From NCBI GenBank assembly GCA_017857195.1, contig JAFMDM010000005.1, positions 1-37,130 of the forward strand: DNA of 37,130 nucleotides, in the 5' to 3' direction. The position numbers were made by a program, and so were the translations under genes. Every line of letters begins with the position of its first letter. The first letter of the stretch is position 1. The notes beneath the pieces are model-generated. The model was not told the DNA's origin, made no database searches, and saw only the letters and a program-made list of their open reading frames with translations. Below are positions 1 to 37,130 of the stretch, piece by piece. Origin of the DNA: Methanobacteriota archaeon (GTDB lineage: Archaea; Thermoproteota; Thermoprotei_A; Sulfolobales; Sulfolobaceae).

Positions 1-2
1 CC

Positions 3-653
3 CCCCTTATTCTCCTCTTAACCTTCGCTGCTGGTTTGCTCCCCTCAGTGGTACACGCTAGGATGACAAACAGATTCCACAGGGTATTCCTCAACCTTAA
101 GTCCTCCTGGTTGAGCAGGGAGGTGGGCAGTGGCGGTCTCACGATCCTGTTGGCATTGATCTCCCTGGTTATACCTACCTTATTTCCAGTTGCTGTGATC
201 TTTGCTGCAGTGTCTGTGGCCTCAAGCATAATGGTGTATATGTTGAGGGCCAGGCCATCTTGGTATGATGCTGATACTCCTATCTCCTTCATCGGAACAG
301 GGGTGACCACCGTTTTACCCGTGGCGGCCTTTCTGTCTGGGAGTAGGCTTCTTCTTCCTCTGGCTGCCGTAGTGCTGGCAGCTGAGCTCTATTCCTTCTA
401 CAACAGAAGGAGGAAGTTGACCCTCTATGTGAAGTTGGGCAACTACAGGTTACTGAGCGCCCTCGCCATGGTCGTGGATCTGCTATCAATACTCTTCCTC
501 CCTTTGGCAATAGCCGGCTCCCTTATTTCTCTGGCGTCTGAGGTGCTTCACAGGCTGAACTTCTTTAAGTTTGTCACATACTATGGATTACCAAATGATA
601 CTCAACCAAGTGTTAGATCTAAACAAGAAACTCAATCCATAAGTAAGGTGTAA
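3..653 (+). CDS. DmsC-like membrane anchor subunit, 5' truncated by window edge
   Basis: The frame is open from the first bases of the window, and the residues before the first possible start (TTG at 36) are hydrophobic (PLILLLTFAAG), so the gene almost certainly begins upstream. The visible part has several membrane segments. The stretch NLKSSWLSREVGSGG near the start and SEVLHRLNFFKF near the end match the pattern I know from DmsC-type anchors of DMSO reductase-like molybdoenzymes (LxxSWLSRE and a closing GExLGRxLF), which pass electrons between the quinone pool and the catalytic and iron-sulfur subunits. In Sulfolobales related anchors serve sulfur reductase-type complexes. The catalytic partners, if present, would lie upstream outside the window. 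The tail after residue ~190 (TQPSVRSKQETQSISKV) is polar and probably cytoplasmic. The family call is moderate; which terminal oxidoreductase it serves cannot be told. Confidence 0.6.
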   Translation, partial: PLILLLTFAAGLLPSVVHARMTNRFHRVFLNLKSSWLSREVGSGGLTILLALISLVIPTLFPVAVIFAAVSVASSIMVYMLRARPSWYDADTPISFIGTGVTTVLPVAAFLSGSRLLLPLAAVVLAAELYSFYNRRRKLTLYVKLGNYRLLSALAMVVDLLSILFLPLAIAGSLISLASEVLHRLNFFKFVTYYGLPNDTQPSVRSKQETQSISKV

Positions 654-657
654 GAAA

Positions 658-667
658 GTTTTATAAC
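658..667 (+). promoter_or_regulatory. TATA box and ribosome site for porGDAB
   Basis: GTTTTATAAC lies right after the upstream stop codon. Transcription would begin about 26 nt later, near 689. AGGTGG at 689-694 then sits 6 nt before the TTG start of porG. This fits a very short leader or a near-leaderless transcript. Confidence 0.5.
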
Positions 668-700
668 TTGTGGACGTGATAATTTGATAGGTGGTTCTTA

Positions 701-1255
701 TTGCTCGAGGTCAGGTTTCACGGGAGGGGAGGGCAGGGGGTTGTAACCATGGCGAACCTATTAGGGGAGGCTGCTGCATATGATGACCTTTACTCAGCGG
801 CTTTCCCCATTTATGGTGCCGAGAGGAGGGGTGCGGAGATTGAGTCTTACTGCAGAATATCTCCCCACCCAATTAGAGTTACAAGCCCCATAACCGAACC
901 AGATGTAGTTGTTGTAATTGATCCCACGCTCATGTCTGTAAACAATCCCACAGTTGGATTGAAGAAAAATGGGATTGTAGTTCTCAACTCCCCCCATCCC
1001 GTGGAACTTTCGTGGCGTACTTTCGTAGTTGACGCCACGACAGTTGCCTCTGAGCATGGCTTAATTAGGTCTGGATGGCCAATGGTTAACGTTGTAATGC
1101 TGGGGGCCCTAGTAAAGGCCATAGGTACGGTTAGGCTTGAGTCACTTGAGGCCGCTGTTAGGGAGGAATTCCCAGAGAAGATAGCTGAAACCAACGTGAA
1201 GGCCATGAGGGTAGCCTACGACAGAACCAAGGAGGTGGTCAGGGTCGCTGCTTGA
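701..1255 (+). CDS. porG: 2-oxoacid:ferredoxin oxidoreductase, gamma subunit
   Basis: This is the gamma subunit of a four-subunit pyruvate/2-oxoacid:ferredoxin oxidoreductase, which oxidatively decarboxylates a 2-oxoacid to acyl-CoA and reduces ferredoxin. The family hallmark RFHGRGGQGVVTMANLLGEAA is at residues 5-25, followed by the usual SAAFPIYGAERRGAEIESYCRIS segment. The length of 184 residues is normal. The start is TTG, preceded by AGGTGG. It is the first gene of the porG-D-A-B operon and overlaps the inferred start of porD by 8 bp. Which 2-oxoacid is used (pyruvate, 2-oxoisovalerate, 2-oxoglutarate) cannot be decided by eye. Many Sulfolobales enzymes of this class are two-subunit fused forms, so a four-subunit set is worth noting. 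Confidence 0.9.
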   Translation: MLEVRFHGRGGQGVVTMANLLGEAAAYDDLYSAAFPIYGAERRGAEIESYCRISPHPIRVTSPITEPDVVVVIDPTLMSVNNPTVGLKKNGIVVLNSPHPVELSWRTFVVDATTVASEHGLIRSGWPMVNVVMLGALVKAIGTVRLESLEAAVREEFPEKIAETNVKAMRVAYDRTKEVVRVAA

Positions 1256-1511
1256 CTATCAGTTCTTCCCAGTCTCTAAGCCAGACAGGGGAGCTGGAGG
1301 CAAGACGGGGGAGTGGAGGGTTGTGAAGCCCGTGGTCGATAAGTCCAAGTGTGTCAGCTGTGGAGCCTGTTACCTTTGGTGCCCCGAGTCTACAATCCTC
1401 TTCTCTCCTGGGAAGAAGGCAGACGTGGACTATGATTACTGTAAGGGGTGTGGCGTGTGTGCAAATCAATGTCCAGTGGGGGCGATATCCATGGTTAAGG
1501 AGGTGGACTAG
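1248..1511 (+). CDS. porD: 2-oxoacid:ferredoxin oxidoreductase, delta subunit (2x[4Fe-4S] ferredoxin), probable CTG start
   Basis: This is the delta subunit, which carries two [4Fe-4S] clusters and moves electrons towards ferredoxin. The motifs CVSCGACYLWCP and CKGCGVCANQCP are complete. A GTG at 1323 would give only 62 residues and would cut off an upstream in-frame stretch (FPVSKPDRGAGGKTGEWRV) that is characteristic of PorD N-termini. Reading back from 1323, no ATG, GTG or TTG occurs before the in-frame stop at 1212-1214. The best candidate is CTG at 1248, placed 10 nt after the strong ribosome site AAGGAGGTGG (1229-1238), giving 87 residues and an 8-bp overlap with porG. The protein identity is seen directly; the CTG start is inferred. 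A sequencing error or translational coupling from porG are the alternatives. Confidence 0.85.
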   Translation: MLDYQFFPVSKPDRGAGGKTGEWRVVKPVVDKSKCVSCGACYLWCPESTILFSPGKKADVDYDYCKGCGVCANQCPVGAISMVKEVD

Positions 1512-2714
1512 ATGAAGAAAGTAATGTCAGGGAACGAGGCTGTAGCTAGCGCCGTCAAGCTGGCTAGGGTGGGTGTAGTCTCGGTCTACCCCATAACTCC
1601 GCAAACCACAATAATAGAGAAACTGAGCGAGATGAAGGCTCAAGGTGAATTATCAGCCGACATCATAAGGGTTGAGAGCGAGCACTCCGCAATGGCTGGG
1701 GCCTTCGGCGCAGCCGCAGCTGGAGTTAGGGCATTCACCGCAACGGCGAGTCAGGGCCTCCTGTATATGCATGAGATGGTCTGGTGGGTCGCCGGCTCCA
1801 GGATGCCTCTAGTTATGGTAGTCGCAACCAGGGCGGTCGGCGCACCCTGGAACATATGGAATGAGAACACCGACTTCACTCAGCTCCGTGATGCGGGGTG
1901 GATAATGGGCTTCGCAATGAACCCCCAAGAGGCTCTAGACATGACCCTTCAGTCTTTCAGGATCAGTGAGGATTCCAGGGTTTTCCTGCCGATGATGGTA
2001 GGAATGGATGGCTTCATACTCTCTCACACTAAGGTTCCAGTCAACGTTCCAGATGAGAGCACGGTGGACTCATTTCTGCCCCTACGTAACCAACCATACG
2101 TTATTGACCCCGAGGATCCGGTGGGTATGGGTAATATGTTTCAACCGCAGGACTACATGAGACTGAGGCACTCCATTGAACTGGCCATAAAGTCCTCCCA
2201 TGACGTTATAAGGGAAGTAGGTAGGGACTACAACTCCAAGGTTTACCACGAGATAGACTATTCCACCCTTAACGTTCCCTACAAGGTGGATGATGCCGAA
2301 TACGTGGTGGTATCCATGGGGGCATGGTCGGGCGACCTGATGGAGGCGGTGGACTCGCTAAGGGAGAAGGGGCTTAACGTCGGGATGTTAAGAATTAGGT
2401 ACCTGAGGCCTTGGGCTGAGGATGAGATCAGAAAGGCTCTAAGGGGCAGAAAGGTGCTTGTGCTGGATAGGGCGACATCGTTGGGAAGGGGTGGCCCTCT
2501 TCACCTGGAGATCGCCTCCACCGTTAGAGGGGACGTTGAGGCCCTGTGGGGCACCGTCACTGGAATAGGCGGTGTATCCGTAGGTAAGGGGGAATTGGAG
2601 GGATTGATAATGGAGTTCGTTGAGGGCTCCAAATCAGAGCCAGAAAGACGATTCTGGTACTACCCTGAGAGGGTGAGAAGGGTTGAGCTTAGGACTCCGA
2701 GGGAAGTGGAGTAA
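1512..2714 (+). CDS. porA: 2-oxoacid:ferredoxin oxidoreductase, alpha subunit
   Basis: This is the alpha subunit of the oxidoreductase (400 residues, usual for the unfused type). It begins MKKVMSGNEAVASAVKLARV and carries the signature YPITPQTTIIEKLSE at residues 26-40, which helps bind the thiamine pyrophosphate side of the active site. RVESEHSAMAGAFGAAAAGVRAFTATASQGL follows, as in other alpha subunits. A C-terminal transketolase-like domain starts near residue 255 (YVVVSMGAWSGDLMEAVDSLREKGLNVGMLRIRYLRPW). The ATG directly follows the porD stop codon (TAGATG), so translation is coupled. The 3' end overlaps porB by 32 bp. The presence of all four subunits in the standard order makes an active complex likely; the substrate is not assigned. 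Confidence 0.92.
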   Translation: MKKVMSGNEAVASAVKLARVGVVSVYPITPQTTIIEKLSEMKAQGELSADIIRVESEHSAMAGAFGAAAAGVRAFTATASQGLLYMHEMVWWVAGSRMPLVMVVATRAVGAPWNIWNENTDFTQLRDAGWIMGFAMNPQEALDMTLQSFRISEDSRVFLPMMVGMDGFILSHTKVPVNVPDESTVDSFLPLRNQPYVIDPEDPVGMGNMFQPQDYMRLRHSIELAIKSSHDVIREVGRDYNSKVYHEIDYSTLNVPYKVDDAEYVVVSMGAWSGDLMEAVDSLREKGLNVGMLRIRYLRPWAEDEIRKALRGRKVLVLDRATSLGRGGPLHLEIASTVRGDVEALWGTVTGIGGVSVGKGELEGLIMEFVEGSKSEPERRFWYYPERVRRVELRTPREVE

Positions 2715-3567
2715 CTCTCTTCTATCTGGGACATCAGCCTGTCCTGGCTGTCCAGAAAACATGGCAATGCGGCAGCTGGGGATGGCCCTGGGTAAGGACG
2801 TGGCAATGGTGGTCGTTGCTGGTTGTTCGTCGGTCATACAGGGGATGGGTCCTAAGGACTCCTACAACTATCCAGTGGTAAATACGGCCTTCGCCTCAGG
2901 TCCACCAGTGGCAGCAGGTATGGCCAGAGCATATAAGGCCAGGAATAGAGACGTCACGGTGGTGGTGTGGGCTGGAGACGGAGGTACTGCGGACATAGGG
3001 TTCGGCTCCATGAGCGGAGCAGCCGAGAGGAACGAGGACATGATATATCTCTGTGTTGACAATGAGGCCTACATGAACTCGGGGGGGCAGAGGAGCGGCT
3101 CTACTCCCGTGAGTGCAAGGACCAGTACTACCCCTGAAGGAAAGAGGGAGAACAAGAAGGCTCTCCCATTCATCATGATTGCACATAATGTTCCCTACGT
3201 CGCCACTGCGTCAGTGGGATATCCAATGGACTACGTGGACAAACTGAAGAAGGCCAAGGAGATAAAGGGTTTCAGGTACCTTCAGGTGCTTACCCCAGAT
3301 CCCTACGGATGGCTCTTCGATCCATCGAAAACGGCGGAAGTGGCTAAGATTGCGGTGCAGACTTGTTACTGGCCCCTCATAGAGTTCCAGGAGGGAAAGC
3401 TGACCGTCAGTAACGAAAGCCTGCATTGTCTTAAGGGTAATACCAGAAGGCCCCTTACGGATTTCACATCAATCCAGGGCAGGTTCAAGGGTATTACGGA
3501 GGAGAACCTAAAGTCACTTCAAACCTACATAGATTCCCTATGGGACAGGATAAGGTCAATGATGTAG
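2683..3567 (+). CDS. porB: 2-oxoacid:ferredoxin oxidoreductase, beta subunit (TPP-binding)
   Basis: This is the beta subunit that binds thiamine pyrophosphate and one [4Fe-4S] cluster. Cluster ligands are expected at C20 and C23 (SACPGC), C48 (VAGCSS) and a late cysteine in QTCYWPLIE. The TPP/Mg motif is GDGGTADIGFGSMSGAAERNEDMIYLCVDNE (about residues 98-128). At 294 residues it matches the usual length. The start is TTG at 2683 inside the end of porA; the next start codon in frame is ATG 2761, which would remove the cluster cysteines, so the TTG is needed. It closes the operon, and a short AT-rich gap separates it from the next gene. Confidence 0.9.
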   Translation: MSLGLRGKWSNSLLSGTSACPGCPENMAMRQLGMALGKDVAMVVVAGCSSVIQGMGPKDSYNYPVVNTAFASGPPVAAGMARAYKARNRDVTVVVWAGDGGTADIGFGSMSGAAERNEDMIYLCVDNEAYMNSGGQRSGSTPVSARTSTTPEGKRENKKALPFIMIAHNVPYVATASVGYPMDYVDKLKKAKEIKGFRYLQVLTPDPYGWLFDPSKTAEVAKIAVQTCYWPLIEFQEGKLTVSNESLHCLKGNTRRPLTDFTSIQGRFKGITEENLKSLQTYIDSLWDRIRSMM

Positions 3568-3590
3568 GGTTCAATTTAAAACCTTGGAAA

Positions 3591-3600
3591 AATTTTATAA
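3591..3600 (+). promoter_or_regulatory. TATA box for the small membrane protein gene
   Basis: AATTTTATAA lies 17 nt after the porB stop. Transcription would start near 3623, which places the TTG at 3626 at the 5' end of a leaderless message. A longer frame beginning at 3584 would have this TATA box inside its coding sequence, so the later start is preferred. Confidence 0.5.
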
Positions 3601-3625
3601 AGGCTTCCAGCATCTAGTGCTCGAC

Positions 3626-3907
3626 TTGAGACGATTTCTTCTAACCTCAAATCGTTTTCTTGACGCAGTCATATCATTAGCCATGTCCCTCGTTGTGAGA
3701 CTTACATTCCGTTCTACCGCCCTTGGTCTCATGTTGGTTCTGGTCATAATGTCGCCAGTAATGTTCTACGACTATATGAGCGATCTTCAGCTCACCCTCC
3801 TCTTCTTTAGGTCAGTGGGACTCCTTCTATTTGTTGTAGTATTAATAGTGTTCACTGCCATAATAGGAGGATTAGACAGGCTGATAGCCAGAATCAGGAA
3901 AAGATGA
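3626..3907 (+). CDS. Small two- or three-span membrane protein, unknown function
   Basis: I do not recognise the family. The 93-residue product begins MRRFLLTSNRFLDAVISLAMSLVVRL and has three hydrophobic stretches (around residues 13-25, 30-45 and 57-82), the last ending in the basic tail LDRLIARIRKR, so the C-terminus is probably cytoplasmic. The frame is open back to a TTG at 3584, but a good TATA box overlaps that part, so I take TTG 3626 as the start. It lies just downstream of porB on the same strand with its own promoter. Nothing in the sequence ties it to the oxidoreductase. The gap to the next gene, which points the opposite way, is about 400 bases. Confidence 0.5.
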   Translation: MRRFLLTSNRFLDAVISLAMSLVVRLTFRSTALGLMLVLVIMSPVMFYDYMSDLQLTLLFFRSVGLLLFVVVLIVFTAIIGGLDRLIARIRKR

Positions 3908-4308
3908 GATTTAATTCCCGTTAATGCTTCCTCAAAAAGATCATGATGCTGTAGTTGTTTGTTAGTACTAGTTTGTTGAAATCAACGTGTGACCGATTAG
4001 GATCTATTACTTTATTCCCCTAAGTAAATTTATAGCTTTTAACAGACCTTCACGATCTTAAAACTATTCATTGACCAAATAAAAAATGGTTGCTACATGC
4101 CTTTCTTACATGAGACTCCCTTCAAGAGCTTATCAGAGGACGCTAAGAGAAACTCATGGGCAATCTAGCATGGTGTCCATCCGTCAAAGTTAAGGAGTTC
4201 AAGGAGTCCTGGTTCCTTCGATTGGGGATCGTGGCCATAGATTATTGCCCCCAAAAGCGATTGTAAGTGGGAGATGAAAGATTGGACGATCCGTATCTGA
4301 ATTCAATG
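3908..4308. other. Convergent intergenic region with a possible gene remnant
   Basis: This 400-base stretch lies between two genes whose 3' ends face each other. The first half is AT-rich with no clear structure. From 4147 to 4266 a plus-strand frame reads, from an ATG at 4156, MGNLAWCPSVKVKEFKESW and onward to IVAIDYCPQKRL and a stop; it looks protein-like but too short (36 residues) to assign and has no promoter that I can see. It may be a fragment of a decayed gene. No inverted repeats of an insertion sequence were found. Confidence 0.3.
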
Positions 4309-5697
4309 TCACTTTGTTCCCACGGAAATCAGGATCCAGTACAACAGTGCCGCAATTAGAGATGCGAATACTGGTTGTGGGAAGTAGGTGAAGAGGCCGG
4401 AAAGTGGTCCTATCGATAGGGCGGAAAGCGCTATTCCAACCGCCGTGGAGAACACTGCCTTGACATTGAAGTTACTCCACAGTCCCTTGGGTATGGTATA
4501 GAACTCCTGACTGGGAACCTTCCTCCACAGTCTCACGTACCAGTCTACTATGACCACGAAAGTGTAAGGAAATATTAGGTCCGCCACCAGAAGGAGGAAA
4601 TTCTCCACATGCTGCAAAATGCCAGCTATTGCCAACCCCACAGCCAACGCTCCTAACACAGTGGTCGATATTGGTTGAGCCCATTGTTCTCTATTTTTGT
4701 TCTTGAAGAATGGTTGTAGTGCTGTGAGCAGGTCAGCAGTGGCAGGATAGAGATTCATGGCGTTTGTGTGTATTATCGCCAACGATGCTCCCAACGAAGC
4801 CACGAAGGCCACCAAGAGTAAAGCACTGCTTGCTAGAGGGAAGTGCACTGCTGCTACGTTCCAATTTCCAGCATATGCTTGAGAGGCATATCCAACTATT
4901 CCCATTAACAGCACTGGAACCATTATGCCCACCCCGGGGGCAATTGCGTAAAGTATCCTTGAGCCCCCCTTCGTTCTCTCAAAGGGAGTAGCGAATCTCG
5001 TACTTGTGGAGATCTTGTACGTCCACGAGAGTATTGAAAAGGATAGGATGAGCGTTAAATCCAACCCCCAGTTGACTCCAGCGGTGGGAGCAAGTAACTT
5101 ACCCCAGTCCACGTGATATGAGGTGAAAAGGAAATAGGTGAGTATAGCGTAGGACACAACCAAGAGGGGAGCGGTGTACCTGTAGAAATACTCCAGCCAT
5201 TTGAAGCCGTAGAGAACAAGGACTACCTGAATGATGCCCATTACTATATACCAGATCACTGGGTTGGTGTTTGTGAGGGACGCCAGTATTAGCCCTCCCG
5301 TGGCATCGTTAATTCCAAACCAACCCAAGTTCACCACAGTATAAAAGAAAGACAGGGCGTTAGATGTTGCGTAACCGTAGGTCTTTCTGGAAACCACCAA
5401 GGCTGGTACAGGGAATTGTCTGCCCATCTCCGAGAAGAGTGCCGCAGGTATTAGACCTATAAGTAGTGAGAGCAGAACCACTACTACGAAGTTGGTTATA
5501 CCTACTCCATAGAGCAGTAGTCCCGCCAGAGGAGTGGTGGCCGACGCGCTAGCCATGGCCCAGAAGTTGAATATCTTTCCAGCACCAACGTTTCTTGCCC
5601 TCTCAGGGATGGGGTTGACCCCTATCACCTCCAACCCCTGTTTATTCACCACTTGCTCTTCTCTTTCTCCCTTCGACTTCTCCATACCTTCAGTCAC
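4309..5697 (-). CDS. NCS1-family nucleobase/allantoin-type permease
   Basis: This is an integral membrane transporter of the NCS1 family (cytosine, purine, uracil, thiamine, allantoin and hydantoin permeases), likely a cation- or proton-coupled importer. After a charged N-terminus, the family entry motif GLEVIGVNPIPERARNVGAGKIFNFWAMASAS occurs at about residues 22-53, and about 12 hydrophobic segments follow over 462 residues. It is the shorter, CodB/PucI-like type, distinct from the two longer paralogues at 9.1-10.8 and 16.9-18.6 kb. The start is GTG at 5697 with GGAGGGG 8 nt upstream; an ATG four codons later is possible. It is divergent from carbamate kinase, with which it shares a 126-bp control region. 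The transported compound is not known; the context favours a pyrimidine, purine, allantoin or hydantoin-like substrate. Confidence 0.85.
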   Translation of the reverse strand: MTEGMEKSKGEREEQVVNKQGLEVIGVNPIPERARNVGAGKIFNFWAMASASATTPLAGLLLYGVGITNFVVVVLLSLLIGLIPAALFSEMGRQFPVPALVVSRKTYGYATSNALSFFYTVVNLGWFGINDATGGLILASLTNTNPVIWYIVMGIIQVVLVLYGFKWLEYFYRYTAPLLVVSYAILTYFLFTSYHVDWGKLLAPTAGVNWGLDLTLILSFSILSWTYKISTSTRFATPFERTKGGSRILYAIAPGVGIMVPVLLMGIVGYASQAYAGNWNVAAVHFPLASSALLLVAFVASLGASLAIIHTNAMNLYPATADLLTALQPFFKNKNREQWAQPISTTVLGALAVGLAIAGILQHVENFLLLVADLIFPYTFVVIVDWYVRLWRKVPSQEFYTIPKGLWSNFNVKAVFSTAVGIALSALSIGPLSGLFTYFPQPVFASLIAALLYWILISVGTK

Positions 5698-5705
5698 GGA
5701 ATTTT

Positions 5706-5760
5706 CCCCTCCATGGATTTGATTCCATATCTATTTTACAATGCCTTACTATTTAAATTT
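5706..5760 (-). promoter_or_regulatory. Promoter and ribosome site of the first NCS1 permease
   Basis: On the minus strand, AAATTTAAAT (5760 to 5751) is a TATA-like element. Transcription would begin near 5729, leaving a leader of about 30 nt that contains GGAGGGG (5712-5706), 8 nt before the GTG start. Unlike most promoters in this window, it gives a leadered message. Confidence 0.45.
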
Positions 5761-5790
5761 TAATGACACGGCCCTTTTCAGGAAACTAAT

Positions 5791-5799
5791 AATTTATTA
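5791..5799 (+). promoter_or_regulatory. TATA box for carbamate kinase
   Basis: AATTTATTA is centred about 28 nt before ATG 5824. This implies a leaderless transcript starting at that ATG rather than at the in-frame GTG at 5800, which overlaps the box. Confidence 0.5.
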
Positions 5800-5823
5800 G
5801 TGGGAAGTAACCTCTCCGACACT

Positions 5824-6684
5824 ATGTTCACCGTTGTGGCGCTGGGAGGTAATGCCTTCTCCTCTGGTGCCCCAGGGCTTGAGGAGGATAGGCTTCAAGC
5901 GGCGGCTGAGGATGTGCTCTATCTCCTCACCCATGGCAGAGTGGTGGTCACCCATGGCAATGGTCCTCAGGTGAGCGCTATCCTGTCTGGCGATCACCTC
6001 AACCTGTGGGAGGCAGTAGCATGCACTCAAGGATGGATGGGGGCCTCACTTGCAGATGTGTTGGAGACCCTTATCAGGAAAAGAGGTCTTAACACCAAGG
6101 TTGTGGTACTCATAACTAGGGTCGTTACTAAGCCCTCCTCCACTTGGTTTAAGCCCATTGGAGAACCTCTGGATCAGTTAAGTGCTTCCCAATTGGTGGG
6201 GGCCAAGTTGATGAGGGACTCCAAGGGGAGACTCAGAAGGGCTGTTCCATCCCCTGAGCCACTATCTATCGTGGAAATAGACGCCATCAATATGTTAGTC
6301 AAGGAGGGATTCCTTGTCATATGTTGTGGTGGAGGTGGAGTACCTGTGGCAGAGGGAGAGAGGGTAGAGGCCGTTGTGGATAAGGACCTGGCCAGTCAGG
6401 TTCTAGCGAACGATTTGGGCGCAGACAGACTTATCATCCTCACAGACACCGATTTCGTCTACCTCAACTATGGCACCGCACAGCAGAGGCCTTTGAGCCA
6501 ACTTAAAGTTGAAGAGGCCATGAAACTCTATGCCATGGGACAGTTCGGCGAGGGCTCCATGGGTCCTAAGGTGTTGGCTGCAGCCAGGTTTATCAAGAAT
6601 GGAGGAAAGGAGGCTTATATAGGCAAGCTTGGTAGAATCAGGGAAATCCTTTCAAGGGAAGAGGGAACTGAGGTAATCCAATGA
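5824..6684 (+). CDS. arcC: Carbamate kinase
   Basis: Carbamate kinase transfers phosphate from carbamoyl phosphate to ADP, giving ATP and carbamate (then ammonia and CO2). The product has 286 residues and the full amino-acid-kinase pattern: VVALGGNA at the start, VVTHGNGPQVS at ~41-51, KPIGEP, VPSPEP, ICCGGGGVPV, VVDKDLASQVLANDLGADRLIILTDTDFVY and GEGSMGPKVLAA. The family is usually about 300-315 residues, so this is slightly short. I chose ATG 5824, placed for a leaderless message after the TATA box; the longer frame starts at GTG 5800. It overlaps the amidase gene by 4 bp (ATGA). In E. coli a carbamate kinase completes the oxamate branch of allantoin breakdown, and genes for that branch lie 12 kb downstream here. 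It could instead work in the anabolic direction. Confidence 0.92.
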   Translation: MFTVVALGGNAFSSGAPGLEEDRLQAAAEDVLYLLTHGRVVVTHGNGPQVSAILSGDHLNLWEAVACTQGWMGASLADVLETLIRKRGLNTKVVVLITRVVTKPSSTWFKPIGEPLDQLSASQLVGAKLMRDSKGRLRRAVPSPEPLSIVEIDAINMLVKEGFLVICCGGGGVPVAEGERVEAVVDKDLASQVLANDLGADRLIILTDTDFVYLNYGTAQQRPLSQLKVEEAMKLYAMGQFGEGSMGPKVLAAARFIKNGGKEAYIGKLGRIREILSREEGTEVIQ

Positions 6685-8009
6685 AGCTTCCAGCCGAACT
6701 GGAGACTCTCAAGCCCAGGCCTCTCCTCCTCCTTAAGCGTGAAGAGATCTCCAGACAATCCACGTCTCCAATAGAGGAGATCTCCAAGGCCATGAAGAAT
6801 GCGGAAAGTGAGAATAGGGAATACAATGACTATATTACGCTCAACTCTCACGCGCTGGAGGATGCCTCAAGAGTGGAGGCCGAGCTCAGGGCAGGAATAG
6901 GTGGTGCTCTAAGCGGCATTCCGATCTCGGTGAAGGACATCTTCCTCACCAAGGGGATGAGAACGACCATGGGCTCTAGGTTATTTGAACACTACATTCC
7001 CGACAGGGACGCAAGGGTAGTGAGTTCGCTAAGGGAGGCCGGGGCTGTGGTGATAGGTAAGACCAACCTGCATGAGTTCGCCTCTGGGGTCACAAACCTA
7101 AGCTCCTTGGTCGGCCCTGCCAGAAATCCGCACGATAAGTCAAGGATCACAGGAGGATCCAGCGGTGGTTCCGCGGCTTCCGTGGCCTTGGGTTCGGCCC
7201 TGGCCTCCTTGGGAACTGACACCTCCGGTTCCGTCAGAATACCGGCAGCGCTATGTGGAATTGTGGGGTATAAGCCGACCTATGATATGGTAAGCAGAGA
7301 GGGTGTGTTCCCCTTGGCGTGGAGCCTTGATCACGTCGGCGTTCTGGCCAGGACTGTTTCGGACGCAGCTTACGTTACTAACGTCCTCGAGGGGAGTTCG
7401 GGCAGCATTGATTTACCGTCGATCATTTCAGGAAAGGATCCCGCCAGGATATCTCTGGCCTACCTTGAGGAGGACTTGGAGTTCTACAACAAGTCCCTGG
7501 ACTCCCTTAGATCAGAGGGGATAGATTTGGCACCCGTCAAATTGGATCTGGAGGGCTGGGGGTCTCTTCAACGGGTCATAAGGCTGGCCGAGGCCGCCTC
7601 CGTACATAGGGAATATCTTGAAACCAGTTCCCACCTCTACTCCCCTGACGTCGCTGAGCTGCTCAAGCAGGGATCCAGGATAGAGGCTGTGGATTACATA
7701 GATTCCTTGAGGAAGAGGAGAGAGATAACCGACCAGTACCTAAGGGCCTTAAGGGATAGGGATGGGCTTTTAACTCCCACTGTTCCAACCACCGCACCTA
7801 AAATTGATGAAGTTAGGGACAGAGAGCTCCAGTTCAGATCAGTGGCCACGAAGTATGTTAGCTTTGTGAACTACCTTGGAGCTCCGGCGATCACGCTACC
7901 CTCAGGTGAGGTTCAAGGTCTCCCCGTCGGACTTCAGTTGGTTGGGAGGCCTTGGCAGGATTCCCAACTGTTGACCCTAGCTAGGACGTTGGAAGCCCTT
8001 CTTCGTTGA
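6681..8009 (+). CDS. Amidase-signature family hydrolase
   Basis: This is a Ser-cisSer-Lys amidase of 442 residues. The triad is visible: K85 in PISVKD, cis-Ser S160 in ITGGSSGGS, and nucleophile S184 in GTDTSGSVRIPA; the 24-residue spacing between the serines is standard. The C-terminal ALRDRDGLLTPTVPTTAPKI and NYLGAPAITLPSGEVQGLPVGLQLVGRP also fit the family. It is translationally coupled to carbamate kinase by an ATGA overlap, so its product may feed carbamate, ureide or amide nitrogen into the same route; allophanate hydrolase, ureide amidase and oxamate- or malonamate-type amidase are all conceivable. The GatA subunit of Asp/Glu-tRNA amidotransferase is less likely, because no gatB or gatC is nearby and the operon is catabolic. 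The exact substrate cannot be read from the sequence. Confidence 0.85.
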   Translation: MKLPAELETLKPRPLLLLKREEISRQSTSPIEEISKAMKNAESENREYNDYITLNSHALEDASRVEAELRAGIGGALSGIPISVKDIFLTKGMRTTMGSRLFEHYIPDRDARVVSSLREAGAVVIGKTNLHEFASGVTNLSSLVGPARNPHDKSRITGGSSGGSAASVALGSALASLGTDTSGSVRIPAALCGIVGYKPTYDMVSREGVFPLAWSLDHVGVLARTVSDAAYVTNVLEGSSGSIDLPSIISGKDPARISLAYLEEDLEFYNKSLDSLRSEGIDLAPVKLDLEGWGSLQRVIRLAEAASVHREYLETSSHLYSPDVAELLKQGSRIEAVDYIDSLRKRREITDQYLRALRDRDGLLTPTVPTTAPKIDEVRDRELQFRSVATKYVSFVNYLGAPAITLPSGEVQGLPVGLQLVGRPWQDSQLLTLARTLEALLR

Positions 8010-8032
8010 CCTTAACCCATTTTTCCTAAAAA

Positions 8033-8890
8033 CTACTCTCCACATATTGCTAAGAGCCTAACGAAAGCCGATTCTCCTCCCAAGAACTTGAAGGGCGCCC
8101 CCACTATGAGGCATCTCCTGTTCTTTACCTCAGAGATCTCTCCGCCAGCGTTCTCCACATGCACTATTCCATGTCTGAAAGGAAGTATGTGCATTACTTG
8201 GTAGTTCTCAGGCCATGGCATTAACTGATCTATTTTCTTTCCATGTAGCTTCTCGAACTCCTCCACTATATCAGGCCTGACCTTCCTTATCACAGTGTTC
8301 AACGGATGGTCCTGGGACGTGGCGTCAACGGCCAACCACTTGAACTTAGACTTCATCACCCATTTGGCGAACTCCACTGTAGGTCCAGGATGCTTCAACA
8401 TATACCTCACCGTGTCTGCCTCCTTTTGATACCATGCGTACCTGTGGTAACCCGTATGTATGATCAGGATGTCACCAGCCTTAAGCTCGAGGTTGTGTTC
8501 CTTAACCTTCTTCTGGACCATTTCACTTGTGTATATTCCTAGATCCCCTACCTCCTCGCTTAAGTCCACTATTACTCCCTCGCCCACCCAATGCTCTATT
8601 GGCACTGAGCCTATGTCGGGCCCACTGGGAACGAAGTGTAGTGGACCGTCCATATGTGTCCCTATGTGAAGTGGAGTCATTATATATTGAGCTTGAACGT
8701 TATTTTCCGTCATTGTCTTTATCCATTTGAATTCAAAGGGCGGGTAAGTGGGGAATGGGGGAGTCAAATTACTTAGGGGTTGGGAAAGATCATACACCTT
8801 GACTTGCGACCATCTGGCCGTCTTGGATAAGTCGAACACGGGCTTACTTTTTGTATATTTTTCCCATTCTTCTAACCAGCCTTCAGGCAT
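8033..8890 (-). CDS. Cyclase-family metal hydrolase (isatin hydrolase / kynurenine formamidase-like)
   Basis: The product (285 residues) belongs to the cyclase family, whose members hydrolyse cyclic or formyl amides using Mn or Zn. The metal-binding motif HIGTHMDGPLHF is complete, with H75, H79, D81 and H85, and GDILIIHTGYHRYAW, followed by WLAVDATSQDHPLN and a late HGIVHVENAGG, fits the rest of the fold. Known members include isatin hydrolase, arylformamidase and several ring-opening amidohydrolases of N-heterocycles. It is encoded opposite to the amidase, with convergent ends 23 bp apart, and divergent from the next NCS1 permease. A role in opening a cyclic imide or lactam imported by that permease is a reasonable inference; kynurenine formamidase itself is not supported by any tryptophan-pathway neighbour. 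Confidence 0.85.
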   Translation of the reverse strand: MPEGWLEEWEKYTKSKPVFDLSKTARWSQVKVYDLSQPLSNLTPPFPTYPPFEFKWIKTMTENNVQAQYIMTPLHIGTHMDGPLHFVPSGPDIGSVPIEHWVGEGVIVDLSEEVGDLGIYTSEMVQKKVKEHNLELKAGDILIIHTGYHRYAWYQKEADTVRYMLKHPGPTVEFAKWVMKSKFKWLAVDATSQDHPLNTVIRKVRPDIVEEFEKLHGKKIDQLMPWPENYQVMHILPFRHGIVHVENAGGEISEVKNRRCLIVGAPFKFLGGESAFVRLLAICGE

Positions 8891-8912
8891 AGTTATTGAT
8901 GTAATATTCTCA

Positions 8913-8921
8913 TATATAAAA
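8913..8921 (-). promoter_or_regulatory. TATA box for the cyclase-family gene
   Basis: On the minus strand TTTTTATATA is centred 26-27 nt before ATG 8890, as expected for a leaderless message. It faces away from the promoter of the next permease, so 8891-9122 is a divergent control region. Confidence 0.6.
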
Positions 8922-9093
8922 AGCGGTGGGTCGACTTTTCTGGATGTGGCTCATCCTTCTAGTTTGTTAACTCAGATCAGAGATCTCGGCCACTTGCCTT
9001 CTAATTAGATGCGATGAAGCACGGCCTTGAGGCAAGAGCAATGCGGTGTCGTTTGAAATCACGTGGTCGATGGATTCAGAAACACTCGGTCGA

Positions 9094-9103
9094 AAAATAT
9101 AAA
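9094..9103 (+). promoter_or_regulatory. TATA box for the second NCS1 permease
   Basis: AAAATATAAA is centred about 25 nt before ATG 9123, supporting that ATG as a leaderless start. The longer frame from 9063 would include the promoter and a non-conserved N-terminus. Confidence 0.55.
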
Positions 9104-9122
9104 TTATAGTTTCATTTTGATT

Positions 9123-10763
9123 ATGATGCACATGGCAGAAAAAGAAAAGGCAGAATATAATGAGAGAGTGGACACCGTCCACTATGATAGAGGAAGAGGT
9201 CAGGTGGAGCTACGCAAGGAATATACTAACGAGCCTTATCTTTGGAACAAGGACTTTCATCCTACTCCAATCACCATAAGGAAATGGGGGCCATGGACCT
9301 ACCTGGCAATTTGGTTCGGAATGGTGACCATAGTCCCCACGTGGACGCTTAGCGGAGTTGGCCTCGACTTCGGTCTCAATTGGTGGCAGTCAATTCTTCT
9401 CATGTTCCTTGGGAACCTCATAGTCCTGGTCCCTATGCTCATTCAATCTCACGGAGGTGCCAAATACGGTATGTCAGAGCCTCAATTGACGAGGACCAGA
9501 TGGGGAATCTACGGCGCCCAGATCCCCTCCTGGATAAGGGCTGTGATCTCCATGGGTTGGTGGGGGATAGAGTCCTATATCATAACTGAGGCCGCAGTGG
9601 CCATGTATCTGTTAAGTATAGGCCAAATACCTAAACTGTTGAGCGGTTCCACGTATACGCTCTCCGTAGCCTATCCCCAGATATTTTGGCCTACCTTCAT
9701 AGTGGTGGTTCTGGCTCAGCTGCTGCTCTTCTACGTCTCTCCACCCTTCAAGGGACAGCCGGCGCTAAAGTGGCTCGCCAGGGCGGCCGCACCAATAGTG
9801 CTGGTCGGGTTCCTGCTTCTCTTCTTCTATACCATGAATACGGCACACTGGAATTTCGCCCCCATAACCCAGATTCCAGACAAGGTAACTGGATTTGCAT
9901 TCTGGCTCGCAGTACTTGGATTCCTTAACGCCAACGTGGCCTATTGGGCAACCATGGCGTTGTCGATGCCCGACTTCACCAGGTTCGCCAAGTCACAGTT
10001 CGCCCAGACCACAGGTCAAATACCCATGCCCCTCATGATGGCCGCCGTTGGTGCTCTGGGTATAATGGCCACAGGGGCAACAATGGTGTTAGGATTAAAT
10101 CACGGCGCAGGGATTGCTGACCCAGTGATCTTGGCGGCAGCCATCCTGCCCAAGGCCGCAGCCTACTTCGTCCTCTTCGTCTTCATGTTGGCAACCTTCG
10201 TGGTCAACGTATTTGCAAACAGCGTTGCCCCAGGGTACGACATAGCTAACACATATTCCAAGTACCTCAGCTGGTTCAGGGGAATAGTAATAGGAGTCCT
10301 AATTAGCATGGCCCTTGGTGCCTGGACCTTCTACGCCGGTGGGGCTTACTCATACATCTACAACTGGCTTCTGGCGTACGGAGCACTCCTTGGAGCAGTG
10401 GAGGGGGTAATAGTGTTCGACTACGCAGTAGTCAGGAGATTCAAGTTCGAGCCAACCGACGTATATATGAGCCACGGAAGGTTCAGATACTGGCACGGCA
10501 TTAACCCTGCCGCCATTGTGAGCTTCGCAATTGGTACCGTGGTAACTTACTTGGCCTACTGGGGGTGGGTAGTAAACCCCATCACTCAAGTGCTGTATGC
10601 CAACTCCTGGATCTCAGCGTTTCTCATCACCGGCATAATTTACATCCTCCTCATGAGATATTGGGTGATACCTAAGTATCAACCTTGGCTTAAGGGAGGT
10701 CTTCTCAAGGGCTATACTGACAAGGAGATAGAGGAAATATTTGCACAAAGGAAGGACAGTTAG
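9123..10763 (+). CDS. NCS1-family permease, long type (paralogue of the 16.9-18.6 kb gene)
   Basis: This is an integral membrane transporter of 546 residues with about 12 spans. The N-terminal motif EPYLWNKDFHPTPITIRKWGPWTYLAIWFG and internal stretches QSHGGAKYGMSEPQLTRTRWGIYGAQIPS, ALSMPDFTRFAKSQFAQTTGQIP and FANSVAPGYDIANTYSKYLSW are typical of NCS1 purine/uracil/allantoin-like permeases. It is closely similar along its whole length to the product at 16912-18564, so the two are paralogues. I take the start as ATG 9123, after a good TATA box; a second ATG follows at once. It is divergent from the cyclase gene. A T-rich stretch follows its stop. The substrate is unknown; having two long and one short permease in one island suggests uptake of several related compounds. 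Confidence 0.88.
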   Translation: MMHMAEKEKAEYNERVDTVHYDRGRGQVELRKEYTNEPYLWNKDFHPTPITIRKWGPWTYLAIWFGMVTIVPTWTLSGVGLDFGLNWWQSILLMFLGNLIVLVPMLIQSHGGAKYGMSEPQLTRTRWGIYGAQIPSWIRAVISMGWWGIESYIITEAAVAMYLLSIGQIPKLLSGSTYTLSVAYPQIFWPTFIVVVLAQLLLFYVSPPFKGQPALKWLARAAAPIVLVGFLLLFFYTMNTAHWNFAPITQIPDKVTGFAFWLAVLGFLNANVAYWATMALSMPDFTRFAKSQFAQTTGQIPMPLMMAAVGALGIMATGATMVLGLNHGAGIADPVILAAAILPKAAAYFVLFVFMLATFVVNVFANSVAPGYDIANTYSKYLSWFRGIVIGVLISMALGAWTFYAGGAYSYIYNWLLAYGALLGAVEGVIVFDYAVVRRFKFEPTDVYMSHGRFRYWHGINPAAIVSFAIGTVVTYLAYWGWVVNPITQVLYANSWISAFLITGIIYILLMRYWVIPKYQPWLKGGLLKGYTDKEIEEIFAQRKDS

Positions 10764-10770
10764 ACTAAAG

Positions 10771-10805
10771 TTAATATTTTATTTATTATTTATATTTTTA
10801 TATTA
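10771..10805 (+). terminator. T-rich terminator-like tract
   Basis: Immediately after the permease stop, the plus strand is a long run of T interrupted by A (TTTTATTTATTATTTATATTTTTA core). Archaeal transcription often ends in such T-tracts without a hairpin. No stem is present. Confidence 0.4.
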
Positions 10806-10937
10806 GCTAATATTTTGCGAAATATATGAGGATCTCTAGGGACATCTGATAGTGTCAACATTAAACTGCGAATCATGGGTTAGGGCACTCTCTCTCATGG
10901 CGAGGCATCATTCATACTTTATGGACAATTCTCACTA

Positions 10938-11789
10938 ATGAGAAGAAAATTTCGTAGCTTAGTACGGACATTGTGGGAGGTCTCATCATTATGGAACGAA
11001 AGGATCTTTAGAATCATCTCGTATTTGGAGAAAGCTTTTATTCCTTATGAAGTTGTAAATTTTGTGAAACCCCTTCATGTGTTCCTCTTGGTGGGAGTCT
11101 TAATCATGAGCCTGGTAAGTTTAGGGGAGTATCCATACTTTCATAACCAGCCCTCAGCCAACAATCAATCCTCAGTGGTTGATCTCACAAGGCTCATCCT
11201 GTCTGTGAACGCCTCATCCTCAAGCGTTCTTGTGAACGTTACGCTCCTTAACCTAGGGGGAAACATAACTATAATCACCGGAAGTCAGAGTTCAGTCATT
11301 AACCCCTCTCAACCCTACAGTAGGGAGTTCACCTTAATCTATAAGGATCATGAGCAGACGGTTAACGTCACTTTTCCTGCGGGTCCATCAATTAGTGGGG
11401 AGTGCAACTTGAAACCTTGGTATCCAGTGAAGGTGTATATCATGAATGGCATATATACTTCCGCCAATTACACCCAGGGTAAGGGGCTCTTCACCTACAA
11501 CCCTACAGAGGTTATGTGTCCCGCAATCTATGTGAACGTGAGCAAGGTGATCCTCCTTCACGGTACTGAGGGGGAAGCTTACATCTATCCTCACCTGAAC
11601 CAGATAAACGGAACGGTTGGTGAGGGTTACCTAAACTTTAGAACTAGCTCAATCTATGATGTAGAGATGTTTCATTTAGGTTACTATGGATTTCAAAGCC
11701 TCAGTTTCCAGGGAGGTTGGTATACGGTCGTGGCAGTTGACTTCCTGGGACAAGTGACCACCCAGAGCTTTTACTACCCTGGCCCCTGA
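10938..11789 (+). CDS. Membrane-anchored extracellular protein, unknown function
   Basis: I do not recognise the family. The 283-residue product has a basic cytoplasmic N-terminus (about 1-45), one membrane segment around residues 47-66 (HVFLLVGVLIMSLVSLGEYPYF), and a long exterior domain rich in beta-prone Ser/Thr/Val stretches. The exterior part has about eight N-glycosylation sequons (for example NASS, NVTL, NITI, NVTF, NYTQ, NVSK, NGTV), as is usual for Sulfolobales surface proteins. No catalytic motif is visible. It stands alone between the permease and the Mo-hydroxylase operon. A weak TATA-like ACTTTATGG lies about 20 nt before the ATG. It might be a binding or structural surface protein; nothing links it firmly to the neighbouring metabolism. 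Confidence 0.6.
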   Translation: MRRKFRSLVRTLWEVSSLWNERIFRIISYLEKAFIPYEVVNFVKPLHVFLLVGVLIMSLVSLGEYPYFHNQPSANNQSSVVDLTRLILSVNASSSSVLVNVTLLNLGGNITIITGSQSSVINPSQPYSREFTLIYKDHEQTVNVTFPAGPSISGECNLKPWYPVKVYIMNGIYTSANYTQGKGLFTYNPTEVMCPAIYVNVSKVILLHGTEGEAYIYPHLNQINGTVGEGYLNFRTSSIYDVEMFHLGYYGFQSLSFQGGWYTVVAVDFLGQVTTQSFYYPGP

Positions 11790-11803
11790 TCTCCACAAAC
11801 TCA

Positions 11804-11820
11804 GTGTTATTACCTAACAC
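11804..11820. repeat. Small inverted repeat after the surface-protein gene
   Basis: GTGTTA (11804-11809) and TAACAC (11815-11820) form a 6-bp perfect stem with loop TTACC, 15 nt after the stop codon. It may be a 3'-end structure; no T-tract follows. Confidence 0.35.
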
Positions 11821-11826
11821 AATGGA

Positions 11827-11847
11827 GAATATGTAAATTTCATATTC
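11827..11847. repeat. 21-bp inverted repeat (possible operator)
   Basis: GAATATG (11827-11833) and CATATTC (11841-11847) are perfect inverted 7-mers around TAAATTT, an AT-rich dyad of the size bound by dimeric helix-turn-helix regulators. It lies about 170 nt upstream of the Mo-hydroxylase TATA box, which is far for an archaeal operator, so a role there is uncertain. Confidence 0.35.
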
Positions 11848-12013
11848 TATCTTGAAGAAATCAGGACTGGGCCGGTTCATAGAGGCCATTGAGCTCCGTT
11901 ATGTATCCCTTTCTGAGAACGGGTGAGTCGGAGATATGAAAGGATGCCCAATGAGAGCGGTGTAGTTTACCGCCTAATACACTGTCCTCAAGGGTGTTTC
12001 CCCTACGAAAAGC

Positions 12014-12023
12014 CTAAATATAA
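12014..12023 (+). promoter_or_regulatory. TATA box for the Mo-hydroxylase operon
   Basis: CTAAATATAAA ends at 12024 and is centred about 25 nt before ATG 12044, giving a leaderless first gene. Confidence 0.6.
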
Positions 12024-12043
12024 ATTGCCAACCTATATTTACT

Positions 12044-14362
12044 ATGACGGATATAGAGAGAGTCGACGCTCTCGATAAGGTCACCGGAAGGGCCCTCTAC
12101 GTTTATGACTTGAAGTTTCCGGGTATGTTATACGCTGCCCTTGTGAAGAGCACGGTCCCCCATGGAATAATTAAGAAAGTGGATCCGTCCAGAGCCTTAG
12201 CCAGAGAAGGAGTGGAGGCGGTAATAACAGGGTCTCAGCTCTCCCATGTGAGAGCAGGAATCTACATTCAGGATAGAACTCCCATGGCGGCGGAGAAAGT
12301 TAGATATTTGGGGGAGCCTGTGGCGGCCGTGTTGGCCAGGGACCTCAGGAGTGCCAGGGAGGCCGCGGAAATGGTTGAGGTTGATTACCATGAACTTTCA
12401 GCTGTTGTAGATCCAAGGGAGGCCCTGAGAGAGGGTGCGCCGCTGGTTCACGAGAAGCTTCAGGAGTACCACAGATACCAGGAAATAAAGCCCCTTCCCA
12501 ACTCAAACGTTGCCAACGTCTTTCGTTTGAGAAAGGGAGATGCCCAGTCGATCCTCCAGAGGAGTGATTTGGTGGTGGAGGACACCTACACCGAGGCAAT
12601 GATCAGTCACGCCTATATGGAGCCCATGTCCGTGATCGCGTGGTGGAACCCCGACGGCACATTGGAGCTCTGGACCAGCGCCCAGTCTCCATTCGCCGTG
12701 AGGAACCTCCTCTCCAAGGCCCTTGAACTCTCAGAGAGTAGAATCGTTGTACATGTGCCTTACGTAGGAGGAGGATTCGGAGGGAAGGCTGGACTACATT
12801 TGGAGCTACTGGTGGCCCTACTATCCAAGGCAGTTGGGGGAAGGCCCGTTAAGTTGACCCTCTCAAGGGAGGACAACTTCTACGTTGCCCCAAGCAAAGT
12901 TGGAGTTTCGGCCGAGGGCAAGGTGGGTCTATCTAAGGAGGGGAAGATATTGGCGCTAATGGTTAACTATCTTGTTGACGCGGGAGCTTACGCAGACTAT
13001 GCGGTCAATGTGGGAAAGACAATGGGCTACATAGGTGCTGGGCCCTACGATGTGCCAAACGTATGGATAGACTCAACTACCGTTTATACCAACAAGCCTT
13101 TCGCCACTGCCTTTAGGGGATTCGGCATTCTTGAGGCTCACTGGGTGGTTGAGAGGCTGCTAGAGACCGCCTCGAGGAAGTTGGGTGTAGATCCTGTTCA
13201 GTTTAGGTTAATGAACAGGTTAAGGCCAGGCTCCACCACGTCAACGGGACAAAGGATAACTGAGGGAAGCGGTGACCTAGCTAAATGTCTGCAGGTGGCT
13301 GCGGACATGGTAGGATGGGGTTCACGTAAAAGTTCCTCTCATCCCACCTATGTAGGTCGCGGTGTGGCCCTGGCAATGAAGGGACCCTCCGTTCCCCCCT
13401 ATAATAGCGCCCAGGCCTATCTCAAGTTCAACGAGGACGGAACGTTGGATGTGAGCGTGGGAACCACGGAAATAGGACAGGGGACCATGACCTCCATTGT
13501 GCAGCTTGTGGCGGAGGAGTTCGGCATTCAACCCAACAAGGTGCGGGTTGACTTGGTCAAGGATACAAGCAGATCCGCCTACACCTGGCAGACAGTGGGT
13601 AGTAGGAGCCTCTTCTACGACGGAAATGCTGTGTTGGCAGCAGTTGATGACGCTAAGTCTCAAATAAGGAGGATCGCGTCCAAGGTCTTCAATGTGGAGG
13701 AGGAGGAGATCTCCATAGGTGGAGGAAAGGTCTTCGTAAAGGGAGGCTCCAGGGCCCTGGACCTCAAGGACGTTGTCATGGGGTACGTCACAGCTAACGG
13801 GAACGTAATCGGCTCCCCCGTGGTGGGAAGGGGATCCTTCGTGGTACCGGACTTAACTTACCTGGACTCTCAAGGTCAGGGAAATCCATTTCCTGTAATA
13901 ACGTTCGGCGCTCAGTCGGTGGAAGTGGAGGTGGACGTGCTCACTGGGGTGGTGAAGGTCAACAAATATGTGGGGGTCTTCGACCTGGGCAGGGTTGTGA
14001 ACAGGGGTCTCGCCATGGATCAGTTGGTAGGAGGAGCGGTCATGGCCATAAGCTTGGCACTCAACGAGTCCATTAAGTTCGACGAAGGTGGAGCGATCCT
14101 GAACCCAAACCTGGTTGACTACAAGGTGGCGGAGATAGGGGATGTGAACGATAACTTGATTGGAGTCTTCCTGGAGAACCCAGACCCCAAAGGGCCCAGG
14201 GGTGCCAGGGGAATAGGGGAGAACGCTCTCCTCGGAATTCCCGCCGCCATAGGCAACGCCATTTATGATGCAATTGGGGTTTCTGTCAGGGACCTTCCGA
14301 TCACACCGGAGAGGTTATGGAGAGAAATAAGGGCCCAAAGGCCTGAGCTCTTGGAGGTGTGA
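12044..14362 (+). CDS. Molybdenum hydroxylase large subunit (xanthine dehydrogenase / aldehyde oxidoreductase family)
   Basis: This is the molybdopterin-binding catalytic subunit (772 residues) of a three-subunit hydroxylase that adds water-derived oxygen to an aldehyde or N-heterocycle. It starts IERVDALDKVTGRALYVYDLKFPGMLYA as the family does, and carries VPYVGGGFGGKAG, ATAFRGFGILEAHWV, TTEIGQGTMT, and the catalytic-glutamate region GPRGARGIGENALLGIPAAIGNAI. The CO-dehydrogenase AYxCSFR loop is absent (AYTWQTVGSRS instead). By my recalled alignment, bovine xanthine dehydrogenase Glu802 and Arg880 correspond to Ala and Thr here, so xanthine as substrate is not supported directly. Sulfolobales use relatives of this enzyme for glyceraldehyde oxidation, which is the main alternative. 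The island context suggests a purine or pyrimidine hydroxylase. It overlaps the FAD subunit by 4 bp. Confidence 0.88.
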   Translation: MTDIERVDALDKVTGRALYVYDLKFPGMLYAALVKSTVPHGIIKKVDPSRALAREGVEAVITGSQLSHVRAGIYIQDRTPMAAEKVRYLGEPVAAVLARDLRSAREAAEMVEVDYHELSAVVDPREALREGAPLVHEKLQEYHRYQEIKPLPNSNVANVFRLRKGDAQSILQRSDLVVEDTYTEAMISHAYMEPMSVIAWWNPDGTLELWTSAQSPFAVRNLLSKALELSESRIVVHVPYVGGGFGGKAGLHLELLVALLSKAVGGRPVKLTLSREDNFYVAPSKVGVSAEGKVGLSKEGKILALMVNYLVDAGAYADYAVNVGKTMGYIGAGPYDVPNVWIDSTTVYTNKPFATAFRGFGILEAHWVVERLLETASRKLGVDPVQFRLMNRLRPGSTTSTGQRITEGSGDLAKCLQVAADMVGWGSRKSSSHPTYVGRGVALAMKGPSVPPYNSAQAYLKFNEDGTLDVSVGTTEIGQGTMTSIVQLVAEEFGIQPNKVRVDLVKDTSRSAYTWQTVGSRSLFYDGNAVLAAVDDAKSQIRRIASKVFNVEEEEISIGGGKVFVKGGSRALDLKDVVMGYVTANGNVIGSPVVGRGSFVVPDLTYLDSQGQGNPFPVITFGAQSVEVEVDVLTGVVKVNKYVGVFDLGRVVNRGLAMDQLVGGAVMAISLALNESIKFDEGGAILNPNLVDYKVAEIGDVNDNLIGVFLENPDPKGPRGARGIGENALLGIPAAIGNAIYDAIGVSVRDLPITPERLWREIRAQRPELLEV

Positions 14363-15174
14363 GCTTGCTCCCCAACTTCAAGCTAGAGCTCCCCACAGAT
14401 CTAAAGGAAGCGATAAGTGAGTTGGCCGGAGGGAACGTCGTCATTGCCGCGGGAGCTACTAGGGTCTTGCTCATGTCCTATATGCATATTTTACGACCTG
14501 AGGTTGTTGTGTCGATAAGGAGGATAGGCCTGAGGGAGATCAAGGTTAGTGATGAGCTGGAAGTGGAGGCCAACGTCACCCTATCAGCGGTTGCTAGGAA
14601 CGAGAGGGTGAGGAAGGAATTCCCGTTGGTGGCTGCCTCGGCCTCCCACGTCGCTGATCCCCTGGTGAGGAACAAGGCCACAGTTGTGGGAAATGTAGTC
14701 AACGCAGTACCCTATTCATCCATGGTCCCAGCGTTCCTCCTCATGGATGGCAAGGCCAAGGTGGTGGGACCCAGCGGGCCTAGGGAGATAAGTGCCAAGG
14801 ACTTCTTCGTGGGTCCCCTCGAGACGGCCCAGAGGCCCGATGAGCTAGTTACGTCGCTTACCTTCAGAAGGGTGGAGGGAGAATGGGGTTTCACGGAGTT
14901 CAGGACCGACAGTCAGCTTCCTATTATTAACGTTGGCGTCCTTAGAAATAAAAAGGGAAAGGTGAGGGTCGCTTACACGGGCCTCACAGCCATGCCCAAT
15001 CTCCTTGATCTGGGGACTATGCCGTCCGACTTCAGGGGTGGCTACAGGGAGGTGAGAAACATCTTACAGGACCTGTCAACACAGGTCTTGGATGACCTGA
15101 GGTCAAGTGCGGAGTATAGATTGCACCTGGCCTCTGTTCTTACTGCCAGACTATTGGAGGGGATGGGAAGATGA
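14359..15174 (+). CDS. Molybdenum hydroxylase FAD-binding (medium) subunit
   Basis: This is the flavin subunit (271 residues) that passes electrons from the iron-sulfur subunit to the acceptor. It shows the two FAD-contact regions of the CoxM/XdhB family: NVVIAAGATRVLLMSYMHILRPEVVVSIRRI at about residues 28-60 and DPLVRNKATVVGNVVNAVPYSSMVPAFLLMDGKAKV at about 98-133. The first loop differs from the common AGGxxLL form (AAGATRVLL), so flavin binding may be modified. The GTG start overlaps the stop of the large-subunit gene (GTGA), and the end overlaps the 2Fe-2S gene by 4 bp, giving the order large-medium-small. Confidence 0.87.
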   Translation: MSLLPNFKLELPTDLKEAISELAGGNVVIAAGATRVLLMSYMHILRPEVVVSIRRIGLREIKVSDELEVEANVTLSAVARNERVRKEFPLVAASASHVADPLVRNKATVVGNVVNAVPYSSMVPAFLLMDGKAKVVGPSGPREISAKDFFVGPLETAQRPDELVTSLTFRRVEGEWGFTEFRTDSQLPIINVGVLRNKKGKVRVAYTGLTAMPNLLDLGTMPSDFRGGYREVRNILQDLSTQVLDDLRSSAEYRLHLASVLTARLLEGMGR

Positions 15175-15626
15175 AGATCAAATTCAGGCTCAACGGGAGG
15201 GACGTGGAGGCTGATGTTCACCCAAGCGAGACTCTGTTGGAGACCATCAGGGATAGGTTCGAGATAACGAGCCCCAAGGGCGCCTGCACACAGGGAGTGT
15301 GTGGACTCTGCGTTGTCTTGGTTGATGGGGAGCCGCTGAAGTCCTGCCTTGTCCTAACTCCTGAAGTTCAAGACTCTACAGTCACCACTTTGGAGGGGAT
15401 CAAAGACGAAAGAATTGAGACGGTGAGGGAGAGTTTCGTAGAGAAACATGGCTTCCAATGCGGCTTCTGTACGCCGGCGTTCATCCTAAGGACCTACACC
15501 CTGTTGGGGAGGAAGTTAAGTCGCGAGGAGATAAGGGAGGAGTTGAAGGGGACTCTCTGCAGATGCACTGGCTACAAGGCCATTGTGGACTCGGTCGAGG
15601 AGGCTTTGATCAAGGTGAGGGAGTGA
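15171..15626 (+). CDS. Molybdenum hydroxylase 2Fe-2S (small) subunit
   Basis: This is the two-cluster iron-sulfur subunit (151 residues). The plant-type ferredoxin cluster is C39, C44, C47 and C59 (CTQGVCGLC and KSC). The second cluster is C97, C100, C130 and C132 (CGFCTP and CRCTGY). Both sets are complete. It carries electrons from the Mo centre to the FAD subunit. It overlaps the medium-subunit gene by ATGA and ends the catalytic trio. The CodA-type gene follows 48 nt later with a possible promoter of its own. Confidence 0.93.
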   Translation: MKIKFRLNGRDVEADVHPSETLLETIRDRFEITSPKGACTQGVCGLCVVLVDGEPLKSCLVLTPEVQDSTVTTLEGIKDERIETVRESFVEKHGFQCGFCTPAFILRTYTLLGRKLSREEIREELKGTLCRCTGYKAIVDSVEEALIKVRE

Positions 15627-15674
15627 ATCTAACTTGAGTGATTGAGTTTTTTATCACCGAATAGAACCACCCCC

Positions 15675-16937
15675 ATGGACTTAGTGTTGAGGAACTGCAG
15701 GCTCCTGGAGAGGGAGGGACTTTATGATCTACTCATTACCAAGGGGAGGATCTCGAAAATAGGGAAGGACCTCAAGGCGGATAATAGTTACGACGCCCTC
15801 GGGAGGCTGTTAATACCAGGCATGGGAGACATGCACGTTCATTTGGATTCAGCCATGACCTTGGGAAGACCAAGGTTCAACCAGAGCGGGACCCTATTGG
15901 AGGGCATTGAGATCTGGGGTGAGTATAAGAAGTCCCTTAGCAAAGATGAGGTCAAGGCTAGGGCTAGGAGGGCGGTGGAGTGGATGGTGGTTCAGGGCGT
16001 AACCATGATCAGGACTCACGCAGACGTCACTGAATCGAGGTTAGAGGGGCTTAGGGGGCTCCTGGAGCTCAGGGAGGAGATGAGGGACCTGGTGAACATT
16101 CAAGTGACCGCCTTTCCGCAAGATGGGATATTGACGGATAATGGGAATCTTGAACTCCTTGAGAAGGCGATGGAAATGGGCGCCGACAACGTGGGAATGA
16201 TCCCTCACAACGAAATGACAAGGGAGGACGGTGTAAAGTCTATCTCCTTGGCATTTGATCTGGCTCAGAAATATGGAAGGGGAGTGGACGGCCACGTGGA
16301 TGAAACGGACGATGAGGGTTCAAGGTTCCTAGAGGTCGTGGCCTCTGAGACATACAAGAGGGGAATGGCAGGTAGAGTGGCGGCAGGACACGTGACCGCA
16401 ATGCACTCCTACAACGGTGCCTACGCTGATAGGCTAATGAGGCTCCTTAAAAGGGCAGGGGTTAACGTTGTAGTGAATCCAGCAGTTAACCTTCACCTAC
16501 AGGGCAGATATGACACTTACCCAAAAAGGCGCGGCCTAGCCAGGATTAAGGAACTGTTGGCCGGCGGAGTGAACGTCTCTCTGGGTAACGACTGCCTCAT
16601 GGATCCTTGGTATCCTCTGGGTAGAGGGGACATACTCCAGTCTTTGTATTTGGCAGTTCATGCGGCACATCTGACCTCCTATGGGGAGGTGGTCAGGTCA
16701 CTGGATCTCGTCACCTATAACGCGGCCAAGACCTTCGGCCTCCGCGAGTATGGAATAATGGAAGGAGCGGTGGCGGACCTGGTTTTGTTGGATGCCACCC
16801 ACCCCTTGGAGGTGGTGCGGGATCAACCCACCAGGTTGTTGGTGATGAAGGGGGGAAAAGTTGTGAGTGTGGGAGAGCCTGAAAAATATCGCCTCTCCTC
16901 GGGGAAGGAAGTTAACTTCTCACCTTCTCTCCCTTGA
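15675..16937 (+). CDS. codA: CodA-type cytosine deaminase / related amidohydrolase
   Basis: The product (420 residues) is an amidohydrolase-superfamily deaminase close to E. coli CodA. Shared stretches include QSGTLLEGIE, AMHSYNGAY, HLQGRYDTYPKRRG and DPWYPLG. Metal and catalytic residues expected from CodA are present at a constant offset of 7: H54, H56, H207, E210, H239 and D306. However, the residue after the metal aspartate is C307, where CodA has D314, a substrate-contact residue. Cytosine deamination to uracil is therefore the first guess, but isoguanine, creatinine-like or other ring amines are possible. I chose ATG 15675 because it starts the conserved MDLVLRNCRLL and lies 26 nt after a T-rich TATA-like element; a TTG at 15642 would add 11 residues. 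The 3' end overlaps the convergent permease gene by 26 bp. Confidence 0.85.
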   Translation: MDLVLRNCRLLEREGLYDLLITKGRISKIGKDLKADNSYDALGRLLIPGMGDMHVHLDSAMTLGRPRFNQSGTLLEGIEIWGEYKKSLSKDEVKARARRAVEWMVVQGVTMIRTHADVTESRLEGLRGLLELREEMRDLVNIQVTAFPQDGILTDNGNLELLEKAMEMGADNVGMIPHNEMTREDGVKSISLAFDLAQKYGRGVDGHVDETDDEGSRFLEVVASETYKRGMAGRVAAGHVTAMHSYNGAYADRLMRLLKRAGVNVVVNPAVNLHLQGRYDTYPKRRGLARIKELLAGGVNVSLGNDCLMDPWYPLGRGDILQSLYLAVHAAHLTSYGEVVRSLDLVTYNAAKTFGLREYGIMEGAVADLVLLDATHPLEVVRDQPTRLLVMKGGKVVSVGEPEKYRLSSGKEVNFSPSLP

Positions 16938-18564
16938 ATATTTCCTCTGTATCCTTGGCCACATAACCCTTTAACAAGTTTCCCTTGAGCCATGGTTGGT
17001 ACTTCGGTATTATCCAAGTAACCATGAGAACAGTGTAGAGCAAACCTGAGATCAGTATTGCTGAAATCCAGGAATCCTGGAACACCCAACCTTGCCCAGG
17101 ATAAAGTGAACTCAGGGAGGTTGGAAGATATGAATTGGGAGGGAATACCAGGATCATGGTTATAGCGAAGGCAATTATTGCAGCGGGATTCACGCCCTTG
17201 AAATACCTGAACCTTCCCTTGGAGTAGAAAACGTCGTACAACTCGAACTTAAACCTCCTCAGTAAGGCATAGTCGAACACTATGATCCCTTCCACTCCCC
17301 CCAGCAACGCACCGTAGGTGAGTAGCCAGTTCTCCACGTAGCTGAAGGCGTTGAAGTAGTAGGTCCAGGACTGTAGGGCGGCGGCAATAAGTACCACAAT
17401 CACCACCCCGGCGAACCAACTTAGTTTCTTTGGGTAGAGGTTACTGAAGTCATAGGCCGGTCCCACAGTGTCAGCGTAAATGTTCACCACCACTACCCCA
17501 AGCAACAGTAGGAAGAGCGCTGTAATTGCCATGGCTGGATTAGTTACGGATATTGCCGTGAGCACTATGGGGTCCCAAATGGGGGTCTTAAAGACCACGT
17601 AGGACGCGCCGGTAGTTACCAGACCGAAGGCACCTATGGCTGTCATAAGGAGAGGTAATGGAATCTGTCCGGTGGTCTGAGCGAACTGTGATTTGGCGAA
17701 CCTGGTGTAATCTGGCATCGATAACGCCATGGTTGCCCAGAAGGCCACGTTGGCGTTGATTAAGCCGATCAATGCGTACCAGAAGGCAGAACCTGAGACC
17801 GTTGTGGGTATGTTGAGTATGGGCTGCCAGTGCCAGTTGGCCAACGACATAACATTGAAGAATAGTATGAAGAAACCGGCGAAACTGACGAATGGAACGG
17901 TCCAGCTAACGATCTTCAACACCCTCTGACCCGTTCTGGGAGGAGAGACGTAGAGGAGGGCCAACCGGGCAGCTATGGTTGCCAAGAAGACCCCCCAGAA
18001 TAGATCTGGATTTATTGTGGCTATAAGGAAAGGTAAATCGGCAGGGTTTTGGGAGACTAGGTTCAGGAGAGTTGCAGTGTTGTGAGTGAGTATCAAATAC
18101 ATGGCTCCTATCGCCTCGGATATTATCCACGTGTCAATGCCCCACCACCCAGCCCCGATTATTCCCCTAAGAAGGGAGGGCACCCAGTTCCCATATATTC
18201 CCCATCTACTTCTCGTTAATGGAGTTTCAGGAATTCCATATCTGGCTCCACCATGACTCTGTATTATCATGGGTATGAGAACTATGAGGTTACCCGCGGC
18301 CACAGAGATCAAGCTCCAGAACCAGTTCAATCCAAAGGAATAGCCTATTGAGACCAAAGCCCAGGACTCCACTTCCATTGCCATTCCGAACCATATGGCG
18401 AAAAACGTCCAGGACCCCCAATTCCTGAGCCTCACTGGGGTAGGATGAAAGTCCTCGTTCCAGAGGTACTTCTCCTCAGGGAACTTTCTTTTTAATTCTA
18501 GATATCCTTTATCCTTGTAAAATTGAGTGGCTTCAACTCTCTCTATTTCTCTTTCTTCAGCCAT
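16912..18564 (-). CDS. NCS1-family permease, long type (paralogue of the 9.1-10.8 kb gene)
   Basis: This is an integral membrane transporter (550 residues, about 12 spans) of the NCS1 family. It shares with its paralogue EKYLWNEDFHPTPVRLRNWGSWTFFAIWFG, QSHGGARYGIPETPLTRSRWGIYGNWVPS, ALSMPDYTRFAKSQFAQTTGQIP and the closing PKYQPWLKGNLLKGYVAKDTEEIF. The loop between about residues 455 and 485 (MILVFPPNSYLPTSLSSLYPGQGW) is different in the two copies, so substrate choice or folding there may differ. The ATG start is 26 nt from a TATA-like element. It is convergent with the CodA-type gene, overlapping its end by 26 bp, and divergent from the fdrA operon. It may bring in the substrate of the CodA-type enzyme. 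Confidence 0.88.
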   Translation of the reverse strand: MAEEREIERVEATQFYKDKGYLELKRKFPEEKYLWNEDFHPTPVRLRNWGSWTFFAIWFGMAMEVESWALVSIGYSFGLNWFWSLISVAAGNLIVLIPMIIQSHGGARYGIPETPLTRSRWGIYGNWVPSLLRGIIGAGWWGIDTWIISEAIGAMYLILTHNTATLLNLVSQNPADLPFLIATINPDLFWGVFLATIAARLALLYVSPPRTGQRVLKIVSWTVPFVSFAGFFILFFNVMSLANWHWQPILNIPTTVSGSAFWYALIGLINANVAFWATMALSMPDYTRFAKSQFAQTTGQIPLPLLMTAIGAFGLVTTGASYVVFKTPIWDPIVLTAISVTNPAMAITALFLLLLGVVVVNIYADTVGPAYDFSNLYPKKLSWFAGVVIVVLIAAALQSWTYYFNAFSYVENWLLTYGALLGGVEGIIVFDYALLRRFKFELYDVFYSKGRFRYFKGVNPAAIIAFAITMILVFPPNSYLPTSLSSLYPGQGWVFQDSWISAILISGLLYTVLMVTWIIPKYQPWLKGNLLKGYVAKDTEEIFKGEKVRS

Positions 18565-18585
18565 TTATATTTTTGAGGAAAGCCA

Positions 18586-18594
18586 GTTTAAATT
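18586..18594 (-). promoter_or_regulatory. TATA box for the third NCS1 permease
   Basis: On the minus strand AATTTAAAC (18594 to 18586) is centred 26 nt before ATG 18564, giving a leaderless message. A second AT-rich motif directly abuts the ATG but is too close to drive it. Confidence 0.5.
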
Positions 18595-18596
18595 AT

Positions 18597-18915
18597 TATC
18601 TTCTGGGGCAGAATATCCCAGGAGATAGACACCTTCTAGGGACTAAGTTAGACTTCATAAACATTATGGTCTGGCTCTTGGCTTCCCTAAGACTTCTTGA
18701 ACGTTCACTTCCTTACCCTCGAGGGTGAGGGGCGGGCAGGTTACCCACGGTCGGTGAGATCGTGGAGCTAAATGGGGAGGTTACTTAGCACATCAAAGGG
18801 TTAATGACGATCCCTACTGTGTCTGGGTAGTCAGAAATTGAGGAAACATTTTTAATGACTGAGAAGGCGGCTCTTAAGTTCAGAGAGTCAAAGAAGGTGG
18901 AACAGACCAGGAAAG
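18597..18915. other. Divergent control region between permease and fdrA operon
   Basis: About 320 bases lie between the two divergent promoters, long for this compact window. I see one perfect 12-bp palindrome (18715-18726) and no convincing gene. A minus-strand frame of 38 codons without a start, ending LTLEGKEVNVQEVLGKPRARP, covers the palindrome and could be the remains of a gene. Confidence 0.35.
18715..18726. repeat. 12-bp perfect palindrome ACCCTCGAGGGT
   Basis: The sequence equals its own reverse complement and is GC-rich in an otherwise mixed intergenic region. It lies about 140 bp from the permease TATA box and 200 bp from the fdrA TATA box, so it could be a shared regulator site; chance cannot be excluded. 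Confidence 0.3.
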
Positions 18916-18920
18916 GATAG

Positions 18921-18930
18921 TATTTATATA
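18921..18930 (+). promoter_or_regulatory. TATA box for the fdrA operon
   Basis: TATTTATATA is centred 26 nt before ATG 18952, an ideal leaderless arrangement. A purine-rich stretch (GGAAAGGA) just upstream could be the BRE. Confidence 0.65.
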
Positions 18931-18951
18931 TGGCTCATTCGACAACTACAA

Positions 18952-20520
18952 ATGGTAAACAATGAGATCAGACTGACCAGGCCTGAGTTCAGGAAGGCAA
19001 TTATCTCTAAGAACACCTTCCGGGACTCGGTGTTCCTGCTGAAGGTTACCGAGGAGGTCAGGAGACTTCCAGGGGTGAGGGAGGCCCTGGTGGGAATGGG
19101 AACTGACACCAATCTGCAACTAATTAAAACCCTTGGGCTATGGGGAGAGGAATTGGCCACAGTTCAATCCAATGACTTAGTGGTTGTGGTTGGGGGAGTC
19201 AATCAGGAGGCAGTGGAGAGGGCCATTTCCGCTGCCCAATCCCTACTGGAGGGAGTAAAGGAGGAATCCCAATACTCAACCCTGGAGCAGGCACTCTCGG
19301 CCCTCCCGGATCCTAGCCTCGTGGTGATATCTATACCTGGAAAGTACGTGAAAGAGGTGGCCTTACCTTTGGTGGAAAAAGGAATCAACATCCACATCTT
19401 CAGCGACAATGTTCCGTTGGAGGACGAAGTGCTCCTAAAGAGGACGGCCTCTCAAAAGGGATGTTTCGTTCTAGGTCCAGGAGCTGGTACGGTCCTTGTG
19501 AGGGGTGTCGGAACTGGATTTGCTAATAAAGTAAACCCTGGTCCGGTGGGGATTTCCTCCGCTTCAGGGACGGGTCTGCAGGAGCTCAGCTCCATGCTAT
19601 CTGAGAGCGGAACGGGCATCTCCTATGGACTTGGAGTAGGAGGGAATGACGTGAAGGATCAGGTGGGGGGGATAATGATGCTTCAGTCCCTCAAGTTCCT
19701 GGACGAGGACCCGGACACCACCATTATTAATGTAGTTAGCAAGGTGCCCGATCCCTCAACTGCGGAGAAGGTGATGCGCTATGCAGATGGATTAAGGAAG
19801 CCCACTGTAGTCACTCTCCTGGGACTCCAGGGAAAAGGGGAGAGAAGGGGAAACGTGATCTACTCCAGGACAATTCATCAAGCTGCAGCCTCCACGGCCA
19901 GATTACTCGGCAGAGACGTCCTATCCAACTTCCTCAAGAGTTACCATCTTACCTTCGAGGCAGTGAAGGAGATCGCGTCGTCCATTCGCGTAAACGGGAG
20001 GGTTGTAGCCCTTCTCACCGGAGGTACTTTCGCCAACGAGGGGACCCTGATCCTCTCCTCCGCTGGGTTAAGGGTGGGTCAGGATCTCAGCTCCGCGAAC
20101 GCCGTCATCGACCTAGGTGAGGAAGAATACACAAGGGGGAGGCCTCACCCCATGATAGATCCAACGATAAGGATTAACATGTTGAGGGATCTGGCTGAAG
20201 AGGAGGTGAGTTTAGTGTTAATGGACTTCGTACTGGGCTTTGGTGCCCACTCCGATCCAGTTGGTGCCCACGCAGAGGCCATAAACCAGCTTCTCTATAC
20301 CAATGAGAAGAGGGGTGGGAAGGTTTTCGTTCTCGCACACCTTTGCGGTACCTCAGGGGATCCACAGGGACTGCGGGAACAGGAGGATAAACTCCGTTCC
20401 TTGGGGGTGACCGTTATGCCCTCCAACGCCCTCACCTTTTTGGTTGCCGCTGGAGCAATTACAGGAGACTGGGAGAGGTTGAGGCTGCTTCATCAGCAGT
20501 TGGTGGAGGTGGTTCAATGA
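18952..20520 (+). CDS. fdrA: FdrA/AllF-like subunit of an oxamate carbamoyltransferase-type complex
   Basis: The 522-residue product has the FdrA pattern, an acyl-CoA-synthetase (NDP-forming)-like fold: NTFRDSVFLLKVTEEVRRLPGV at the start, VGMGTDTNLQLIKTLGLW, DLVVVVGG, the FSDNVPLEDEVLLKRTASQKGCFVLGPGAGT segment, SASGTGLQELSSMLSESGTGISYGLGVGG, and GRPHPMIDPTIRINML. E. coli FdrA (recalled as about 555 residues) has the same motifs but an extra C-terminal segment; here that segment is a separate gene that overlaps this one by 4 bp. In E. coli, FdrA with YlbE and YlbF (AllF, AllG, AllH) was assigned as oxamate carbamoyltransferase, making oxamate and carbamoyl phosphate from oxalurate. All partners follow in order here. 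The promoter is strong and leaderless. That the archaeal complex uses oxalurate is inferred. Confidence 0.88.
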   Translation: MVNNEIRLTRPEFRKAIISKNTFRDSVFLLKVTEEVRRLPGVREALVGMGTDTNLQLIKTLGLWGEELATVQSNDLVVVVGGVNQEAVERAISAAQSLLEGVKEESQYSTLEQALSALPDPSLVVISIPGKYVKEVALPLVEKGINIHIFSDNVPLEDEVLLKRTASQKGCFVLGPGAGTVLVRGVGTGFANKVNPGPVGISSASGTGLQELSSMLSESGTGISYGLGVGGNDVKDQVGGIMMLQSLKFLDEDPDTTIINVVSKVPDPSTAEKVMRYADGLRKPTVVTLLGLQGKGERRGNVIYSRTIHQAAASTARLLGRDVLSNFLKSYHLTFEAVKEIASSIRVNGRVVALLTGGTFANEGTLILSSAGLRVGQDLSSANAVIDLGEEEYTRGRPHPMIDPTIRINMLRDLAEEEVSLVLMDFVLGFGAHSDPVGAHAEAINQLLYTNEKRGGKVFVLAHLCGTSGDPQGLREQEDKLRSLGVTVMPSNALTFLVAAGAITGDWERLRLLHQQLVEVVQ

Positions 20521-20684
20521 GTGGAATGTATGCCTTAAGAGGGGAACTAAAGGTCATAAATGTGGGCAGTTCCCACTTCCACGATCAGTTGAGGAGACAA
20601 GGGGTGAGGTCCATTCAGGTGAATTGGCGTCCTCCAGTGGAACTTGAGGACGACCTTCAGGACATATTGAAGGAGGTGCTCTGA
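20517..20684 (+). CDS. 55-residue stand-alone FdrA C-terminal module
   Basis: A short gene fills the gap between fdrA and the DUF1116 gene: ATG overlaps the fdrA stop (ATGA) and its TGA overlaps the next ATG (TGATG). The product runs MSGMYALRGELKVINVGSSH, then FHDQLRRQGVRSIQVNWRPP and an acidic helix-like end (ELEDDLQDILKEVL). The core (VINVG, a hydrophobic helix, then xVxWRPP) matches the last ~50 residues of E. coli FdrA (VINIG, then VHYQWSPVAGG). From recalled lengths, E. coli YahF lacks this piece while YahG is longer than YlbE, so it may be fused to DUF1116 there. It is probably a real subunit or detached domain of the complex. A nonsense mutation splitting fdrA is unlikely because the overlap shifts the reading frame. 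Confidence 0.8.
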   Translation: MSGMYALRGELKVINVGSSHFHDQLRRQGVRSIQVNWRPPVELEDDLQDILKEVL

Positions 20685-21949
20685 TGTCGCTCAGGGAGGA
20701 AATAGAGAAGGCCAATCAAATGGCAGTTGAGAGGATGATGGAGGCCTCAGCCCTATGGGTGGACGTGGTCGAGGCAGGCAGGAAGCTTGCGGTGTTCTCT
20801 CAGCCCACCATACTTCACGCCGGTCCTCCGGTGGAATGGGAGAGCGCCTCAGGTCCGCTCAGGGGGGCACTAATTGGGGCAACCCTGCTGGAGGGTTGGG
20901 CAGACGATCCTCAATCGGCTGAGAGGAAGTTAGCCAAGGGCGAAATAAGGCTCCTCCCCACCCACGAGGTGGGAGTGGTCGCACCCATGGCTGGTGCGGT
21001 CTCACCCTCAATGCCGTTAGTGGTGATCAGGGATCCGAAGTATGGTAACGAGGCCTACTCCAACCTTAACGAGGGTATTGGAAAGGTGTTGAGGTATGGG
21101 GCATATGACGAGACTGTGCTCAAGCGATTGAAGTGGATGGGCTCGGAACTTTCCTCAGCATTTAAGGCCGCAGTGGACCAGGCGGTGAAGGAAAGAGGAG
21201 GGATGGACGTCAAGTTGATCTTGACCCAGGCCCTGAACATGGGAGACGAGGGTCATAACAGACATGTGGCTGGTACGTCACTCTTCCTCAACGAGTTGGT
21301 TAGGTACATGATTATGTCGGATTTGCCAAAGGAAGTTACCCTAAGGGTGGTTGACTTCGTTAAGGGTAATAACTTCACGTTCCTTAACTTCGCCATGGCC
21401 GCTGGAAAGGTGATGACCCTGGCCGCTCACAACATTAAGTACAGTACAGTGATTACGGTGATGAGCAGGAACGGTACGGAGGCAGGAATATGGGTGAGCG
21501 GCCTTGGGAAGACCTGGTTCACGGCTCAGGCCAAAATACCCCAGGGTGTCCTGTTTCCAGGCTTCAGGCCCGAAGACGCCAACCCTGACATTGGGGATAG
21601 CGCGATCACCGAGACCTCCGGCTTCGGTGGGTTTGCCATGGCCGCAGCACCATCAATAGTTTCCTGGGTTGGGGGGAGCGTACAATTCGCTGTGGAGAAC
21701 ACTGAGAGGATGTATCAGATCACCCTTGCCAAGCATAGATACTTCAAGATCCCCTATCTTTCATTCCAGGGGACCCCAACTGGGCTGGACCTCAGGAAGG
21801 TGGTGAAGACTGGGATAGAGCCCACCATAAATACGGGCATAGCCCACAAACAGCCGGGAGTGGGACAGATAGGAGCGGGAGTGGTGTCCATGTCCATTGA
21901 AATGTTCAAGAGGGCTCTGAGACATTATGCCCAGGAATATGGCATATAA
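20684..21949 (+). CDS. DUF1116 protein (YlbE/AllG-like), oxamate carbamoyltransferase-type complex
   Basis: This is the DUF1116 subunit (421 residues, like E. coli YlbE). Conserved-looking blocks are GPPVEWESASGPLRGALIGATLLEGWA (about 46-72), APMAGAVSPSMPLVVI, LTQALNMGDEGHNRHVAGTSLFLNELVRYM, NNFTFLNFAMAAGKVMTLAA, VMSRNGTEAGIWVSGLGKTWFTAQA and DIGDSAITETSGFGGFAMAAAP. The charged GDEGHNRH block is a likely catalytic or ligand-binding site, although I know of no firm residue assignment. The gene is coupled to the 55-residue gene by a 1-bp overlap and to the DUF2877 gene by a 23-bp overlap, so the four products are made together, as expected for subunits of one complex. No membrane segments are evident, so it is cytoplasmic. 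Confidence 0.88.
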   Translation: MSLREEIEKANQMAVERMMEASALWVDVVEAGRKLAVFSQPTILHAGPPVEWESASGPLRGALIGATLLEGWADDPQSAERKLAKGEIRLLPTHEVGVVAPMAGAVSPSMPLVVIRDPKYGNEAYSNLNEGIGKVLRYGAYDETVLKRLKWMGSELSSAFKAAVDQAVKERGGMDVKLILTQALNMGDEGHNRHVAGTSLFLNELVRYMIMSDLPKEVTLRVVDFVKGNNFTFLNFAMAAGKVMTLAAHNIKYSTVITVMSRNGTEAGIWVSGLGKTWFTAQAKIPQGVLFPGFRPEDANPDIGDSAITETSGFGGFAMAAAPSIVSWVGGSVQFAVENTERMYQITLAKHRYFKIPYLSFQGTPTGLDLRKVVKTGIEPTINTGIAHKQPGVGQIGAGVVSMSIEMFKRALRHYAQEYGI

Positions 21950-22730
21950 GGCCTCGTCCCTGGGGGAGGACCTCCTATGGGAGCTAATGAGGCGCGGCTC
22001 CTTGGCCATGGAGGTGGCCGAGAGGACAAAGGATAACGTCTACGCCGTTTTCCACGGTCACTTAGTGCCGGTGGCCCAGGAACCTCTGCTCACCCCCTTC
22101 TCCGTATCTCTGAGCTCCCAGGGTCCAGTTGAGGTTTCCTTTGAAGGTAACTTCATGATCCTCACCGCCCACGCTCAGCCTCTATCCATTGGGAGGCCTG
22201 GGGAGAGCCCTGGCGAAATTAAAGGGTGGCCGGAGTTGGTGAAGCTCGCCTCAGTGTTGGGCTCCCTCTTGCGTGGGGATCTGGATTTACATGTGTCCAG
22301 GTTGGCGTTAAAGTTGTTGGAGGAGGGATGGCCGGACCCCGAGGCGGTCATAGAGGGGGCCCAGCGTTACGTTGGGGCGGGGGCGGGAAGTACGCCTTCC
22401 TTCGACGACTTCCTGGCAGGGTACATAACAGGGTGGGGGAGATCCCTTCAAGCCAGACTCGACCTAAGTAACACCACCTATCTCAGTAGGGCAATACTCT
22501 CCGAGGTCCTCGCCGACAGGGATTACCTTGTGGAGGTAGCTCGAGTCAGAGAGTGTGCCAAGGGTAGGGGAGACCTGCTTCACCACTCATTGAGGGTGGC
22601 ATCAATGGGGGGTTCCTCTGGGATCTTCATGCTTCTTGGTGTAACCTCAGCCCTCCTTCAGAGGGTTGGAGAGAAGGATGTTCTGTTAAAGCTTTGGAGG
22701 TCAATAGGAGGGACGCATCGATCCCCGTGA
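21927..22730 (+). CDS. DUF2877 protein (YlbF/AllH-like), oxamate carbamoyltransferase-type complex
   Basis: This is the DUF2877 subunit (267 residues, AllH-like). The family hallmark is the glycine-rich acidic block [22 protein letters not shown] at about residues 150-171 (G-x-G-x-TPSxDDFLxG in relatives), and the C-terminal [32 protein letters not shown] also fits. In E. coli the homologue works with FdrA and YlbE. The start is ATG 21927 inside the DUF1116 gene; ATG 21939 is also possible. Its last 104 bp are overlapped by the end of the convergent Hje gene, an unusually long 3'-3' overlap. It closes the four-gene operon. Confidence 0.83.
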
Positions 22731-23112
22731 TTGAATTTTGTTGCTCTACTAGGAGCTCGTGAAGGGGCCTGGAGTCCTCGACGTTTACAATGAGGTCACA
22801 CCTTGAGTGGACTTTGACGAACCTCCACTGATGGAGGGTCTTGAACTTCACCGCCACCACTGCCTCACCCCTCATGGGAAACATGGAGAGAAAGTCAAGG
22901 AGCTTCTCCACCTGCATCGATCTCACCTTCACCTTGTTCTCCCAGGTACTCTTAACCTCGAACGCCAGTAACAACTCCCCCCTAACAGCAAATACATCAG
23001 GAAGAGGATTAGGTGAGGAGTTGGAGGTGGGAATCCTCACTGCTTTGAACCCTGTCTCCCTCAATATCTTCACCAACTCACGCTCAGCGCTCCTCCCTAC
23101 GTCCTTGTTCAT
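22627..23112 (-). CDS. hje: Holliday junction resolvase Hje-type, with C-terminal extension
   Basis: Hje is a Sulfolobales paralogue of Hjc that cuts four-way DNA junctions during recombination and repair. The product begins [42 protein letters not shown] and continues [30 protein letters not shown] and [16 protein letters not shown], very close to what I recall of S. solfataricus Hje. The nuclease residues E10, D39, E52 and K54 are present. An in-frame ATG at 23136 would add eight non-conserved residues, so ATG 23112 is preferred. After about residue 125 the sequence ([19 protein letters not shown] and beyond) no longer looks like Hje; this ~35-residue tail is antisense to the DUF2877 gene. 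It follows the macro-domain gene by 24 nt in the hyuAB operon. Its link to that metabolism is unclear. Confidence 0.88.
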
Positions 23113-23136
23113 GGACCCAGAGTTATTGGGTAACAT

Positions 23137-23655
23137 CTAATAAGACATACGGTTCAACTCCCTCTCCAAAACCTCCCTAAACGTTGTGAATGCTTCCTGT
23201 GAATAGAGGCAAAGTATCACCTCCAAATCAAGGTGCCAGAGCTCCCTCAACACCTTGGCCGTGATTTGGGCACACCTGGAGTATGGGTAACCGTATATTC
23301 CCGTGGAGATGGCAGGTAGAGCGACACTCCTTGCGCCCAGCTCCACCGCCTTCAGTATAGAGTTCCTCACCGCCTCCTCCAGTTTTTCGTCGCCCTCCAT
23401 GCCGAACTTGGGACCTACAGCGTGGATCACATATCTTGCCCTCAACTTCCCCGCTGAGGTCACCGCCACCCCTCCAGTGGGTATCGGTCCGTGTTTCCTC
23501 ACGTACTCGTCGCTCTCCCTCTGTATTGTGGGTCCTCCCTTTCTTGAAATGGCCAGGGCAACCCCACCACCGTGCTGAAGATAGGAGTTTGCAGCGTTCA
23601 CAATGACGTCCGCCTCAACCTCAGTGATGTCCCCCTGGATCACTTTCACCCTCAT
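23137..23655 (-). CDS. Macro-domain protein (ADP-ribose binding / deacylation)
   Basis: This single macro domain (172 residues) binds ADP-ribose and may hydrolyse ADP-ribosyl esters or O-acetyl-ADP-ribose. The motifs [32 protein letters not shown] at residues 4-35 and [20 protein letters not shown] at about 119-138 are typical of the bacterial/archaeal YmdB and AF1521-like group. Its ATG overlaps the hyuB stop by 4 bp, and the hje gene follows 24 nt after its stop. It therefore belongs to the hyuA-hyuB-macro-hje transcript. No ADP-ribosyltransferase or sirtuin partner is visible nearby. Confidence 0.9.
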
Positions 23656-25220
23656 TTCCCGTCCCTATCTGGCGTGCTGGTCAACGTCTTGGCGTCAATG
23701 GGAATACCGTAACCTCCTCCGCCAGGGGTCTCCAACACCACTTCCTCCTCAGGGTTGACCTTCACCGTAAATTTGCTTGGCATTTCCCTTCCGTTCACTG
23801 TGGCCCTTCCAGGTTTCCCTGGAGAACCACCTGCAAGTCCCCAGGGACCCAACTTGAACCTATCGGCCAAGAGGGAGACCGTGGCGGGGGCAGTGAGCTT
23901 GAAGGCCCTAACTATTCCATCTCCACCCCTGAACTTACCAGAACCACCGCTTCCCACCCTCACTTGGTACCTTGTGAAGAACAGAGGGAACTGTCTTTCC
24001 GCCACCTCTATTGGTGTGTTCAGTGTGTTACTCATGTTTATGTGAACTGCGCTCTCCCCGTCTCCATCGGGCCTGGCACCGCTCCCACCGCCTAACGTTT
24101 CGTAGTAGGACCAATACCTACCGTTCCACGTCCCTCCCATCATGACGTTCATCATTGTCCCGTGGGCCGCGGCAGGTATCCATGGAAGTGCCTTTGATAG
24201 GGCCAGGAACGTCACGTCAGCCACCCTCTGTGAGGTCTCCACGTTACCTCCTCCCACTGCTGCAGGCTTCCTTGGATTGACCAGGGAACCTTCCGACGCC
24301 TTAACCTCAACTGAACTGTAGAACCCGTGGTTAGTTGGCACTTCACCCACAGCGCACCTAACCGCAAAGGATACGGCGGAGTACGTAACTCCTGGAACTG
24401 CGTTCAGCGGTCCGTCGATCTGTGGATCTGTACCCTCGAAGTCGGCCACTATGGTCTGGCCCAAGGTAAGGGTCACCTTAACCTTCACCAATCCGTCCCT
24501 CCACTCAAGATAGTCCTCGGCCTGGAAACTACCCGTGGGCCAGGAGGAGGTCCTTCTCCTTACCATTTCCTTTGCGTAGTCTATGGAGCTGTCCCATCCT
24601 TCTTGCAGCCTCTGTGCTCCGTACTTCTCCACTAATTGTTTCACCCTCATTACACCTAACCTGTTGGCGGCAAGTTGAGCCCTCAGGTCTCCCAACGACA
24701 CGTATGGCACCTTGAAGTTCTCCTCCACCATTTTGAACACTTCTTTAACGGGCTCGCCTCGCCTCATCAACTTAACAGGTGGAATTACGAACCCCTCCTC
24801 GTAGAGGGTGGACGCGTTTGGGTTTATGCTTCCAGGCACGGGACCTCCCACGTCCACCTGATGGGCCTTATTTACTGCGTAACCAATTAGGGAAGGTGCA
24901 AATATGGGAGTGATGACTCCCACGTCGTTTAGGTGGGTTCCAGAAATGTAAGGATCGTTGAACAGGACGGTGTCTCCCTCCTGCAGCTCAATTCCTTCCC
25001 TTTCAATATGGTTCAACAGGTTTGAGACTCCGACCTTAAATGAGCCCAAGTGCACTGGTATGTGTTCCGCCTGTGCCACTATCCTACCTTGAGCGTCCAC
25101 TATGGCACAACTGTGGTCCATCCTCTCCCTTATGTTGGGAGAGAGGGCGCTTCTCTTGAGCGCCACCCCCATTTCCTCGGATATGAAAACCGTGGCCCTG
25201 TGTACTACCTCCCAGTTCAT
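23652..25220 (-). CDS. hyuB: Hydantoinase B / 5-oxoprolinase C-terminal-type subunit
   Basis: This is HyuB (522 residues), partner of HyuA in ATP-dependent opening of cyclic amides (N-methylhydantoin, 5-oxoproline) or in related carboxylases. It starts [60 protein letters not shown] and has [41 protein letters not shown] and a closing [13 protein letters not shown], all family features. The length is normal. Its ATG overlaps the hyuA stop by 4 bp, and its stop overlaps the macro-domain gene by 4 bp. The exact ring substrate is not readable; 5-oxoproline is favoured if the pyroglutamyl peptidase at 33 kb works with it, hydantoin if it belongs to the ureide island. Confidence 0.9.
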
Positions 25221-27157
25221 TTCTCCATCACCAGCGAACCAGTTCCATGTACCTTACAGTTCCATCCCTTTCTGACCAGGGTGGTTGAGGAGTACTCCTG
25301 TATGATCGCTGGCCCCTTTAAGGTGAACCCTTCTCTCAGCTCCTCCCTCCTGTAAATTGGTACCTTACTCCAACCATCGTCAAGGAACACCTCTCTCTCC
25401 TTCACGTTAACTTCCCCCCCTTCGGGGGCCCTTAGGTTAACGTTGTACCCTGGGTATACAGCGAACACCCTGGCAGTTACAACTTCTACGGCCCTTGGCA
25501 TGGTGAACCCGTAGGTTCTCATGTGCCTCTCCTCGAAACTCTCCCTCACCTTGGAGGTGTCATCTACGGGAATTGTAAGTTCCCAGCCCTGTCCCTCATA
25601 TCTCACGTCCGCGTACCTAAGGAACGAGGCCCCTGGGAACCTCTCCATGAGCCTCTCCTCCAGCCTCCTGTAAGTTGCCTCCAAGTCCTCGGGATAGGAG
25701 GACGAGGCCTCGAACTTCCTGTTAGCGAAGGCCAGCCCAAGGGCGCTGAAGAGTCCAGGATGGGGTGGTACCACCACCTTCCTGACCTCCATTTCCTCAG
25801 CCAACCTCAATGCGTACTGTGGTCCTGCGCCTCCGAAGGCGAACAGGGTGAACTCCTTTGGATCAAGCCCCCTTTCCACAGTGACTAGCCTTACGGCCCT
25901 TGACATCTCCAGGGACGCCAGGTCGGATGCCATGTGGGCGACCTCTACCGGGTCACCGAGTGTCTGCAATGCCTTTCTGGAGAGGTCCAGGTCCAACCTC
26001 ATTCCCTCCGAGATCTCCGATGGTATCCATCCCATTGTCAACGAACCGTCGGTCAAGGTAGGTGACGTACCTCCCTTCCCGTAACAGGCAGGTCCTGGGT
26101 CAGCCCCTACGCTAAGGGGTCCAACCCTGAGGGCACCTCCCTCGTCTCTCCACACTATTGTCCCCCCTCCGGCGGAGACCTCAGCCAAGTCCACGAACGG
26201 AAACCTAACTGGATATCCAGATCCCTTCACCACCCTTCCCTGATGTACTCTTCCTCCCACCTCGTGTTCCTGCGTTGTCTCCACGTTGAAGTCCACCACA
26301 GTTCCTGCCTTAGCTGTGGTACCTCCCATGTCGAAGCTCAGGGCGTTCCTTTCCCCCATTATTTTAGCCAGGGCAGATACGCCCACAACTCCTGCGGCTG
26401 GGCCGGACTCTATTAGTTGTACAGGTCTCTCCTTTGCCTCAGCGGAGTCCACCAAACCTCCTGAACTGGCCATGATGAAGAACTTAGGGGATCCAACTTC
26501 CCTCAGGGCCCCCTCCAATCCCTCCAAGTACCTGCTTACAATAGGTTGAAGAACGGCGTTCACTACAGTTGTGGAAGTCCTCTCATACTCCCTGGGTTCT
26601 GGGGAGACCTGATGGGAGACGGAAACGTAGGAGAAATATTTCCTGGCAACGTCGTAGGCCACGCTCTCGTTTCTCTGGTTTATGTAGGAATGAAGGAAGC
26701 ATATGGCCATGGACTTAGCGCCCATTTCCATGGCCTTCTTGGCCACCTCCTCCACCTCCCTGGGATCCACGGGCGTGAGAACCTTCCCGGTGAAGTCCGT
26801 CCTCTCCGCCACCTCCAACCTCATTTCCCTGGGAATGAGAGGCTTGGGTTTCCTGAACCTCAGGTCGTATAGGTCCGGCCTGTTTTGTCTTCCTATCTCT
26901 ATGACGTCCTTGAACCCCTTTGTAGTGATCAGTGCTACCTTGGGTAATTCAAGTCCCATCTGTCCTAGGAGGGCGTTGGTGGCTATTGTGGTGGCGTGAA
27001 GTATGGCCTCAGCATCTCCGAACCTCCTCAAACCATTCATCACACCCTGTTCTGGATTCTTGGGTGTGGTGGGTCCCTTGTAAACCATCAAGCCGCCACG
27101 ATCATCTATTGCCACCAGGTCCGTGAACGTTCCTCCAACGTCTACAGCGACTATCAC
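25217..27157 (-). CDS. hyuA: Hydantoinase A / 5-oxoprolinase N-terminal-type ATPase subunit
   Basis: This is HyuA (646 residues), the ATP-using subunit with an actin-like fold. The N-terminal phosphate loop [14 protein letters not shown] and the second one [19 protein letters not shown] are intact, as are [44 protein letters not shown] and [19 protein letters not shown] choose GTG 27157 (reading [14 protein letters not shown]), because a TATA box at 27178-27185 lies about 25 nt upstream. The longer frame from GTG 27178 would place the promoter against its start codon. It is the first gene of the hyuA-hyuB-macro-hje operon and is divergent from the ABC importer operon. Confidence 0.9.
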
Positions 27158-27177
27158 ATGAGAACCTCGCGGTTCCA

Positions 27178-27185
27178 CTTATAAG
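27178..27185 (-). promoter_or_regulatory. TATA box for the hyuA operon
   Basis: CTTATAAG is itself palindromic. On the minus strand it is centred about 25 nt before GTG 27157, which supports a leaderless start there. Confidence 0.5.
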
Positions 27186-27440
27186 TATCGAGGGTGAGAG
27201 TTTCAGGAAAGCTCCTCCTGGAGGCCATTCATAAGGTGGGAATTTATGGGATAGTGACCATCATTCCAGGGATCCTGTGGAATTGATTTTGTTCCGATAG
27301 GGATGCTAACTAAACAATGTAGCTCACTTACATTCAAGTCAATTTTGTTTGGTCTAATCCCTTGTCTTATCACTATATACTGCAAAATAGATATCTATAT
27401 CAATTCATATTGTACAGTTTTCAATTCAGGTCTGACAAAA
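27186..27440. other. Divergent intergenic region, hyuA / ABC importer
   Basis: About 255 bases, AT-rich towards the importer gene, hold no convincing gene. A minus-strand frame of 60 codons at 27203-27385 lacks any recognisable feature and its promoter context is poor. Regulatory sites are likely, but no clear dyad was found. Confidence 0.3.
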
Positions 27441-27448
27441 CTTATTAG
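27441..27448 (+). promoter_or_regulatory. TATA box for the ABC importer operon
   Basis: ACTTATTAG is centred about 28 nt before ATG 27473, again consistent with a leaderless start for the first gene. Confidence 0.5.
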
Positions 27449-27472
27449 TAGCCATAAGTAGCCTTAATTGCG

Positions 27473-29134
27473 ATGGGTAAGAAGAGAGGAATAGGGAGAA
27501 CTGCTCTCATTGTGATCGTCGTGGTGATTGTGGTCGTGGCCGCTGTAGCAGCGGTCGTTTTGATGACCAACACAGGGAAGCCCACCGCGTCTCCACCCTC
27601 CAACTCCACTGGTACAGGTGCTGGAACGGGCGGATCTTCACCCTCCAACGCCACCCTGACCACAGGCTTCTTTGAGGACGTGACGTCCTTGAGCCCAGTG
27701 AACTGGTTCACCATATCAGACTTGGACGTACTCCAACTGATCTTCAACACGTTAGTTGAGGTTAATGCCTCAGGCCTCCCCGCCCCAGGCCTCGCTCAAA
27801 GTTGGACGGTATCCAATAATGGAATGACCTACACTTTCAACCTATATCATAACATAACCTGGCAGGACGGAAAGCCCCTCACCGCACAGGACGTTGTTTT
27901 CACGTTCAATTATTGGAAGAAGTATCACTTCCCCTATTACGCGGCCTTGTCAGCATTGATTCAGAACGCCACTGCCATAAACAACTACACTGTGCAGGTA
28001 AATTTGGTCCACCCTGACGCCGGTTTCCTATTGGACTTGGCCGACCTTGGTATGATAATACCCCAACACATATGGCAGAACATAACTAACCCCTTCAATC
28101 AGTCTAACCTAATAGGAGACGGACCTTTCCAATTCGTCTCCAGAACACCAGGAGTAGACATAATACTCAAGGCCAACCCACACTATTTCCTTGGCGAACC
28201 ACATTTCAAGTATCTGGTCATAAAGATCTTCAGCTCAGTGGACTCAGCTCTGGCTGCGTTAGAGTCAGGTAGCGTCAACATGCTTGAGTTACCTGAGGGG
28301 ACTAGTCTCACCCAGCTATCCTCTTACCCCTCAATACACATTGTGGACACGCCAAGTACCATGATATATTATATCAGCATGAATACTCAAACATTCCCCT
28401 TCAACAACACCCTTGTGAGACAGGCAATTGCATATGCCATAAACAAGACCGCCATCCTGGACCTGGCTTTCCTAAAGCAGGGCTCAGTGGCCAACTCCGT
28501 CATATCGCCTGCCCTATCCTATTGGTATGATCCTCAAGTCAAGAACTACACATACAATCCATCCTTGGCGGTTCAATTGTTAAAGGAGGCTGGGTTCTCC
28601 AACTCAAGCGGTCAATGGGTCAACTCACAGGGACAGCAATTGACGTTCACCCTCCTCATACCCAATCAGGCCCCTTGGATAGAGATAGCCACAATAATGC
28701 AGCAGGAATTGGGACAGATAGGCATAACAGTACATGTCCAGGCCGTTGATCCCACCACTTGGGAGAACATAGTAATAGGGACCCATAACTATCAGATGAC
28801 CCTGGGTAGCTGGAGGCTATACTTCGATCCCATGCTCTTCCTTGAACCGTCCTTCGATTCAAATGAGAGTGGTCCCAATGGACTAAACTTCGCCGTATTC
28901 AAGAACTCAACTGTGGATTCCCTGATACAGAGCGCAATATACTCTCCTTCCTTGGGAACGGAGAAGGGCTATGTTTATCAAATACAGGCTGCGGTATCTC
29001 AGCAGGTTCCTTGGATAATGTTGGCCTACGGACAGGACATATGGGCAGTACAGGGATATACAAACTGGCAGGGCGTTCCAAGGTATGGCCTCTGGTACTA
29101 TACCAACTTCCTTAGTATTACCCCCACGGGATGA
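27473..29134 (+). CDS. ABC importer substrate-binding protein (family 5, DppA/OppA-like)
   Basis: This is the extracellular solute-binding subunit (553 residues). A basic start (MGKKRGIGR) leads into one membrane segment at about residues 11-33, followed by a Ser/Thr/Gly/Pro linker (about 34-62), the usual Sulfolobales way of tethering binding proteins to the outer face. The family-5 signature is clear: PAPGLAQSWTVSNNGMTYTFNLYHNITWQDGKPLTAQDVVFTFNYWKK at about residues 101-149. Many NxS/T sites suggest N-glycosylation. Substrates of this family in archaea include di- and oligopeptides and oligosaccharides. The flanking pyroglutamyl peptidase, GGT-fold enzyme and HyuAB favour peptides or amide-containing compounds, but that is inference. 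It is the first gene of a five-gene operon. Confidence 0.92.
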   Translation: MGKKRGIGRTALIVIVVVIVVVAAVAAVVLMTNTGKPTASPPSNSTGTGAGTGGSSPSNATLTTGFFEDVTSLSPVNWFTISDLDVLQLIFNTLVEVNASGLPAPGLAQSWTVSNNGMTYTFNLYHNITWQDGKPLTAQDVVFTFNYWKKYHFPYYAALSALIQNATAINNYTVQVNLVHPDAGFLLDLADLGMIIPQHIWQNITNPFNQSNLIGDGPFQFVSRTPGVDIILKANPHYFLGEPHFKYLVIKIFSSVDSALAALESGSVNMLELPEGTSLTQLSSYPSIHIVDTPSTMIYYISMNTQTFPFNNTLVRQAIAYAINKTAILDLAFLKQGSVANSVISPALSYWYDPQVKNYTYNPSLAVQLLKEAGFSNSSGQWVNSQGQQLTFTLLIPNQAPWIEIATIMQQELGQIGITVHVQAVDPTTWENIVIGTHNYQMTLGSWRLYFDPMLFLEPSFDSNESGPNGLNFAVFKNSTVDSLIQSAIYSPSLGTEKGYVYQIQAAVSQQVPWIMLAYGQDIWAVQGYTNWQGVPRYGLWYYTNFLSITPTG

Positions 29135-29140
29135 GAACAG

Positions 29141-30115
29141 TTGGCCTGGCGCGGCTACTTGGTTCAAAGGTTAACGTTTTTCTTTTATTCTTTCCTTATC
29201 CTTTTGGTCCTCAACTTCCTCATTCCCAGGCTGATGCCGGGGAACCCTGTGTCTAGGTTCGTCAATCCCCTCATGTCACCTGCGGCTCAGCATCAAATAC
29301 TTGAACAGTTCGGTCTCACCAAGCCGCTTTACGTTCAGTTTCTCCTCTACCTAAAGGGCGTATTTACAGGGAACTTCGGTCTTTCCTTTCTCTACTACCC
29401 TACTCCAGTTTCTACACTGATAGTACAGAGGCTTCCCTGGACCCTCTTTCTCACGGGAACCGCCACTGTTCTGGCAGCCCTCATAGGAATGGTCCTTGGA
29501 CTCTTAGCGGCGTGGAAGAGAGGGAAGGTGGACTCAGCGGCCGTGTATTCCTCCATGGCTCTTCGATCCCTACCCACCTTCTGGCTGGGGCTAGTGCTCC
29601 TTATACTCTTCGGGGTGACATTGAAGGTCTTTCCCACAAGCGGTTACTTCTCGACCTCTCTCCTCACCTCAGGGGGAGGAGTCCTTCTATTCATCCAAAG
29701 TCTTCTCTATCATTCAGTTCTACCTATCATAACACTCATGGCCTATTTGGTTGGAGGGAACTTACTTATCATGAGGGCCTCCACCTTAAACACAATAAGG
29801 GAGGACTATGTGACCACCCTTAAGGCCTTCGGTTACGACGATGGGAAGATAGTGTATGGGCACGTGTTGAAGAATGCTTCCCTTCCCATGCTCACCAACA
29901 TCGGTATTCAGATGGGCTACATAGTGAGCGGTGCTGTATTGGTGGAGACGGTCTTCTCCTATCCTGGGATGGGCCTGTTGGTCTATCAGGCCGTGTTGGC
30001 GAGGGACTATCCCACCCTGCAGGGATCCTTCTTCGTGTTAACGCTGACCACACTGGTGGCCCTATTGGTTGTGGACCTCCTCTACGGGTTACTTGACCCT
30101 AGAGTTAGGAGGTGA
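29141..30115 (+). CDS. ABC importer permease 1 (DppB-like)
   Basis: This is the first membrane subunit of the importer (324 residues). Six or so membrane spans are visible. The N-terminal pattern YLVQRLTFFFYSFLILLVLNFLIPRLMPGNP and EQFGLTKPLYVQFLLYLKGVFTGNFGLSF are standard for DppB/OppB, and the EAA-type loop that contacts the ATPases is EDYVTTLKAFGYDDGKIVYGHVLKNASLPML at about residues 223-253. The start is TTG, 6 nt after the binding-protein stop. It is followed directly by the second permease. Confidence 0.92.
   Translation: MAWRGYLVQRLTFFFYSFLILLVLNFLIPRLMPGNPVSRFVNPLMSPAAQHQILEQFGLTKPLYVQFLLYLKGVFTGNFGLSFLYYPTPVSTLIVQRLPWTLFLTGTATVLAALIGMVLGLLAAWKRGKVDSAAVYSSMALRSLPTFWLGLVLLILFGVTLKVFPTSGYFSTSLLTSGGGVLLFIQSLLYHSVLPIITLMAYLVGGNLLIMRASTLNTIREDYVTTLKAFGYDDGKIVYGHVLKNASLPMLTNIGIQMGYIVSGAVLVETVFSYPGMGLLVYQAVLARDYPTLQGSFFVLTLTTLVALLVVDLLYGLLDPRVRR
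30107..30115 (+). promoter_or_regulatory. Strong ribosome site deciding the start of permease 2
   Basis: AGGAGGTGA overlaps the end of permease 1 and sits 4 nt before ATG 30120. It supports that ATG over the TTG at 30069, which would overlap permease 1 by 47 bp and add 17 non-conserved residues. Confidence 0.7.
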
Positions 30116-30119
30116 CCCC

Positions 30120-30971
30120 ATGCAGTCCAGTCGTGGCTATACGGATCTCTTGGGAAGGTTGGTTAGAGATCCCAAGGGAGCCGTTGGATTGGGAGTGATA
30201 CTTTGTTTCACCATACTTCCATTTTTGAGGCCCCTCATCACCAAGTATCCTCCCCTGGCAGTGGGTGTGGGGGTGCCAAATGAGCCGCCATCTCACCTAC
30301 ATCCAATGGGAACGACCAGTCTGGGGCAGGACGTCTTCAGCCAATTTCTGGCAGGAGGATTGGTTCCAGTGGAGGTTGGGGTTCTCACTGGAATATTCAC
30401 CTCCCTCCTGGTGGTGTTGATCGCCATACCTGCTGGATATTACTCTCAGAGACTTGGGAGGTTGCTAACATTGATCACTGACGTGTTCCTCATAATTCCA
30501 ACTTTGCCTCTGATCATTCTCATAGGCGTTTACCTTGGGCCCAGCCTCATAAACCAGGTTTTGGTGCTCACCCTTATCTCCTGGCCCTTCCCCGCGAGGG
30601 TAGTGGCGTCTCAAGTGTTAAGTCTTAAGGAGAGGGGATTCGTTCAGGGGGCCAAGGCCCTGGGGGCTTCTGACGCGAGGATCATGTTTGGGGAGATCCT
30701 GCCGAACGTCACCAACCTCATAATTTCCAACAGCATCCTGGTCATAATATTCGCCATACTCTTTCAGACAGCCATCTCGTTTCTGGGACTGGGGGTACCC
30801 ACAGCACCAGGGTGGGGAAACATGTTATATTACGCGGAGCAATCTGGGGCTATAGCTAGCGGAGAGTGGTGGTGGGTCGTGCCTCCTGGACTGGGGATAT
30901 TGGCGGTGGCCTTCGGCTTCTCCCTACTCTTCCTCAGGCTTGAGGAATTGTTGGGTGTGGAGGTGAGATAA
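30120..30971 (+). CDS. ABC importer permease 2 (DppC-like)
   Basis: This is the second membrane subunit (283 residues). It carries the DppC/OppC pattern: an N-terminal LLGRLVRDPKGAVGLGVILCF span, HPMGTTSLGQDVFSQFLAGG at about residues 60-79 (the usual lGTDxxGRDvlsr motif in modified form), and the EAA loop ERGFVQGAKALGASDARIMFGEILPNVTNLI at about 176-206. The start is ATG 30120, set by the strong ribosome site. The stop overlaps the ATG of the first ATPase gene by 1 bp (TAATG). Confidence 0.92.
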   Translation: MQSSRGYTDLLGRLVRDPKGAVGLGVILCFTILPFLRPLITKYPPLAVGVGVPNEPPSHLHPMGTTSLGQDVFSQFLAGGLVPVEVGVLTGIFTSLLVVLIAIPAGYYSQRLGRLLTLITDVFLIIPTLPLIILIGVYLGPSLINQVLVLTLISWPFPARVVASQVLSLKERGFVQGAKALGASDARIMFGEILPNVTNLIISNSILVIIFAILFQTAISFLGLGVPTAPGWGNMLYYAEQSGAIASGEWWWVVPPGLGILAVAFGFSLLFLRLEELLGVEVR

Positions 30972-31912
30972 TGACAATCTTGGACGTAAGAGATCTAAAC
31001 GTGGTTTACAGGGCGAACGGAAGGGAAATCGAAGCAGTGAGAGACCTATCGTTCACCGTGGAGAAGGGAGATTCGATGGCCGTGGTCGGAGAATCTGGCT
31101 CAGGGAAGACCACATTGGCCGTGGCCATCATGGGGCTCCTACCCTCACAGGCAATTGTTAGATCAGGGCAAATACTCCTTGAAGGGCAGGACCTGGTCAC
31201 AATGCCAGAGAGTGAGAGAAGGAAGATTAGGTGGAAGAAGGTAGCCATGGTGTTTCAAGCTTCACAGAACGCCCTTGACCCAGTTAAGAAGGTAGGTTCT
31301 CAATTGGTTGAACTTTACCTCTATCATAATAGAGGCGCCAAGAAGGAGGAGGCTCTGGATAGGGTAGCCAAGGCCCTGCTCACTGTCAACCTCAGTCAAT
31401 CCATCATGAACATGTATCCTCACGAACTTTCAGGGGGAATGAAACAGAGGGCAGTGATAGCGGCTTCCCTCCTGCTGGAACCAGATGTGCTCTTGGCAGA
31501 TGAACCCACCACTGCTCTCGATGTGGTAACCCAGGCTGAAATACTATTGCTCATCAAGAGGATAGTATCTGAGAGGGGGCTCACTCTGCTATTCATCACC
31601 CACGATATAAGCCTAGTGGCTTCCCTGTGCAATAGGATAATGGTAATGTATGGGGGGACGGATATGGAGAGCGGGCCCATGAGAGACGTTCTACTCTCCC
31701 CCACCCACCCATATACTCAAAGACTCATGGAGGTACTTAAGGGTCTTGAGGAAGGGAGATTGACCCTTGAACAGTTAAGGGAGGATCAGGGAAGGGGTTG
31801 TCCGTTTCTATCAAGATGTCGTTTCGCAGAATCAAGGTGTGCTGAAGGTTTGCCCAAAAGGAGATCCTTAGGGAATAGGGAGGTAAGATGTCTAGTGAGA
31901 GGTGAAGGATGA
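30971..31912 (+). CDS. ABC importer ATPase 1 (DppD-like)
   Basis: This is one of two nucleotide-binding subunits (313 residues). The Walker A motif GESGSGKTTL is at residues 40-49, the signature LSGGMKQR and Walker B VLLADEPTTALD follow, and the switch histidine is in FITHD. The C-terminal end CPFLSRCRFAESRCAEG with a final VRCLV is the cysteine cluster (a probable [4Fe-4S] site) seen in the oligopeptide group. A 44-base segment over Walker A is identical to the second ATPase gene. The second ATPase begins at its very end. Confidence 0.93.
   Translation: MTILDVRDLNVVYRANGREIEAVRDLSFTVEKGDSMAVVGESGSGKTTLAVAIMGLLPSQAIVRSGQILLEGQDLVTMPESERRKIRWKKVAMVFQASQNALDPVKKVGSQLVELYLYHNRGAKKEEALDRVAKALLTVNLSQSIMNMYPHELSGGMKQRAVIAASLLLEPDVLLADEPTTALDVVTQAEILLLIKRIVSERGLTLLFITHDISLVASLCNRIMVMYGGTDMESGPMRDVLLSPTHPYTQRLMEVLKGLEEGRLTLEQLREDQGRGCPFLSRCRFAESRCAEGLPKRRSLGNREVRCLVRGEG
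31077..31120 (+). repeat. 44-bp exact repeat, copy 1 (Walker A of ATPase 1)
   Basis: The segment encoding AVVGESGSGKTTLA is base-for-base identical to 32020-32063, in the same codon phase, while both flanks differ. See the second copy. Confidence 0.9.
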
Positions 31913-31913
31913 G

Positions 31914-32831
31914 ATGTTGGCCCTTGAGGTGAGATCTATCACCAAGAGGTTCAGGAGGGGAAACGTCACTGTTAACGCCCTTAATGATGTATCCATAGGA
32001 TTGGATGAAGGGGAAAGGTTGGCCGTGGTCGGAGAATCTGGCTCAGGGAAGACCACATTGGCCAGAATAATGGTGGGACTAGAACAGCCGGATCAAGGTG
32101 AGATATACTTCATGGGTAGGAAGGTGGCCGATCCCAAGACTAAGATGGACGTTGAGACAAGGAGGAAGTTCTCCATTGTCTTTCAAGACCCCTACGAGAC
32201 GCTTAACCCTGTCAAGACCGTGTTTGATATAGTTGGTTTTCCGCTCAGCGTGAGGGGAGTTAAGGGGGAGAAGTTGAGGGAGGCAGTATACTCGGTGCTG
32301 AGGGACGTCAGACTCACTCCGCCCGAACTTTACGTATCTAAACTCCCCCAACAGTTATCGGGTGGACAGAGGCAACGGGTGGCCATAGCTAGGGCACTAA
32401 TATATGGACCTAAGGTATTACTGGCAGACGAGCCTACTACAATGATCGACGCCTCCTTGAAGGCGGAGGTCCTGAAGCTCTTCCTGGACCTCTCCTCCAA
32501 GTATGGGGTAAACCTGGTCACAATAACTCACGACTTCAGCGTGGCTCCAATACTATCCCATAGGGTGGTGGTAATGTATAAGGGAATGATAGTTGAGGAG
32601 GGTCCAACAAGGGAGGTGCTAACCAACCCGCTTCATCCCTACACCCAGGCGCTTATAGCCGCAGTTCCCAAATTGGAGGGGGAAGTCAAACTCATGGTTA
32701 GGCAGGAGGAGACAAGGGAGGAAAGAGGCTGTCCCTTCTTCTCCAGATGTCCCATGAGGATGGAGAAGTGCAGGGAAGAGCCTCCCATGAGGGACCTTGG
32801 GGATAGGAGGGTGAGATGTTTCCTGTACTAA
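31914..32831 (+). CDS. ABC importer ATPase 2 (DppF-like)
   Basis: This is the second nucleotide-binding subunit (305 residues). Walker A GESGSGKTTL falls at residues 40-49, exactly as in ATPase 1; the signature LSGGQRQR, Walker B VLLADEPTTMID and TITHD follow. The C-terminal cysteine cluster CPFFSRCPMRMEKCREE with a final VRCFLY is intact. I choose ATG 31914, 8 nt after GAGAGGTGA; a GTG at 31902 would add four residues. The aspartate of the common TTALD is here TMID. The operon ends here, and a convergent gene starts about 70 bp later. Confidence 0.93.
   Translation: MLALEVRSITKRFRRGNVTVNALNDVSIGLDEGERLAVVGESGSGKTTLARIMVGLEQPDQGEIYFMGRKVADPKTKMDVETRRKFSIVFQDPYETLNPVKTVFDIVGFPLSVRGVKGEKLREAVYSVLRDVRLTPPELYVSKLPQQLSGGQRQRVAIARALIYGPKVLLADEPTTMIDASLKAEVLKLFLDLSSKYGVNLVTITHDFSVAPILSHRVVVMYKGMIVEEGPTREVLTNPLHPYTQALIAAVPKLEGEVKLMVRQEETREERGCPFFSRCPMRMEKCREEPPMRDLGDRRVRCFLY
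32020..32063 (+). repeat. 44-bp exact repeat, copy 2 (Walker A of ATPase 2)
   Basis: This copy is identical to 31077-31120, about 940 bp away in direct orientation. Protein conservation alone does not explain identity at every third codon position, so gene conversion between the two ATPase genes is the likely cause. Confidence 0.9.
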
Positions 32832-32901
32832 GTTTCCCGCACTGAGAAAGATGGAATGCTTGACCCTCTGGCTACACCCCATGAACTTTTATGAGCTCAG
32901 T

Positions 32902-33546
32902 TCAACGTCCACTCCTTTCCATGAGGGTTGGGGACAGTTTGGTCAAGGAGTATTCCACGACCGTCCTCACTCCCCTCACCATGGTGTCCAGGCTCATTGA
33001 AGGTATGGGTCTAGGTATGGATGAAGCACATTTCTCGTGACAGGGGACGTGAACGAAGCCACCTAGCCCTCCATGCTTCCTCTGCTCCCTGATTATGGTG
33101 TACATTACTGCGTTACAGAGGTAACTTCCGGCTGAGAGGCTCAATTCGGCTGGAATTCCCATGGAGTTCAGGTGATCCACTATTTCCTCCACGGGAATGT
33201 TTGTGAACATACCGTCTGGTCCATCGTCCAACCTATCTCCCCTGGCGGTGACACCTGCGTTGTCAGGTTCCTTGGAGTATTTGTAGTTTATGGCAATCTT
33301 CTCAGGGGTCAATTTGGCCCTACCTGGTGCCAGTCCAACACCTAGGGCTAACACCGGCTTAACGGAACTTATCTCTCTGGATACAATCTGAGGTGCCTTC
33401 CCATATTCAACGGGAAGGACGACGCTCAGAACCTCATGTCCACCCACTCTCTGATGGTTCAGGGCCTCAACTACGACCTTCGCAGGGTTATCCTTGTATT
33501 CTAGGAAACCCTCAAAGCCGAATAGGAGTACAGCCATATGGCCCAT
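32902..33546 (-). CDS. pcp: Pyroglutamyl peptidase I (pyrrolidone-carboxylate peptidase)
   Basis: This cysteine peptidase removes N-terminal 5-oxoproline from peptides. The 214-residue product has the catalytic triad expected: E82 in [13 protein letters not shown]144 in [15 protein letters not shown] and H166 in GGFVHVP. The length is close to the family norm (about 205-220). The start ATG 33546 is 11 nt after the stop of the GGT-fold gene; ATG 33537 is the alternative and fits a weak TATA-like TTTTTAAC overlapping the end of that gene. It acts in the cytoplasm. With HyuAB possibly acting as 5-oxoprolinase and a peptide-type importer beside it, a pyroglutamyl-peptide to glutamate route is plausible. 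Confidence 0.9.
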
Positions 33547-33557
33547 ACTAAAGCTGG

Positions 33558-35114
33558 TTAAAAAGCCTGTCCCACAAAGCCCTCTCCCCCTCTTCTTCCC
33601 TCGGCTCCGGCGCTTAGCTTACCGTTGCTCTGTTGTACTCCGTTAACTGCTCCCAGTCTCTTAGCCGGTATAACTGTATGCCCCCTGGACCTGAGGGAAT
33701 CACCAATGGAGCGAAGAAGTTCCTCCTCAACCTCCACCACGGTGCCAGGGGGGTATGGGATAGAGTTTGTCCTATACCTCATAACAAGTCTGGGAGAGTT
33801 CACCGCCCTATCCACGTCCTCCTTGTACCTTAATACCTTCAGCAGGGTGAGCGTAACTGTCTGAGGGATAGTCCAGCCACCGGCTGCACCCAAAGTCACC
33901 ATCCCCTTTCCCTCAGCAATGACGGGTGCAAGGGGATACCTCGGTCTCTGGCCTGGTTCGAACCTCTCCTTATCCGAGGGGTCTAGGCTGAAGTAACACA
34001 TTCCATCGTTCATGCTGAATCCAAGGTCTCCCAGTAGTCCGTTCCTATCGAAGCCATACATCTGCGTGAGGGTCATTGACACCAAGTCCTCTCCCACCAT
34101 GGTGGACAGGCTAGTGGTGTGGAGACCGTAGACTGGACCCCTGATCAGGGAATAGAACTTGGCCTCATTTCCAATCATTTTAGCCAACTCCATGGCGTGC
34201 CTCTTGTCCAGCAGCATTTCAATGGGAACGCGATAATAGTCCTTGCCCGTGTTATAGGCATCATCATCCCTTAGGGCCAACTTACCCGCCTCCAGGAAAA
34301 GATGGGCGAACTGTCCCGAAGTCCAATGGGAGGGTGGATTCAGTTGATCCATTATGTTCAGCCACTCCAATACAGTGGGACCCGCGGTCCCGGCAGGAAG
34401 GGAATACACCACGTATTCATCATAATTGGTGGAACAGAGGTCCACCCAGGTTGGAGAGAACCTCTTTAGGTCCTCCTGGCTTAGGGACCCACTCAGGTTC
34501 TGGACGTGTTCTGCTATCCTTTGGCCCAAGGTGCCTGAGTACATTGACCTCCACCCCTCCTGGGCCAGGGTTCTAAGTGTCGCCTCGAGCTCGGGTTGCC
34601 TTAAGACCTCACCAGGAGAGGGGAACCTGCCTCCTGGATAAAACGTTCTGGCGGTAGATTCGAACTTAGACGAATCCCTGATACCGCTGTAAAACTCCCA
34701 TATCCTCTCCGTGACCTCATGTCCCTTTGCCAACCTTAAGGCTGGGGATAATACTTCCTCCCACTTCAATCTTCCGAACCTATCATGCATTGTGCCCCAT
34801 CCTGCCACTGAGCCTGGGACTAGGAATGAGTTGGGTCCCTCAAAGGTCGGCCTGAAGTCCTCCCAGGGTTTCTCAGCTGTTAAGTCCTCCAGCTTCAGTT
34901 TATGGGGAGCCGTACCTATGAAGTTGAGCCCATAATTTCTTCCCTCAACTCTCATGACGGCCACACCGAAGCCTCCCAACCCAGACATGTATGGGTCCAG
35001 GACGCTGAGAGCTGCAGCTGCTGCCACGGCCGCATCTACTGCATTACCTCCCTTCTCCACCACTTCTTTGGCAGCCATGGAGGAGAGGACGTGATCAGTA
35101 GCTATGGCGAACAT
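33558..35114 (-). CDS. Gamma-glutamyltranspeptidase-fold Ntn hydrolase with altered substrate-binding residues
   Basis: The 518-residue product has the fold of gamma-glutamyltranspeptidases, autoprocessed Ntn hydrolases. [28 protein letters not shown] is at the start, and the self-cleavage/nucleophile motif is HTTSLS with T333 as the expected new N-terminal threonine (small subunit of 186 residues). However, residues that bind the gamma-glutamyl group in E. coli GGT are not kept: the Arg in DFREMAP is replaced (NFIGTAP) and the Ser pair in RPLSSMSP is YP (RPRYPLAP). The glycine pair of the oxyanion hole is kept (GAAGGW). A different amide substrate is therefore likely. No signal peptide is visible, so it is probably cytoplasmic. 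It is followed by pcp, 11 nt later. Confidence 0.87.
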
Positions 35115-35134
35115 AGATTGGATATACCTCCTTC

Positions 35135-35143
35135 AAATTAAAG
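35135..35143 (-). promoter_or_regulatory. TATA box for the GGT-fold/pcp operon
   Basis: On the minus strand CTTTAATTT is centred 25 nt before ATG 35114. GAAGGAGGTATAT between them resembles a ribosome site but would lie upstream of the predicted transcription start. Confidence 0.45.
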
Positions 35144-35335
35144 CCTTCCCCCGAGAAGGTCGGTGTGTTCATAAGTCACTAAGCTATTTTTGTAAAATAT
35201 TGTCCGTGAGTAGGAGACCAGTCATCAGGAAAGACCTCCCTTGTCTCTCCTCGTGGTCACCACGGTCAAATGCAGACCATTGAGCAGACTTCCTGTAATC
35301 CTTCTTATCTTTGAGGTAAAGTGTACGGTCATATA

Positions 35336-35900
35336 TCATTTGCCGTTATCGAAAAATGTTCCTTGGCGAACATTATATGATAACTCTATTAGGCTGAGTT
35401 TGAGAAATTCCTTCCGCTCTTTTCTCACCAGCTCGGGATCCATTACTGTAAGGTGACCTCCAACCCTCAGTAGATCAACCAGATCCGGGATGAGATCACC
35501 TTTTGTTTTCCTCGGTACGTTATAGACATAGAGGGAGATGAAGAACAGATCCATAACTGATTTGCGGAAGGGAAACGGAAAGAGATTTTGGACTAGGTGG
35601 ACCTCGCTGTCCTTAAAGTCACCTTTCACTTCCTGGACGGAAAGCTCTTCGTCTCATAACTCAATAGAATATAGCCCAGCCTAGGACATCGTCCCCTTCA
35701 ACAGGATCTAGAACAGACAGTTTCCGCAACTAACCTCTAGTATCTTCCTGGGCTTTAGACCAAAGTTATTGATGAACCCCCCACCATTAGTTTAGTGTAA
35801 TAGAATTCCTCGTCCACCGTAACTCTCATTCTCCTGAAGGGTTTGTACTCCCATGGCCTTAAGCTATCAAAGAGCGACGACGCGCTCTTCTTCCCTGACG
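35336..35900 (-). pseudogene. Decayed SAM-dependent methyltransferase gene
   Basis: Reading the minus strand across frames gives a class I methyltransferase with several lesions. The first part reads LFDSLRPWEYKPFRRMRVTV, then DEEFYYTKLMVGG. A frameshift near 35788 leads to INNFGLKPRKILEVSCGNC, a worn form of SAM-binding motif I (usually LEVGCGTG). Stops follow in that frame at about 35713, 35677 and 35656. The last part, 97 codons open from 35629, reads VMDLFFISLYVYNVPRKTKG, then LIPDLVDLLRVGGHLTVMDPE, the motif IV to VI region. The gene lies just after the convergent-side membrane protein on the same strand. Its substrate is unknown. The family call is good, the exact ends approximate. Confidence 0.7.
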
Positions 35901-36659
35901 TTATGGAAATAAATTGAAACCCCAAATGGTAACGGTGTGAGGTGTGGATATCGAGGGGAAATGAGGGAAAGCTAGCTTGATTAACGCTAACACCAGCAAA
36001 ATTGAGAAGAACAGGAGTGTCCTCTTACTGCCTCTCCTCCCTAACTCCCTGATCTGAGATGCCTTCTCCAGTTTTCCTCCAGGCCACATGAACCTTATTG
36101 TAGGTTCCACCAAGGCAACGAGCGATAGGGGTTCAACTGGAATGAGAGATATCGTAACCAGTAGGGAAACCAACCAGGAGGCCCTGAGGTACCAAAGGTT
36201 GATTCCCCTGAACGGTAACTTGTACTCCACGTACAAGGCCTCGGTGAACGTGTAGGAGTTCCACAGCAAGAAGAGGAGTAAGGCTTCCTCTCCTACCCTC
36301 CCTCCCAGGGCGACCCAGGGCAGGTAAAGGAGGGTGAGTCCCATCGTTCCAAGGAGCTGGGGTACTACGTTTACCTTCAGGTAGGAAAACGTTATTGCCA
36401 GGAGGAAAACTACTCCAGGTATCAGGAAAAACTCGTTGAGGAGAAAAAGGTAGGGTATTACGCTGATGGTCAAGAGTAGAACCTCCTTGACTCCCAACTT
36501 TCTGGAGAGCATCTTACTGTAGGTCGCATCTACCGTGTACCCATGTAGTCCAACCAAAGGTAGAATAGCCAGGAGAATCATCGATGGCCTAGAAACCAGG
36601 GATAAGATATACGTTAATGACAGAAGGAAATACGCTGCATGATTTCTTTTCCTTTCCAT
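35901..36659 (-). CDS. Polytopic membrane protein, unknown function (possibly YwiC-like)
   Basis: The 252-residue product has about seven to eight hydrophobic spans, for example SLTYILSLVSRPSMILLAILPLVGL near the start and RTLLFFSILLVLALIKLAF near the end. The stretch LLWNSYTFTEALYVEYKL, a PTIRFM motif and a basic loop before the last span (KASQIRELGRRGSKRTLLFFSIL) recall YwiC-like membrane proteins, but the match is weak and I assign no function. The ATG is 26 nt after a TATA box (36681-36688), so it is probably a real leaderless gene. The methyltransferase remnant lies directly downstream on the same strand. Confidence 0.65.
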   Translation of the reverse strand: MERKRNHAAYFLLSLTYILSLVSRPSMILLAILPLVGLHGYTVDATYSKMLSRKLGVKEVLLLTISVIPYLFLLNEFFLIPGVVFLLAITFSYLKVNVVPQLLGTMGLTLLYLPWVALGGRVGEEALLLFLLWNSYTFTEALYVEYKLPFRGINLWYLRASWLVSLLVTISLIPVEPLSLVALVEPTIRFMWPGGKLEKASQIRELGRRGSKRTLLFFSILLVLALIKLAFPHFPSISTPHTVTIWGFNLFP

Positions 36660-36680
36660 GAGTCGGTCGTCTCCAGAGGG

Positions 36681-36688
36681 GTTTAAAG
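36681..36688 (-). promoter_or_regulatory. TATA box for the polytopic membrane protein gene
   Basis: On the minus strand CTTTAAAC is centred 26 nt before ATG 36659, the spacing of a leaderless archaeal gene. Confidence 0.55.
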
Positions 36689-36689
36689 A

Positions 36690-36866
36690 CGAGGCCCCTA
36701 ACCATTTAGGGTAAGAAGACCGCCTTCCTTCTCATGCCTCACCTCTAATTCTCTAAGGCTACCATTTAAATAACTCTGGAACATCCCTAAAGCTAAGTTA
36801 GGACTTCTCTCGCTTCAGTTGGACTTCCATGAGACTGAAGTAGAGGCAGTCTATGCTCCTGGATCC
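36690..36866. other. Intergenic stretch with short inverted repeats
   Basis: No gene is visible. CTTCAGT (36813-36819) and ACTGAAG (36834-36840) form a perfect 7-bp stem with a 14-nt loop. It is not accompanied by a T-tract, and its role is unknown. Confidence 0.3.
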
Positions 36867-37130
36867 TCACGGTCGAAGGCACCGTGATCCTCGTTGGGAC
36901 TCCCACTGAGACAGATAGTTAACAGCTACCGAGAATTCCACATGAGGTCCAGTGCGACACGTGAACTTCCACGAGGGAGTCAAAAACTCTGTGAAAATGT
37001 AGAGTTGAATAGGAGAGCTCAAGCTAAGCTGAGGTAGGATCTCTCCTAGATCTTCAGGGTAGTCCCTAACGCAACGACCCAGATCGCGGATTCTACGGCG
37101 ATCAGATCCCCAATAGATTAGGGTGCTAAT
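36867..37130 (-). other. Open frame without a start codon at the window edge, plus stem-loop
   Basis: From the last base of the window the minus strand is open for 87 codons before TGA at 36867-36869. It starts STLIYWGSDRRRIRDLGRCV and contains FTEFLTPSWKFTCRTGPHVEFSVA. No start codon other than one GTG in the second half occurs, so it would be the 3' end of a gene beginning outside the window or a remnant. I do not recognise it. Its last codons overlap a perfect 7-bp hairpin (TCACGGT/ACCGTGA, 36867-36887). Confidence 0.25.

Follow-up and report, generated by a model that had tools for sequence, protein, structure and literature searches.

In Rhodococcus, pyrimidines are degraded by an oxidative pathway comprising uracil dehydrogenase, barbiturase (PF09663) and ureidomalonase, in which ureidomalonate is hydrolysed to urea and malonate. 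AllFGH of E. coli interconverts oxalurate and oxamate plus carbamoyl phosphate, as has been shown biochemically (PMC11326118). The allFGHK genes, that is allFGH together with a carbamate kinase gene, have also been reported in ammonia-oxidising archaea and comammox Nitrospira, sometimes with a cytosine permease and an uncharacterised amidase (PMC12625717), and archaeal allFGH is therefore not a first here. We have analysed a 37,130-nucleotide stretch of DNA (hereafter, the window) from a member of the Sulfolobaceae that carries such a set. With a probability of about 0.55 we read it as part of an oxidative, probably energy-conserving island for pyrimidine catabolism, all of whose substrates, like the direction in which the AllFGH-type complex would work, we infer from the observed gene identities, linkage, co-occurrence and conserved residues.

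The set consists of four tightly coupled genes on the + strand, encoding an AllF/FdrA-like subunit with CoA_binding and CoA-ligase domains (18952..20520), a 55-aa product (20517..20684), the AllG (DUF1116) subunit (20684..21949) and a divergent AllH (DUF2877) subunit (21927..22730). The overlaps are 4 nt (allF/55-aa), 1 nt (55-aa/allG) and 23 nt (allG/allH). An earlier sequence-only reading had placed these ORFs correctly, and its family assignment is borne out: AllG (PF06545, 1.7e-82, 276.6 bits, cut-off 27) and AllH (PF11392, 6.4e-8, 33.6 bits, cut-off 25) exceed their Pfam cut-offs, and AllF falls below that of the FdrA subfamily (NCBIfam FdrA, E 1.6e-112, 376.8 bits, cut-off 433). Profile searches find homologues of all three subunits within the one operon. 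AllF further matches the structure of E. coli FdrA (PDB 3dmy, E 1.2e-63), is 33.6% identical to E. coli AllF and shares with it an invariant H399-P-M-x-D403...R407. AllG is 44.6% identical to its E. coli counterpart and 50% identical to an Aminobacter plasmid homologue, and matches PDB 3clq at 2.7e-104; AllH is 61% identical to that of the congener Sulfodiicoccus acidiphilus, which has a closed genome. At least 549 relatives of the AllFGH-like family are retrieved by a pattern search.

The 55-aa ORF is real, as the sequence-only reading held (dN/dS 0.07 against the congener, with 75.6% identity over the aligned part), but it is not a separate, unrelated protein. It matches positions 507-553 of the FdrA model (E 3.4e-4) and is a detached AllF-C-terminal/AllG-N-terminal module, which forms the end of E. 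coli AllF and the start of AllG in most bacteria. Since other organisms carry it as part of AllF or of AllG, the module, whether AllF-fused, AllG-fused or free, probably marks the interface between the two subunits.

The four genes are the end of a longer island whose order (NCS1 permease a, carbamate kinase, amidase, PF04199 hydrolase or CYC, NCS1 permease b, the large, medium and small subunits of a molybdenum hydroxylase, CodA-family deaminase, NCS1 permease c, allF, 55-aa, allG, allH) is kept in S. acidiphilus. The eleven island genes compared between the two genomes all have saturated or nearly saturated synonymous sites against a dN of 0.06-0.38, and are therefore under purifying selection. 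The carbamate kinase that had been noted in the same island is confirmed at 5800..6684 (+ strand; AA_kinase 1.5e-26), where it is proposed to make ATP from carbamoyl phosphate and ADP; it scores 247 bits against arcC, below the equivalog cut-off of 358, and is 38% identical to E. coli AllK. Its gene is also found beside allG and CYC in one related genome (G033) and beside allG in another (G044). Because the family assignment is joined by the presence of this kinase within the conserved island, it can fairly be inferred that an N-carbamoyl amide is phosphorolysed to carbamoyl phosphate. The use of so heat-labile a compound by a hyperthermoacidophile had been put forward as a new setting; heat-lability alone does not make it one, since hyperthermophiles are already known to use carbamoyl phosphate, Pyrococcus doing so with a carbamate-kinase-like enzyme and channelling. 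Overlapping the kinase gene is that of an amidase-signature hydrolase (6681..8009, +; PF01425 7.8e-96); 13 of 80 related loci encode a homologue. We propose that the window protein is a malonamate amidase or, failing that, a ureidomalonase, subtypes not separable by sequence.

The remaining genes of the island suggest that pyrimidines and malonate are at issue. The CYC protein (8033..8890, - strand; PF04199 1.1e-34) has both the fold of the PF04199 cyclase family and its metal-binding HxGTHxDxxxH motif, the residues H75-x-G-T-H79-x-D81-x-x-x-H85 being invariant across 29 homologues. Isatin hydrolase and kynurenine formamidase share this fold (Foldseek E ~1e-16, TM 0.6-0.7 by query length) and the HxGTHxD metal motif, but are only 16-20% identical to the window protein, which belongs to a distinct, longer subfamily tied to allFG. 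A search for the classical barbiturase family PF09663, made without a positive control, gave no match in either Sulfodiicoccus genome, and we propose the PF04199 protein as a substitute, that is, as a barbiturate hydrolase. The molybdenum hydroxylase comprises a large subunit (12044..14362, +; MoCoBD_1/2, Ald_Xan_dh_C), an FAD subunit (14359..15174, +; FAD_binding_5 5.5e-33) and a [2Fe-2S] subunit (15171..15626, +; Fer2_2 2.1e-24, Fer2), and is proposed to act on uracil as a uracil dehydrogenase. A xanthine dehydrogenase is disfavoured: the large subunit scores below all XDH equivalog cut-offs and has GGKA, with alanine for the XDH glutamate, at a site that reads GGKE in the animal and Rhodobacter enzymes. 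The cytosine or uracil entry enzyme that a barbiturate pathway would use has a candidate in the CodA-family amidohydrolase (15642..16937, +; PDB CodA 1e-123), which exceeds the cut-off of NF005748 (463 bits, cut-off 438) and conserves CodA H61, H63, Q156, H214, E217, H246 and D313; D314 is replaced by Cys, so the substrate of the deaminase may differ. Three NCS1-family nucleobase permeases complete the island: (a) at 4309..5697 (-; PF02133 3.9e-14; 86% identical in the congener island), (b) at 9063..10763 (+; PF02133 1.5e-65) and (c) at 16912..18564 (-; PF02133 3.8e-59; 89% identical in the congener).

The association of AllG with CYC extends beyond the genus. Relatives in other families of the order keep allF/55-aa/allG/allH with a CYC 62-70% identical to that of the window, a molybdenum hydroxylase and often the carbamate kinase. 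Of 60 relatives, the 10 that have AllG are also the 10 that have a close CYC; in 200 genomes from across the phylum the two are found together in 12, AllG without CYC in three and CYC without AllG in one (four discordant). In this lineage AllG is thus accompanied by the PF04199 hydrolase and usually also by the molybdenum hydroxylase. Of 80 related loci, drawn from the archaea and from many phyla of bacteria and phylogenetically non-independent because they were chosen as the best matches to the window AllG, 45 contain CYC, and 37 of those 45 have the molybdenum hydroxylase (Fisher 2e-5). A ring-opening amidohydrolase of the barbiturase/cyanuric-acid-hydrolase type is present in seven of the 80 and never together with CYC (0/80, p 0.002), the pattern that two enzymes replacing each other in function would give. 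Among sampled actinobacterial loci with the molybdenum hydroxylase and AllFGH and without CYC, the neighbours checked (aldose epimerase-like, DUF6986, baeRF-like, MobA-like and one without a family) suggest no alternative ring-opener. The carbamate kinase lies inside the fetched flanks of only six of the 45 CYC loci, which leaves room for another use of carbamoyl phosphate.

Malonate-processing genes adjoin 11 of the 45 CYC loci and none of the 35 others (p 0.0018), the CYC loci being the longer (median 20.6 against 13.9 kb). Three unrelated malonate systems are found beside CYC-type allFG: a malonate decarboxylase (L037; MdcA 890 bits, cut-off 789; gamma subunit 267, cut-off 237), a Na+-pumping decarboxylase set (L050; MmdA-like subunit 884 bits, below its cut-off of 999; beta subunit 483 bits, cut-off 191) and a malonyl-CoA synthase (L058; 565, cut-off 558). 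These belong to relatives, and no malonate genes were identified in the window; a CoA-transferase III near the congener island, 45.6% identical to that of L044, is not malonate-specific.

In the pathway that we propose, the NCS1 permeases would import nucleobases, the CodA-like enzyme would deaminate cytosine to uracil, and the molybdenum hydroxylase would form barbiturate by oxidising C6 of uracil. The PF04199 hydrolase, in place of the classical barbiturase, would open barbiturate to ureidomalonate (HOOC-CH2-CO-NH-CO-NH2), an N-acylurea that the AllF/55-aa/AllG/AllH complex would phosphorolyse, yielding malonamate and carbamoyl phosphate just as the E. coli enzyme yields oxamate and carbamoyl phosphate from oxalurate and Pi. 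Carbamate kinase would then yield ATP, NH3 and CO2, and the amidase would convert malonamate to malonate with release of NH3. That a widespread, undescribed route of this kind runs in archaea and many bacterial phyla, from cytosine or uracil through barbiturate, PF04199 ring opening and AllFGH-type phosphorolysis of ureidomalonate, keeping carbamoyl phosphate and a malonyl unit instead of losing urea, we put forward tentatively, at slightly under even odds. In the open-access literature we found no paper describing a barbiturate or uracil route with carbamoyl phosphate, carbamate kinase and a molybdenum hydroxylase. ATP gained from carbamoyl phosphate would count for little in S. acidiphilus, an obligate aerobe (PMC6647314), and the route may serve mainly to supply nitrogen.

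The sequence-only reading had assigned the complex to allantoin breakdown, as an oxamate carbamoyltransferase converting oxalurate and Pi to oxamate and carbamoyl phosphate. That the proteins are homologues of AllFGH and AllK of E. coli would accord with this, as would the weak matches of the NCS1 permeases to allantoin permease models (permease b reaches only 123 bits, cut-off 620), and a shift of substrate is not readable from sequence. However, neither the window genome nor the closed genome of the congener has a match above the cut-offs of the allantoinase and AllD (ureidoglycolate dehydrogenase) models; for allantoinase the best score is 258 bits against 358 in the congener, falling to 60 bits in the window genome. 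Homologues of AllC, AllD and AllE are absent from all 80 loci, two of which have AllB-like matches at 26-32% identity; E. coli AllG lies, on a long branch, across a supported branch from the window AllG, which is usually partnered by a ring-opening hydrolase and a molybdenum hydroxylase. A supply of oxalurate from allantoin is thus not supported, and we consider this assignment very unlikely. A candidate oxamate amidohydrolase, the GGT at 33558-35114, matches only generic GGT models, below cut-off.

Splitting of carboxybiuret or biuret, in a route of the cyanuric acid type, is plausible for the plasmid and clostridial relatives that lie beside cyanuric acid hydrolase and allophanate hydrolase. 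Plasmid relatives 49-50% identical adjoin a ring-opening amidohydrolase, carbamate kinase and once atzF, the ring-openers of L045 and L085 exceed the cyanuric acid amidohydrolase cut-off, and biuret hydrolase is linked to the genes in ammonia-oxidising archaea (PMC12625717). For the window such a route is unlikely: PF09663 has no match there, nor in either genome by the uncontrolled search above, a molybdenum hydroxylase would have no place in it, and only loci of the CYC type have malonate enzymes nearby. The rokubacterial locus L085, which combines a CodA-like enzyme, a ring-opening amidohydrolase and molybdenum subunits, is not taken as proof of barbiturate because its ring-opener scores as a cyanuric acid hydrolase. 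The CodA family also includes creatinine deaminase, and with HyuA/HyuB near the island (23652-27178) opening hydantoin, the complex might split an N-carbamoyl amino acid. This we reject as highly improbable because HyuA/HyuB lie outside the conserved island: they are not found in the 60 kb around the congener island, in the window their neighbours (a peptide ABC transporter, GGT and pyroglutamyl peptidase) are consistent with a 5-oxoproline/peptide cluster distinct from the island, and CYC and the molybdenum hydroxylase would be left without a role. The same architecture might instead serve another cyclic ureide, for example thymine (through 5-methylbarbiturate to methylmalonamate) or parabanate (giving oxalurate). 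The conserved chemistry requires only an N-acylurea, and the MmdA-like subunits of relatives would suit methylmalonyl units; yet MdcA, which is malonate-specific, and the malonyl-CoA synthase both score above cut-off and, together with the cytosine deaminase, speak for the uracil series, and parabanate would yield no malonate, which makes this variant rather unlikely.

If the pyrimidine reading is correct, it would provide a substrate for a large AllFGH-like family now annotated from a single allantoin precedent in E. coli, give the PF04199 subfamily a function as a second, unrelated kind of barbiturase, and add a pyrimidine route by which anaerobes and thermophiles make carbamoyl phosphate, with the potential for ATP. 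It also cautions against taking archaeal or nitrifier allFGH as evidence of oxalurate degradation. The allFGHK genes of the nitrifiers are linked to one for biuret hydrolase and were interpreted as a route of oxalurate degradation (PMC12625717), whereas the window has CYC and the molybdenum hydroxylase and no biuret hydrolase. With E. coli AllFGH and AllK the window shares homologous AllF, AllG, AllH domain and carbamate kinase and the HPM-D-R motif, but it carries the AllF C-terminal module as a separate 55-aa gene, has no allantoin genes and is linked to the PF04199 hydrolase, the molybdenum hydroxylase and cytosine deaminase. The YahE-YahF-YahG-YahI proteins of E. coli likewise form an AllH-, AllF-, AllG- and carbamate-kinase-like set, with the 55-aa module fused to the YahG N-terminus and no adjacent CYC or molybdenum hydroxylase. 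With the Rhodococcus pathway the proposed route would have in common the logic of uracil to barbiturate, ureidomalonate and malonate, the PF04199 enzyme standing in for PF09663 and phosphorolysis to carbamoyl phosphate for hydrolysis.

The four genes allF (18952-20520), the 55-aa ORF (20517-20684), allG (20684-21949) and allH (21927-22730) are present where the sequence-only reading had placed them, each overlapping the next, and AllF, AllG and AllH all match the families to which it assigned them. AllF matches FdrA at 1.6e-112 (376.8 bits, short of the subfamily cut-off of 433) and the crystal structure of E. coli FdrA at 1.2e-63, AllG matches Pfam AllG at 1.7e-82 and AllH matches Pfam AllH at 6.4e-8. 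The carbamate kinase expected at 5.8 kb was found at 5800-6684, with 38% identity to E. coli AllK. The genome, 88% complete, comprises 193 contigs (1.78 Mb), of which the window is C138. The sole congener among the genomes searched (G001, taken as Sulfodiicoccus acidiphilus; one contig, 2,353,189 bases) keeps the island gene order, and for the island genes tested against it, the 55-aa ORF included, dN is low and synonymous sites are saturated or nearly so. S. acidiphilus HS-1 is an obligately aerobic heterotroph of 65-70 °C and pH 3-3.5, without an autotrophic carbon-fixation pathway (PMC6647314).

The operon is real and its family name correct, but its pathway, previously given as allantoin breakdown, was probably mis-assigned. 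The allantoinase model has a cut-off of 358 bits; the best hit to it scores 258 in the congener and 60 in the genome of the window. No match to the AllD (ureidoglycolate dehydrogenase) model rises above cut-off in either genome, and AllC, AllD or AllE homologues stand beside AllG relatives in none of 80 loci. Archaeal allFGHK genes were earlier reported in ammonia-oxidising archaea and interpreted as oxalurate degradation (PMC12625717).

Upstream of allF the window carries three NCS1 nucleobase permeases, the carbamate kinase-amidase pair (amidase 6681-8009), a PF04199 cyclase-like hydrolase (CYC, 8033-8890), a three-subunit Mo hydroxylase (12044-15626) and a CodA-family deaminase (15642-16937), a gene set that fits a cytosine-to-malonate route via barbiturate and ureidomalonate. 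The deaminase, which keeps the CodA catalytic residues save D314 (Cys), would convert cytosine to uracil, the Mo hydroxylase uracil to barbiturate and CYC barbiturate to ureidomalonate; AllFGH would then yield malonamate and carbamoyl phosphate, from which carbamate kinase and amidase would form malonate, ATP, NH3 and CO2.

AllG occurs in 10 of 60 genomes (the window genome and relatives), and a close CYC (62-100% identity, E below 1e-120) in those same 10; a wider set of 200 genomes from the phylum contains 12 with both, three with AllG alone and one with CYC alone. A scan of GTDB contigs with the AllG alignment recovered at least 549 relatives; the 80 best-matching of them span archaea and many bacterial phyla. 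CYC is present in 45 of these 80 loci, 37 of them also with Mo-hydroxylase subunits (Fisher 2e-5), although the counts are not independent samples because the loci were picked by similarity to the window. CYC-bearing rows group strongly on the AllG tree, where the label changes 11 times, compared with a mean of 30 on shuffling; the window falls in a 63-row half containing 49 of the 52 CYC rows, and E. coli AllG lies on the opposite side, but on a long branch.

CYC has an invariant H-x-G-T-H-x-D-x-x-x-H motif, and its AlphaFold model (pLDDT 88.5) matches kynurenine formamidase and isatin hydrolase, the latter an opener of a cyclic amide. Seven of the 80 loci have a ring-opening amidohydrolase from the family of barbiturase and cyanuric acid hydrolase, none of them along with CYC. 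This mutual exclusion, and the equal position of the two beside allFG, suggests that they are functional substitutes. Conjugative plasmids of Aminobacter, Klebsiella and Citrobacter (loci L011, L012, L014) carry allFG-like genes, carbamate kinase and a ring-opening amidohydrolase, with AllF and AllG under common accessions in Aminobacter and Klebsiella.

Three unrelated malonate-type systems adjoin CYC-type clusters: a biotin-independent malonate decarboxylase at locus L037 (MdcA 890 bits, cut-off 789; gamma 267, cut-off 237), a Na+-translocating set of MmdA-like protein, OadB, biotin carrier and OadG at L050 and relatives, and a malonyl-CoA synthase at L058 (565 bits, cut-off 558). Eleven of the 45 CYC loci hold at least one of these systems, against none of the 35 loci without CYC (p 0.0018), a comparison somewhat biased by the greater average length of the CYC loci. 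Of the matches, MdcA and malonyl-CoA synthase are specific to malonate; the MmdA-like proteins fall short of the cut-off of their model and might instead act in methylmalonyl- or propionyl-CoA chemistry, and a thymine route via methylmalonate is possible. Xanthine is a less likely substrate of the Mo hydroxylase, since in most of these clusters the large subunit has GGKA at the position of GGKE, the residues of animal- and Rhodobacter-type xanthine dehydrogenase.

Beyond allH the window and congener diverge. The 3' ends of allH (+) and hjc (-), a Holliday-junction resolvase gene, overlap by 104 bases (21927-23136), and the C-terminal part of the hjc product does not align to congener Hjc. HyuB/HyuA, an oligopeptide ABC transporter, pyroglutamyl peptidase and GGT (23652-35114) form a separate set, probably a 5-oxoproline/peptide-use cluster; no such cluster, and no HyuA/HyuB, turned up in the 60 kb around the congener island. 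In S. acidiphilus, about 2.4 kb past allH, there is a family III CoA-transferase gene (L016:5200-6426) with 46% identity to a counterpart within the bacterial CYC-type cluster L044. Outside this region, the S. acidiphilus porG homologue is broken over two ORFs (L017:11960-12543), its window copy (701-1255) being whole.

Elsewhere, a family of about 230-250 aa (L079:12191-12877, L050:7458-8171, L024:18338-19087, L020:5719-6471) occurs in 15 of 45 CYC-type clusters but three of 35 others, and several archaeal relatives at the order level also have it; it has no Pfam match and no convincing PDB match, and looks GNAT-like by eye. In a spirochaete/Caldiserica subgroup (L079, L101, L103; about 12.8-14.5 kb) a thiolase and a ChsH2-like zinc-ribbon protein adjoin CYC-type allFGH. 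Rhodoferax and Comamonas (L104, L107) have allF-CK-allH-allG and a GGT-like gene, possibly for oxalurate plus oxamate hydrolysis, and cluster with E. coli AllG.

The 55-aa product aligns both with the C-terminal ~50 residues of E. coli AllF and with the extension that AllG homologues such as YahG carry at their N-terminus. A module profile run against all fetched loci placed it at the N-terminus of AllG in most bacteria and at the C-terminus of AllF in E. coli, Anaerolineae and one further locus; in archaea of the order Sulfolobales, some other archaea and a few bacteria it is a free gene of ~60 aa. Because the piece can belong to either neighbour, it is most simply read as an interface module.

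The linkage evidence is strong; the chemistry inferred is specific. Oxalurate is an N-acylurea, and its next homologue is ureidomalonate, which is ring-opened barbiturate and gives malonamate. The cleavage proposed for the island would parallel that of E. coli AllFGH, which interconverts oxalurate with oxamate and carbamoyl phosphate (PMC11326118).
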